In this document: positions 1-43,408 of the stretch, piece after piece | Position numbering within the stretch: the stretch's first letter is position 1 | Layout: each line of letters opens with the position of its first letter | IMG/VR virus record: IMGVR_UViG_3300027985_000453 | Coordinates: 1 to 43,408 of that record | DNA: 43,408 bases | Source: a virus | Direction: 5' to 3' (one strand) | Position numbers and translations under genes: made by a program | The notes under the pieces: model-generated | Databases searched by the model: none | What the model was told of the DNA's origin: nothing | Seen by the model: only the letters and a program-made list of their open reading frames with translations

Positions 1-144
1 CATTGACTCCATGAACTGGGCCAGCGGGTTTTCAGCGACCTGGACGGTCTCCCCCATCTTCTCGGTAGACTCGGCGGCCTGATCCATCCCCTCGGAGACC
101 TTCGTGCCAGCCTCCTTGCCCTTGTTGCCGATGTCCTCCAGGTC
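1..144. repeat. Terminal direct repeat, left copy
   Basis: This stretch is identical, base for base, to 43265-43408. It lies inside the tape measure gene, whose reading frame is continuous when the ends are joined. The window is therefore a closed 43,264-bp unit plus 144 bp of overlap, either an assembly overlap of a circular or permuted genome or a short terminal redundancy. Confidence 0.97.
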
Positions 145-2904
145 CTTTTTCGTTTGGTCGAGATCACCTGCATCGATCGTCTGTCCACCAAGCTTGTTCA
201 GCTCGTCGATGAGCTGCTGCATGGAGACCTTCTCCGCATCGGTCATTCCCTTCAGCCCACCCATGGCCTGCATCAGCGCCGCGGCCTTCTTGGAAGCCTC
301 AACCTTGGCGGCCGCCGCCTCCTTGGTGCTGACGGACTCCTCGGCCTGGGCCTGGGCCATCTGCTGGACCACCGCCCGCAGGGCCTTCAGGGAGTCGGCC
401 TTACTCACCGCGGCGTTGAAGCCCTGGGTGATCTGCTCGCCGGTGGCCTGGGCACTGGTGGAGATGGCGGTGAAGGCGGCGATCATCTCCCTGGAACCGG
501 AGGAGATCCCGGTCTCCAGCTCCTTGGCGTCGATTCCAAGCTGCTTCAGTGAGGCGGCAAGCTCATCCGTGCGCTGCTTACCATCCGCGGTAGACCCTTG
601 CAGGTTGCGAAGTTCCGCATCGATCCGCTCGACCTCTGCGGCATAACCGGCAGACTTCGCTTGCGCCTCCTCGAAACTGAGCCCGATGCCCCGCTGGATC
701 TCGGCGGCCTGACGGTAGATCTCGGAATTTTGGTCGGCGGCTTCGCGCTCTTTCTGCAACCGCTGAAGCTGGGAGGCATGAGCGGCTTGCTCGGCATCTG
801 CCGTCTTAGCCGTCTCGTCCCGGCGGGTCTCGTGGGCGTTCCTAGCGGCGTCCCCGTATTCAATCCAGAGTTGGGTGGTGGTGGTCTGTAGATTTGCCAG
901 CTCCCGCTCGAGCGACTCGATCTCCGGGGTAACCTCACCAAGCGACCAGGCCTTCTTCCAGGCGATCTGAGCCTGGATGCCGATTTCATTGATCCCGGCG
1001 ACCAGGGCCAGTCCGATCCGGCGCACATCCTCGTACTCCTGGAACAAGGAGCTGCCGATGTCCCAACCGATGGTGACGGCGCCAATCCCAAGCAGAGCGG
1101 TATTCAGCATTCCGACCGCCGCAGTTGCGGAGGCGATCGGCTGGTTCATCTTGGCGATGGCCGCCGCCCCGGCGGCGCCCATCTCTACCGCCGTTGTCTT
1201 GGCTACCTTGAACCCCTTGGAGAGCGCCCCAACGGTCAGCAGCGCCGTCCCTATCACCTCCGCGAGGACGGTGATCTGCGGGTGGGCCTCGGCGAATGAG
1301 GCGACCCCGTTGGCGATTCCAGTGAGCCCGCCGGCCACCTGGTTGACCGCTGGCAACAGCACCGATCCAAGGTTGATCGCCAGCACTTCCACCGATCCCT
1401 TGAGGCGCTCCAGCTGGTTGGCGGTGGTCGAGGAGCGGGCCTCGAACTCGCTCTGCATCGCCCCGGCGGTACGGGTATCGTCGGCCACCATCCCAAGGGC
1501 CTTGCGATACTGATCGAGAGAGCCCACGAGGGCGCTGACCTCGTCCTGGTGCTCCTGACCGAAGAGATTGGTCAGGGCCTCGGCCCTGGACTGGTTGTCG
1601 AGCTCCTCCAGTGTCGAGAGGAACTCCAGCAAGGCCTGCTGCGGCTTTTCGCGGATCGATACGGCGAGGTCTTCGGCGCTGATGCCCAAGCGACCGAGCC
1701 CGTCCTGGAACTGGGCGCTCTGGACATTGGCCGTTTGCAGCCTGGACAGCATTGCGTTGATGGCGGTCGCCGCCACCTCAGGAGGCTTGCCGATGGCGAT
1801 CATCGCGTCAGCAAGCGCGGCCGCTTCTTCGGCGGCGAGGCCGAACTGCTTGGAGGTTCCTCCGATCCGCACCAGAGCGTCGACGATCTGACCCTCGGTG
1901 GCGGCCGTGTTATTGCCCAGTGTGTTGATGGCATCCCCAAGGCGCTCCACCTGCTGGATCGGGATGCCGAAGATGTTGGAGAGCTTTGCCATAGCCTGGC
2001 CAGCCTCTTCGGCGGTCATGTCGAAGGCAACCGCCATTTTGGCCGCCAGCTCGGTAAACTCCCGCAGCTTGTCGATCGGAACCCCGAGCTTCGCCCCTTC
2101 GGCAGCGATCTGTGCCAGCCCGTCGGCCGAGATCGGCAACTGGGTGGCCATCTCCTTGATCGATCCGGTAAGGCCTGAGAACTCGTCGTCCGAGGCGGTC
2201 ACAACCTTGCGGACATCGGCCATGGCGGACTCGAAGTCAGTTGCCTGCTTTACGACGGCGCCAATTCCAGCTCCAGAAGCGGCGAGGGCAACCAGCTCGG
2301 CGCGCACCGCCGATGCCGAGTCCTTGAGGCGGAACAGGCCATCGCCCCCCTGTGTGGCTGCCTGCCGCGTCTTCCTGCCGAGATCTGACGCAGCCTTCGA
2401 GGCCTTCCCATATTCGTCCTGCAGGGCGGCTGCTTTGGCTTTCGCTTGGGCAAAGCTATCGTTCAGGCGTACTTGGTTCTTGGTCAGGTTCTCGGTATCG
2501 AGGCCGGCCGCCTTCATCCGCCCGCGCATGGCGTCGAGGCGGACGATCAGCTCCTGCTTTTTGGCCCCCAGCTCGTTGACCTTGGCGATCTGGGCCTGAT
2601 ACTGGGACGTGAGTTTGGCGCTAGGCGCGGCGCTTGCGTCGATCTTGTCGGAGAGCTTCGCCAGTTTTTCCAACGCGGCGGCGGAGGCCTTGTCGACCTT
2701 TGTGATCGCGTCTTTGACGGACACGAGTCCAGCCTGGGCCGCTGCCTTCTTTTGCAGGCTCGCCAGCTCCTGCTGCAGGGGGCCCACGGCCTCCTTCGCC
2801 TTATCCGAGGACTCGCCGAGTTCACGGACCTCGCTCGCAACCAGACCGATCTTCCCCTCCCCGGTCATCCCGATCTCGAGGTCTAGCTGGATTTTATTGT
2901 TCAT
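1..2904 (-). CDS. Tail tape measure protein, N-terminal part (continues at the right end)
   Basis: This is the first 968 codons of a 1,280-residue protein that continues from base 43264 down to 42326. Tape measure proteins set tail length and help eject DNA. The start ATG at 2904 overlaps the stop of the small upstream gene (ATGA). Residues 1 to about 200 are charged and helical. A core follows that resembles the TP901/TIGR01760 tape measure family, with runs such as MATQLPISADGLAQIAAEGA. Next come hydrophobic segments (ITVLAEVIGTALLTVGAL and AVGMLNTALLGIGAV) that could cross the host inner membrane, then long coiled coil. The position after the chaperone-like gene and before the tail-tip genes fits. 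No strong ribosome site is seen, so translation is probably coupled. Confidence 0.93.
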   Translation of the reverse strand, partial: MNNKIQLDLEIGMTGEGKIGLVASEVRELGESSDKAKEAVGPLQQELASLQKKAAAQAGLVSVKDAITKVDKASAAALEKLAKLSDKIDASAAPSAKLTSQYQAQIAKVNELGAKKQELIVRLDAMRGRMKAAGLDTENLTKNQVRLNDSFAQAKAKAAALQDEYGKASKAASDLGRKTRQAATQGGDGLFRLKDSASAVRAELVALAASGAGIGAVVKQATDFESAMADVRKVVTASDDEFSGLTGSIKEMATQLPISADGLAQIAAEGAKLGVPIDKLREFTELAAKMAVAFDMTAEEAGQAMAKLSNIFGIPIQQVERLGDAINTLGNNTAATEGQIVDALVRIGGTSKQFGLAAEEAAALADAMIAIGKPPEVAATAINAMLSRLQTANVQSAQFQDGLGRLGISAEDLAVSIREKPQQALLEFLSTLEELDNQSRAEALTNLFGQEHQDEVSALVGSLDQYRKALGMVADDTRTAGAMQSEFEARSSTTANQLERLKGSVEVLAINLGSVLLPAVNQVAGGLTGIANGVASFAEAHPQITVLAEVIGTALLTVGALSKGFKVAKTTAVEMGAAGAAAIAKMNQPIASATAAVGMLNTALLGIGAVTIGWDIGSSLFQEYEDVRRIGLALVAGINEIGIQAQIAWKKAWSLGEVTPEIESLERELANLQTTTTQLWIEYGDAARNAHETRRDETAKTADAEQAAHASQLQRLQKEREAADQNSEIYRQAAEIQRGIGLSFEEAQAKSAGYAAEVERIDAELRNLQGSTADGKQRTDELAASLKQLGIDAKELETGISSGSREMIAAFTAISTSAQATGEQITQGFNAAVSKADSLKALRAVVQQMAQAQAEESVSTKEAAAAKVEASKKAAALMQAMGGLKGMTDAEKVSMQQLIDELNKLGGQTIDAGDLDQTKKDLEDIGNKGKEAGTKVSEGMDQAAESTEKMGETVQVAENPLAQFMESM

Positions 2905-3026
2905 GTTCTTGCCGCTACGCAGTCGACGCGAGTGGCGTTCGGACGGCGGATCTCGTCGAGTGCATGAAGTAGCGCCGAAAAGAGACCGAGAAAGAGCGCG
3001 AACAAGAGCAGATACAGGCGGTTCAC
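2901..3026 (-). CDS. 41-aa membrane peptide between the chaperone-like gene and the tape measure gene
   Basis: A GTG at 3026 is preceded by GGGAG at 3037-3033, six bases away. The GTG overlaps the stop of the upstream gene (GTGA), and its own stop overlaps the tape measure start (ATGA). The peptide begins MNRLYLLLFALFLGLFSALL, one clear transmembrane helix, followed by a short basic and polar tail that ends in VAART. It lies in the -1 frame relative to the upstream gene, so it could also be read as a -1 frameshift extension like lambda G-GT. I see no classical slippery heptamer and prefer an independent coupled start. No family is recognised. Confidence 0.65.
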   Translation of the reverse strand: MNRLYLLLFALFLGLFSALLHALDEIRRPNATRVDCVAART

Positions 3027-3454
3027 GCCACGCTCCCGCCGGTGTTGATGGCGCCCAATACCGCCTCTTCCGCCGCCCTCTTGGATGCCGCAGCGGCGGC
3101 CTCGATGTCGGCCATCTGCTGGGAGGTGAGCACGACGGTGAGGAGCGCACGGAGCTCCTCGTCGATCATCCGCAGAGCGAAGGCGTCGGCACTCTCCGGG
3201 TTTGGACTCGCCACCGGCAGGGTGAACGAAATATCGAACCCGTAAGCGGAAGGAATGGCGGCATGGTAGACCCCGCCAACCGCCTTGATTTCATCGATCC
3301 TGGTGGCCAGCGCGATGCGATCGGCCACCGTCTCGGTGGGCTGCAGTTGCTGGGTCGTGAGGCTGGCCCGGTAGCCCTTGTGCACCGCGATGGCGGCAAG
3401 CAGGGCCGCCCGGGTGATGCCGTCTGGGAGGGTGATAATCAGCTGTTCGGCCAT
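3023..3454 (-). CDS. Probable tail assembly chaperone-like protein (143 aa)
   Basis: The ATG at 3454 lies just after the stop of the preceding gene (TGACCATGG). The protein starts MAEQLIITLPDGITRAALLA, has a mixed alpha/beta N-terminal half, and ends in an Ala- and Glu-rich helix. It lies directly upstream of the tape measure gene, where lambda G/GT-type chaperones are found. They bind the tape measure protein during tail assembly. I do not recognise the family by sequence; the role rests on position and size. It overlaps the 41-aa membrane peptide gene by 4 bases. Confidence 0.55.
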   Translation of the reverse strand: MAEQLIITLPDGITRAALLAAIAVHKGYRASLTTQQLQPTETVADRIALATRIDEIKAVGGVYHAAIPSAYGFDISFTLPVASPNPESADAFALRMIDEELRALLTVVLTSQQMADIEAAAAASKRAAEEAVLGAINTGGSVA

Positions 3455-3456
3455 GG

Positions 3457-4770
3457 TCAGTACGCCCCGATAACGGTGTTTGTGATGACGCCAAGGTCGT
3501 CTTTGTGGGTGAGGACGATGTTGAGGTTGACGGTGTCGCGCCAAACCACACAGGTGTTCGGCTCCATCTCGGTAGCCCTGGGGGCGTGGTCATTGCACTG
3601 CACGACGATGGAGCCATTCTGCCCGGTGGTCCCATAGGCGGCACCGGTGAACAGGCCAAGGCGCCCGGAGTCTGCGGCACCGGAGGAACCGGACGCTCCG
3701 GCCCCGGTGGTAATGTCGATTCGCCCCCCGGAGATGTAGGTGGTGGCAGACGGCCACGCGTTGCACCCGTTGACGGCCAGGTGCTTTGCTCGGTCATCAA
3801 ATAGCCCCTGGAAGCCGATAATCGGTGACGGGGCGTTGACGGAGGCCCCGAACGTCAGACCGGAGGTCCTCGAGACATCAAACGAAGAGTTGGTATTGCC
3901 GCCGACCGAAAGTACGGCTCCGTTTGCGTCAATGTGAAAGTTTGCGTTCGGCAGCAATAGATAACGGTTATCAATGGTCAGGGCGGCCGGGTTATCCGGC
4001 TCGACGACGATCCCGTTTTGGTCAATCTTTACCGCACGGGTGACCCCGTCATCTTTGTAGAATGCCGCGACCTGGGTAGCCCCGACTCCGGCCACCCGTT
4101 TGATCCCACCGTAGGTGGGATCGTCGGACCATTTCCCGGCTGCCACTACCGACCACGCCCCGGACAACCTGGCGTATTGGTTGCCGTCAATCGGCGCCTC
4201 AGGGATGTGATCGTTTGCGGCCTCGTGGCCCGCCACAGCGGACGCGGCGGCCCCGAGGACCTCCTTTCCATCGAGCGCCGCCTGCAGATCCGCCTGGTCG
4301 GCGAGGTTCCCGGTAACGAGCCCCCACACGCAGTTGAGCACCACCGGCCCGCAGGTCGCGATCTGCACCACCGCCTGGCAGGATGACACGGCGATGCTGT
4401 TACACCCGGATCCCGTCGGCCACTCCCCCACCCGTAGCACCCCCCAGCTGATGGTCGACGCCTCTCCTCCACCCGGGGTGACGGTGAGGCGCCACGCATA
4501 TTCCGTGTAGCCGGTCTCCGCCCCACGCGGGATGAGGTCCATGTCCGCGTCGGTTGCCTCGAGGTGCGCGACGATCCCGGCCGCGGCATCATCCGCCGGG
4601 TGGGCATACGCCAGCGCACTGGTCTCAAACAGCGGTGTGACGTGGTCGCCATGGGCGAAAACGGCGAGCGCAAGGGTGCGCCCGCTCCAGTCTTCGATCG
4701 TCTTCTGGGTGACGACGATGCCCAGCCTGTCACCGGTGTGCAGGCGGATAATGGGTGGTGGAGATGCCAT
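3457..4770 (-). CDS. Tail fibre or baseplate structural protein (437 aa)
   Basis: The start at 4770 has a good ribosome site (GGAGAA). Residues 1-120 (MASPPPIIRLHTGDRLGIVV onward) look like a beta-sandwich of the BppU/tail-fibre N-terminal kind: a compact domain that handles a 'test range' with TVTPGGG and SWGVLRVGEW. The middle contains a phrase typical of phage fibres (LADQADLQAALDGK). The C-terminal 200 residues are Gly/Ser/Asn/Thr-rich beta-repeat sequence with no chaperone domain. It probably acts in adsorption. It is unusual for such a protein to lie between the tail tube and tape measure genes. The receptor target is unknown. Confidence 0.6.
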   Translation of the reverse strand: MASPPPIIRLHTGDRLGIVVTQKTIEDWSGRTLALAVFAHGDHVTPLFETSALAYAHPADDAAAGIVAHLEATDADMDLIPRGAETGYTEYAWRLTVTPGGGEASTISWGVLRVGEWPTGSGCNSIAVSSCQAVVQIATCGPVVLNCVWGLVTGNLADQADLQAALDGKEVLGAAASAVAGHEAANDHIPEAPIDGNQYARLSGAWSVVAAGKWSDDPTYGGIKRVAGVGATQVAAFYKDDGVTRAVKIDQNGIVVEPDNPAALTIDNRYLLLPNANFHIDANGAVLSVGGNTNSSFDVSRTSGLTFGASVNAPSPIIGFQGLFDDRAKHLAVNGCNAWPSATTYISGGRIDITTGAGASGSSGAADSGRLGLFTGAAYGTTGQNGSIVVQCNDHAPRATEMEPNTCVVWRDTVNLNIVLTHKDDLGVITNTVIGAY

Positions 4771-4783
4771 TTGGTTCTCCGCT

Positions 4784-4936
4784 TTACTCGATCACTCCCA
4801 ACTTTTTCAGCTTGGCAATTGATCGTTCAATTACTATTGCTTTTTGACCTTTGGCATAGTCTACGCCTCCATTTCTGTGATCTTTGATGAAAACCACCTG
4901 AACAGTTTTAGGTGCCTGCTGTTGCTCTTTGGTCAT
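4784..4936 (-). CDS. 50-aa phage structural-operon protein
   Basis: The ATG at 4936 is preceded by AAAGGAGATAACGC, a strong ribosome site. The product begins MTKEQQQAPKTVQVVFIKDH and ends in SIAKLKKLGVIE. Short proteins of this pattern (an Arg/His-Gly-x-x-Tyr-x-x-Gly turn followed by a helix ending in Leu-x-x-x-Gly-Val) are common in phage head and tail operons and have no assigned job. The gene is well supported by its start signal and by its exact fit between the tail tube and fibre genes. Function is unknown. Confidence 0.75.
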   Translation of the reverse strand: MTKEQQQAPKTVQVVFIKDHRNGGVDYAKGQKAIVIERSIAKLKKLGVIE

Positions 4937-4949
4937 GCGTTATCTCCTT

Positions 4950-5729
4950 TTAGCCGTAGGTCTTGTCAAGAATCAGGACAATCGGCGCGGTTCCGTCCAC
5001 TGCGGTATTGACCGGAGTCATCGCCTTGCCGTTGAACTGCGCTTCGATGTGGGCGTCGCTGAAGAGGTCGATGGCCTGGTTCGGGGTCATCATCGCGTTG
5101 TAGACGATGGCCTCGGCGTCCTTCCCGTTCACCTGGTCGTAGAGATCGATAAGGATGCGGGCGCGCACCTGTGAACGGGTGACGCCGTTGATCTTGTTCT
5201 GTGTGATCGCCCCGTAAGAGGCGTCGAACAGCAGGGCCTCGTCGGCACTGATCGCCCCCCCGGAGAGCGGCATTACCAGGCCAAGCCGTTCGTTCAACTC
5301 GTAGTCGGTACCGTTGACGTAGGTGGTGGTCCCTGTGCTATCGGTGAGCACATCGCTGGCCGCGGTCAGGTTGCGCTTGCCTACGAATAGCCAGCGATCG
5401 AGCTTCGCCACCAGGGGCTCGTCGGTGAGCGATCCGGCCGCCTGGTTGGCACTCACTATGGTGCCCATCATCTGTGCCGCCAGCACCGCCTCGGGGACGC
5501 TGATCAGGTTCAACGAGATGTTGGTCTCGCTGGGGTTGTTGAGGACGGCCTTCTCCTGGCCGTAGGTGCCGCGCATCTTCGATTTCGCGGACACCTGCTC
5601 GGCATTGATCTGCCACGAGAACAGCTGCCCATCCACGGGGCCGATGAAGCCGATCTGGCCGCCCTGATCGTCGAGAAAGTCGATGTAGGTGTCGCCTTCG
5701 TATCGACGCTGAACGTCTTGCGTAGTCAT
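4950..5729 (-). CDS. Major tail tube protein (259 aa)
   Basis: The likely start is ATG 5729 (MTTQDVQRRYEG) with AGGTAA upstream; a longer upstream reading is not needed. The protein is beta-rich. It contains QINAEQVSAKSKMRGTYGQE near residue 45 and a region with DRWLFVGKRNLTAASDV and a later SQVRARILIDLYDQVNGKDA. This pattern fits phage tail tube (gpV-like) proteins, which stack as hexamers to form the tail lumen. The position, after the tail terminator-like gene and before the chaperone-like and tape measure genes, supports the call. I did not recognise a named subfamily. Confidence 0.7.
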   Translation of the reverse strand: MTTQDVQRRYEGDTYIDFLDDQGGQIGFIGPVDGQLFSWQINAEQVSAKSKMRGTYGQEKAVLNNPSETNISLNLISVPEAVLAAQMMGTIVSANQAAGSLTDEPLVAKLDRWLFVGKRNLTAASDVLTDSTGTTTYVNGTDYELNERLGLVMPLSGGAISADEALLFDASYGAITQNKINGVTRSQVRARILIDLYDQVNGKDAEAIVYNAMMTPNQAIDLFSDAHIEAQFNGKAMTPVNTAVDGTAPIVLILDKTYG

Positions 5730-5734
5730 GTCGT

Positions 5735-6196
5735 TTACCTTTGAGGTGTGAGGAACTGAATTTCTGCTTTGCAGACAAAACGGATAGGTACTTCTACCCA
5801 TCCGCGCTGATTGTAGGCCACGCTTCGGCCCTGGTAATCCATCACGTAATTCCCTTCATCAACAGGTTTCCAAGGCGGCAATAGAGATTTTACAACCGCC
5901 TCAATCATTGATCCAATATCTTCTCCAGTATATGGCTGGTTTGTTTTTGGATTCGATTTAGGAACCACTAGGATCACGCTCCACGGCTGATCCTCTACGA
6001 TTTTTCGCCCTACCTTATCCGGGGCCTCTGCATCCGGCAATTCGATAAAGACAGCCGGCAACAGCTTATGCAATTCGCGATGCCCTAAAACATCAAGCAC
6101 TGGCGCAACGGTGCACAAAAAACCGCCAGTCTCGAATAGTCCGCACTGATCCTTGATACGGTCAATTATGAGTTGTTCATATGCGTGCGGGTTCAT
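5735..6196 (-). CDS. Tail terminator-like protein (153 aa)
   Basis: The start is ATG 6196 (MNPHAYEQLIIDRIKDQCGL), which overlaps the upstream stop as ATGA; a TTG six bases earlier is less likely. The fold suggested is alpha/beta, with a conserved-looking middle (PAVFIELPDAEAP, WSVILVVPKSN) and IRFVCKAEI near the end. This resembles the Gp37/gpU group of tail terminators, which cap the tail tube and join it to the head. Order in the operon (connector, this gene, tube) is the usual one. Codon use here is more AT-rich than in the tape measure region. Confidence 0.6.
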   Translation of the reverse strand: MNPHAYEQLIIDRIKDQCGLFETGGFLCTVAPVLDVLGHRELHKLLPAVFIELPDAEAPDKVGRKIVEDQPWSVILVVPKSNPKTNQPYTGEDIGSMIEAVVKSLLPPWKPVDEGNYVMDYQGRSVAYNQRGWVEVPIRFVCKAEIQFLTPQR

Positions 6197-6510
6197 TGCC
6201 AATCGATAACTTCCATATAGATCATTCCGCGCCCATTATCAAATGGATGCCCGTTGATTCTATACTCCTTCGCGCCGCGTCGTATAGTGTCTCCATCTCC
6301 AGCGTTTGTTGGCGTGAATTCTGACTCTCGAATTCTGACTTCAATTGTACGTTGACTGGTTGGGACGGAGCCTACGTTTTCACTTGCACTGTTGACCAAG
6401 AACACCCCAGTTACTGGATATGCTACAACGCCAACCTCCACCAAAATAGACTCACCCATTTCGGCCATGATATCGTCATTCATCATTGATGCTGCGAGAT
6501 CAAACGACAC
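6193..6510 (-). CDS. Head-tail joining protein, gpFII-like position (105 aa)
   Basis: The start appears to be GTG 6510 with AGGA eight bases upstream; ATG codons at residues 9-10 are alternatives. The sequence is a small beta-rich protein (TSQRTIEVRIRESEFTP, GDTIRRGAKEYRINGHPFDN). It is like the head-tail connectors that occupy the lambda FII slot, which bridge head completion protein and tail. The length (105) is close to lambda FII (117). It overlaps the next gene by 4 bases. Confidence 0.6.
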   Translation of the reverse strand: MSFDLAASMMNDDIMAEMGESILVEVGVVAYPVTGVFLVNSASENVGSVPTSQRTIEVRIRESEFTPTNAGDGDTIRRGAKEYRINGHPFDNGRGMIYMEVIDWQ

Positions 6511-6541
6511 AATATAATCCTATTCCGTCACGCTTGGAATT

Positions 6542-6565
6542 GCCGGGCGACAATCGCCACCCGGC
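6542..6565. other. Hairpin in the gap between two head genes
   Basis: The non-coding gap 6511-6574 holds an inverted repeat: GCCGGG at 6542-6547 pairs with CCCGGC at 6560-6565. A competing inner stem, GGCGA with TCGCC, overlaps it. No U-tract follows on either strand, so it is not a standard terminator. It may act as an attenuator or mRNA stabiliser that lowers expression after the abundant capsid gene. That role is inference. Confidence 0.4.
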
Positions 6566-6574
6566 TACGTTACA

Positions 6575-6925
6575 TCACCCGGCAATGCTCTGATAGTACG
6601 CCCACGCGGCATCACGCTCGGCAGCGGTTACATCGCCGCCAGTGACCCGCTTGAGCGCCGACACCTCCGGCTTGCCGGCGTTCGTCCAATGCTCGTGATT
6701 GTCACCTTCAAGCGAATCGATGGCGTCAACCAGATCCGAAAGCCGATCATCAGAAATCCCGGCTTTTTGCTCGATCGCCTGAATATCCGAGACTCGCTCC
6801 GCTTGGCCATTGGAGACAAGACGTGCCGCGATGGCGTCAGGCACATCAACAACGCCAATCAGGTAGACCTCATTGCCGTCCCTGGCGAGGCGTTCGACCG
6901 CACACTTATGTACGCGGATCATCAT
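6575..6925 (-). CDS. Head completion protein in the gpFI position (116 aa)
   Basis: The gene starts in an ATGATGA overlap with the end of the capsid gene. The N-terminal half (MMIRVHKCAVERLARDGNEV) looks like a small beta domain. The C-terminus carries HWTNAGKPEVSALKRVTGG and then AAERDAAW. A motif with Trp-Thr-x-x-Gly-x-Pro recurs at the C-terminus of several phage head proteins in this slot. In lambda, gpFI sits here and aids DNA packaging. The match is by position and motif only. Confidence 0.5.
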   Translation of the reverse strand: MMIRVHKCAVERLARDGNEVYLIGVVDVPDAIAARLVSNGQAERVSDIQAIEQKAGISDDRLSDLVDAIDSLEGDNHEHWTNAGKPEVSALKRVTGGDVTAAERDAAWAYYQSIAG

Positions 6926-7959
6926 ACGGTCTTAACCTTGATGTACGCGGTTGCGTTCGGCCGGTATGGGACGATCAGAGGAGCGCACTGCATCAGCAGA
7001 TATCGGATCGCAGGGTCTTTTTCCAACCAGCTTTTCGAGAAATATTGCAGAGCCTGGAAATTGGCCTCCTCATCCTGGATCATGCCATAGGCGCGCACAC
7101 CCTCTACGGTAGCAGGGTCGCCCATGATCACCGAGTAATCAGGCATGATCTGCTGGGTATTGCCGGCCGCGTCGGTATAGGTCTCCTGATAAACCCAAAT
7201 GTCGAAGCTGCCAATACTTCCGACATAGCGCCCCTTGGCGTTGCCCTGACCGCGAGCAATCGGGCCGGTCTCGGCAGAGGAGACAGAGCCGCGGCGGGTC
7301 TCCAAAAGATCCTTGGTGGCCTGGTCCGCGCGGAACAGCCGCCAGGCCAGCGGGTCCATCACGACAGTGGTCGCATTGGCGCCGCTCTCGGTCTGGATCA
7401 GCCCGTGCCAGGTCTCCAGATCGTCCACCGGAACGACACCGGAATCGCCCCACTCTACAGTAGCCCCCTTGGTGATAGTCAGCCCAGCGGCGCGGCCGTA
7501 GTCAACCACTTTGGTTGGGTACTGATCCCCGGTAACGGTCACGGTGCCAGTGATGAGCGCCTGAGATGCCATGATCTCTTGGGTCCGAGTCAGCCGCTTC
7601 ATCTGATCTTCCATCGAGTACATTAGCGCGGCCTGCATACGCTGCATTCCGGTCAGATTGCCGCCGATGGACTCGCCGATGGAGCGGCGAAGCGGCCGAT
7701 CAGGATCGAAACGGCGCTTATCCTTAATGTAGGCAGGGCGGAAAAACTTCGTGGTAACGCCGTCTTCGGTCTGCACCTTTCCAGCCACCAGCGGAGAAAC
7801 GAACGGAGCAATCCGCGGCTTGGTGCCGTCGATATCGAAATGAATCTCCGCGCTCTCTTCGGTCTGGATCTCCGGGAAAAAGGTATCCAGAAGGAAGGAA
7901 GACGGAACGGTAATGTCCTGAACTACTCGGTTCAGAACTGCGGTATCGAAAATATCCAT
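6922..7959 (-). CDS. E: Major capsid protein, lambda E family (345 aa)
   Basis: The length and layout match the phage major capsid protein E family (lambda gpE is 341 residues). Visible landmarks are the N-terminal TVPSSFLLDTFFPEIQTEE, RPAYIKDKRRFDPDRPLRR near residue 75, WHGLIQTESGANATTVVMDP near residue 185, and KSWLEKDPAIRYLLMQCAPL near the end. It builds the icosahedral shell. It follows the decoration protein gene by 17 bases and overlaps the next gene. High confidence in the family; shell geometry cannot be read from sequence. Confidence 0.93.
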   Translation of the reverse strand: MDIFDTAVLNRVVQDITVPSSFLLDTFFPEIQTEESAEIHFDIDGTKPRIAPFVSPLVAGKVQTEDGVTTKFFRPAYIKDKRRFDPDRPLRRSIGESIGGNLTGMQRMQAALMYSMEDQMKRLTRTQEIMASQALITGTVTVTGDQYPTKVVDYGRAAGLTITKGATVEWGDSGVVPVDDLETWHGLIQTESGANATTVVMDPLAWRLFRADQATKDLLETRRGSVSSAETGPIARGQGNAKGRYVGSIGSFDIWVYQETYTDAAGNTQQIMPDYSVIMGDPATVEGVRAYGMIQDEEANFQALQYFSKSWLEKDPAIRYLLMQCAPLIVPYRPNATAYIKVKTV

Positions 7960-7976
7960 TCTGTGATGCCCTCAGA

Positions 7977-8333
7977 TTAAATGTAAATGCCCTTTTCCCG
8001 CAGCCCCTCGCGAATTGAGGCTGCGGTATGGGCGGTGCCGATGGTGAGCGCGGAAGCGTTGAACTGTCCGGACAGGTAGACCAGAATCTCCTTGTCGGCA
8101 GCGGTGGCGTCCACGGTTTCGACGGCGATGCAGTGCGGAACCTCGGAGCCGTCAACAGCAGCGGACAGCGATGCGGCCACCTTGCCGCTTGCGGTGATAA
8201 CCCCCAGCACCTCGCCGCGCACAACGGATTGCCCGGTAACGAGGGTCAACTTGGTAGAAACTACCGGGTAATCCCCGGAAAACAGGTTGTCAGGGCTGTA
8301 TGTGCCCTCGGTGGTAAATCCTTCAGCAGCCAT
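7977..8333 (-). CDS. D: Head decoration protein, lambda D family (118 aa)
   Basis: Typical of the HDPD family: TYSPDNLFSGDYPVVSTKLT, then GQSVVRGEVLGVITASGKVA, then a short C-terminal helix that ends at GLREKGIYI. Lambda gpD is 110 residues and forms trimers that cement the expanded capsid. Its place between the protease/scaffold gene and the major capsid gene is canonical. Confidence 0.93.
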   Translation of the reverse strand: MAAEGFTTEGTYSPDNLFSGDYPVVSTKLTLVTGQSVVRGEVLGVITASGKVAASLSAAVDGSEVPHCIAVETVDATAADKEILVYLSGQFNASALTIGTAHTAASIREGLREKGIYI

Positions 8334-8341
8334 ATTTCACC

Positions 8342-8713
8342 TCAGCTCTTGAACTTGAGAATGGACGCGGCCATAGCTGCGGCGTCGTTTTCGGCTTCAT
8401 CGGTGGCCATCTCGCCGCCGATACCCGGAGTGCCTACCGCCTTCATCGCTTCATGCAGCGGATTGGTGGCAGCATGCTTGAGATCCATGGCCGCAGAAGC
8501 AAGCACCTTGCCGGCCTGGTCTGCGGTCATGTCGGTATCGAGCGCGAGGCTCTTGGCGAGCGATTCGCGACCGATAGCGGCCTCGTGGTTGAGAATGGCG
8601 CCGATACGCCCACGCTCTGCGGTGCGAGCCTCGGCCTTGATCGAAGCAACGTCCACATTGTCAGTGGATTCGGCTTCATTATCCGGGCGATCCCCGGTAG
8701 CGTGATTCGACAT
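8342..8713 (-). CDS. Nu3: Nested scaffold protein (Nu3-like, in-frame internal start, 123 aa)
   Basis: An in-frame ATG at 8713 inside the protease gene is preceded by AGGAGAAAGCTGAA, a much better ribosome site than chance would give. Starting there yields MSNHATGDRPDNEAESTDNV and the helical C-terminal domain only. Lambda makes its scaffold Nu3 the same way from within gene C. Scaffold directs capsid assembly and is removed before DNA entry. Both products share a stop. Confidence 0.75.
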   Translation of the reverse strand: MSNHATGDRPDNEAESTDNVDVASIKAEARTAERGRIGAILNHEAAIGRESLAKSLALDTDMTADQAGKVLASAAMDLKHAATNPLHEAMKAVGTPGIGGEMATDEAENDAAAMAASILKFKS

Positions 8714-9607
8714 TTCAGCTTTCTCCTGGTGTGTCGAGGTTACAATTCGGCCCCTGGTAATGGAGCCAGTTGAAATCTCTCGATTAAGGCGGTCAATTAG
8801 CCTATCTGGCGTCTCGATTCGGTCAGCCAATCCAGCGGCAACAGCCTCCAGCCCCATGAAGGAGCGCGCCTCCGTATCGCGGATCTGCTGTTCGCTTATC
8901 TTTCTATTCTGCGCAACCGCAGAAACGAACATCGAATACAGCCCGTCAATCTCCTTTTGCCATTCGTCGCGCACAGATTCCGGCAGCGGCTCGAATGGAT
9001 TACCATCAATCTTGTGGGCGCCGGCGAAAATGTGCGTCACTTTGATCCCATCAGAATCAAGCGCCCTGCTCATATCAACATGGCGCATCACGACACCAAC
9101 AGATCCGGCCCATCCGGTGCGCGTAATGCTGATGGAGTCGGCGGCGCTGGCGAGCCACATTGCGGCGCTGTGCGCGTGATTGCTGATCGAGGCATGCACG
9201 GGCTTGACGGCCGCAAGTTCGCGAATCTGGTCCGCCATATCATCAACCCCAGCGGCCTCGCCGCCAGGCGAATCGAATTGCAGAACCACAGCCTCTACAG
9301 AGGCATCCCGCTGTGCAGAATCCAGGCGCCGCGCTATCTCCTGATATCCTAGAACATAGCTGCTATCGGCCTCTATGCGGCCACGGTGAGCGAGCACGCC
9401 GAATACGTCTACTACTGCAACCTTGTCAATTACACGATAGCCGGGCTCTTTCCATTCGCCTTTGCTGGTCGTGTATAGGCCATGTGCAGGCCGATCGATA
9501 TCGACGCCTAGCCTGCCACTCAAACCATAGATGATCGCATCCAGCTTTGATGGGTGGATCAATAGCGGAGTATTGAAAATTCGGCTCGCGATATGCGGTA
9601 GTTTCAT
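8342..9607 (-). CDS. C: Head maturation protease, S49 family, with C-terminal scaffold region (421 aa)
   Basis: The N-terminal 290 residues are an S49 (SppA/lambda gpC) peptidase. VVLQFDSPGGEAAGVDDMA begins near residue 108. The nucleophile is Ser147 in SNHAHSAAMWLA and the general base is Lys199 in GAHKIDGNPFEPLPE. The protein processes itself, the scaffold and the portal during head assembly. The last 123 residues are Ala/Glu-rich helix, as in lambda Nu3 scaffold, with an internal start described separately. The gene lies between the portal and decoration genes, as in lambda. Confidence 0.92.
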   Translation of the reverse strand: MKLPHIASRIFNTPLLIHPSKLDAIIYGLSGRLGVDIDRPAHGLYTTSKGEWKEPGYRVIDKVAVVDVFGVLAHRGRIEADSSYVLGYQEIARRLDSAQRDASVEAVVLQFDSPGGEAAGVDDMADQIRELAAVKPVHASISNHAHSAAMWLASAADSISITRTGWAGSVGVVMRHVDMSRALDSDGIKVTHIFAGAHKIDGNPFEPLPESVRDEWQKEIDGLYSMFVSAVAQNRKISEQQIRDTEARSFMGLEAVAAGLADRIETPDRLIDRLNREISTGSITRGRIVTSTHQEKAEMSNHATGDRPDNEAESTDNVDVASIKAEARTAERGRIGAILNHEAAIGRESLAKSLALDTDMTADQAGKVLASAAMDLKHAATNPLHEAMKAVGTPGIGGEMATDEAENDAAAMAASILKFKS

Positions 9608-9621
9608 TTTCAGATTATCCG

Positions 9622-11169
9622 CTACGCGGCTTCCTCTTGTTGGTCGTCCTGTATTTGAGCTGATAGGTCAATATCTTGCAGCCCAAGCTCTTCAATCAAT
9701 CGCTTTTCACGGGCGCGCTGCATTAGCACTTCCTCGTAATCCTCGCCCTGCTCCGCGCAATACTGCTCCAGCGTTTTACGATTTGCAGAGATCGCGACAG
9801 TGGCCGCGTTTTCCTCCTTGAGCGGGTCAATCTGCCCCTTCCCTGGACCAATCCAGCGCGATCCAGTCCATGCGGTTTTTGCTATCCGAAAATCAGGAGC
9901 GCCACGCGGCAACTCCCAATCGCCCTTATAGTAGTCCTCTTCTAGCCAAAGTGCATACTCTTGCCTTGCATATTCTGCGGCTATTGTCTCACGTCTAGCA
10001 CTAAAATGCTTCCATGCCTGCATTTGGCCAGATCTAGCGCCGCTGTAATTCGTTTTCGAATTATCGCGGCTGAGCATATCCACCGGCAGATTCCATCCGG
10101 CCGCAAGGTGGCGCAAAAACGCATCTTCAAACGGGGCGAAGTCGCTTTGATCTGATGGGCGATTTAGATTCAGCTTCTCGCCTGGGAACAGGTGAGGAAT
10201 CTTGATCCCGTCGAAACGGATATCCGCCCCAGAGTGGTAATCCAACACGTTTTCGATATATGCGGCGGCCTGCTCGCTCATATCGCCGCCCCCAAGTGCA
10301 TCAAGTGCGGTAGATAGCTCAGACTCGATCACGGCCGCATACATGCTTTGCACGATCGCGCTTTCTAGCCGCACCTGTTCGTATCTATCGAGCTTTTTGT
10401 TTGTGATGATCGAGGCGACGGCTTTTGAGATTCCGCGCGTTTGGCCGGCCATGTCCTGGTCATAGATATGGATTACATGTCTGCGCCCCCAAGGAGTGCG
10501 AGTAGGAACGCGCTTCCATTCATCTGAATAACGCAAAAACCCAGGAACATCATTCGGATGGCGCTCGCGAATCCAGTAGGCAACTGGGGCGCCATATTTA
10601 TTCAGCTCGATCCCGCCGCGAAGCGTTGCGGTGTCAGGCCGATTCTCTGGGTTGCTCAGTCGGTCAATACTGACCATCTGAATAGCGGTATTCCAGTAGC
10701 TACGGCCTGGAATCCATTCGGCAACAGCTAGGATCTCACCGTTAATGAGATAGGATGCGTACCCCTGCCATAGTCGACCAGCAAGCGTTAGACGCTCGCC
10801 TGCATCGCTCATTTTGTCAATATCGTATGCCCACGTCCTAAATCGTGGCTCGATAATTCGCGACCATTCCTGAGCCCATTCCGCAGTCTGCCCGAGCATT
10901 CGGTAATCAGGTTTAGCGACAAGGCGAAGGCCTGCGCCGATCACGTTGTCAAGGTGCAGATTCACCGCACCGGACGCCATGCCATAATTGCGCGTCAGAT
11001 CGCGCATCCTGGCCACGGTCGTGTCACGCTCAGGCAGAATTTCAGCGTCAGCAGATCGCAGAAGCGGATTCCACGAAACCAGCTCGCGATTGAATCGGTT
11101 TCCGGCCTGATACGCGCTAGACGCGGACATCGGCTTTCCGTGCTGGTCTAGGATGCTGATATCAGCCAT
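9622..11169 (-). CDS. B: Portal protein, lambda B family (515 aa)
   Basis: The start is ATG 11169 (MADISILDQHGKPMSASSAY), which overlaps the gpW-like stop as TGATG. Family landmarks include ERDTTVARMRDLTRNYGMAS, WRLFxx-like turns absent here but GRLWQGYASYLINGEILAVA and HIYDQDMAGQTRGISKAVAS present, and HLAAGWNLPVDMLSRDNSKT, which is typical of lambda-type portals. It forms the dodecameric ring that gates DNA entry and docks terminase. Length is close to lambda gpB (533). Confidence 0.93.
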   Translation of the reverse strand: MADISILDQHGKPMSASSAYQAGNRFNRELVSWNPLLRSADAEILPERDTTVARMRDLTRNYGMASGAVNLHLDNVIGAGLRLVAKPDYRMLGQTAEWAQEWSRIIEPRFRTWAYDIDKMSDAGERLTLAGRLWQGYASYLINGEILAVAEWIPGRSYWNTAIQMVSIDRLSNPENRPDTATLRGGIELNKYGAPVAYWIRERHPNDVPGFLRYSDEWKRVPTRTPWGRRHVIHIYDQDMAGQTRGISKAVASIITNKKLDRYEQVRLESAIVQSMYAAVIESELSTALDALGGGDMSEQAAAYIENVLDYHSGADIRFDGIKIPHLFPGEKLNLNRPSDQSDFAPFEDAFLRHLAAGWNLPVDMLSRDNSKTNYSGARSGQMQAWKHFSARRETIAAEYARQEYALWLEEDYYKGDWELPRGAPDFRIAKTAWTGSRWIGPGKGQIDPLKEENAATVAISANRKTLEQYCAEQGEDYEEVLMQRAREKRLIEELGLQDIDLSAQIQDDQQEEAA

Positions 11170-11381
11170 CAATACACTACCCGTCCAGGCGCCCGACGAA
11201 TGATTGTAGATCCGCCACATTCAGCCTCAAGCTCGGCTACATAGACACGCAACGCGCCAATGTCGGCCGGCTTTTTTTCGACTGTCTGGCCGTCAACAGT
11301 AACGCGCACGACCGCAGCGCCAAGTTGCAATTTATGCAGTGCGTCTTTAGCCTCAGCGAGCTTCGTTGCGCAATCGGTCAT
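11169..11381 (-). CDS. W: Head-tail connector, gpW-like (70 aa)
   Basis: A 70-residue protein (lambda gpW is 68) that starts MTDCATKLAEAKDALHKLQL. It has two helices around a beta hairpin (VRVTVDGQTVEK) and ends GRVVY. gpW binds the portal after packaging and prepares the head for tail joining. The gene overlaps both neighbours by 1-4 bases between terminase and portal, exactly the lambda order. Confidence 0.88.
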   Translation of the reverse strand: MTDCATKLAEAKDALHKLQLGAAVVRVTVDGQTVEKKPADIGALRVYVAELEAECGGSTIIRRAPGRVVY

Positions 11382-13273
11382 TTGTTCAGCTTTTTAGCCA
11401 ACTCTGCCAGGGACGCCCTATCATAGTGCCCATTATCGGTTTCTGCAAGTTTTGCAAAATTCAGCCCGAAATGCTGTTGAGCAATTCTGATTGCGGCGAG
11501 GGAATATACTGAGCAATCCCACGGCTCCTGTCTCCTGCTTTTGTCTACCCATACCAAGCGCCGGCCATGCTCGGTCTGTTTGGTGATTCGCTCCTCGTTT
11601 GTGAGCTGCTTAAAGTAGAGCTCATCAAACTCATCAGATATCGGCCAATGCCAATACCCCGGACCTGGCTCCATGATTTCCATTCGCTGGTATAACAGGT
11701 CCTTTGCCGTGTCGGTCCCAACCTCTGTGAGATAGACACCCTTTGCGTTGCGTTTGCGCGGGAAGTTCGCCACCGGCTTACCGTAGGTATTTGCGCCGCG
11801 CACGGGGATCAGGAATCTAATCCCCATTCGCCTGGAGAACGCTGTAACCTCATCCGAATAATGCCCGCCGAAATCGTGGCACCCAATCACCGCATTCAGA
11901 ATAGTCCCATCCGATTTGACGAATGTGCGCCGTAATCTATCCGCCAGCCTATCCCATATCTCAGGGCGCGACGGATCACCATACAGCCGCTCATAATGCA
12001 GCCCCCAGCGCTCCTCTCCGACTCCCCATCCATCCCACTGGATCTCGAATCTATCGTCCTGTGTATCGACACCGAATGAGATAGCCAGTACGCCATCAGG
12101 CACCTCGGCCTTGTAATGTTCGCGGCGACGATAGAGTATCTGATGGTCCGCCTGCTCCCCTACATCATCCTCCCACGGCTCTCCTAATGTCGTGTTCACA
12201 AAGACTTTTAGCTTTTCAGGATCTCGCTTTGCCTGCAAAAACTCACGCACGATTTTTGCCCATGTGGTTTGCGGGCTGTATGCCGTCCAAATGTGGAACG
12301 CAATAGATTGTGGCGGGTCGATAAACGCCCCGTCTTTGTCTCTGAAGTGCCCGTCGTCGTCTATCCATTTGCCGCCATCAGCAACCCATCGGCCGCGATG
12401 CCAGATATCTAGGTAATCGCGCTGCTCGAACAGGGACGCACATGATGGGCACATGTGCTTAACCGTATCTGGATCGTTGTTTATCCACTTGAAGCCGTGG
12501 TTATTATCTGGGCCTCCCCACGTTAGCTGTATCATCTCTCCGCAATGCTGGCACGGAATATGGTAGCGTAGGAATAGATCTGCCTCTTCTGCCGCGGCCG
12601 CGATCTGTGAATCCCGCTTGAGCTTCGGAGTTGACCCTGCAATCAATTTCGGGAATGTCGCGCCCTCCAATCGCTTCCTTGCAAGCGATCGCGCATCGCC
12701 CTCCATTTCAATGTTTCGATCGAACCCGTCTAGCTCGTCAAGGTATCCAACGTCAACCGAAATGCGGCGATAGTTTTTTGCCGCTTTGCCGCCACGAATA
12801 TGAATAGTTGATCCGGTAAATACCTTTTGGCGTAGCGTATTGTATTTGGATCGCGTGTTGTACCACGGAAAGACATTACGCACGGCCGGCACGTCTCTCA
12901 ACATTGGATCAAGTTCGGTTTTTACAAACTCGTCAGCATCATCGTCCACCGGCTGCCAAACTGCTTGGTTGCGTCGTTTGTGCTCCGCGAAATACCCCAT
13001 CGCCGCTAGGATGATCTTGGTATATCCAACGCGGGCCGACTTGATGAATGTAACATCAAGAATATCGTCGTTAGATATAGCATCCATAATGCCGATCTGG
13101 TACGGGAAAGCCTCCCAAGCACCTTCGACATAGCTGGACTCTGCGGATAGATAGAAATTCTCAGCCGCCCATTCTGAAAGGCGCAATGGCTCAGGCTTTC
13201 TAAGCGTGCGAATCCCTCGCTCTATAGCTGCCATGATCTCAGATATTTGATTAGAGGTGACGCTATTCGTCAT
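11378..13273 (-). CDS. A: Terminase large subunit, lambda gpA family (631 aa)
   Basis: The packaging ATPase and cos nuclease. The deviant Walker A of the gpA family is at residues 78-86 (KSARVGYTK), and the Walker B-like VGYLDELDGFD is near 175-185. A pair of Cys motifs (CQHCGEM and CPSCASLF) probably binds zinc. The C-terminal half, with SFGVDTQDDRFEIQWDGWG and GCHDFGGHYSDEVTAF, is the nuclease. Length agrees with lambda gpA (641). It overlaps the small subunit gene by 11 bases. Confidence 0.95.
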   Translation of the reverse strand: MTNSVTSNQISEIMAAIERGIRTLRKPEPLRLSEWAAENFYLSAESSYVEGAWEAFPYQIGIMDAISNDDILDVTFIKSARVGYTKIILAAMGYFAEHKRRNQAVWQPVDDDADEFVKTELDPMLRDVPAVRNVFPWYNTRSKYNTLRQKVFTGSTIHIRGGKAAKNYRRISVDVGYLDELDGFDRNIEMEGDARSLARKRLEGATFPKLIAGSTPKLKRDSQIAAAAEEADLFLRYHIPCQHCGEMIQLTWGGPDNNHGFKWINNDPDTVKHMCPSCASLFEQRDYLDIWHRGRWVADGGKWIDDDGHFRDKDGAFIDPPQSIAFHIWTAYSPQTTWAKIVREFLQAKRDPEKLKVFVNTTLGEPWEDDVGEQADHQILYRRREHYKAEVPDGVLAISFGVDTQDDRFEIQWDGWGVGEERWGLHYERLYGDPSRPEIWDRLADRLRRTFVKSDGTILNAVIGCHDFGGHYSDEVTAFSRRMGIRFLIPVRGANTYGKPVANFPRKRNAKGVYLTEVGTDTAKDLLYQRMEIMEPGPGYWHWPISDEFDELYFKQLTNEERITKQTEHGRRLVWVDKSRRQEPWDCSVYSLAAIRIAQQHFGLNFAKLAETDNGHYDRASLAELAKKLNK

Positions 13274-13748
13274 TCGGAGCCCAATCGGCTATTAGGCTTT
13301 GAACATCAGCCGCCGCATTTTGCGCTTTAACAATTTCGCGCTTCATGATTTCGACTTCTGCCGCTGTTAGCTTTGGCAGCCTTCGCCGCACCTTTGCCGG
13401 GATCGAGTCAAGAATGGCGCTTATGCGAGTTCCGACATTGCCTAGCACTGATTCGATCACAGAAATCGGCGCAAGCTCGCGCATTAACTGCAACTTTTTT
13501 AGCTCTTTCAGCGCGGTATCTGCGTCAAGATTGCGACGCCTGGAATCATCAAGCGATCCATCTTCTATTTCCGGCCTTATTTGACGAGACGCGCGCCCCC
13601 TTAGGTGGCGAATATATGCGATTCGGCACGCATCAACGTCATAACCGCCAGATCCTTTAGACGCAGGCAAAACACCTTGTTTCAAAAGATTACGAACCTG
13701 CCTTTCGTCTAAATCGATATTGGCACCTACTTCTTTTTGTGTCGCCAT
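13263..13748 (-). CDS. Nu1: Terminase small subunit, Nu1-like (161 aa)
   Basis: An N-terminal winged helix-turn-helix (ATQKEVGANIDLDERQVRNL then QGVLPASKGSGGYDVDACRI) binds the packaging site. A long central helix rich in Lys, Leu and Glu follows, with a C-terminal segment that should contact gpA. Length is near lambda Nu1 (181). Its place just before gpA is diagnostic. Confidence 0.88.
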   Translation of the reverse strand: MATQKEVGANIDLDERQVRNLLKQGVLPASKGSGGYDVDACRIAYIRHLRGRASRQIRPEIEDGSLDDSRRRNLDADTALKELKKLQLMRELAPISVIESVLGNVGTRISAILDSIPAKVRRRLPKLTAAEVEIMKREIVKAQNAAADVQSLIADWAPNDE

Positions 13749-13860
13749 GATCGATTAGAATATAAAGGAACCGGAATAGCCCATAGAAAAAACTCATAAG
13801 TAGCCAGAAATCGGGCCTCGAATTACCCTCTATAGACGTTTTTACCTGGTAGTACCTTGA
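13749..13860. other. Non-coding gap upstream of the terminase genes; candidate cos region
   Basis: In lambda the cos site lies directly before Nu1. This 112-base gap is the equivalent place and is more AT-rich than its surroundings. I cannot identify a cohesive-end sequence, and the 144-bp terminal repeat of the contig lies elsewhere, inside the tape measure gene. The call is therefore positional only. Confidence 0.3.
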
Positions 13861-14580
13861 TCATTTTTCACTTGACAAGGCCTCATCGAGCGCCTTTCCG
13901 AACTCCTCCTGGTAATATTTTTCTGTCGCATCACCGGCGATGCCGTAGAAGTCGAATTCTTCCGAATAGTTCGGCGTCTTGATCGCCATCAGCACTGGCA
14001 TTAAACCTCCATTGGTACGCTCGTATACCCCTCTCGCAAGATGTCCACCTCGCGAAAAGAAGTAGCGCATTGTTCGAGACGACCCACGTGATGTCTTCGA
14101 GGACCTCTGATACTTATCGTTCTGAGCGCCAATCCCACTCAGTATCTGCTGTACCTGCCCGCGGCTTTGGTTGCCGTATTGGTCTAGCCTTGCGCCCTGC
14201 CCTGGTGCCAGGTATTCATCGTTACCAAGCAGCCCTGCCGCGCGCATCAGCACCTCGCTACGCTTCAAGCTGCGCAGCCCGCCGTAAACGTGCGGACCCA
14301 TGATTTTCGTCGCAGGGTTCCCTTTGTAGGTCTCGTCCTTGAACAGGACGGAGGCAATAGGCATTGCCTTGGTAGCAGGCTTCACCCGCAGTGACGACAT
14401 CGTGTACGGGGTTGGTCGATCGAATGTCCTGCTGATCGCATCCTTGAGGTCATCATCCGCGATACGCTTCGCCGTTCTCGTCAGCGCCAGAACCGAGGCA
14501 AACCGCGCCTGTTTCTCTGCGCCTTCCAAAAAGTCTGCGGCGTCCTTCAGGTTGTGCGTTATCTTGATGGCCTCTAACAT
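13861..14580 (-). CDS. Tail completion or minor tail protein, gpZ-like (239 aa)
   Basis: The ATG at 14580 overlaps the holin stop (TGATG). The N-terminal region (FLEGAEKQARFASVLALTRT, then DDDLKDAISRTFDRPTPYTM) resembles the helical start of gpZ-type tail completion proteins, which begin with a run of Ala-rich helix and a Thr-Arg segment. The C-terminal half contains RYFFSRGGHLARGVYERTNG and a likely beta region. The placement between holin and terminase is unusual for such a gene. Family assignment is tentative. Confidence 0.45.
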   Translation of the reverse strand: MLEAIKITHNLKDAADFLEGAEKQARFASVLALTRTAKRIADDDLKDAISRTFDRPTPYTMSSLRVKPATKAMPIASVLFKDETYKGNPATKIMGPHVYGGLRSLKRSEVLMRAAGLLGNDEYLAPGQGARLDQYGNQSRGQVQQILSGIGAQNDKYQRSSKTSRGSSRTMRYFFSRGGHLARGVYERTNGGLMPVLMAIKTPNYSEEFDFYGIAGDATEKYYQEEFGKALDEALSSEK

Positions 14581-14936
14581 CACCGCCCGTCCCTATCCTT
14601 CTCACTCACCCGTACCACCTCCCTACCATCCAGCCCACTCAATGTGTTGATGCGGGTCATGACGATGCGCTCGTAGATGGCGATCGTCTTGGTACCGAGC
14701 CCACCAGCCACGGCGCTACAGATCATCGATGCCTCATAGCCGAGCTGGAAGTAACTGCAGCCAAGGATTGTTAGCAGCCCGGCAAGCAGCGATGCGGCAA
14801 GGGTGAGCGCAGCATCGAGGACGGCAAAGCGCACCTGCCCCGAGCGCACGCGCTCGAAATACATCACCAGGCTAGACCAACTGGCGAGCACCAGACCGAA
14901 CGTCCAGTGCCACAGGTCTGGGTTCTTCTCAGGCAT
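14580..14936 (-). CDS. Holin (118 aa)
   Basis: Three hydrophobic segments can be drawn: LWHWTFGLVLASWSSLVMYF, VLDAALTLAASLLAGLLTIL, and SYFQLGYEASMICSAVAGGL. A charged C-terminal tail ends in REVVRVSEKDRDGR. This is the size and shape of a class I or LydA-like phage holin, which makes timed holes in the inner membrane. It follows endolysin and lipoprotein genes in a lysis cassette. The subfamily is not certain. Confidence 0.75.
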   Translation of the reverse strand: MPEKNPDLWHWTFGLVLASWSSLVMYFERVRSGQVRFAVLDAALTLAASLLAGLLTILGCSYFQLGYEASMICSAVAGGLGTKTIAIYERIVMTRINTLSGLDGREVVRVSEKDRDGR

Positions 14937-14939
14937 GGC

Positions 14940-15554
14940 TTACGGCGTCCCTGCGGGATAGGTGCCATTGAACATGTACTCCGGCATCCAGCTCGGGGTT
15001 ACCAGATACTCTGGCGGCCACGCAGGAACTGGGTATCCGTACGGCTCGGCGGTGGCATTGTTCATGTTGTTCTGGTGGGTCGACTGGTCGTTGCCTACGT
15101 TATCAAGAGCGGTGTTGTAGCTCCCCTCGATGTGGGTTCCCTGGATCTGCCCGGCGATCCCTCCGATGGTCTCCCACATCCGCCCGTCGGTGGTCGCCCT
15201 GACCTTGCCAAGCTCGATGTTGGCCTGCTGGTTGTGGTAATTCATCACCGCCTGTCCGGCGACTGGAACGGTGGCGGAGATGGCGGTCTGCAGCACGCCC
15301 ACCCCCAGCTCCTCGCTGGTACGGATCGAGCCGACGGCGGAGATCCATGCGGTATAGGCCTGGTTCTCCCGCTCCAGCCTGAGCACTCCACCGCCAGCGA
15401 GCGGAATCTCGTCGGTCACGGTCGGGCTCGGCACCTCAACCGAGCGCAGCAGCGCCACCTTCTCGGCGGTGCTTACGCACGCCCCTAGCAGCGTAGCCGC
15501 CATGGCCGGCGCGAGGCCGACCGCCAATCGAATCATCCGATGTTTGGCGTTCAC
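14940..15554 (-). CDS. Lysis-cassette lipoprotein (204 aa)
   Basis: The start is GTG 15554, with AGGAGGTGA upstream, in a GTGA overlap with the endolysin stop. The signal peptide MNAKHRMIRLAVGLAPAMAA ends in a lipobox LGAC with Cys26. The mature protein has an alpha-helical middle and a Pro/Tyr/Trp-rich tail (YGYPVPAWPPEYLVTPSWMP). Lipoproteins beside holin and endolysin are often outer-membrane spanin subunits. This one is larger than Rz1 and has no partner i-spanin beside it, so spanin is only a suggestion. Confidence 0.65.
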   Translation of the reverse strand: MNAKHRMIRLAVGLAPAMAATLLGACVSTAEKVALLRSVEVPSPTVTDEIPLAGGGVLRLERENQAYTAWISAVGSIRTSEELGVGVLQTAISATVPVAGQAVMNYHNQQANIELGKVRATTDGRMWETIGGIAGQIQGTHIEGSYNTALDNVGNDQSTHQNNMNNATAEPYGYPVPAWPPEYLVTPSWMPEYMFNGTYPAGTP

Positions 15555-16060
15555 TGGGTCACCTCCTGATGGATCTTGATCGCCTCTCTGGTGGTGCGGA
15601 TCAGCCTCGCGAGCCACCCATCAATGAACCTTTCCTGGCGAGGATCGTTTCGCGCCAGGTTGAAATAGAGTCGTCCGCGGGCGGCCATGTACCGATCCAG
15701 CGCAGGACACCCTGCGGCGACCGCCGCCTCCGCGGTGCGTGGCCCGACCTCGCCGTCCTCCTTCGCACCAACCGCACGCTGCAACATCTTGGAGGCGGTA
15801 CGCACCCCGTGGTTGACTACCCCGTCGAACAGGACCACCGCCAACGCCGGCGGCAACAGCTCGCAACCAGCCGCCGTCCAGTAGTCGCGGTGGTAGAGCT
15901 GGATCGCGTCGTCTTCCGTCAACGCCGCGATATCTAGCGTCGGATAGGACCTCTTGGAGATCCCGTACTTGGTGAACCCGCCACGGTCTGCGGCGTCGTC
16001 ACTCAGCACCCCCTCGGACCTGAGTACCGCCTGCACTGCGAGGTAAAACAACTTGGTCAT
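15551..16060 (-). CDS. Endolysin, GH108 N-acetylmuramidase (169 aa)
   Basis: The N-terminal half is a glycoside hydrolase 108 lysozyme. Its catalytic Glu16 is in RSEGVLSDDAADRGGFTKYG, followed by LDIAALTEDDAIQLYHRDYW. The C-terminal half (LFDGVVNHGVRTASKMLQRA through GEVGPRTAEAA) matches the peptidoglycan-binding domain that accompanies GH108. It cuts the glycan chain at lysis. There is no signal peptide, so export relies on the holin. Confidence 0.93.
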   Translation of the reverse strand: MTKLFYLAVQAVLRSEGVLSDDAADRGGFTKYGISKRSYPTLDIAALTEDDAIQLYHRDYWTAAGCELLPPALAVVLFDGVVNHGVRTASKMLQRAVGAKEDGEVGPRTAEAAVAAGCPALDRYMAARGRLYFNLARNDPRQERFIDGWLARLIRTTREAIKIHQEVTQ

Positions 16061-16091
16061 GATCTTTCCTCCGGCCGGGGGGCGCTGATGG

Positions 16092-16685
16092 TTACCGGAC
16101 CAACCCGAGGTCGATGATGCTTCCCGCGATCCCGGCGAGCCCCAGGGCGGACTGCAAATACGGGGTCACGTCGGCACGCTCACCCAGCTCCCGCAGCTTC
16201 AGCAGGCTCACCCGCAACCGCTCGGACGATGCCCAGAAGGCCTCCAGCTGGTTGATGCGCGGCTGGTCGATCTCGGCCCGGTGGGCGCTCACGATGGCGT
16301 AGGATGAGTCCAGCGCGGCGAGCAGGTCGTCGATGTTGCTGGCCACCTTCACCGCGTTGACCACGGCGCCGACGGTTCCGGACTTGGCGAGGTTGCGCGC
16401 ACCGTCCCGGACGTCGTTGATCACCGCCAGGTTGAGGGTTAGGGAGTTCCACTCCTCGGCCGAGTAGTCGCCCTGCGGGGCCTCCGCCATCGCGTTGACG
16501 CGGGGGAGCTGGGCGTCGATCGCCTTGATGGACTGGGCCAGGGAGATGGCGTCGTATGTGAATGTGATCGCCCCAGCGGCGGTCGCGGAGGTCTCGCTTG
16601 GGGACGGCTCATTACAGCCCACCAGGCCGACGGCCAGGGCGAGCATGAGTGCGGGGGCGAAAAAGATTGTCTTGATACGTGTCAT
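16092..16685 (-). CDS. Lipoprotein at the head of the late operon (197 aa)
   Basis: The signal peptide (MTRIKTIFFAPALMLALAVG) ends in a lipobox LVGC with Cys24. The rest is Ala/Leu-rich helix with no recognisable domain. The ATG has CCGGAGATCATC before it. It is the first gene after the pR'-like promoter and terminator. It may act in lysis or in superinfection exclusion at the envelope; neither can be shown from sequence. Confidence 0.7.
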   Translation of the reverse strand: MTRIKTIFFAPALMLALAVGLVGCNEPSPSETSATAAGAITFTYDAISLAQSIKAIDAQLPRVNAMAEAPQGDYSAEEWNSLTLNLAVINDVRDGARNLAKSGTVGAVVNAVKVASNIDDLLAALDSSYAIVSAHRAEIDQPRINQLEAFWASSERLRVSLLKLRELGERADVTPYLQSALGLAGIAGSIIDLGLVR

Positions 16686-16745
16686 GATGATCTCCGGGCA
16701 TAAAAAAATCCGAGGCGGGTAGGATGATGGTAGATAGTCAGGCGC

Positions 16746-16768
16746 AAAAAAACCCGCTTTCGCGGGTT
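16746..16768 (-). terminator. Intrinsic terminator just upstream of the late operon
   Basis: Read leftward, a perfect 7-bp stem (16768-16762 with 16757-16751, loop GAAA) is followed by seven U residues (16752-16746). It stops leftward transcripts between the minus-strand cassette array and the lysis genes. It lies about 60 bases after a sigma70-like promoter, the pR'-tR' arrangement of lambda. Confidence 0.85.
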
Positions 16769-16807
16769 ATTCTGGCCCTATCCATAACCGGCGCCTAGCT
16801 TAGAAAA

Positions 16808-16836
16808 ACAGTACCAAAATTGTGAGCACAGTGCAA
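16808..16836 (-). promoter_or_regulatory. pR'-like late promoter
   Basis: On the minus strand TTGCAC (16836-16831) is separated by 17 bases from TACTGT (16813-16808). The transcript would run into the terminator at 16746 after roughly 50 bases. Late gene expression would therefore need an antiterminator, as in lambda with Q. Confidence 0.65.
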
Positions 16837-16885
16837 GCTCCGTGTTTTGACGCAACAGAATGTGCATGGCATTGATGTTGTTCTG

Positions 16886-16940
16886 GTATTTACGCAACGC
16901 CTGAATAATATCAGGCGTCTGGGACTACTATCGTATGTTA
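16886..16940 (-). repeat. Array-end element, copy 1 (hairpin)
   Basis: Read on the minus strand, the stop codon region of the last cassette gene is followed by TAACATACGATAGTAGTC, a short variable stretch, the hairpin CGCCTGA-TATTAT-TCAGGCG (16917-16898), then TGCGTAAATAC. The same order is found at 35574-35639 after the last cassette of the plus-strand array. No U-tract follows the stem. It may be the fixed end of the site into which cassettes were inserted. Confidence 0.75.
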
Positions 16941-17138
16941 GATTTTCACCAGCCTTTCGTAGGCGGCCGGCTCTTCGTCTTGCAGCCACACAAGCACATT
17001 GATCAGCCTCTGTGCTGCTTTGTCCGGCTCCCGTTCGCCTCGCTCCCACTTGGTCCACGTCTGCCGGTGGACTCCGCACGCCTGGGCCATCTCCGCGATG
17101 GAGAGGCCCAGCTTTTGCCGGGCCTCTTGCGGTGTCAT
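16938..17138 (-). CDS. Small HTH regulator, Aca-like (66 aa)
   Basis: A compact helix-turn-helix protein starting MTPQEARQKLGLSIAEMAQA with the recognition region VHRQTWTKWERGEREPDKAA and ending AAYERLVKI. It overlaps the upstream small gene by 4 bases (ATGA). Its stop TAA lies in the inverse core site ATCTAAC (16943-16937) of the cassette. It is about 65 percent identical by eye to the HTH protein at 32919-33119. Both follow an unknown small gene and a promoter whose -10 overlaps a palindrome of nearly the same sequence. It probably represses its own operon. Confidence 0.85.
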   Translation of the reverse strand: MTPQEARQKLGLSIAEMAQACGVHRQTWTKWERGEREPDKAAQRLINVLVWLQDEEPAAYERLVKI

Positions 17139-17305
17139 TCGACTTCTACCGCCTCCAGCTCGCTCGGTTGCTCAAGCCGCTTTTCCATCTCTTGTTCTGA
17201 CTCATACCCTGCATCCTGTGCGCAGAGGTCGCGTGCCGCTTGCTCGCTGTCCGCCTCATAGATCCCAAACACCGTTCCGTTTGCGCTGACTTCGTACTTT
17301 GACAT
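17135..17305 (-). CDS. 56-aa acidic protein upstream of an Aca-like regulator; candidate anti-CRISPR slot
   Basis: The ATG at 17305 follows GAGGAAG. The protein starts MSKYEVSANGTVFGIYEADS and ends in an acidic tail (SELEAVEVE), with a net negative charge. The N-terminal part (VSANGTVFGIYEADSEQAA then RDLCAQDAGYES) reads like a small alpha/beta fold. It is the first gene of a two-gene cassette under a palindrome-controlled promoter. No family is recognised. The anti-CRISPR idea rests wholly on this architecture. Confidence 0.8.
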   Translation of the reverse strand: MSKYEVSANGTVFGIYEADSEQAARDLCAQDAGYESEQEMEKRLEQPSELEAVEVE

Positions 17306-17350
17306 TTTTACTTCCTCTCTGGGGGTCGGCGGTTGCCTTCCTTGATTCTT

Positions 17351-17378
17351 AGTATATACCCACTGGGTATGATTGCAA
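17351..17378 (-). promoter_or_regulatory. Cassette promoter with palindromic operator
   Basis: On the minus strand TTGCAA (17378-17373), 16-base spacer, TATACT (17356-17351). A perfect 15-bp palindrome, ATACCCA-N-TGGGTAT, occupies 17370-17356 and touches the -10. The leader after it (ATCAAGGAAGGCA, then CCGACC) is nearly the same as that of the cassette promoter at 32556. The adjacent HTH protein is the obvious ligand. Confidence 0.8.
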
Positions 17379-17405
17379 GCCTTTTTTTGAGATCGGAGCA
17401 AAAAA

Positions 17406-17467
17406 ATCTAACACCAGTTTCCAGCGGACGCGCCAAATGCGCGCGCCGCTGAAACTCGCCGTTAGGC
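17406..17467 (-). other. attC: Integron attC site (62 bp), minus-strand array
   Basis: On the minus strand it begins with the inverse core GCCTAAC, which contains the stop codon of the preceding gene, and ends with the core GTTAGAT. The inside folds into an imperfect hairpin (AGTTTC with GAAACT, then GCGG with CCGC and GCGC with GCGC). The next cassette begins TTAGAT and ends in ATCTAAC, its exact complement, as in integron cassettes. Confidence 0.8.
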
Positions 17468-17716
17468 GCTCAAGGCCAAAGCGGCTTTGTGCTCAATTAC
17501 ACGATGGTCTTTGTCGCGCATCATCTGTTTTCCGTCCGCCAAGTTAATAATCACCACGCCGCTCTTTTCAGGTGAGTCAGCAACCATGTAGAATGCGTCC
17601 TCTTTTAAAGCCTCATCGAAAGAGAGGTGGGCAAAGCGAAAAACCGCTCCACAGGCTAGGTTGCCAAGGCTTACGGTAGGCTCTTGGTTATTAGGCTGTG
17701 CTTTTGTCAGTTTCAT
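17462..17716 (-). CDS. 84-aa cassette protein, small beta-rich fold
   Basis: The start is ATG 17716 (MKLTKAQPNNQEPTVSLGNL); a TTG four codons upstream is also open. Features are GNLACGAVFRFAH, AFYMVADSPEKSGVVIINLA, DGKQMMRDKDHRVIEHK. This resembles a widespread small phage/cassette family with the order Leu-x-x-Gly-x-x-Phe-Arg-Phe, a strand with Tyr-Met-Val, a strand with Val-Val-x-x-Asn-Leu, and a Gly turn. No function is known to me. It fills the first cassette of the minus array; its stop is in the attC inverse core. Confidence 0.8.
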   Translation of the reverse strand: MKLTKAQPNNQEPTVSLGNLACGAVFRFAHLSFDEALKEDAFYMVADSPEKSGVVIINLADGKQMMRDKDHRVIEHKAALALSA

Positions 17717-17738
17717 CGATTTATCCAAGCGCCGTAGC

Positions 17739-17745
17739 GCATAAC
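17739..17745 (-). other. Core site at the 5' end of the minus-strand cassette array
   Basis: GTTATGC on the minus strand (17745-17739). The first cassette would begin TTATGC here; its inverse core at the other end (GCCTAAC) differs from the expected complement by one base. Upstream, 17746-17810 contains two short inverted repeats (GGAG with CTCC, and GTGAT with ATCAC) but no complete attC or attI that I can define. Confidence 0.5.
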
Positions 17746-17810
17746 AATTAATTAAACTGGAGCCGGTAGACTCCGCGTTTTTAAATCCGGATGTGATAAT
17801 GGAACCATCA

Positions 17811-18176
17811 TCACGCTCCTATACCCATAATCTCGCGCACGCCATCCACGACCGACACGAGCTTCATCTCGCCCGTCGTCCCGTGTCGGTAGTTTCGCAT
17901 ATCGCGCGCCGCCTGCTCGCAGCGCATCAGACCATCCGCACGCCCGTTTCTGTCGCGGATGATCCACATGTTACCGCCTGGACAGGCGTTCGCTGAGGCT
18001 AATGCGAGGTGCTGCTGTGCAGTAGCGGCGTCTGCTGCGGACTCTTCAGCCAACCGCTGAGCGTACATCAGCGCTACAACGATGCGACCGAAAGCCGCGC
18101 GTACTTCGTCATCGCCTACGAAATCAATAAGCGCCGACTGCACTTCGTCGATGTCAATTTCAAGCCTGTCGCTCAC
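17811..18176 (-). CDS. Hypothetical early protein (121 aa)
   Basis: The start is GTG 18176 with GGGAG six bases upstream. The protein begins MSDRLEIDIDEVQSALIDFV, has an Ala-rich central helix (QRLAEESAADAATAQQHLAL) and a C-terminal part with GNMWIIRDRNGRADGLMRCE. It is the last backbone gene of the leftward early operon, next to the minus-strand cassette array. I recognise no family. Confidence 0.7.
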   Translation of the reverse strand: MSDRLEIDIDEVQSALIDFVGDDEVRAAFGRIVVALMYAQRLAEESAADAATAQQHLALASANACPGGNMWIIRDRNGRADGLMRCEQAARDMRNYRHGTTGEMKLVSVVDGVREIMGIGA

Positions 18177-18229
18177 TCAATCTCCCTCCACTTGCACCCA
18201 GTACATTTTTGATCGGTGGCGCGCGGAGC

Positions 18230-18436
18230 TCATGCAGCGATCCTCCTATCTGCCCACCTCGATGCCACCCAGGCGAGCGTCATTGCAACCGCCTCGCGCC
18301 ATGCGTTATGTGATATCCCGGCAATGCGGGCGCACTCCCGATCGCTAAACTTCGATAAGCTTTGGTTGTTGTTCAGGTACCGCACCATCACCACCCAGAG
18401 CATATCGTCACCCATGTCTCGCACCGCCCTGTCCAT
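18230..18436 (-). CDS. Small helical protein, possible late antiterminator (68 aa)
   Basis: The sequence MDRAVRDMGDDMLWVVMVRY leads into FSDRECARIAGISHNAWREA and VAMTLAWVASRWADRR. The second part looks like a helix-turn-helix (ARIAGISHNAWREAV). It sits near the end of the early leftward operon, where lambdoid phages keep gene Q, and a pR'-tR' pair lies 1.5 kb downstream. Some Q-type antiterminators have this helix-turn-helix plus Trp-rich tail, but they are longer. No good ribosome site is visible at this ATG; the frame is open a further nine codons upstream without another ATG. Confidence 0.5.
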   Translation of the reverse strand: MDRAVRDMGDDMLWVVMVRYLNNNQSLSKFSDRECARIAGISHNAWREAVAMTLAWVASRWADRRIAA

Positions 18437-18471
18437 GAGCGCATAGTGGGACTCGTCAATCTAAGCCGCCA

Positions 18472-18951
18472 CTACGCCGCCAGATCCATCCCATCAAGCA
18501 GATCCGCATCCGGCGTGATCTCGATCAGCACCGACCCCTTCAGCTGCTCCGCCAATAGGGCCAGCAGGTTATCGTCCGGGTTTCCGATACTGAGCACGAA
18601 GGTCAGCTCCACCTGCATGCGCGGCCGGCACTCGAACTCGAACTTGGCGATCTTGCGCGGGCGGACCGTGTGGCTTCCGAACATAACCACGTCGTGCTGC
18701 CCCTCGAAGAAGGTCTCGGCCTTGGCGGTGGTCATCCCCCAGAAGCGCGGGTTTCCATCCTCGTCGTTTACATCCCAGAAGGCCATCAGCAGGTCCGACT
18801 CGGATTCGCATCCGATGATGGACTGGAGGATAGCGCCGTCGGTCTCCGCCTTCAGCTTCACATCGAGGGCGGTCACCTCCCCTTCAGGCCCCTCCTTGCG
18901 GATGTTGATGTGCAGGATCTCGGCCTCTCCGATCAGTGAAAACAGTTTCAT
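18472..18951 (-). CDS. Hypothetical early protein (159 aa)
   Basis: The ATG at 18951 has GGAG nine bases upstream. Sequence starts MKLFSLIGEAEILHINIRKE and is rich in beta strand, with KLKAETDGAILQSIIGCESE, HTVRPRKIAKFEFECRPRMQ and VELTFVLSIGNPDDNLLALL. It has no Cys pair or nucleotide motif. It lies next to RusA in the replication and recombination block and may be a DNA metabolism accessory. No family is recognised. Confidence 0.7.
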   Translation of the reverse strand: MKLFSLIGEAEILHINIRKEGPEGEVTALDVKLKAETDGAILQSIIGCESESDLLMAFWDVNDEDGNPRFWGMTTAKAETFFEGQHDVVMFGSHTVRPRKIAKFEFECRPRMQVELTFVLSIGNPDDNLLALLAEQLKGSVLIEITPDADLLDGMDLAA

Positions 18952-18976
18952 CTCGGCAATCTCCGGTTGTTGTTCG

Positions 18977-19489
18977 TCACGCCGCCAGATCAGCCTTCCG
19001 GGTCACCTGGGACGGCGCTGCCAGGATCTCCAGTACCTGGATTCGCACCTCCGCCCGCTCCCCGTAGACCTTCCTGGTCCGCAGATCGATCACCTGGGCA
19101 TCGTCCACCCACACCACCCCGTTGAGGGCGTCCTTGGCCGCCTTGGCGAGGTTGTCGGCGTCCGGCTTGCCGGTGTGGCACACCATCCCATCCAGAGCCG
19201 CCTGCTGCTTCCAGGCGGGCCACGAGCGGGATGGGACGAATACCGCCACCACCTCGACCTGCATGGGGCCGGAGAATGGCTTGCGGGTTCCCATCTCGAT
19301 CCGCGCCAGCTGCCTGGCGTCGTTCTCCCAGCTGCGGGTCTTGGCGGGGGTACGGTGGGTGATCACTGCGCGCCCATTCGATCCTGTGACGAAACTACCG
19401 TCTCTCCTGCGAACGACGCTGGCCTGAGCTCGGCCCTTGGCGACGGGCTCGCCGGTGACGATCAGGGTTATCTGATTCCGGGTCTGCAT
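18977..19489 (-). CDS. rusA: RusA-like Holliday junction resolvase (170 aa)
   Basis: The RusA signature is present: KPDADNLAKAAKDALNGVVW followed by VDDAQVIDLRTRKVYGE. The conserved Asp residues (Asp in KPDADN, and the pair in VDDAQV) bind metal. RusA cuts branched DNA made by recombination, which suits a phage with RecT and exonuclease. I prefer ATG 19489, just after the upstream stop; a GTG at 19501 is also possible. Early leftward operon. Confidence 0.9.
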   Translation of the reverse strand: MQTRNQITLIVTGEPVAKGRAQASVVRRRDGSFVTGSNGRAVITHRTPAKTRSWENDARQLARIEMGTRKPFSGPMQVEVVAVFVPSRSWPAWKQQAALDGMVCHTGKPDADNLAKAAKDALNGVVWVDDAQVIDLRTRKVYGERAEVRIQVLEILAAPSQVTRKADLAA

Positions 19490-19490
19490 C

Positions 19491-19804
19491 TCAAAGTCCA
19501 CTGATCACGGTCATCCGGCAGCAGTTCTCGCACTTGGTCCGCACCCGGACATTCAGCTTCTCGTTGATCTCCTTCATCCGGCGTTGGCGTTCCACCACCT
19601 CCCGATCCTGCCTGGCGAACCGTAGCAGCACCTGGATCTGGTCCATCCGCTCTCCGCAGTCGAGGAACTCGACGGTCGCCGGCTTATCATCCAGCTGCAG
19701 GTGGTCGTGTTGCACTTCTGGTTGAAGAAGCGGCGCTCCAGGCGCAGCACCCGGCCGCCATCGTTCTCGCACTTTCCCCCCTGGATGATTCGCAGATCGC
19801 TCAC
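19491..19804 (-). pseudogene. Frameshifted zinc-ribbon protein of the replication operon
   Basis: Reading from GTG 19804 (GTGA overlap with the loader gene stop) gives SDLRIIQGGKCENDGGRVLR and then RRFFNQKCN, after which sense is lost. In the next frame a coherent tail continues: HDHLQLDDKPATVEFLDCGE, RMDQIQVLLRFARQDREVVE and RTKCENCCRMTVISGL. One missing C near 19705-19712 would join them into a ~104-residue Cys-pair protein. A family of small phage proteins has this layout (Cys pair, LDxxxxTVECxxCG, helix). It is either a real frameshift or a single-base sequencing error. Confidence 0.65.
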
Positions 19805-20559
19805 GCCGCCCCCCTCACCACACTCATCCGCCGGTAGCTCTCCCAGTCGAACGGGACCACCGGGGCGCCGCCCTCGATGATACGATCCCACACCCGCTCC
19901 CCGAGGTAGCGCTGCATCTCCGGCACCGTCAGGTTGCCGATCAGGATCGTCGGACGCAGCCCGTTGTAGCGGGCGTTGAGCACGTCGAAGACCATCGCCT
20001 TGCGCTTCTCCTCGTCCCCGATCGCCACCCCAACCTCGTCCAGCACTAGCAGGTCCGGGGCGATGAACGAGCGGAATGCCTGCTCCTCGGTCTGCTCGGC
20101 ACCGTGCGAGTAGGTCGCCCGGATCGCCCGCAGCATCTCCGACACCGAGACAAAGACCCCGGTGTGGCCTGCCTGCATCACCTGCTGCAGCACCGAGATC
20201 GCGAGGTGGGTCTTGCCGGTCCCCGGGGCGCCGGTCAGCACAAGGTTCACCCCCTGCTCGCGCAACCTGGCCCAGCCATCACCGTACCGCCGGCAGGCTT
20301 GCAGCGCGGTCTGCTGCTGCTGGGTCCTGGCCTGATACCCGGCGAAGGACTTGCCGACAAACCGCGGGGGGACCCCTGCCCGCTTGAGGGCCTTCTCCAC
20401 CGCCGCCTGCTGGGTCGCCGCCTTGGCATCCGCGAGATCCTGCCGCGCCTTGCGGTCCGCCTCGGCAACCTGGGCCTGGAACTCCTCAGTGGTCAGCGAG
20501 GATTCCGAGCGTTGCGCCAGCTTGGTAATCCTTTCCTCCAAATTCGCCGCCTGCTTCAT
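19801..20559 (-). CDS. DnaC-like helicase loader ATPase (252 aa)
   Basis: The likely start is ATG 20559 (MKQAANLEERITKLAQRSES) with GAGG upstream; the frame is open further upstream inside the preceding gene. Walker A is GAPGTGKTH, Walker B DLLVLDEVGV, sensor 1 PTILIGNLT. These are those of the IstB/DnaC group, which loads the host replicative helicase. It overlaps the initiator gene by 74 bases and follows it in the operon, the lambda O-P arrangement in function. Confidence 0.9.
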   Translation of the reverse strand: MKQAANLEERITKLAQRSESSLTTEEFQAQVAEADRKARQDLADAKAATQQAAVEKALKRAGVPPRFVGKSFAGYQARTQQQQTALQACRRYGDGWARLREQGVNLVLTGAPGTGKTHLAISVLQQVMQAGHTGVFVSVSEMLRAIRATYSHGAEQTEEQAFRSFIAPDLLVLDEVGVAIGDEEKRKAMVFDVLNARYNGLRPTILIGNLTVPEMQRYLGERVWDRIIEGGAPVVPFDWESYRRMSVVRGAA

Positions 20560-21370
20560 CGTGTCTACCTCGTGTCGTGGGTTTCGGTCGTCTGCCGTCG
20601 GTTGCGCCCCCGGGGGGGCTCCTTCGGAACGCCTTCTCGTTCGCCAGCCACTTTCGGAACTCGGCATCCCAGTTCGCCGACAGGGTCCCCTTCGCCTCGT
20701 GGTGGGCTGCGAACTGCAGCAGGCAGTCGTCTGGGGGTGGCAGGCCGTGGGCCTTGGCGTAGTCGCGGTGGGTCTTGGTCACGGCGAAGTCGGTGGGGAT
20801 CTTGGCCCGCACCGAACCGTCCGGCGCGGTCACCGTCCCCGGTGGCGGTTCGTCCTCACGCGCGGTGTGTGAGAGAGAGAAATTCTTCTCTGTATCTGTT
20901 CTGTTCTGGGGCGTTGCCTCGCGTTGCATCGTCGTTGCAGTGCGTTGCATTGGCGTTGCATCGCGTTGCGCCACCTCGGCAATCTCCTCAACCTCCTGTT
21001 TCTCCTCGCGTTTCCTCCCACGGCACTTGCGGGACCGCTCTGTTGATGTCATCGACCCCGGGTTCACCGCATCCTCCCTCCCGGGCTGCCGCCGCTCCCA
21101 CCCGGTTAGGCGGTCGTCCTCGATCAGGCCCCGGTCGACCATCGCTTCGAGCACGGCCTGAACGGTCTCCGCCTCCACCCGCAGGCTCCAGGCGATCTCC
21201 TCGGCCTGGATACCGGAGATCTCCCCCCGGTCGTCCGCCTGGGAGGCGTTCTCCAGGAGCACCGCCCAGATCGCGATCACCTCGGGGAGGGAGCAGCCGG
21301 CCCGCATCGAGACGACTCCGAACTTCGGGTCGGTCGCCGTGCCGTGCCACCATCTGAACCAGTCGGTCAT
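20486..21370 (-). CDS. Replication initiator, O-like (294 aa)
   Basis: The ATG at 21370 has AGGAG before it. The N-terminal domain (MTDWFRWWHGTATDPKFGVV to residue ~95) looks like the winged-helix DNA-binding domain of phage replisome organisers, including SLPEVIAIWAVLLENAS and VQAVLEAMVDRGLIEDD. A low-complexity linker with DATPMQRTATTMQREATPQN follows, encoded by the iterons. The C-terminal domain (YAKAHGLPPPDD, FAAHHEAKGTLSANWDAEFR) is like DnaT/primosome domains. It should bind the iterons and recruit the loader. Confidence 0.8.
   Translation of the reverse strand: MTDWFRWWHGTATDPKFGVVSMRAGCSLPEVIAIWAVLLENASQADDRGEISGIQAEEIAWSLRVEAETVQAVLEAMVDRGLIEDDRLTGWERRQPGREDAVNPGSMTSTERSRKCRGRKREEKQEVEEIAEVAQRDATPMQRTATTMQREATPQNRTDTEKNFSLSHTAREDEPPPGTVTAPDGSVRAKIPTDFAVTKTHRDYAKAHGLPPPDDCLLQFAAHHEAKGTLSANWDAEFRKWLANEKAFRRSPPGGATDGRRPKPTTRGRHDEAGGEFGGKDYQAGATLGILADH
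20911..20973. other. ori: Candidate replication origin: CGTTGCA iterons within the initiator gene
   Basis: Six copies of a CGTTGC(A/C/G) unit recur every 10-11 bases (starting near 20912, 20922, 20933, 20943, 20954 and 20964). The spacing is one DNA turn. They encode the Gln/Arg/Thr-rich linker of the initiator. Lambda has its iterons inside gene O in the same way. The AT-richer stretch at 20870-20910 could be the unwinding region. Confidence 0.7.
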
Positions 21371-21389
21371 GTTGCAGCTCCTGCGCCGC

Positions 21390-21605
21390 CTAATCCTGCT
21401 CCACGAGCATCCGGCTGATCTTCGCCAGCCACCTATGGGTGATGCGGATCTTCGATCCGAAATATGGCTGCAGCTTTATGTACATCACCTCCACATGTTT
21501 GCGGGCACATGCCCCGGTCACCCCGCTGATCGTTTGCAGCGCATAGGCCGCCGCAAGCCTGCTAATCTGCGCAACGAATGTTATGAATGCTGTGTCGTGT
21601 ATCAT
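21390..21605 (-). CDS. Hypothetical early protein (71 aa)
   Basis: The start is ATG 21605 with GAGGAGGGCGGC before it. The product begins MIHDTAFITFVAQISRLAAA and continues YALQTISGVTGACARKHVEV, a largely helical protein with a basic C-terminal half (GSKIRITHRWLAKISRMLVE). Its fit between neighbours supports a real gene. Function unknown. Confidence 0.65.
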   Translation of the reverse strand: MIHDTAFITFVAQISRLAAAYALQTISGVTGACARKHVEVMYIKLQPYFGSKIRITHRWLAKISRMLVEQD

Positions 21606-21616
21606 GCCGCCCTCCT

Positions 21617-21862
21617 CTACTCCCCAAGCTCCCGCTCCACCCGCACCATCCCCACATCTGTCAGCAGCCAGTCGCGGTAGGCGTCTACCCCTCGCTGCCA
21701 CTCTGCCACCCAGGACGGATCGCGGTGCCCGAAGCTCCAATTCGGTGGGGTAGGGCGCACCATGGTGGTGATCCCGTAGCCAGCCTCGGACGCGGCCCAG
21801 TACCCTTGGATGAAGGGGGCGGCGCCGGGGGCCTGCTCAGGCTGTGGGGTGGTACGCGACAT
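21617..21862 (-). CDS. Hypothetical early protein (81 aa)
   Basis: It begins MSRTTPQPEQAPGAAPFIQG and carries RPTPPNWSFGHRDPSWVAEW followed by QRGVDAYRDWLLTDVG. The Pro-Pro-x-Trp and Asp-Pro-x-Trp turns are distinctive but I do not know a family. The ATG at 21862 is two bases past the SSB stop. It is part of the early operon between SSB and the initiator. Confidence 0.65.
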   Translation of the reverse strand: MSRTTPQPEQAPGAAPFIQGYWAASEAGYGITTMVRPTPPNWSFGHRDPSWVAEWQRGVDAYRDWLLTDVGMVRVERELGE

Positions 21863-21864
21863 GG

Positions 21865-22338
21865 TCAGAACGGGATTTCGTCATCGAAGTCGCCACCAGC
21901 GTCCATCGGTGGCTGGTTATTTGACTGGTGACCACCAGCCTGCCGAGAACCGCTGTCACCACGCGGGCTGTTTCCTTGACCGTTGTTTGATTCGCCGCCA
22001 TTGATGTCCAGCATCTGCATCTCGCTCGCGACGATCTCGGTGGTCCATCGATCCTGACCGTCCTGACCCTGCCACTTACGGGTGCGCAGGCTCCCCTCGA
22101 CGTAGATCTTGGAGCCCTTCTTCACGTACTCGCCGACGATCTCCGCCAGGCGGTTGAAAAAAACCACACGGTGCCATTCCGTCCGTTCCTGGGGCTCGCC
22201 GGTGTTCTTGTCCTTCCAGCTTTCGCTGGTCGCGATGCTAACATTTGCAACCGCCCCGCCACTCGGCGGGTAGCGCACCTCAGGATCGGCCCCAATGTGG
22301 CCGATCAGTAGTACCTTGTTGACGCCGCGCTGAGCCAT
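21865..22338 (-). CDS. ssb: Single-stranded DNA-binding protein (157 aa)
   Basis: A standard bacterial-type SSB. The OB fold covers residues 1-110 ([60 protein letters not shown]). A Gly/Asn/Gln-rich linker leads to the acidic tip DFDDEIPF, which docks host partners. It protects single strands at the fork and supports RecT annealing. Confidence 0.96.
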
Positions 22339-22412
22339 TTGGTTATTGCCCTACTTGTAACACGGCGTTGCAGCGTGGATATACACATAATGCAGCCATG
22401 GAAACAAAATCT

Positions 22413-22439
22413 AAAAAAAGCCCTTGGTGAGGCCCAGGG
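22413..22439 (-). terminator. Probable terminator after the Cro-like gene
   Basis: On the minus strand, CCCTGGG (22439-22433) pairs with CCAAGGG (22427-22421) with one mismatch, and seven U residues follow (22419-22413). It lies between the Cro-like gene and SSB. It could be a tL1/tR1-like site that separates regulator from replication genes. Confidence 0.55.
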
Positions 22440-22508
22440 GGATCGAAAACCCAGCCGTGATGGTGCACAACACGTTGCCTGGGGTGGAGGAGATGGTTGT
22501 GGATGGCA

Positions 22509-22721
22509 TCAGGCGGCCTGCTGCGGTGTGGCTTCAGCGGACAGAGGAAACTCTGAATCAACGCTTATCCGACCGGTGCGGATTGCTGCACCTACCACTT
22601 CATCCGCAGTTCGCTGAGGAAGGTCTTCAGGCCACTGGTAAATAGCATGCCTGGAGATGCCGAGGGCATCAGCCAGCTTCTTTGTGCTTCCGAAGAAGTT
22701 TATGGCGGTTGTCTTTTTCAT
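22509..22721 (-). CDS. Cro-like regulator (70 aa)
   Basis: The protein starts MKKTTAINFFGSTKKLADAL and continues GISRHAIYQWPEDLPQRTAD, a helix-turn-helix of the Cro/YdaS type. The promoter -10 ends only seven bases before the ATG and no ribosome site precedes it, so the mRNA should be leaderless or nearly so. Its likely operator is the GTAAG-N4-CTTAC inverted repeat found in its own promoter and in the rightward promoter at 26886. It is the only backbone phage regulator of this kind I find; no CI-type repressor is present. Confidence 0.85.
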   Translation of the reverse strand: MKKTTAINFFGSTKKLADALGISRHAIYQWPEDLPQRTADEVVGAAIRTGRISVDSEFPLSAEATPQQAA

Positions 22722-22728
22722 GCCACGA

Positions 22729-22757
22729 ATAGTAAGCCAACTTACCGCCTATGTCAA
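22729..22757 (-). promoter_or_regulatory. Leftward early promoter with Cro operator
   Basis: On the minus strand TTGACA (22757-22752), 17-base spacer, TACTAT (22734-22729), close to consensus. The inverted repeat GTAAG-TTGG-CTTAC (22745-22732) covers the -10 and part of the spacer. The same spacing and the same repeat occur in the rightward promoter at 26886-26914. Confidence 0.85.
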
Positions 22758-22797
22758 TACCCTTACCGATTACGCGTGGCGTGGCTGGTAATCCGTT

Positions 22798-23442
22798 TTA
22801 TGGCATCACGCACACGGACTGGTTTTCACGCAGCCTCCCAGGAGGCCTAAACCCCCACATCATCCTTACCCCTTCGCGGACAACCGCTACATCTTCAGGG
22901 ATCGGACGATGCAGCCTCGCAAGCTCTGCTTCGCCATCTTCCGTAACGTCCCAGCGCAGCACCCGGCCGTTGCCTGAGCCAATCTTGCTTCCGATCGCAT
23001 GGCAGCGCCGCAGCAGCAGTGCCACCCCAGCGCGATCTCCTTCCGCATGCCATGTAACCGTCCGGCACGCATGCACCACCGAGGATAGGCGGAAGTTCTT
23101 GAACGGCCCAGCCGTCACCTGCACGCGCCCCTTTTTCTCCTCCATGTAGCGCTCCGCTTGTTGGACGTCGAAGCGGCGGTGGAAATAGCGCAGAAACTCT
23201 GCTTGCTGGTCGTATATCGGAGATGAGCAGAGATACCACCATAGGTCGTCGTGGCTGTCCATCGCCAGAGGTATCCCCTCTACAGGTGCCATTCCTGAAT
23301 CCACCGCTTGGGACGCCGAGAACTCCTCATCACCCATCCGATCACGCAGCATCCAGTAACCGAGGATGGCGTCAATTGATGGGGACCATGGGTCGGATGC
23401 GGCAAAGCCGTTTGCCAAATGAGCGACAATGCGCAGCGTCAT
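22798..23442 (-). CDS. csf3: Csf3, type IV Cas5 (214 aa)
   Basis: The start is ATG 23442, with GGAGGTGATGAA upstream, in an ATGA overlap with cas6e. MTLRIVAHLANGFAASDPWS starts a first strand and helix, followed by LDxILGYW-like SIDAILGYWMLRDRMG. A Gly-rich loop, AIGSKIGSGNGRVLRWDVTE, near residue 150 is typical of Csf3, as is the Pro-rich end (MMWGFRPPGRL). In type IV effectors Cas5/Csf3 caps the 5' handle of the crRNA. Last gene of the operon. Confidence 0.78.
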   Translation of the reverse strand: MTLRIVAHLANGFAASDPWSPSIDAILGYWMLRDRMGDEEFSASQAVDSGMAPVEGIPLAMDSHDDLWWYLCSSPIYDQQAEFLRYFHRRFDVQQAERYMEEKKGRVQVTAGPFKNFRLSSVVHACRTVTWHAEGDRAGVALLLRRCHAIGSKIGSGNGRVLRWDVTEDGEAELARLHRPIPEDVAVVREGVRMMWGFRPPGRLRENQSVCVMP

Positions 23443-23978
23443 TTCATCACCTCCGGAAGATAGATCATCCCACACCCCCAGCACTTGCCCTTCCCAGGCC
23501 CGCGCATCATGTCCATCAGAAATAGAGACTTGTCATGGACATATAGGACCCCGCTGAACGCCACCCTTGGCACCACCACATGACTGCCGCCTTGGCGCTT
23601 AAACCTCAGCGTATCCCTCGCGAACGCCTGACAGAACCGTAACGCCGCTCCTTCCAACCGTGACTCAAGCCACGCCATCAGCCGCTCGTTACCTTCCAGC
23701 GCAACGGCCCTGCGGCGGCCGTCATCGCCGCGCTTCTTGCGTCCGTTCACCGGGCTCGCCAGCAGCTCAAAACTATAGGCGCGGCCGGCCTCGATACGTT
23801 CCGCTACATTGACCACAGGGGCACTTGGTCGATGCTGAGACAGCATCAGCAAGTTGTCTCCGCTTTGCCGAAACAGGAAAGGGCGGTCTTCCCCATCAGG
23901 CAGGTCGAAATAGCCCCAGAGGTACTGGTGGACGGCATACGCCGGCGCGTTGGGGGCCGGTACCCGCGCCAGGAACAT
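23439..23978 (-). CDS. cas6e: Cas6e, CRISPR RNA endonuclease (179 aa)
   Basis: By eye this aligns along its length with E. coli CasE. Both have the order Tyr-x-x-His-Gln-x-Leu-Trp, here AYAVHQYLWGYFD, with His17 at the place of catalytic His20. Then come RPFLFRQSGDNLLMLSQHRP, the strand FELLASPVNGRKKRG, a helix LMAWLESRLEGAALRF, and the closing FSGVLYVHDKSLFLMDMMRG-PGKGKCWGCG. CasE ends VxFEGxLTIxD and GIGxxKSMGCG. It should cut CRISPR repeats. It is shorter than typical Cas6e (about 200-220). Type IV-B loci as usually described lack cas6. Confidence 0.85.
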   Translation of the reverse strand: MFLARVPAPNAPAYAVHQYLWGYFDLPDGEDRPFLFRQSGDNLLMLSQHRPSAPVVNVAERIEAGRAYSFELLASPVNGRKKRGDDGRRRAVALEGNERLMAWLESRLEGAALRFCQAFARDTLRFKRQGGSHVVVPRVAFSGVLYVHDKSLFLMDMMRGPGKGKCWGCGMIYLPEVMK

Positions 23979-24949
23979 CAGACCGCCCCCAGCAAGCCGC
24001 CGATGGCTGCCCCGTTGTTATCCAAATATGCCGCGTAGGTCTCCTCAAGGTGCCGGTCATAGGCGGCCTTCGCCGCGTCCGCCCGCTGAGCAAGACGCGC
24101 CGAACCATCCGCCCGCATGAACGATTGGGTCTCCCCGCTGTCGAGGTCGGTGATCCGGTAATCCAACCGCACCCGCCCATGCCCCTTGTTCGCCTGACCT
24201 CCGATGTGCGGAGAACGGGCGAAGCGATGCAGGGCAGACACCAAGCACCCGAGTTCAACATCGGACGCGTCGAGCACGTCGATTTCTGTGTATAGCGTCA
24301 CCCCTGGGGCCAGCAGCTCGCAGGTCATGCGCATCTGATCCGCCGGACCTTCATCCTTCGCCTTGACCTTTCCTTTCTTGCCGCCGGACTCATCGCCAAG
24401 TAAATCAACATCCGGCGCCGGCAGGTACTTGTCGGCGAACTGCGGATTCTTCGCGTCGTCCTTGCGGCTGAAGCTCTTTTCGAATGTCATGCCACGGTAG
24501 CTTTCAGTTGCCGCCAGCGCCACCTCCTCCGGCAGCAGGTGCGCCACCTCCTTGCACACCGGATAGCAGTTTCCAACCCGCAGCTTGCCTGGGAGGATCT
24601 GATTTCCTAGCCCACCGCCCCACAGCGACAGCATCGGGATCGCCTTGCGCACGGAACGGGCGCGGGCGATATCCACCACCTGATCGCCGCCGATCTTTCC
24701 GCCGCTGAACAGCATGTGGAAGGCTTCCATCGGAAGGCGCATCTGCAGAGCGTCGAGCATGTAGGCTGCGGCGAGGTCGCGGAGCTGCCCCCGCCAGGCG
24801 TTTCCAGAATAGCAGAAGACATCCTCAATGCTGCCGTTCTGCTGAATGATCGGCTCCTGAACCAGATAGGAGGTAGTGGAAATAGACTCGCCGATGTGTG
24901 ACAGCGGTGAGAGCAGAGAGAACAGGCCGGACAGGCGAACATCAGACAT
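23978..24949 (-). CDS. csf2: Csf2, type IV Cas7 backbone protein (323 aa)
   Basis: The start is ATG 24949 (MSDVRLSGLFSLLSPLSHIG), in an 8-base overlap with the small subunit gene. The N-terminus with LSPLSHIGESISTTSYLVQE and then FCYSGNAWRGQLRDLAA is characteristic of Csf2. A Lys/Asp-rich insertion lies near KGKVKAKDEGPADQM, followed by the strand LYTEIDVLDASDVELGCLVS and the loop SPHIGGQANKGHGRVRLDYR. Cas7 subunits coat the crRNA guide and normally form the filament of the complex. Confidence 0.9.
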   Translation of the reverse strand: MSDVRLSGLFSLLSPLSHIGESISTTSYLVQEPIIQQNGSIEDVFCYSGNAWRGQLRDLAAAYMLDALQMRLPMEAFHMLFSGGKIGGDQVVDIARARSVRKAIPMLSLWGGGLGNQILPGKLRVGNCYPVCKEVAHLLPEEVALAATESYRGMTFEKSFSRKDDAKNPQFADKYLPAPDVDLLGDESGGKKGKVKAKDEGPADQMRMTCELLAPGVTLYTEIDVLDASDVELGCLVSALHRFARSPHIGGQANKGHGRVRLDYRITDLDSGETQSFMRADGSARLAQRADAAKAAYDRHLEETYAAYLDNNGAAIGGLLGAV

Positions 24950-25424
24950 TGGTGAAATCCTCTTGATCGTTGATAGCAGACTCATACTTGCCTTCGAGCG
25001 GCTTCTCGCGCTCAAGACGGTCGCGCACCAGTAGTACCACCCATGCGGTCTCTTTGTAGAGCCGCTCAAGGGCCAGCCGGTGATCGGCGGCGTTGATTGG
25101 AGCAGTCAAAAACTCGCGAGCGTCGGCCATCTGAACCATGGTCGGCACCCCTCCGCGCCCAATGTCGATAGCCGCTACGCCCTTGATCCCTACCTCCATC
25201 CAGCGCGGTGAGATTGTGGCGCAGGAAAGGCGCGGCTTGAAGGCCTCGATCCAGGCCGGAAGTGTGGTGGCCCGCTTGGCGCTCGCCTTGGCGAAGCGCT
25301 CGATCTGCGCCCACATATCTGGGGTTACCTTGTAGCGCTTGCGGTCACGCGAGCGGTAGATGGCGTATACCAGCAGCGCCGCGGTGGCGGCGGATTGGTC
25401 GTCGGTGTCGAATCCGTAGATCAT
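24942..25424 (-). CDS. cas11: Cas11-like small subunit (160 aa)
   Basis: A helical protein starting MIYGFDTDDQSAATAALLVY, with IERFAKASAKRATTLPAWIE and LERLYKETAWVVLLVRDRLE. I assign it from position between csf1/cysH and csf2 and from size. Type IV-B operons carry a gene for a small subunit in that slot, and small subunits diverge fast. The catalytic motif set of any enzyme is absent. It begins one base after the cysH stop. Confidence 0.65.
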   Translation of the reverse strand: MIYGFDTDDQSAATAALLVYAIYRSRDRKRYKVTPDMWAQIERFAKASAKRATTLPAWIEAFKPRLSCATISPRWMEVGIKGVAAIDIGRGGVPTMVQMADAREFLTAPINAADHRLALERLYKETAWVVLLVRDRLEREKPLEGKYESAINDQEDFTNV

Positions 25425-26096
25425 TCAAATTTCCTCGTAGATCTGTTTCAGCGCCGCATAGGCCGGTGGGTTATTGACGCGGAGGCGCGCCAGCATGTTT
25501 TCGCGGATGCCGTAATCCGCCCGCGGAATGCGCGATGTAGTACGCGCCTCGTACCCGTTTTCAATGTATGCGTTCAGGGTCGGCAGTTCGTTTGTCTCGA
25601 TATATGCGGCAACGTCCGCCGTGGTCATCCGCGCCAGCGGGCAGACCCGCAGCACACCGTCCGCCCTGCGGTAGATCGGTCCGCGCTTGCTCAGCGCAAT
25701 CCGCCGCATCCGGCTTTCGTCTGCCCGCATCCCGTTGAATACCGCATCGCTCGCCCCTTGCAGCACACACCAGCGGCCGGAAACGCGGTCGTCCAGCGAA
25801 TCGCGTGTCATATCGAGGATCTGGACGTGCATCCCAAAGCGCACCTTCCAGTCGTCGATCACGGCGTCATAGTTGGAGAGCAAATTGGTTTCAGGCCAGC
25901 GGATAAAACGGGCCTCGATATCGTGGGAGTGCTGCATCACCAAATGGAGCAGCACCGCAGAATCTTTGCCGCACGAAAACGCCACGAACGGAGACCGACA
26001 CAGCGACAGCGCCTCACGCACAATTTCGTGCGCTGCCGCTACTTGATTTCGATAGACTGGCAGCCTGGCGTGCAGCAGGGCCTCCTTGCGCGTCAT
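25425..26096 (-). CDS. cysH: CysH-like PAPS-reductase-family protein linked to the type IV locus (223 aa)
   Basis: A PP-loop ATPase/PAPS reductase fold: the loop is SCGKDS at residues 41-46, followed by VLLHLVMQHSHDIEARFI and CVLQGASDAVFNGMRADESR, which matches the Gly-x-Arg-x-x-Glu/Gln-Ser motif. The C-terminal Cys-Gly-x-His redox motif of true assimilatory PAPS reductase is not seen. CysH-like genes are the known partner of type IV-B effectors, with unknown job. Here it is inside the operon, between csf1 and the small subunit, with ATGA overlap to csf1. Confidence 0.88.
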   Translation of the reverse strand: MTRKEALLHARLPVYRNQVAAAHEIVREALSLCRSPFVAFSCGKDSAVLLHLVMQHSHDIEARFIRWPETNLLSNYDAVIDDWKVRFGMHVQILDMTRDSLDDRVSGRWCVLQGASDAVFNGMRADESRMRRIALSKRGPIYRRADGVLRVCPLARMTTADVAAYIETNELPTLNAYIENGYEARTTSRIPRADYGIRENMLARLRVNNPPAYAALKQIYEEI

Positions 26097-26818
26097 TCAG
26101 GGCGCCTCGCCACATGATGCGCAATCCGCAACCACTGCGGCCTCATCGAACGCCAGAGCGAAACCCGGCTTTCGATCGCCCTCCAATCCGACACGCTCAA
26201 TCGCTTGGCCGTGGCTGGGTGATACCGTCCGGTCAATAGGTCGTCGCGGGAAATCCCCGCCGCAAGCCCCGCCTCGAAATCCGCCAGCAGATGGGCGAAC
26301 GCCGCACGCTGAATGTAGACCGTCTCCTCCTCGAACTGGACCGGGAAAAATTCCCGATCATGGGCCACCTGAGCACGAAAGATAATGTGCTTCTGCCCGC
26401 TGGTAGCGATCACATGAAGAAATGGTGGGGGCGGAGGATCTAGCAAAATCGCCCTGTGCCGCTCCCGATCTGGGCACTCGTGATATTCCGCATAGAACAG
26501 GTGTGAATAGAACCGCCACGACATCGCGTGCCCAGTCTTCAGCCCCATCTCCGGATGATCCGCCACATACCGCTCCCAGGTCGCCTTGCTGCTCATCGCC
26601 ACGCATGGCTGGCACACCGCGTTCGATGTATTGCATCGGGCTCGGTTGTGATTTGTAAACGTCGGCTTGACGGCCTCGCGCAACGGCCACCCTTGGCCGT
26701 GCGTGTCTCCTCCGCAAAGCCAACAGCGAGCGTCGCTTGCCAGAAGGCCGCTTTCTGGCGTCAGCGGATATCCTCCAACCACGGACCATGCGAAATCAGT
26801 TGCTGATTGAGTTGGCAT
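26093..26818 (-). CDS. csf1: Csf1, type IV large-subunit protein with zinc finger (241 aa)
   Basis: The protein has a Cys pair CWLC at residues 32-35 and a second cluster, Cys62 and CQPC at 69-72, as in Csf1 proteins. Further on are the segments MGLKTGHAMSWRFYSHLFYA and HVIATSGQKHIIFRAQVAHD, and a helical C-terminal half ending SMRPQWLRIAHHVARRPE. Csf1 is the type IV counterpart of Cas8, and in type IV-A it recognises target flanks. First gene of the operon; it starts 34 bases downstream of a -10 element. Confidence 0.82.
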   Translation of the reverse strand: MPTQSATDFAWSVVGGYPLTPESGLLASDARCWLCGGDTHGQGWPLREAVKPTFTNHNRARCNTSNAVCQPCVAMSSKATWERYVADHPEMGLKTGHAMSWRFYSHLFYAEYHECPDRERHRAILLDPPPPPFLHVIATSGQKHIIFRAQVAHDREFFPVQFEEETVYIQRAAFAHLLADFEAGLAAGISRDDLLTGRYHPATAKRLSVSDWRAIESRVSLWRSMRPQWLRIAHHVARRPE

Positions 26819-26838
26819 TGCTACCTATACCGCCCATC

Positions 26839-26881
26839 AAAATGTAAGCGCAGTATAACAGACCTAACTGTAAAATGTAAG
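26839..26881 (-). promoter_or_regulatory. csf operon promoter with two AAAATGTAAG repeats
   Basis: On the minus strand CTTACA (26881-26876), 18-base spacer, TATACT (26857-26852). The 10-bp sequence AAAATGTAAG occurs twice on the plus strand, at 26839-26848 and 26872-26881, one at the -35 and one downstream of the -10. Each contains GTAAG, the half-site of the Cro-type operator. The -35 lies only five bases from that of the divergent rightward promoter, so binding at one should affect the other. Confidence 0.6.
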
Positions 26882-26885
26882 AGTA

Positions 26886-26914
26886 TTGACAATGGCGGTA
26901 AGGCGGCTTACTAT
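26886..26914 (+). promoter_or_regulatory. Rightward early promoter with Cro operator
   Basis: TTGACA (26886-26891), 17-base spacer, TACTAT (26909-26914). The inverted repeat GTAAG-GCGG-CTTAC (26898-26911) is placed exactly as in the cro promoter. It should drive the recombination operon and be shut by the Cro-like protein. The region 26915-27056 is a leader with an alternative ATG-open frame in it but no clear gene. Confidence 0.88.
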
Positions 26915-27056
26915 TCGCCCATCGCAAGCACGCCGACGCCTAGCGTCAGGCGCAGCGCAGCCGGGAGCGCCAATGGTAGCCACTCCCATCCCGGCAGAGA
27001 TCACCAGCGTGATCACGGGGGTGGAAGGCCCTACCGAAGAGAGAGAGGAGAGGACG

Positions 27057-27434
27057 ATGGAACTGAGACGGCAGACTATCACGGCACCCAAGGGCTCGAT
27101 GTGGTCCACCGGCCCGGGCGGGCCGTTCCGGGAGGGCGAGGACCCTGATTACTACACCGACACTACCGCCGAGGATGACGCGCGGGATGCCAGGGTTCAC
27201 GAGCTGGTGACCGACTCCGAGGCGGTGGGCGATCTGATCTCCTGCCACCTCAAGGGCGACATAGCCACCGGTGGGGAGTACGCCGAGCTGGATGTGATCG
27301 TCTCCCGGCTATGCGCTGACGCCTATGGGCAATCGCAAGAGGCCGCCGAGCGTCGTTTCGCCGCCGTGTGCGACCTTCACCGACTGATGAAGCGGGCGGC
27401 TGTCCGCAAGATCGAGAAGGAGACTAGACCATGA
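27057..27434 (+). CDS. Hypothetical early protein (125 aa)
   Basis: The start is ATG 27057 (MELRRQTITAPKGSMWSTGP) with AGGAGAGG upstream; the frame is open much further upstream but with poorer coding character. It is acidic in the middle (EGEDPDYYTDTTAEDDARDA) and helical at the end (LCADAYGQSQEAAERRFAAV, RLMKRAAVRKIEKETRP). First gene of the rightward operon. No family is known to me. Confidence 0.65.
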   Translation: MELRRQTITAPKGSMWSTGPGGPFREGEDPDYYTDTTAEDDARDARVHELVTDSEAVGDLISCHLKGDIATGGEYAELDVIVSRLCADAYGQSQEAAERRFAAVCDLHRLMKRAAVRKIEKETRP

Positions 27435-27664
27435 GCAACATCTATTTACACCCGGCAACGTGCCACAACGCCAACGCGATGTTTCGGCTGTGCATCCGAT
27501 ACGGGGCGGACATTCGCACCGATGGCGTTGGACGCGCTGTGCTGTTTCTTGGAGAGCCACCGATCAATGCCGAGCGACATGGTAACGGCAACAGGGCGAA
27601 GATACCGCACAACCGCCGCCAGATCGTCGGGGTTGATTTGCCGGACGGACCGGAGGCTGCGTGA
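27431..27664 (+). CDS. Hypothetical early protein (77 aa)
   Basis: Begins MSNIYLHPATCHNANAMFRL in a 4-base overlap with the previous gene. CIRYGADIRTDGVGRAVLFL suggests a small alpha/beta fold; the end is basic, then acidic (VGVDLPDGPEAA). Strict coupling to both neighbours supports it. Function unknown. Confidence 0.7.
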   Translation: MSNIYLHPATCHNANAMFRLCIRYGADIRTDGVGRAVLFLGEPPINAERHGNGNRAKIPHNRRQIVGVDLPDGPEAA

Positions 27665-27912
27665 TGCCTATTTATGGATTGGTACTAATTGCAATTTTGG
27701 TGCTGCTGTTTGTGGTTTTCGCGATTCTTGAAGAGCGCAGCGCAAGGCGCAAAGCAGAGGCGGAGAGGAATGACATGCGAGATCAGCGTGATGTGGCATT
27801 GCGTCGCGCTCAGACGATGGAATCTAGACTCGAATCAATGCAGCGGATCAAGGAGGAAAAGACTGCTCGAAATATCGTTCGCGCGGCTCAGGTTGCGCGG
27901 GATAACGGATGA
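27664..27912 (+). CDS. Small membrane-anchored coiled-coil protein (82 aa)
   Basis: One N-terminal transmembrane helix (MPIYGLVLIAILVLLFVVFA) is followed by a highly charged coiled coil (EERSARRKAEAERNDMRDQR and on). The start ATG 27664 overlaps the preceding stop. Single-pass coiled-coil proteins in early phage operons sometimes act at the envelope or replicate at the membrane; nothing specific can be said. Confidence 0.7.
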   Translation: MPIYGLVLIAILVLLFVVFAILEERSARRKAEAERNDMRDQRDVALRRAQTMESRLESMQRIKEEKTARNIVRAAQVARDNG

Positions 27913-28349
27913 ACATCGCGAAGATCGCACGAGAGATCCAGGCCGAAACAATGTCCGAAGCGCTTGGGAGAATGAAGATGGATGTGCCTTACGAAGTGCA
28001 TAGGATGGTTTCCTACTACGGGTTGACCGGTCGCACGGTCAAAAGTATGGCAAAAGAACTGCGGATAGATGAAGCGCGAGTGCGCTCGGCGGTTGATGAG
28101 CTGATGGAGCAAGGCAAGATACAGCGCACTCAGCGTAAGGACGCGGAGACCTATCGACTTTTCATTGTGATGCCTGCGAACAAGGAGGTTTCCGCGGCTC
28201 CGGCTGGAGCACTTACAGCCGCTCCTGATCGGTCTTATTCGCCGCCTGGCGGTGGCGTGAATAAGGTCGCTCGGCGGATGATTGAGATGAAGCTGGAGGC
28301 CAAGGCGCTGGGCCTGAGCGTCGAACAGCTATATGGGGAGGTGGTGTGA
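27909..28349 (+). CDS. Winged-helix protein of the recombination operon (146 aa)
   Basis: After a helical start (MNIAKIAREIQAETMSEALG) comes a winged helix-turn-helix: TGRTVKSMAKELRIDEARVR, SAVDELMEQGKIQRTQRKDA and ETYRLFIV. A Pro/Ala-rich linker leads to a C-terminal helix pair (KVARRMIEMKLEAKALGLSV). It could be an early regulator or a DNA-binding helper. It overlaps the upstream gene by 4 bases. Confidence 0.7.
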   Translation: MNIAKIAREIQAETMSEALGRMKMDVPYEVHRMVSYYGLTGRTVKSMAKELRIDEARVRSAVDELMEQGKIQRTQRKDAETYRLFIVMPANKEVSAAPAGALTAAPDRSYSPPGGGVNKVARRMIEMKLEAKALGLSVEQLYGEVV

Positions 28350-28389
28350 TCGCCGCTACCAAACTTTGGATGACGACGGAGAAACCGAG

Positions 28390-29127
28390 ATGAATGTACT
28401 GACCACCCTGACCAACAAACTGGCGGCAAAGCTCGACATCGGAGATGGCCGCGAGCTGGTCGACACCCTCAAGGCTACGGCCTTCAAGGGGCAGGTATCC
28501 GACGCCCAGATGACCGCTCTGCTGGTGGTCGCTACGCAGTACGGACTGAACCCCTGGACCAAGGAGATCTACGCCTTCCCGGACAAGAACAACGGCATCG
28601 TGCCGGTGGTGGGGGTGGACGGCTGGAGCCGGATTATCAACGGCCATCCGCAGTTCGATGGCATTGAGTTTGTGGAGGATGGTGAGTCCTGCACCTGCAT
28701 CATCCACCGCAAGGATCGGTCCCACCCGACCAAGGTGACGGAGTACATGGGGGAGTGTAAGCGGGCAAACGTCGGCCCCTGGCAGTCACACCCACGGCGG
28801 ATGCTGCGCCACAAGGCGACGATCCAGTGTGCGCGGCTCGCCTTCGGCTATGTCGGGATCTTTGAGCCGGACGAGGCAGAGCGGATCGTTGAGATCGATA
28901 TGGGGGCGGCCCAGCTCGTCGACCGCCCCACCACCACGGCGGAGTTGCAGGAGTATCCCGCGGAACAGTTCGCCGCCAGTTGGCCGAAATGGGAGGCGGC
29001 GATGGCGTCCGGCAATCTCGACGCCAGGCGCATCATCGACACCGTCGGCAGCAAGTTCCGGATGACGGATGAGCAGATCGGCCGACTGTATGATCTGGAA
29101 GAGTCCCTGAAGGAGGGCGCGGAATGA
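28390..29127 (+). CDS. bet: Recombination annealing protein, RecT/Bet family (245 aa)
   Basis: The start is ATG 28390 (MNVLTTLTNKLAAKLDIGDG). Typical family sequence follows: SDAQMTALLVVATQYGLNPW, TKEIYAFPDKNNGIVPVVGV, DGWSRIINGHPQFDGIEF, and HKATIQCARLAFGYVGIFEP. Lambda Bet is 261 residues. It anneals single strands made by the neighbouring exonuclease, and the two genes overlap by 4 bases. Confidence 0.95.
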   Translation: MNVLTTLTNKLAAKLDIGDGRELVDTLKATAFKGQVSDAQMTALLVVATQYGLNPWTKEIYAFPDKNNGIVPVVGVDGWSRIINGHPQFDGIEFVEDGESCTCIIHRKDRSHPTKVTEYMGECKRANVGPWQSHPRRMLRHKATIQCARLAFGYVGIFEPDEAERIVEIDMGAAQLVDRPTTTAELQEYPAEQFAASWPKWEAAMASGNLDARRIIDTVGSKFRMTDEQIGRLYDLEESLKEGAE

Positions 29128-30938
29128 GCATGAGGCTCCACAACCTGGTACAGGGCGGCGCGGAGTGGCACGCGGCGCGCGTAGCCGCCGACTTCACCGC
29201 CAGTGAGGCCCCGATCGTCATGGGCGCCTCGAAGAAGCTGACCCGGGCGGCGCTGATCCGGATGCGCGCCACCGGCGGTGAACAGGAGTTCAGCCAGTGG
29301 CTGATCGATAACGTCTTTGCCCGCGGGCACGAGGTGGAGGCGTTGGCGCGACCGATCATCGAGGGGCGCATCGGAGAGGATCTCTATCCGGTGACCGGTG
29401 AGCGGGAGGTGGAGGGCCTACGGCTGCTTGCCTCCTTCGACGGGCTGACGATGCTGTACGACCATTCCTGGGAGTGCAAGCAGTGGAACGAAGCGAAGGC
29501 GTCGGAGGTGCGAGTCGGAAGAGTTCCGGATGAGGACTACTGGCAGGTGGTGCATCAGCTGATTGTAAGCTGTGCAGAAGTCGCGACCTATACGGTCTCC
29601 GACGGCACCGAGGCGGGGACGATCAGCACGCAGGTGGTGTTGGACCCGGAGCACCGGTACCAGCTGATCGCTGCTTACAAGCAGGCCAAAAGCGATCTGC
29701 TCGAATATGTCCACCAGCAGATCCGGCCGGAAGCGGTCGCGGCGCCGCAGGAGGCGTTGCCGGCGGTCACCGTGCAGGTGAGCGGGCAGATCGCCATCAC
29801 CGACAACCTGCCCGCCTTCGGTGAGGCGTTGACGGCCTACGTCGAGCGCCTCAACCTCAAGCCCGAGACGGACCAGGACTTTGCCGATCTCGATGCGGCC
29901 TGCAAATCCCTCAAGCGGGCGGAGGAGGCGCTAATTTCTGCCGAGACCAACGCCCTGGCCCAGACCTCCAGTATCGAGGAGATGCGCCGGGCGGTGGCGA
30001 CCTACCGGGATCTCGCCCGCAACACCCGTCTCCAGGCGGAGAAGGTCGTCAAGGCGGAGAAGGAGAACCGGCGGGCGGCGATCCACGCCAAGGCGGTCGC
30101 GGTGGTGCGCGGGCACTACGACAAGCTCAATGCCACGCTTGGCGGGTTCGCCCTGCCCTTCCCGCAGGATACAGGCCAACGCATCGCCGCCGCGATGAAG
30201 GGCAAGAAGACGATCCTGAGTCTGCAGGATGCCGCGGACGGCGCGGTGGCCGAGGCCAGGATCGCGGCCAACGATCTGTTCGACGGTGTGCGCGCCTCTC
30301 TGGCGAAGCTGGCGGAGGTCCCGGTGGAGTACCGCCACCTGTTCCACGACCGCGCCGCCCTGGCCATGGAGCCGGTGGTCCACGTCGAGATGACCATCAA
30401 GGCACGCATCGCCGACTACAAGGAAGCCGAGGCGAAGCGGCTGGAGGCGGAGCGGCAGCGCATCCGGGAGGAAGAGGAGCGCAAGGCGCGCGAGGCGATG
30501 GAGGTCGAGCAGCGGCGGCTGGAGCAACGGAAGCGCCATGAGCAGGAAGAGGCGGACCGGCGCGCGGCCTGGAAGTGTGACGGGAACCATGGTGGAGCAC
30601 CATGCGATGACCCGGAGTGCTGGGCGCGTTCAGTTAATCAGGTATCAGGGCAGGGCCGCGAGAATCAAGATGGAGAGGCGGAAGTTCCTCGCATGGTGGA
30701 AGAGCTGATGGTAGACAAAAGCGAACCTGCCACCCTGAAGCTGGGGGACATCCGCGACCGGCTCGGCTTCGCCCTGCCGGCGGCGTTCATCGAGGAGACC
30801 CTCGCCATCCAACCGGCCGCCAAGGAGCGCTCCGCCGTGCTCTTCCTGGAAAGCCAGTGGCCGGCGATCTGCCGGGCGTTGGTGGCGCATGTCCTGGAGT
30901 GTGAGGGTACGGCGGTGGAGCGGAGGGAGGCGGTATAA
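29124..30938 (+). CDS. YqaJ/lambda-Exo-like exonuclease with long C-terminal extension (604 aa)
   Basis: Residues 1-205 are a YqaJ recombinase nuclease: QGGAEWHAARVAADFTASEA, FARGHEVEALARPIIEGRIG, LLASFDGLTMLYDHSWECKQ (Asp and Glu-x-Lys catalytic residues) and DYWQVVHQL. It digests 5' strands for Bet. Residues ~225-500 are coiled coil resembling the DUF1351 region seen in some phage recombination proteins. Then follow a His/Cys cluster (CDGNHGGAPCDDPECWAR) and a small C-terminal domain (LKLGDIRDRLGFALPAAFIE). Lambda Exo is only 226 residues, so this is a multidomain fusion. Confidence 0.88.
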   Translation: MSMRLHNLVQGGAEWHAARVAADFTASEAPIVMGASKKLTRAALIRMRATGGEQEFSQWLIDNVFARGHEVEALARPIIEGRIGEDLYPVTGEREVEGLRLLASFDGLTMLYDHSWECKQWNEAKASEVRVGRVPDEDYWQVVHQLIVSCAEVATYTVSDGTEAGTISTQVVLDPEHRYQLIAAYKQAKSDLLEYVHQQIRPEAVAAPQEALPAVTVQVSGQIAITDNLPAFGEALTAYVERLNLKPETDQDFADLDAACKSLKRAEEALISAETNALAQTSSIEEMRRAVATYRDLARNTRLQAEKVVKAEKENRRAAIHAKAVAVVRGHYDKLNATLGGFALPFPQDTGQRIAAAMKGKKTILSLQDAADGAVAEARIAANDLFDGVRASLAKLAEVPVEYRHLFHDRAALAMEPVVHVEMTIKARIADYKEAEAKRLEAERQRIREEEERKAREAMEVEQRRLEQRKRHEQEEADRRAAWKCDGNHGGAPCDDPECWARSVNQVSGQGRENQDGEAEVPRMVEELMVDKSEPATLKLGDIRDRLGFALPAAFIEETLAIQPAAKERSAVLFLESQWPAICRALVAHVLECEGTAVERREAV

Positions 30939-30978
30939 GCAAGCATACGCCTGGGCCGTTGGTCCGCTGCAAACTTTT

Positions 30979-31028
30979 GTTTGGCGTCTCTCTTGACAGA
31001 TGTCGCAAATGATCCTAATCTTAGGATC
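30979..31028 (+). promoter_or_regulatory. 5' boundary of the plus-strand cassette array and promoter with palindromic operator
   Basis: GTTTGGC at 30979-30985 is the exact complement of the inverse core GCCAAAC at 31923, so the first cassette starts here. Just inside it, TTGACA (30993-30998), 17-base spacer and TAATCT (31016-31021) form a strong promoter. The palindrome GATCCTAA-TC-TTAGGATC (31011-31028) covers the -10. No complete attC or attI can be drawn upstream in 30939-30978. Confidence 0.8.
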
Positions 31029-31074
31029 AAGAGGGAGGCCATAGGGGCCACCAGATCAGGCTTAGGAGCCGACC

Positions 31075-31371
31075 ATGACTACCAACCGCACCATCAACCC
31101 CGCCTGGCTGGCCTACAACAACCTCTACAACGAGGGTGGCGAGGGCTACAACCCGCACAACAAGTACATCGGCCTGCACAAAGCGCCTGTCGGATGGACA
31201 CGAGAAACCACCATCCGTTGCCGCGCAGCCTGGAATGCTTGGCTCAAGACGCTTCCTGAGGGGGCAATGCTGGGATCCAAAGACACAGCAGTCGGCTATA
31301 AGGTGGCCGGATTTCCGGCCGGTAGTGGGTTTGGCGACCTCAAGAAGGCTATCGCCTACTACGGCCTATAA
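31075..31371 (+). CDS. 98-aa protein upstream of an HTH regulator; candidate anti-CRISPR slot
   Basis: The ATG at 31075 follows AGGAG. Sequence begins MTTNRTINPAWLAYNNLYNE, contains HNKYIGLHKAPVGWTRETTI, and ends DLKKAIAYYGL. It is rich in Tyr, Asn and Trp. It is the first gene of cassette 1, under its own operator-controlled promoter, and is followed by a DNA-binding protein. No family recognised. Confidence 0.8.
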   Translation: MTTNRTINPAWLAYNNLYNEGGEGYNPHNKYIGLHKAPVGWTRETTIRCRAAWNAWLKTLPEGAMLGSKDTAVGYKVAGFPAGSGFGDLKKAIAYYGL

Positions 31372-31409
31372 CACACAACGGCCCGCGAATTTTCCTGGAG
31401 ACTACCGAC

Positions 31410-31919
31410 ATGACTACCCAACGCCACCCTATGCGCACTCTGGGCATGATCGCCCGGGCCGTCTACGGCATAGGGCAAGCCATACCGCAGTGCGTCGTAG
31501 ACCTGCTGCCCGTATCCCCTCTGGCCGCTCTAGGTCTGATGCAGCAGCGTAATGAGGTACTGGCGGATGACGTGGGAGAGCTGATTGCTGGCCTCCCTGC
31601 TGACCCGGGCCAATACGCCGGGGACAGTTTTGGCATGGGGCAATTTTGGGTTGGGTACTACCGCTATCTGACCGCGATGGATCTATCCGAGACGCATGGG
31701 CCGGATGCGCTGCGGGCGTGCGGTGAGGCATTGTACGGGGATCGGTGGCAATCTGACCTGTCCCGTGCGCTCGGACTATCTGACCCGCGCCGTATGCGCG
31801 CCTGGATGGCGAGAGAGCGCCCGATCCCTGCCGGGGTCTGGTGCGACCTGGCCGCGCTGCTGAGGGCTAGGGAGATTAGCGTGGCCAGCGTACTACGGGA
31901 CATCACCGGCGGCGGGTGA
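31410..31919 (+). CDS. HTH regulator, Aca-like, with N-terminal extension (169 aa)
   Basis: GGAGACTACCGAC precedes the ATG. The C-terminal third is a helix-turn-helix: RWQSDLSRALGLSDPRRMRA, WMARERPIPAGVWCDLAALL, and then REISVASVLRDI. The Trp-x-x-x-Arg-Pro-Ile-Pro pattern is common in small phage and Aca-type repressors. The N-terminal 100 residues (PMRTLGMIARAVYGIGQAIP, ...GMGQFWVGYYRYL) have no known fold. It probably reads the 18-bp palindrome in its promoter. The gene ends just before the first attC. Confidence 0.78.
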   Translation: MTTQRHPMRTLGMIARAVYGIGQAIPQCVVDLLPVSPLAALGLMQQRNEVLADDVGELIAGLPADPGQYAGDSFGMGQFWVGYYRYLTAMDLSETHGPDALRACGEALYGDRWQSDLSRALGLSDPRRMRAWMARERPIPAGVWCDLAALLRAREISVASVLRDITGGG

Positions 31920-31922
31920 GAC

Positions 31923-31986
31923 GCCAAACGCCGCAAATCACCGGACCGCGCGACAGCGCGGGTACGAGTGAATTTGCTGGTTAGGT
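31923..31986 (+). other. attC: Integron attC site 1 (64 bp)
   Basis: From inverse core GCCAAAC (31923-31929) to core GTTAGGT (31980-31986). The arms GCAAATCAC and GTGAATTTGC pair with one extra unpaired T, the extrahelical base that sets strand choice. The loop carries GCGCG/CGCGG. It is a weaker match at the inverse core than the others. Confidence 0.72.
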
Positions 31987-32006
31987 GCCAATTGCGAAAA
32001 AAGATG

Positions 32007-32036
32007 TTGACGTTAGCGCAACTTTGCTGTGCTTAT
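32007..32036 (+). promoter_or_regulatory. Probable promoter of cassette 2
   Basis: TTGACG at 32007-32012, then an 18-base spacer and GCTTAT. The -10 is less certain than in the other cassettes. A short inverted repeat GCAA-CT-TTGC lies in the spacer. The promoter fits the pattern of a self-contained cassette but has no long palindrome. Confidence 0.45.
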
Positions 32037-32081
32037 CTTCAAGGGAGGCGGGCATGCCGCCGACCGAACTGGAGAGACAAC

Positions 32082-32315
32082 ATGAACACCAGCTACATCA
32101 TCGAACAAGGCACCTACAATCGCGGCAACTGGGAGCCTGTACCGGAGTGTGAGTTTGAAACCCTGGCGGAAGCCCAGAAGGCTATGGCGGATGTTGAAAC
32201 GAATCTCGGTTGGCGTGATCTGCGGATCAGCCGCGAGACCGTCGATAGCAACGTTGTGACTGGGCGCGATGTTGTTGAATACGGACTAGAATCCGATGAA
32301 GAAGAAGATCAGTAA
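32082..32315 (+). CDS. 77-aa acidic cassette protein
   Basis: The ATG at 32082 follows GGAGAGACAAC. Starts MNTSYIIEQGTYNRGNWEPV, with ECEFETLAEAQKAMADVETN and a very acidic tail (YGLESDEEEDQ). A high negative charge and size under 100 residues recall DNA-mimic or anti-CRISPR proteins but prove nothing. It overlaps the following small basic gene by 20 bases. Confidence 0.78.
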   Translation: MNTSYIIEQGTYNRGNWEPVPECEFETLAEAQKAMADVETNLGWRDLRISRETVDSNVVTGRDVVEYGLESDEEEDQ

Positions 32316-32481
32316 AAAATCGGCTGGACCAAAGGACGGGGCGGCAAGGGTCGCGGCCTTAGAGCAGCGGCATAGGGACGCGGGAGAGGTGCAGCGCAAG
32401 CGGTGGGCCCACCCGGACGACTGGCCCAAGATCGATGCGCTGATTTCAGAGCTACGGGCGGAACGGAAGCAAGGAACCTAA
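32296..32481 (+). CDS. Small basic DNA-binding-like protein (61 aa)
   Basis: Begins MKKKISKKSAGPKDGAARVA and ends RWAHPDDWPKIDALISELRA-ERKQGT. The end has the look of a ribbon-helix-helix unit (a short strand, then His-Pro-Asp-Asp-Trp and a helix), a fold known in some small regulators. The gene overlaps the acidic gene, and its TAA lies in the attC inverse core. It may be the regulator of cassette 2. Confidence 0.68.
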   Translation: MKKKISKKSAGPKDGAARVAALEQRHRDAGEVQRKRWAHPDDWPKIDALISELRAERKQGT

Positions 32482-32538
32482 CGTGAAGCCTGAGCCGGCC
32501 TGCAGATAGGCCGGGTCCGCTCTAGGCGCGGGTTAGAT
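32476..32538 (+). other. attC: Integron attC site 2 (63 bp)
   Basis: ACCTAAC (32476-32482) to GTTAGAT (32532-32538), both fitting the consensus. The inverse core is the exact complement of the core at the start of its own cassette (GTTAGGT, 31980). GCCTGAGC pairs with GCTCTAGGC, leaving one extra base; the loop stem is GGCCT/AGGCC. Confidence 0.9.
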
Positions 32539-32555
32539 TTTTTTTCACTGACCCA

Positions 32556-32583
32556 TTGCAAATAGATACGCATTGCGTATACT
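32556..32583 (+). promoter_or_regulatory. Cassette 3 promoter with palindromic operator
   Basis: TTGCAA (32556-32561), 16-base spacer, TATACT (32578-32583). A perfect 15-bp palindrome, ATACGCA-N-TGCGTAT, covers 32566-32580. Elements, spacing, palindrome position and the leader ATCAAGGAAGGCA match the promoter at 17351-17378 on the other strand. Confidence 0.85.
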
Positions 32584-32628
32584 ACAAATCAAGGAAGGCA
32601 CAACGCCGACCACTACGAGGAAGCCAAA

Positions 32629-32922
32629 ATGAGCCGCAAAATCAACACAAAATTCACATACAACGTAAGCTCTTGGTATTCTGTAGGAGGAAGGTGCGAT
32701 GCAGTGCTATTTTTCGAAGGGGTGAAAGTCGGAACGTTCAAAGCAGACTCAGCGAGAATGACTCCGGCGGTCAACCACGAACTAAACCTATTCTGGGACG
32801 AGGATGCTGGTGAGCTAGTGCTGCAGAAACTAAATAATAATTTTTCTGAAATGAGCAGTTTGGAAGTCGCCGGGTTCGTTGCGGAGAAAATTTTGAAAAA
32901 ATGCGCAATGGTGCAGGAATGA
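32629..32922 (+). CDS. 97-aa protein upstream of an Aca-like regulator; candidate anti-CRISPR slot
   Basis: The ATG at 32629 follows GAGGAAG. Begins MSRKINTKFTYNVSSWYSVG and continues through CDAVLFFEGVKVGTFKADSA and NLFWDEDAGELVLQKLNNNF to a helical end (AGFVAEKILKKC). The base composition is more AT-rich than its neighbours, a sign of a separate origin. It is unrelated to the 56-aa protein in the same slot of the minus array, although promoter, leader and regulator are homologous. Confidence 0.83.
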   Translation: MSRKINTKFTYNVSSWYSVGGRCDAVLFFEGVKVGTFKADSARMTPAVNHELNLFWDEDAGELVLQKLNNNFSEMSSLEVAGFVAEKILKKCAMVQE

Positions 32923-33119
32923 CAGCTTCAGAGGCCCGGCAAAAGCTGGGCCTCTCCATTGCGGAGATGGTCCGGCTGATGGATGTACCTCGCTCATCCT
33001 GGAATAGCTGGGAGCGCGGTGAGCGCGAGCCGGATAGTGCGGCGCGGCGGCTGATGGCGGTGCTGGTGTGGCTGCACGACGTGGAACCCGCCGCCTACGA
33101 GAGGCTGCGAAAAATCTAA
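32919..33119 (+). CDS. Small HTH regulator, Aca-like (66 aa)
   Basis: Starts MTASEARQKLGLSIAEMVRL, with VPRSSWNSWERGEREPDSAA and an end AAYERLRKI. It is a clear homologue of the protein at 16938-17138. Differences in the recognition helix (VPRSSW against VHRQTW) go with the different base in the two palindromes (ATACGCA against ATACCCA). It overlaps the upstream gene by 4 bases. The stop lies in attC. Confidence 0.87.
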   Translation: MTASEARQKLGLSIAEMVRLMDVPRSSWNSWERGEREPDSAARRLMAVLVWLHDVEPAAYERLRKI

Positions 33120-33216
33120 CGCCAATGCTGTGCGGCCCGTGGCCGCACCATGAAATAATTGAATCACGCGGCGGACCCGCTTGCGGCCTTGGGTCCGAAC
33201 TAGCCGCACGTTAGGC
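33114..33216 (+). other. attC: Integron attC site 3 (103 bp)
   Basis: ATCTAAC (33114-33120) to GTTAGGC (33210-33216). The inverse core is the exact complement of the cassette's own start (GTTAGAT, 32532). Arms GTGCGGC and GCCGCAC pair. The inside is closely similar to attC site 8 at 35135, so the two cassettes came from related arrays. Confidence 0.92.
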
Positions 33217-33230
33217 CCTGGAGCACGAAA

Positions 33231-33431
33231 ATGCGCGAAACTCTGAATTGGACAGTGGTGGTGGTGGAAGGGGACGACGGCGAGGAGGCCGAGGTCAACA
33301 TGGATGATCTGCTGGGCAATTTCGATGAGGAGCTGTCGCAATGCCTGCTCATTGGGCGCGCCGTCCGAGACGCCCTGATGCGCGATGATAAAGACGGGGC
33401 GACCGCAATCGTGCGCTGCTACTCGCAATGA
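33231..33431 (+). CDS. 66-aa acidic cassette protein
   Basis: Begins MRETLNWTVVVVEGDDGEEA and continues EVNMDDLLGNFDEELSQCLL. The N-terminal strand pair and the Asp/Glu content are notable. The ATG is 15 bases after the core site and has only a weak ribosome site (GGAGCACGAAA). No family recognised. Single-gene cassette. Confidence 0.72.
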   Translation: MRETLNWTVVVVEGDDGEEAEVNMDDLLGNFDEELSQCLLIGRAVRDALMRDDKDGATAIVRCYSQ

Positions 33432-33438
33432 CCGCGTG

Positions 33439-33562
33439 GCCTAACGCCCGCCTTGAGCCGCCGGCCAACAAGAAACGAACAGATAGGAACGTAACGTGAC
33501 GAACGAACAGAACCAAAACAGCGCCGCAGAAGGCCGGTCTGATATCCAAGGCGTTGTTATGC
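33439..33562 (+). other. attC: Integron attC site 4 (124 bp)
   Basis: GCCTAAC (33439-33445) to GTTATGC (33556-33562). The inverse core is the exact complement of the cassette start (GTTAGGC, 33210). Arms CGCCTTG and CAAGGCG pair, with GCCGGCC/GGCCGG inside. The long size and GTTATGC end recall sites of chromosomal integrons. Confidence 0.92.
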
Positions 33563-33606
33563 CTTAGTTCTTGCAAGGCGTGTGCCACGATGGCGCGGCA
33601 ATTCTC

Positions 33607-33804
33607 ATGGATGGCAAGCCGCTTACGATTGAGGAGATACTGGACAAGCTGAGGAGAGGGGCCGACGCGGAGCGTATTGTCGGCGAGGTGTGGGACATGT
33701 TCTACGGCCAAAACATGCAGGTTGCGAACTGGCATCTTAACGGAGACATCGAGCCAATGGACAACTTCTTCGAGAACAATGGCTGGGTGATTGGTGAGGC
33801 GTAA
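33607..33804 (+). CDS. 65-aa cassette protein
   Basis: I take ATG 33607 (MDGKPLTIEEILDKLRRGAD), with GTG 33580 and TTG 33571 as longer alternatives; none has a good ribosome site. Continues AERIVGEVWDMFYGQNMQVA and NWHLNGDIEPMDNFFENNGW. It looks like a helical domain followed by a Trp-rich part. Stop at 33804 is inside the attC inverse core. Function unknown. Confidence 0.65.
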   Translation: MDGKPLTIEEILDKLRRGADAERIVGEVWDMFYGQNMQVANWHLNGDIEPMDNFFENNGWVIGEA

Positions 33805-33903
33805 CGATGCCGCTCAGCCACAGGGAAAAGCGGCTAACGAGCGCTGATTAGAAAACAGAAACCGCGCCGCTTTTGCCTGTCGGCTGTAGCGGCCTTGTTA
33901 GAC
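33799..33903 (+). other. attC: Integron attC site 5 (105 bp)
   Basis: GCGTAAC (33799-33805, one base off the complement of its cassette start GTTATGC) to GTTAGAC (33897-33903). The long arms pair almost perfectly: GCCGCT-CAGCC-ACAGG and AAAAGCGGC with GCCGCTTTT and CCTGTCGGCTGTAGCGGC, leaving single extra bases. Confidence 0.88.
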
Positions 33904-33919
33904 GCCGAGGTAACCGAAG

Positions 33920-34150
33920 ATGACGACCAAGAATGTGACGATTGAATATGCAAACCGCCACCCCGGCGACAAAGCCTACCGCTACAACCACGACGGTTTC
34001 GAGGTCGGCAGCAAGTGGCTTGACCTGGATGAAGGTGAGGTGGTGACCATCGTCGGCCCTGGAATGGCAGGGATGCCGGAGTGCGAGTGCAGCGACGGAC
34101 GCGGAACCTATCTGGCATACCCGCAGCGACTGACGCAGGACGGCATCTAA
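33920..34150 (+). CDS. 76-aa cassette protein, small beta-rich fold
   Basis: Begins MTTKNVTIEYANRHPGDKAY and contains GFEVGSKWLDLDEGEVVTIV and a Cys pair (ECECSDGRGTYLAYP). Short strands and Gly turns suggest an SH3-like barrel. GAGG lies nine bases before the ATG. Single-gene cassette; function unknown. Confidence 0.72.
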   Translation: MTTKNVTIEYANRHPGDKAYRYNHDGFEVGSKWLDLDEGEVVTIVGPGMAGMPECECSDGRGTYLAYPQRLTQDGI

Positions 34151-34248
34151 CGGTCATGCTCAGGCGACCGCTACCGCGCGAACTGAGCCATGAATTAACC
34201 CACAAACGCGACACGCGGTAGCGGGTCGCTTGGAGCATGTTGTTATGC
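34145..34248 (+). other. attC: Integron attC site 6 (104 bp)
   Basis: ATCTAAC (34145-34151, one base off the complement of its cassette start GTTAGAC) to GTTATGC (34242-34248). Arms CATGCTC and GAGCATG pair, then GGCGACC with GGTCGCT and GCTACCGCG with CGCGGTAGC. One of the best hairpins of the array. Confidence 0.92.
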
Positions 34249-34559
34249 GCCTGATGCTCGGATCAGTTGAATTTTCTGATTGGAAAACGGCATTGGTTGC
34301 TCTACGCATGAGCAAGCACGGCTCTGGCGTGCGGCGAGACGATGCTCATCACGGTGAGGTGTCTGCGGTGCAATTGTGGCGCGGGCATCTGCGCGTGATA
34401 GCGATAGCCGGCGAACCGGAGGTATCAATGAATTTCGTCGCCGGGTGGAACCTGCGTGGCGTGCGCGTTGTAAGCGATGCGTTGATCGCTGGCCTGCTGG
34501 CGCATAACGGTGGAGCTGTGCCGGCCCGCGGTAGCGGGTCGGCACGAGCGAATGGTTAG
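34245..34559 (+). CDS. 104-aa cassette protein whose end overlaps its attC
   Basis: I take ATG 34245 (MRLMLGSVEFSDWKTALVAL), within the core site of the previous attC; a TTG five codons earlier is also open. Contains VSAVQLWRGHLRVIAIAGEP and VSMNFVAGWNLRGVRVVSDA. The last 19 codons are read through the attC hairpin (VPARGSGSARANG), so the C-terminus is attC-encoded. Function unknown. Confidence 0.65.
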   Translation: MRLMLGSVEFSDWKTALVALRMSKHGSGVRRDDAHHGEVSAVQLWRGHLRVIAIAGEPEVSMNFVAGWNLRGVRVVSDALIAGLLAHNGGAVPARGSGSARANG

Positions 34560-34561
34560 AG
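34502..34561 (+). other. attC: Integron attC site 7 (60 bp)
   Basis: GCATAAC (34502-34508) is the exact complement of the cassette start (GTTATGC, 34242). Ends GTTAGAG (34555-34561), whose last base departs from consensus. GCT-GTGCCG and CCCGC pair with GCGGG and CGGCAC-GAGC. Short and compact. Confidence 0.88.
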
Positions 34562-34783
34562 CGCGGATGATGAGGACTTTAGTTTGAGACAGAACAACTC
34601 CCACAGACCGGGATGCATGCGGGCAATGCCAGCCTCCCAGTCCTGCCACGTGCGGCGCGTGGAGTACACCAGCGCGGCGGCGGCAGGCTGCGAGAGCCCG
34701 GCCGCCTCGCGGGCGTCACGGATCTGCTCAGGGGTTGGGTTTGCAGCCGGGTTGCCCCGGCTGCGGTTTGGGTGGTTAGGCAT
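34556..34783 (-). CDS. Small HTH regulator, Aca-like (75 aa), in an inverted cassette
   Basis: Starts MPNHPNRSRGNPAANPTPEQ and has the helix-turn-helix IRDAREAAGLSQPAAAALVY, STRRTWQDWEAGIARMHPGL. It overlaps the upstream gene by 8 bases. The Trp-x-x-Trp-Glu pattern after the recognition helix is shared with the other two small regulators. The genes in this cassette run against the attC orientation and have their own promoter. The stop overlaps the core site. Confidence 0.82.
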   Translation of the reverse strand: MPNHPNRSRGNPAANPTPEQIRDAREAAGLSQPAAAALVYSTRRTWQDWEAGIARMHPGLWELFCLKLKSSSSAL

Positions 34784-35006
34784 GCTTGCGAGCGATGGCC
34801 TTCAGGTCATCGGCGCTCATGGTGAGCAGAGACTCCTCGCTGCATACCTCGTCCCATGCGTAATGAACGGCATCAGCGATTTTGTCGGTATCGTCACCGG
34901 CAATGGCAATGATCTCATCAACGATGACGTTGAACTGACTGGCGGCGCGCTCTTCCTGTCCATCCCACTCGCCAACGGAATCGGTAGTTGCGTAGAAATT
35001 TGTCAT
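34776..35006 (-). CDS. 76-aa acidic protein upstream of an Aca-like regulator; candidate anti-CRISPR slot
   Basis: The ATG at 35006 follows GGAGAAATACA. Begins MTNFYATTDSVGEWDGQEER, continues AASQFNVIVDEIIAIAGDDT and DKIADAVHYAWDEVCSEESL, ends DDLKAIARKHA. It is acidic and helical. It is the first gene of the inverted two-gene cassette under a palindrome-containing promoter. No family recognised. Confidence 0.8.
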   Translation of the reverse strand: MTNFYATTDSVGEWDGQEERAASQFNVIVDEIIAIAGDDTDKIADAVHYAWDEVCSEESLLTMSADDLKAIARKHA

Positions 35007-35064
35007 TGTATTTCTCCAGCCCCTGAATCCCCCGAGGCGCGGGTTGTGGCGTCTGACCACGGTT

Positions 35065-35095
35065 ATATATTGGCACGGATTCCGTGCTTTTGCAA
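35065..35095 (-). promoter_or_regulatory. Cassette 8 promoter with palindromic operator
   Basis: On the minus strand TTGCAA (35095-35090), then an 18-base spacer and AATATA; TATATA lies two bases further. A perfect 15-bp palindrome, GCACGGA-N-TCCGTGC, fills the spacer (35087-35073). The design equals the promoters at 17351 and 32556, but the palindrome sequence is different, as expected for a different regulator. Confidence 0.78.
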
Positions 35096-35134
35096 CACCC
35101 AAAGCAAAAATATTTTCCGGGCGCTGAACGAGCG

Positions 35135-35238
35135 CTCTAACGACAAGGCTGTGCGGCCCCAGGCCGCAGACGACTGAACCAACAATTACGCGGCGGACCA
35201 GCTTGCGGCCTGGGGTCCGAACGAGCCGCAAGTTAGGC
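35135..35238 (+). other. attC: Integron attC site 8 (104 bp)
   Basis: CTCTAAC (35135-35141) is the exact complement of the cassette start (GTTAGAG, 34555), which shows that the non-consensus base of that core belongs to this cassette. Ends GTTAGGC (35232-35238). The inside is closely similar to attC site 3 (TGTGCGGCCC, ACGCGGCGGACC, GGGTCCGAAC, AGCCGCA). Confidence 0.93.
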
Positions 35239-35258
35239 TGAACACTGAGGAACGAAAC

Positions 35259-35540
35259 GTGAAAGAAGCACTGCAATTTGCATTACAGATCGCCGGTCAA
35301 GCGGAAGAGCTGAAGCCTGCGGCCCGCCAGATAGTGGATGCAATCAAGCTCTTCGGACCTGAGCTCGCAGAGCTTATCGGCGGAGCAAGTGACTACCTGA
35401 TCGACCGGAGGGCAGCGGCGGTGAAGCGGCTGGAGGAGAAGCACGGATTCACGCGTGAGGAGGCGATCATTCTCACTCTCGACGTGCATGCTCGAATCGA
35501 TCGCCAACTGCGTGAGAACAACCGAAAGAAGGCGAAGTAA
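35259..35540 (+). CDS. 93-aa cassette protein
   Basis: The start is GTG 35259 with GAGG upstream. Begins MKEALQFALQIAGQAEELKP and continues KLFGPELAELIGGASDYLID and a Lys/Arg/Glu-rich helical end (RLEEKHGFTREEAIILTLDV). All helical, no membrane segment. Last cassette of the plus array. Confidence 0.75.
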   Translation: MKEALQFALQIAGQAEELKPAARQIVDAIKLFGPELAELIGGASDYLIDRRAAAVKRLEEKHGFTREEAIILTLDVHARIDRQLRENNRKKAK

Positions 35541-35577
35541 CCGTCAAGGCTGCACGGCTGGCCCCGTGCAGCCTAAC
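35541..35577 (+). other. End of the last cassette: hairpin and inverse core site
   Basis: A perfect 10-bp stem, GGCTGCACGG with CCGTGCAGCC, is followed directly by GCCTAAC (35571-35577), the exact complement of the last cassette's start (GTTAGGC, 35232). No GTTRRRY core follows within 100 bases, so the final attC is incomplete or merged with the array-end element. Confidence 0.7.
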
Positions 35578-35639
35578 ATACGATAGTAGTCGCCACACAG
35601 GCGCCTCCGCCTGATATTATTCAGGCGCTGCGGAAATAC
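35574..35639 (+). repeat. Array-end element, copy 2 (hairpin)
   Basis: TAACATACGATAGTAGTC, a 16-base stretch absent from copy 1, the hairpin CGCCTGA-TATTAT-TCAGGCG (35608-35627), then TGCGGAAATAC. Copy 1 is at 16886-16940 on the other strand. The hairpin is identical in both. Confidence 0.8.
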
Positions 35640-35660
35640 GCCTAGCGTATCAACAGGTTG

Positions 35661-35879
35661 CTAAATTTGTTGCGCGAAAGCACGGCGCGGCACCAACCGC
35701 TCCGCGATTTCATCCACGGTCTCTCTGTAGTAGACCTGTAGCTGCCGGAGATCGCGGTGCCCGGATATCCTGGCCAACGTCAGAACGTCGACCCGACGCG
35801 ACAACCTGGTCGGCGCCTCGGTTGACAGAGGCACCACTCGGGCGCTGCTATGCGTGGGGCTCTGCGACCTCCACCCTCA
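35661..35879 (-). pseudogene. Remnant of a tyrosine recombinase (phage integrase), internally deleted
   Basis: The minus frame ending at TAG 35661 reads LSRRVDVLTLARISGHRDLR followed by QLQVYYRETVDEIAERL. This is the C-terminal end of a tyrosine integrase with the GHRD box and the nucleophile Tyr in VYYRET. Directly before it stands SARVVPLSTEAPTR, which belongs about 50 residues upstream in intact relatives, so the segment with the catalytic His-x-x-Arg box is deleted. A stop in frame (35879-35877) closes the fragment. It is not an integron IntI, whose end differs. Confidence 0.8.
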
Positions 35880-35932
35880 ACATCGCGTCCACATATGCCA
35901 GGACTGGCTTGAGTGCTTTGACCTTAGACGAC

Positions 35933-36322
35933 CTACGACTCGATCCAGAATCGCACCGCCTGGATCAAGTACGGCTCGGTGTCGTCTGGGTCGGCAACCC
36001 AGGCCCCAAAGGCGCGATCACGTACCTGCGTGGCTCCCTGGATAGGGTCCGGATATCGCCAGCGCACGTTTAGCGATCTGCCGTCGTGCAGCTGCAGCAC
36101 GTGCCCGGATGGAGTCATGATCTCAGGGTGTAGGGCAATCAGATCGCCGCGAGTGATCCACACCTCCCCGGAGAGCGTCATTGGGCGAGGCCCTGCCGGG
36201 ATCTCGCGGAACATCGAGACCCCGTCCCGGAGGTGTAGCACCTCCTGTTCGTATGGCTGCCAATCAAATTCGTCGGACCACCACAGGTCCTCCGGCAGTT
36301 CGACCCCATCTAGGCTGATCAT
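35933..36322 (-). CDS. Last gene of the tail operon, minor tail protein (129 aa)
   Basis: Begins MISLDGVELPEDLWWSDEFD. Further segments are LTLSGEVWITR-like MTLSGEVWITRGDLIALHPE, SGHVLQLHDGRSLNVRWRYP and EPYLIQAVRFWIES, a beta-rich domain. Such proteins recur at the ends of siphovirus tail-tip modules. Ten bases separate it from the upstream gene. It marks the end of the late transcript, next to the integrase remnant and the cassette array. Confidence 0.65.
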   Translation of the reverse strand: MISLDGVELPEDLWWSDEFDWQPYEQEVLHLRDGVSMFREIPAGPRPMTLSGEVWITRGDLIALHPEIMTPSGHVLQLHDGRSLNVRWRYPDPIQGATQVRDRAFGAWVADPDDTEPYLIQAVRFWIES

Positions 36323-36331
36323 TGCGACACC

Positions 36332-37498
36332 TCACGGATATAGCCAGCTAGTGCCGGCGAATGGATCGGCGGATGATGACGAGGCATAGCCGAGGTCTAT
36401 ACGCACTACCTCTCCAGCCGCGACCGCTGGAATCCTCCAGGCCAAATCGATCGAGCAATCGCATGTCATCGCGCTGCCAGCGTAATCGTCAGCACCATCG
36501 AGCACGTCTACAAAACGGTGCCAGGACCAGAGCTGGCATATCCCGCTCGCACTCTCGATTCCGCGATCTGGAGCATGCAATATCAGTGGAGCATACTGCG
36601 GCGGGCCAGCCCCGCAATATGCTGGCGCTATCTGCCCGACCACGACAGGCGCTTGGATGCCGCCCCATCCCTCATCATTGAGCGATACGGTTGAGCATCC
36701 ATACCCCTCCGAACCAGGATCTGGATCTATGCCGCGACCGATCACTACGTTTTCACGGTCGCCCCCAAATGCTACCGATATCCGCTGTTGCAGCACCTCG
36801 CCGCCGTCGTCCAGCAGATACTCAACCATCACGGCCGCCTCATGGTCCCCGACCACTCGCAGCCCGACTACATAGAGATCGTCTACCTGCCACCATTGCA
36901 CCGGATATCCAGCGCCAGACCCTCCGTAGTAGCTCTCCCACCACTGCCAGCCGGTGCCGCCTGCAGCCGGCCCCGTGCCACCCCACTCGACACCTGCGAG
37001 ATCAGCGCCTGAGCCTAGGAATAGCACCTCATTGCCCCAATCAGAATAGAGCCAGTCGAATACCCCGTAGTCTCCTGATCCGGTAGGATCGTGCCTAATC
37101 CCGATAGCGTCAGCTGACGTTTTTGCGATTGCGAGCGAATCTACAGCCCCCAGCGTACAGGCTATGTACCCATTTCCCAGGACGATAGGACCTGTGACGA
37201 GCTGCGAATCATCCACGCCGGCCACGCCGAATACACCATCTCGGTACAGCAGGCGGATAGGCTCACCCACGGCCGGAGCCGACGCAACTACCGGCACAGC
37301 CGGAGCGCGACGCATTCGCAGCCTCATCCCGAGATCCGGCGTGCGCTGGATCACCCTCCGTAGGCCATCGGCGGTACTTTGTCGTCCAGCACCTAGGGCC
37401 GGCTGGGTAGACGTAGATCCTGCTGGGACGGCCGCATCTGACCCGCGCACAAGCCGGACAGTCATCGCCAGATCAGGCGCCTTGACGATATGGGGCAT
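36332..37498 (-). CDS. Tail tip or fibre structural protein (388 aa)
   Basis: Begins MPHIVKAPDLAMTVRLVRGS and is Gly/Trp/Tyr-rich in the middle (GWQWWESYYGGSGAGYPVQW). It has many beta strands and Cys residues in the last third (YCGAGPP, CDCSIDLAW). Start and stop are tightly coupled to neighbours (1-base overlap at 37498). I see no enzyme motif. Likely part of the adsorption apparatus; receptor unknown. Confidence 0.65.
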   Translation of the reverse strand: MPHIVKAPDLAMTVRLVRGSDAAVPAGSTSTQPALGAGRQSTADGLRRVIQRTPDLGMRLRMRRAPAVPVVASAPAVGEPIRLLYRDGVFGVAGVDDSQLVTGPIVLGNGYIACTLGAVDSLAIAKTSADAIGIRHDPTGSGDYGVFDWLYSDWGNEVLFLGSGADLAGVEWGGTGPAAGGTGWQWWESYYGGSGAGYPVQWWQVDDLYVVGLRVVGDHEAAVMVEYLLDDGGEVLQQRISVAFGGDRENVVIGRGIDPDPGSEGYGCSTVSLNDEGWGGIQAPVVVGQIAPAYCGAGPPQYAPLILHAPDRGIESASGICQLWSWHRFVDVLDGADDYAGSAMTCDCSIDLAWRIPAVAAGEVVRIDLGYASSSSADPFAGTSWLYP

Positions 37499-38757
37499 CA
37501 GACGGAGACCTCCAGCTCCATGGGCAGGTACCCGGCTGCGGTCACCAGCAGGGTGTGAGAGCCACGGCTGGTCGGAAATTGCACTCTACCGGCGCGGTCG
37601 GTGGTCCTGGAGTCGCTGCCGTCGAGGGTGACGGTCGCACCCTCCATCGGGTCGCCGAGCTCGGAGAGAATCGTGAATGTCGCCACCCCGTCCTGGTAGG
37701 TGACGGTGAGCTGCTCGGGAGTAGCTGGATCAACCGCCATCGAGGAGCGCACCAGCTCCACCCGCGGGATGGCACCGGACAACGCCACGGCCCCGAGGGT
37801 CAACTTCCCCCGCTCGCGGCTCAACCGGCGGGAGCGGATCTCGGCCAGCGGTACCGGTGCATAGGGGTGATCCAGGGCGACGGTATCGCCGAGGGCGATC
37901 GATGCCGAGGCGTCGGTGGTAAGTTCAAGCGCCCACCGTGACCGCGCCAGCCCCGCCAGCCGGGACGAGCCGATGAAGAGCGCATCCCGGGCGGTGCGCA
38001 CCATCGGCAGCGCGATGTCCGCCACGATCTCCCCGAACCGCTCCACCGCTTCCGGCGCCAGCAGGATCATCCCGTAACGGGCATTGCCGGCGGACCAGTC
38101 CCAACCGTAGGAAACCCTGGCTACCGTGGCAAGCATGGAGGTGTCTGTGGATGCGGAGATCCCGTCGAGGTGGAAGGGTGTCAGGACGGTGACCGGCTCA
38201 CCGGTACCGGCCAACCGAGCCGTCGGAGAAGGGTGGACGCTCCATACCGATCCAAGTGGCTCCAGCAGGCCCGCCAGCGCCTCTCGTATTGTGGCCGGCT
38301 GATCGATCACATACCCCACCGCCAACCCGGGCAGGTCGTCCCACAGCCCCTCGAAAGCCCCACCATCTACCGGCCAACCGCATTGGCGCAGCAGGTCGGC
38401 GGCGATCTCCGCAGGGTGCTCCAGCAGGGAGCCACTGGTGGGATGTCGACGGCCGGACAACGTAACCGCCGGAGCGGTCGTGGAAGGTTGGGAGAGGCGG
38501 AGCACAGCGATGGCCCGCCCGGTGGCGTCCTGCCGCTGGGAGAGCGCCCAGCCGGTTGTGAGCATGCCACCCACCTCGACCCGCTCCACCGAGACAATTG
38601 GGTGATCGGAGATCAACCACTCCACCCCATTGGCATCGAGCGGGATACCCTGCACCGTCACCCGGCCGTAGACCCAGGGCAGCGTTGTGGGCTCGCGGTA
38701 TTCGGGCAGATCCGCCGTGGAGCGGAGCGGGAGGGGATCGGTCAGCAGCCTGCTCAT
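37498..38757 (-). CDS. Tail tip protein with C-terminal carboxypeptidase-regulatory-like domain (419 aa)
   Basis: Starts MSRLLTDPLPLRSTADLPEY. Residues ~30-330 resemble tail-hub type proteins (PLDANGVEWLISDHPIVSVE, VIDQPATIREALAGLLEPLG, LGDTVALDHPYAPVPLAEIR). The last 80 residues form a beta-sandwich, with GDPMEGATVTLDGSDSRTTD, RAGRVQFPTSRGSHTLLVTA and AAGYLPMELEV, like the CarboxypepD-regulatory/Ig-like modules on phage tails that bind cell surface sugars. It follows a short gene by ATGA overlap. Confidence 0.7.
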   Translation of the reverse strand: MSRLLTDPLPLRSTADLPEYREPTTLPWVYGRVTVQGIPLDANGVEWLISDHPIVSVERVEVGGMLTTGWALSQRQDATGRAIAVLRLSQPSTTAPAVTLSGRRHPTSGSLLEHPAEIAADLLRQCGWPVDGGAFEGLWDDLPGLAVGYVIDQPATIREALAGLLEPLGSVWSVHPSPTARLAGTGEPVTVLTPFHLDGISASTDTSMLATVARVSYGWDWSAGNARYGMILLAPEAVERFGEIVADIALPMVRTARDALFIGSSRLAGLARSRWALELTTDASASIALGDTVALDHPYAPVPLAEIRSRRLSRERGKLTLGAVALSGAIPRVELVRSSMAVDPATPEQLTVTYQDGVATFTILSELGDPMEGATVTLDGSDSRTTDRAGRVQFPTSRGSHTLLVTAAGYLPMELEVSV

Positions 38758-39020
38758 GCCTCCAGCTCCACCGTGATCTCCTGGGCCAGGCGCACACCGC
38801 GCACCCGGCCTCGGAACTGCTCAACCTCACCGTCCAGCAGCACCGACTCTGCCAACAGTGGCGGATCCACAAATAGCTCGGTCAGCCCTCCGTCGGCGTT
38901 GTCCAGGATGACGGTAACATTCGGGACCTCGCCGTTGAGCCCGGCCGCGTCGTCACCCACCGAGAGCAATTCGGGCGCCTCGAAGACCAGCTCCGGCACA
39001 CTGAGGATCCGCAGGATCAC
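38754..39020 (-). CDS. Small tail protein (88 aa)
   Basis: The start is GTG 39020 in a GTGA overlap with the large upstream gene; a longer upstream frame exists but lies within that gene. Begins MILRILSVPELVFEAPELLS, then VPNVTVILDNADGGLTELFV and RGRVRGVRLAQEITVELEA. A beta-rich domain of the kind often found next to tail hub proteins. Function by position only. Confidence 0.65.
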   Translation of the reverse strand: MILRILSVPELVFEAPELLSVGDDAAGLNGEVPNVTVILDNADGGLTELFVDPPLLAESVLLDGEVEQFRGRVRGVRLAQEITVELEA

Positions 39021-42000
39021 AGCAGCACCGCCTTGAACGGGAGCTCCACCGATGCGGCCAGCTGGGTCGGCTCCTGGAACTCGAACCAGTCGGCCACCTC
39101 CAGGGCATCGAGGTCGAGGATCGCCAGCGCCGCGCCGGCCGGGGTGCGGTAGTCGGGCTGGACCACCACCGGCTCCGCCCCCTGCTCGGCGACGTGGTCG
39201 ACCAGGGCCAGCAGCCCGTCGAGATCCGCGCCGTAGAGGGCCGCCCCATCGCTCGCCGTCCAGCGCCAGCGGCCACCGGTACCGCGACCGCGGTAGATGG
39301 CCCTGGCGTTGAGACCGCCCCCGCGGGCCAGGGCGTACTGCCGCACCTGGGTGATCTCCGAGGCGTCGATTGTTGGCGCCCATGGGACACCGGCCCAGAG
39401 CCAGCCGATGGAGGCCCCATCACCTGCACCTGAGACCGTCACCCGTAGGTAGCGGGCGGTAGTCCCATCACCAGGGCGGGCCACGATAGGGCCGACGGAC
39501 CACGCCGGCACCACCGCCCACACGGCCCCGGGATCGGCGAGATCGATCGGGGTGTCGCACCCCTCTACTACCAGTGCCGCTCCATCCGATAGGGTGTGCA
39601 GGGCCAGCAGAACAACCTCTATAGGAGATACCGCGCCGAGGTCGAGATCGATCTCCACCGCCGCTCCGTCCCAGGCGTAGCCGCGGCCCACCTTTGGCTG
39701 GCGGAGCCGATCGGTACCATGGGTGGCCACCGCCTTGAACCGCCAGTTGTCCCCCGCCACGAAGGATGGCGCCGCGCCCGTGGTAGCCATCAGGGTGAGC
39801 CCATCTCCTAGATCAAGCGCCAGCGGGTCGAATAGATCCACGGTGGTCCAGATCCCACCGACATCCCGCCAACGCACCGTGCCGCGTTCCAGGTCCACCG
39901 TGATGCGGTCCCCAGCCTGCCAGGGGATGCCCCCCGGCGTCAGAGTGGCGGTGATCGGCCCGTCGCTGTACGGCGCCGGCGCGGTATTGTCGTAGTCGAA
40001 ATCCGCCAGGGCCCCGGACACAGATCCCGTTACGCTCCAGGTCTGGATCGGATCGCCTGCAGCACCGCCGCCAAACTGCGCCGCGGCGGCCCCAACCACA
40101 GGGATGGTGAACTGATCGCCGATCTGCCAATCCCGGGACGCAGCCCCGCGAATAGTGATAGTGATTTTGTCGCCATCCTTAAGGGATGATTCGCAGGCCG
40201 TTTGCACTGCCATCCCAAACTCCTGCGTTCCCTCGGGTACTCCGTCGTTGTTGAGGACCACCGAATAGTAGGCCGCGCCCGTGAACGCGGGGAGGTATTC
40301 TCCGGACTCATCCACCCACCAATAGGCGGCGTCCTGGTCATCACGCCAGCATCCACCTCCCGAGCTGCTGGCGTCAGATTTTGGGAGGATTCCAGCCTCC
40401 ATCCTGATAACGTCCAATTGCGCGCGGTAGCGTGCTAGATAGCCAGGATCGATGGCATAGGTATCGAGACCATAGGCATCATCAAGCGCGTCGAAATCGC
40501 CCTGCACCTCGATCCAGAACGCGTCCCACAATGCGAGCGCCCCAGAGTGGGCATATACCTCGGCTAGTGCGCCCATCAGCAGGCCTAGTGCCTGCTCGGC
40601 GAAATCAATCTCCACCTGGATTGCGCGGAATGATTTTTCTGTGCGAGTTCCAGAACCTATTACAGCAGAGGTCACATTGTAGCTTCCTCCAGCAATTCCG
40701 GCTGCAAAAGTGAACATTTTTCCGTTTACCATGCAGCTACCGCCTGCACCAGCGCCAACCATCGAATACAGCGCTCCTTGCGCGAACGATCCAGAAAATG
40801 CGATTGCGGATGCCTCCGTGCCAAACAGCTCATCACACACGCCGACAGTCGGCACACCGCCAACGTCAAATGTGACCGTCACCGTCCAATAGTCTTCTGG
40901 TGCCTCGCTGGTGTTCGCATAGATGAACGCCTTGCGCCAAGCGAGCATCAACGAGACCCGAGACGTATAGGCAGGATCTGTAGTGCCCAAACTCCCCTCC
41001 TCCAGCCCAAGACAGGCCGCAGATAGCAGTAGATCGGAAATCCCGGAGCAGCTGCAGGCCGTGTCCGGGCGTTTGCGGTACGTGAATGTAACCTGCCTGT
41101 CCTTCGCGAGCGCCCCCAGTGTAAGAGGCCTGAAACAGACAGCCGGGATAGGCTCCTCCGGCTCTCTACTCGCCGGAGTGAATACACCCTTGATCTGCGC
41201 CCCCGATGCGCCGATTGCGGAAACGGGTAGCGACGGAATCGAGAATGCGATAGGGCCAGACTCATAGGATTGCCCCGCGATTGCTGGAGGCATCGATCCA
41301 GATACAGACCCGGACACCTCGAATACCAGTCCGCTAGACCCGCGCCCAATCGACGTGACGGTGATATTTTCAGTCGCCGCGGCCGGATCAATCACGGCCA
41401 CATCACGTAGCGTCTGCACCGAGCGGCCGCCCGTTATCACCTGCACCGGCAGCGCGTGTGCATCTGTGCGAAGCGGTATATCGGTCACGGCCTGCCCACC
41501 TGGAGCGGTATCCGCTGCAACCACCCCGCGCACCTCAACCAGCGCGGAGCGCCCCTGGATCTGCTGCAGCAGCTCATAGACGGTGATCGCGGTATAGACC
41601 TCCGGCGTCACCCCGTCCGTGATGGTCACACCATAGGAACCGGTGACCGACCGCACCAGGGTATTGACCGGGATCTCCCATGCGGGGGCTGGATCGAGCT
41701 TGTATAGCCAGCGGCCGGACTCCCACGTCTTCCAGCTCCGGTGGACCTGCGGGAACCCGGCAAACTGCAGCCGCAGCGCCGAGGTTGGTACCCCTGAATC
41801 GGTGGCAGGTGGTTGGCCGAAATCCCATTGCGGGCCGTCGAGACTGGTGGTCCCCGCAGGGATCGCGGCGAGGGTGGAGACCGGGAGATCGGTCACTACC
41901 AGCCCGGAGCGGTCCACCTCGACCGTAATCGCATTGCCACCGGCCCCGGTAGCCCTGGCGGCGAGGGTGACCCCGAAAAACTCCAGCGTCGCCGCCTTGG

Positions 42001-42325
42001 CGTCGCTCCCCACGTCCAGCATCGTGAATGTGACACGCTCGGAGACCGCCCCCGGGGCGATGGCGGTTACCTCCAGCGCCCCGTTGCCGACCCCGGAGAT
42101 TACCGGGGCGGACGCCCGCAACGTCCCCGCCGCGTCCACCACCTCCACCTCGATCTCCCTATCCACGGCACCGGTATAGGGGCCGGCCAGCGCCAGGCGG
42201 CCGGAACCTGCGCGCACCTGGGACAACCGACGGATATCGGTGGACGGCCGCTGCGCCGTGGATTGAATCACCGCCTGCCGGACGAGGTTGGCGTGGTTGG
42301 CGAAGATGCGGCTTACAGCTCCCAT
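39017..42325 (-). CDS. Large tail tip/adhesin-like protein (1,102 aa)
   Basis: Starts MGAVSRIFANHANLVRQAVI, one base after the tape measure stop. Residues 40-600 are repeated beta domains (GPYTGAVDREIEVEVVDAAG; ATGAGGNAITVEVDRSGLVV; TSIGRGSSGLVFEVSGSVSG), with Cys-rich stretches such as DTACSCSGIS. A later part has LTPGGIPWQAGDRITVDLER and a discoidin-like segment (DASEITQVRQYALARGGGLN, FEFQEPTQLAASVELPFKAV). This size and place suit the central tail spike or hub/adhesin of a siphovirus. No J-like motif is certain. Confidence 0.7.
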   Translation of the reverse strand: MGAVSRIFANHANLVRQAVIQSTAQRPSTDIRRLSQVRAGSGRLALAGPYTGAVDREIEVEVVDAAGTLRASAPVISGVGNGALEVTAIAPGAVSERVTFTMLDVGSDAKAATLEFFGVTLAARATGAGGNAITVEVDRSGLVVTDLPVSTLAAIPAGTTSLDGPQWDFGQPPATDSGVPTSALRLQFAGFPQVHRSWKTWESGRWLYKLDPAPAWEIPVNTLVRSVTGSYGVTITDGVTPEVYTAITVYELLQQIQGRSALVEVRGVVAADTAPGGQAVTDIPLRTDAHALPVQVITGGRSVQTLRDVAVIDPAAATENITVTSIGRGSSGLVFEVSGSVSGSMPPAIAGQSYESGPIAFSIPSLPVSAIGASGAQIKGVFTPASREPEEPIPAVCFRPLTLGALAKDRQVTFTYRKRPDTACSCSGISDLLLSAACLGLEEGSLGTTDPAYTSRVSLMLAWRKAFIYANTSEAPEDYWTVTVTFDVGGVPTVGVCDELFGTEASAIAFSGSFAQGALYSMVGAGAGGSCMVNGKMFTFAAGIAGGSYNVTSAVIGSGTRTEKSFRAIQVEIDFAEQALGLLMGALAEVYAHSGALALWDAFWIEVQGDFDALDDAYGLDTYAIDPGYLARYRAQLDVIRMEAGILPKSDASSSGGGCWRDDQDAAYWWVDESGEYLPAFTGAAYYSVVLNNDGVPEGTQEFGMAVQTACESSLKDGDKITITIRGAASRDWQIGDQFTIPVVGAAAAQFGGGAAGDPIQTWSVTGSVSGALADFDYDNTAPAPYSDGPITATLTPGGIPWQAGDRITVDLERGTVRWRDVGGIWTTVDLFDPLALDLGDGLTLMATTGAAPSFVAGDNWRFKAVATHGTDRLRQPKVGRGYAWDGAAVEIDLDLGAVSPIEVVLLALHTLSDGAALVVEGCDTPIDLADPGAVWAVVPAWSVGPIVARPGDGTTARYLRVTVSGAGDGASIGWLWAGVPWAPTIDASEITQVRQYALARGGGLNARAIYRGRGTGGRWRWTASDGAALYGADLDGLLALVDHVAEQGAEPVVVQPDYRTPAGAALAILDLDALEVADWFEFQEPTQLAASVELPFKAVLL

Positions 42326-43408
42326 TTAGGCACCTCGACGGGTCAGGTCGGCAAGAATCGGCTGCAGCTTGCGTGCGAGCTGCTCCAGGGTCGCCCGGTC
42401 ATCGGTCACCGAGCCCGTGATGTTGATGTTGATCGTTGCTCCGCGCTCCACCACACGCTCGGTCGTAGTCCTGGTTTCGGTAGTGGCACTCCTGGAGGTG
42501 GTACTGCTGGTCGACGCGGGAGTGGTGGCCTCTTGCTGCTTCCGCTCCGCATCCCGCTTGGCCTGTTCGCGGTCCCGCTGCTCCGCGGCCTTCCGCTCCG
42601 CCTCGATCGCCTGCACCTTCTGGCGGTGGATCTCTTCGTTGAGCTGAAGCGCCTCTCGTAGATCTGCAATCGCCTGCGCGTTGCCGGCGTTCTCCGCCGC
42701 CTTTAGCTGGGACTCGAGGTCTGCTTTGCGGCTCTCATAGTCCCGCTTCTCGATCGCCTCGCGGTTCCCCTGGAGCTGGTCAAGCTCATTGCGCAGCCCC
42801 TCCAGGGTCCGCTCCACCGACTGCTCCAGCTGTTCGTTCGCGGAGCGCAGCCGCTCCACCTCCGCGAGGATGCCGTCGAGCTGCTGTTGGTCGAGAAACT
42901 CGTAACCACTGGCGGCCCGCTCCGCCGCGTCGAGCTGCCGGTCGCTGGCCAATTCGAGATCGGCAAGCCGCTGGCGCAACTCCTCGGCGGCAATGGACTG
43001 CTCCGCCCAGGACCTCCGGATATTGAGCGCCCCCTCGGCAATCCGCAGGATCGACTGGTGCTCTGCATATCCGGCGACGGTCCCCTGCAGCGACTGGATC
43101 CCCTCCTCGGCCTTGCGCAGCTCTTCCCGCAACTCCGCCATGGTGCCGCCGGTCTGCTGGATCTGGGCAGCCCCAGGCAGGAACACCGGCCCGATGGAGC
43201 GGCCTGAGTTCACGAACTGATCGAATGCCTGGGCGGTAGCCTCGGTCATCCCAGTCAGCCCCCGCATTGACTCCATGAACTGGGCCAGCGGGTTTTCAGC
43301 GACCTGGACGGTCTCCCCCATCTTCTCGGTAGACTCGGCGGCCTGATCCATCCCCTCGGAGACCTTCGTGCCAGCCTCCTTGCCCTTGTTGCCGATGTCC
43401 TCCAGGTC
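42326..43408 (-). CDS. Tail tape measure protein, C-terminal part (continues from the left end)
   Basis: This is the last 312 codons of the tape measure protein plus the 144-bp overlap. It is rich in Glu, Arg, Gln and Lys and is almost entirely predicted coiled coil. A Ser/Thr-rich linker follows near SSTTSRSATTETRTTTE, and then a short beta/helix tail with GATININITGSV. That tail pattern is common at the C-terminus of lambda-like and TP901-like tape measures. The stop at 42326 abuts the start of the next tail gene at 42325, consistent with one late transcript. Confidence 0.93.
   Translation of the reverse strand, partial: DLEDIGNKGKEAGTKVSEGMDQAAESTEKMGETVQVAENPLAQFMESMRGLTGMTEATAQAFDQFVNSGRSIGPVFLPGAAQIQQTGGTMAELREELRKAEEGIQSLQGTVAGYAEHQSILRIAEGALNIRRSWAEQSIAAEELRQRLADLELASDRQLDAAERAASGYEFLDQQQLDGILAEVERLRSANEQLEQSVERTLEGLRNELDQLQGNREAIEKRDYESRKADLESQLKAAENAGNAQAIADLREALQLNEEIHRQKVQAIEAERKAAEQRDREQAKRDAERKQQEATTPASTSSTTSRSATTETRTTTERVVERGATININITGSVTDDRATLEQLARKLQPILADLTRRGA
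43265..43408. repeat. Terminal direct repeat, right copy
   Basis: Exact second copy of bases 1-144. Reading through it on the minus strand gives the same tape measure codons as the left end, so the join causes no frame change. Confidence 0.97.

Follow-up and report, generated by a model that had tools for sequence, protein, structure and literature searches.

A tailed phage without an integron integrase carries two predicted attI docks and inverted gene cassettes

Results

The phage record and its two cassette arrays

We analyzed a 43,408-base stretch of DNA (the window) that comprises the whole of the IMG/VR virus record IMGVR_UViG_3300027985_000453. The record encodes a lambda-type large terminase, a portal, a head protease, a major head protein, and a tail protein, as well as a DnaC-like loader and RecT/RecE-like proteins, and its capsid, portal, and terminase genes identify it as that of a tailed phage. 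The terminase displayed 42–45% identity to those of named phages such as Pseudomonas phage Y8, HK225, and N15, and the window DNA gave no match to named phages. Small genes interspersed with attC sites formed two arrays: array A, which sits downstream of recE, and array B, a second, two-cassette array with one clear attC at 16.9–17.75 kb. The integron integrase was absent, as had been predicted; an NF011946 search of the entire 43,408-base record yielded no IntI family match. The features are listed below, with array A given from right to left.

35573..35626, minus strand: attI-A, predicted dock at the 5′ end of array A; inverted repeat GCCTGAATAATATCAGGC (35609–35626), then GACTACTATCGTAT followed by GTTAG (35573–35591); crossover G at 35577
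35259..35540, plus strand: cassette 9 gene (attI-proximal), 93-aa ORF, inverted relative to attC; no family match
35135..35238, minus strand: attC8; R1 18.1 bits
34556..35018, minus strand: cassette 8 genes, the only cassette of array A in the attC direction; HTH protein at 34556–34783 (HTH_31, 2e-7) and 75-aa ORF at 34776–35003
34502..34561, minus strand: attC7, classical layout with extrahelical base; R1 51.9 bits, E 1.1e-9
34236..34559, plus strand: cassette 7 gene (ORF), inverted
34145..34248, minus strand: attC6, long bottom-strand hairpin; R1 18.5 bits
33920..34150, plus strand: cassette 6 gene (ORF), inverted; its TAA stop falls within the attC core
33799..33903, minus strand: attC5; R1 19.3 bits
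33571..33804, plus strand: cassette 5 gene (ORF), inverted
33439..33562, minus strand: attC4, the weakest, with own-end match; R1 11.6 bits
33231..33431, plus strand: cassette 4 gene (ORF), inverted
33114..33216, minus strand: attC3; R1 13.3 bits
32629..33119, plus strand: cassette 3 genes, inverted; 97-aa protein and HTH protein (32919–33119)
32476..32538, minus strand: attC2; R1 26.1 bits
32082..32481, plus strand: cassette 2, two small ORFs, inverted
31923..31986, minus strand: attC1; R1 16.3 bits on the minus strand and 11.7 on the plus strand
31075..31919, plus strand: cassette 1 (distal), 98-aa and 169-aa genes, inverted; 31410–31919 is phrog_12690 (1.6e-37)
30930..30985, minus strand: degenerate distal attC of the last cassette; keeps R″ GCCAAAC and L″ GTTTGCAGCGGACC, no canonical R′; no R1 match
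28333..30938, plus strand: RecT-like and RecE-like phage recombination genes (PHROGs/Pfam); reading enters the distal end of array A
16899..16941, plus strand: attI-B, predicted second dock copy in front of array B; GCCTGAATAATATCAGGC ... GACTACTATCGTAT followed by GTTAG
16938..17305, minus strand: array B cassette 1, inverted relative to attC; HTH gene (16938–17138) and 56-aa gene
17406..17467, plus strand: array B attC; R1 43.2 bits, E 8e-8
17465..17728, minus strand: array B cassette 2 gene, inverted; own-end match of GTTAGGCGC and GCGCATAAC at 17738–17746, one mismatch; distal attC degenerate

The products of the window cassettes comprised three HTH proteins and otherwise unknown proteins; the HTH protein of cassette 3 was 71% identical to that of array B. 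PADLOC gave no defence match in the window cassettes, and one distal cassette gene gave no match to plasmids.

The array A sites are recognized by a bacterial attC model

We trained a covariance model, R1, solely on 28 short attC sites from bacterial intI loci, the source being a collection of 80 such loci. All eight attC-like sites that had originally been noticed between the small genes of array A (31923–35238) were matched by R1, always with the best score on the minus strand (in descending order, 51.9, 26.1, 19.3, 18.5, 18.1, 16.3, 13.3, and 11.6 bits). The sites at 33439, 33114, and 31923, individually non-significant (E 0.06–0.6), draw support from their folds and their position within the series. 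The R1 background was low, with six matches at E ≤ 0.01, in four records, among 44 whole phage records picked by kinship only; the array A scores lay far above it, which leaves their identification as attC sites intact. The sites displayed the attC architecture (R″, L″ with an extrahelical base, L′, and R′, with a folded bottom strand).

The original prediction had also reported that cassettes 1, 2, 3, 4, 7, 8, and 9 complement their own ends exactly. This was confirmed, with seven of nine cassettes exact and one mismatch each in cassettes 5 and 6 (61 of 63 bases matching; permutation p of about 2.5e-5, in a test that is blind to strand). Its assignment of RYYYAAC/GTTRRRY to all ends was too strict, since GCCAAAC, GCGTAAC, GCATAAC, CTCTAAC, GTTATGC, and GTTAGAG deviate. 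The array of nine cassettes stood as far as its eight attC sites are concerned, the leftmost cassette ending in a degenerate attC; such a site terminates both window arrays.

Several other searches were discarded. Rfam gave only a chance match and none to an attC family, and a sequence-only attC profile was too weak. Our first attC finder overlooked most real sites because it required R′/R″ pairing inside a single site, whereas R′ is part of the following cassette. A leader motif of several cassettes (RAGGRAGGC...GCCGACC) was, at three mismatches, not rarer than chance.

The array strand carried 137 of the 138 R1 matches in bacterial intI loci, indicating that R1 reports polarity. Since all eight attC sites are on the minus strand, array A runs right to left from about 35.58 kb. 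Known attC sites carry their extra unpaired base in L″; the window sites have it on the minus-strand 5′ arm, as in attC7, which reads CTCTAAC-CATTC-GCTCGTGCC...GGCACAGC-TCCACC-GTTATGC, and array A therefore begins at its right end, at 35577. A plus-strand reading with attI at the left was discarded because both the attC asymmetry and the duplicated dock put attI at the right. The polarity of the array had thus been missed or misjudged in the original prediction, which overlooked the attI-type site at its start, the second dock at 16.9 kb, the array B attC, and the inversion of the cassette genes.

An attI-type dock precedes each array

On the minus strand, the dock of array A reads GCCTGAATAATATCAGGC...GACTACTATCGTAT followed by GTTAGGC. 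Exact dock copies occurred in the record at the start of array A and at 16.9 kb only, and none arose in 100 shuffles; over 63 bp, attI-A and attI-B were 77.8% identical. Bacterial attI sites commonly read ...GTCTACTTNAC followed by GTTRRRY. Both window docks carry CTA at −9 to −7, as bacterial attI sites do, so that the motif of an attI at the array start is present at both, and both are predicted to be attI sites. CTA was found 7–10 bases ahead of G/TT in 21 of 34 bacterial attI sites and 26 of 48 phage array starts, as against 0 of 416 internal attC junctions (Fisher p ~1e-25). A second sample showed the attI motif at 11 of 29 phage array starts and at none of 144 internal junctions. Some phage arrays had no CTA motif. 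The upstream inverted repeat was over-represented at bacterial and phage array starts alike. An exact search of IMG/VR with the window attI found it nowhere else, and a search allowing two mismatches in 369 bacterial genomes of one class gave six matches, none near attC and compatible with chance.

These features bear on whether a host IntI might simply have used non-specific phage DNA sites of the attG type, with no evolved dock. IntI is capable of using secondary sites, and in one phage contig (L068) a cassette interrupts an HNH-endonuclease gene whose frame is restored when the cassette is left out. However, most phage arrays begin at a bacterial attI motif with the upstream inverted repeat, and the window phage carries its dock sequence twice, making off-target insertion an improbable explanation.

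Related phages differ in their cassettes from the attI core onward

Turnover was demonstrated solely in other phages, because the window lineage has only two relatives, which are moderately close and without attC. In phage array samples selected by attC pattern, R1 found about 275 attC sites in 80 IMG/VR loci and four kin loci (generic attC pattern, among the matches listed). No IntI above the cut-off was detected in 49 array-bearing records, five of which showed weak partial matches only. Terminase (two families searched) was present in 24 of the 49 and a portal in one more; many of these records are therefore certainly phages, and the remainder rest on the IMG/VR classification.

The L190 and L192 phages were 93.8% identical over 675 bp until the attI core, after which their cassettes differed. 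The same exact switch was seen between L185 and L192 (85.6% identical) and between L206 and L219 (96%). The arrays of related phages thus diverge from the docking point onward and do not keep a fixed order. The original interpretation was supported as to true attC cassettes, the phage's lack of intI, a docking site, and cassette turnover, the last seen between other, related phages and not in the window phage's own lineage.

Cassettes were also common to different phage arrays (L177/L212, 92.5%; L165/L229, 92.9%; L185/L195, 90.5%; L177/L232, 86%), and a cassette of phage contig L182 was 91% identical to the cassette in position 1, next to intI, of a Dechloromonas integron (L097), its gene being inverted in both. 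Matches of L229 to Iodobacter and Pectobacterium phages were rejected as simple repeats. Among 66 phage cassette proteins, eight gave matches to DNA methyltransferases, two to PAPS reductase, and one each to Gp157, RNA ligase, and Acb2/Tad1; the Acb2/Tad1 gene (L232) lies inside an attC-bounded cassette.

The shared Dechloromonas cassette also bears on whether a phage-encoded or other recombinase moves the cassettes, the resemblance to attI and attC being ancestral. The phage records lack intI, their polarity is unlike that of bacterial arrays, and a tyrosine-recombinase remnant adjoins array A, all of which would fit such an enzyme. However, the remnant is of an ordinary phage kind with most of the protein missing, IntI-recognition features are retained at the sites, and one cassette is common to a phage and an intI-linked array. 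We thus consider a different recombinase very unlikely.

Cassette genes are inverted in phage arrays

Ten of the 11 window cassettes, counting both arrays, have genes opposing attC, the exception being cassette 8. We compared gene direction using only ORFs with a ribosome site (SD), called by rule and not by a trained gene finder. In bacterial intI loci, 42 SD-supported genes had the same direction as attC and 12 the opposite, whereas the counts in IMG/VR phage contigs were 5 and 126 (p = 4e-25); by contig, the same:opposite ratio was 18:0 (one tie) for bacteria and 2:44 for phages. An independent second IMG/VR sample, selected by a second pattern, gave 0:69, with inversion in 27 of 27 contigs. 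The start codon of phage cassettes lay a median of 33 nt from attC, and that of bacterial cassettes 30 nt from the 5′ (free) end. Among previously published phages re-examined here (PMC9892861), the annotated genes of phage H101, isolated on Pseudoalteromonas marina, oppose its attC sites (weak scores, 18 bits), and the cassette genes of TJE1 are not inverted. Together, these results show that inversion of cassette genes is general among phage arrays, being seen in this phage and some 70 further phage contigs.

In 23 of 30 cases, the genes beyond the distal end are directed at the array. Reading in the window enters array A from recE and array B from minus-strand genes. Since 10 of 11 window cassettes have genes facing attI, a Pc promoter at attI would read them antisense. 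Judged by eye, promoters of their own may serve cassettes 1–3 and array B, in which case run-in transcription may be unneeded.

Eight attC sites clustered on the minus strand without an associated integrase form a CALIN, a term for at least two attC sites lacking intI, and the array could in principle be a captured bacterial one, that is, a piece of chromosomal integron including attI, gained by illegitimate recombination, with the cassettes as passengers. Both attC and attI belong to the bacterial type, one phage attI (L188) comes close to a site of that kind from Burkholderiaceae (85% over 59 bp), and published phage cases include captured Vibrio integrons (PMC9892861). However, bacterial gene polarity would persist after such a capture, and the phage arrays are opposite in 195 of 200 scored cassettes (both samples pooled); in addition, one phage holds two diverged docks, and related phages switch exactly at attI. 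Capture, already disfavoured, is accordingly unlikely.

Discussion

The original observation was confirmed and its interpretation partly supported. We consider it likely that this phage has two attI docks without its own IntI, that a host IntI loads cassettes into them in trans, and that a pool of mirror-image cassettes is traded in this way. During infection or lysogeny of an integron-bearing host, host IntI would insert circular cassettes into the phage attI, exactly at G/TT, and would also excise and shuffle phage cassettes. Catalysis in trans, proposed here from DNA sequence, would account for the sites, the missing intI, the shared cassettes, and the switches that fall exactly at attI.

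The docks lie where blocks of co-directional phage genes end downstream, and cassette genes would be read from the phage side toward attI, opposing the attC direction; a new cassette would therefore extend a phage transcription unit at its 3′ end and not take a position behind a Pc promoter. In such a mirror-image cassette, the start codon lies about 30 bases from attC rather than about 30 bases from the free end. The inversion fits the putative transcription from the phage side, since distal flanking genes mostly read toward the array, and may have been caused by selection for expression. Some cassettes of the phage-held pool carry counter-defence-type genes.

Phage CALINs and integrons, with attC clusters lacking intI in phage genomes, were described by Qi et al. 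2023 (PMC9892861), and attC sites of virulent phages were reported to be active with IntI1, as were those of H101 (PMC9892861). The present arrays resemble those in their intI-less attC clusters and, among the other phages, in their methyltransferase cassettes. The main text of that paper reports neither arrays of up to nine cassettes accompanied by a second one, nor attI-type docks lacking intI, nor a systematic inversion of genes. The arrays share the attI motif, attC architecture, own-end complementarity, and small unknown genes with sedentary chromosomal integrons but differ in that the window has no intI, the genes face attI, and the carrier is a tailed phage. As in attI1 of class 1 integrons, a hairpin is followed by CTA... 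and then by G/TTRRRY (GGGCAGTCGCCCTAAAACAAAG/TTAGGC in L102 and others), whereas the remaining sequence is unrelated and there is no adjoining Pc/intI. PMC12901181 names attG sites; like cassette insertion at attG, the proposed process would have IntI act in trans on a replicon that lacks intI, but the target is an attI-type site with a conserved motif that is reused. Our search of the open PMC literature turned up neither inverted phage cassettes nor phage attI sites lacking intI. Phage-borne attC clusters are already known; what appears new is the integrase-less attI dock of phages with its mirror-image cassettes.

More broadly, we think it more probable than not that integrase-less phage integrons are widespread, with attI docks at operon ends and a mirror-image pool, often with counter-defence genes, that is exchanged via host IntI and also left in host integrons. 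If so, the bacterial integron would be an exchange machine common to phages, and an attI-bearing phage with no enzyme of its own could try out counter-defence genes cassette by cassette. This suggests a possible source of the inverted, silent cassettes of bacterial integrons, and gene direction relative to attC would offer a simple sequence test separating phage-type from bacterial cassettes. The long-standing question of who moves cassettes between lineages would thereby become directly testable.

Cassette starts and cargo

At their attC-adjacent start, several cassettes in the window carry a sigma-70-like promoter, an operator-like palindrome and a leader sequence:

31031-31052, 32041-32070, 32593-32616, 17330-17355 (-): promoter/operator-like cassette starts

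The leader in several of these cassettes is similar to AAGGAAGGC...GCCGACC, a resemblance that did not reach significance in a simple pattern count. In L232, another sampled locus, an Acb2/Tad1-type gene (anti-CBASS/anti-Thoeris; 9003-9281, minus strand) lies within an inverted phage cassette bounded by attC.

Cassettes in other phages and viruses

In the phage locus L068, an HNH-endonuclease gene is interrupted by a cassette (4665-5110). In silico removal of this cassette joined both gene halves in frame, pointing to a single insertion event at a target other than a typical attI. Among the phage contigs scored, gene direction coincided with attC direction only in L186 and L207, whose arrays were possibly captured from bacteria. 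The phage record L079 (Virus Rctr41k, KX853513) encodes its own IntI-like integrase, with attC-like sites downstream and methyltransferase genes in the same region (4680-8545). Matches to the attC pattern were also present in four very large virus contigs (L317, L320, L361, and L366; 157-345 kb).

A recombinase remnant beside the docking site

Immediately adjoining attI-A, the attI-type site at the start of the main array, is a phage-type tyrosine recombinase remnant (35650-35850, minus strand), which corresponds to the C-terminal part of the enzyme and ends in ...LTLARISGHRDLRQLQVYYRETVDEIAERLVPRRAFAQQI*. The window phage may have had a temperate ancestor.
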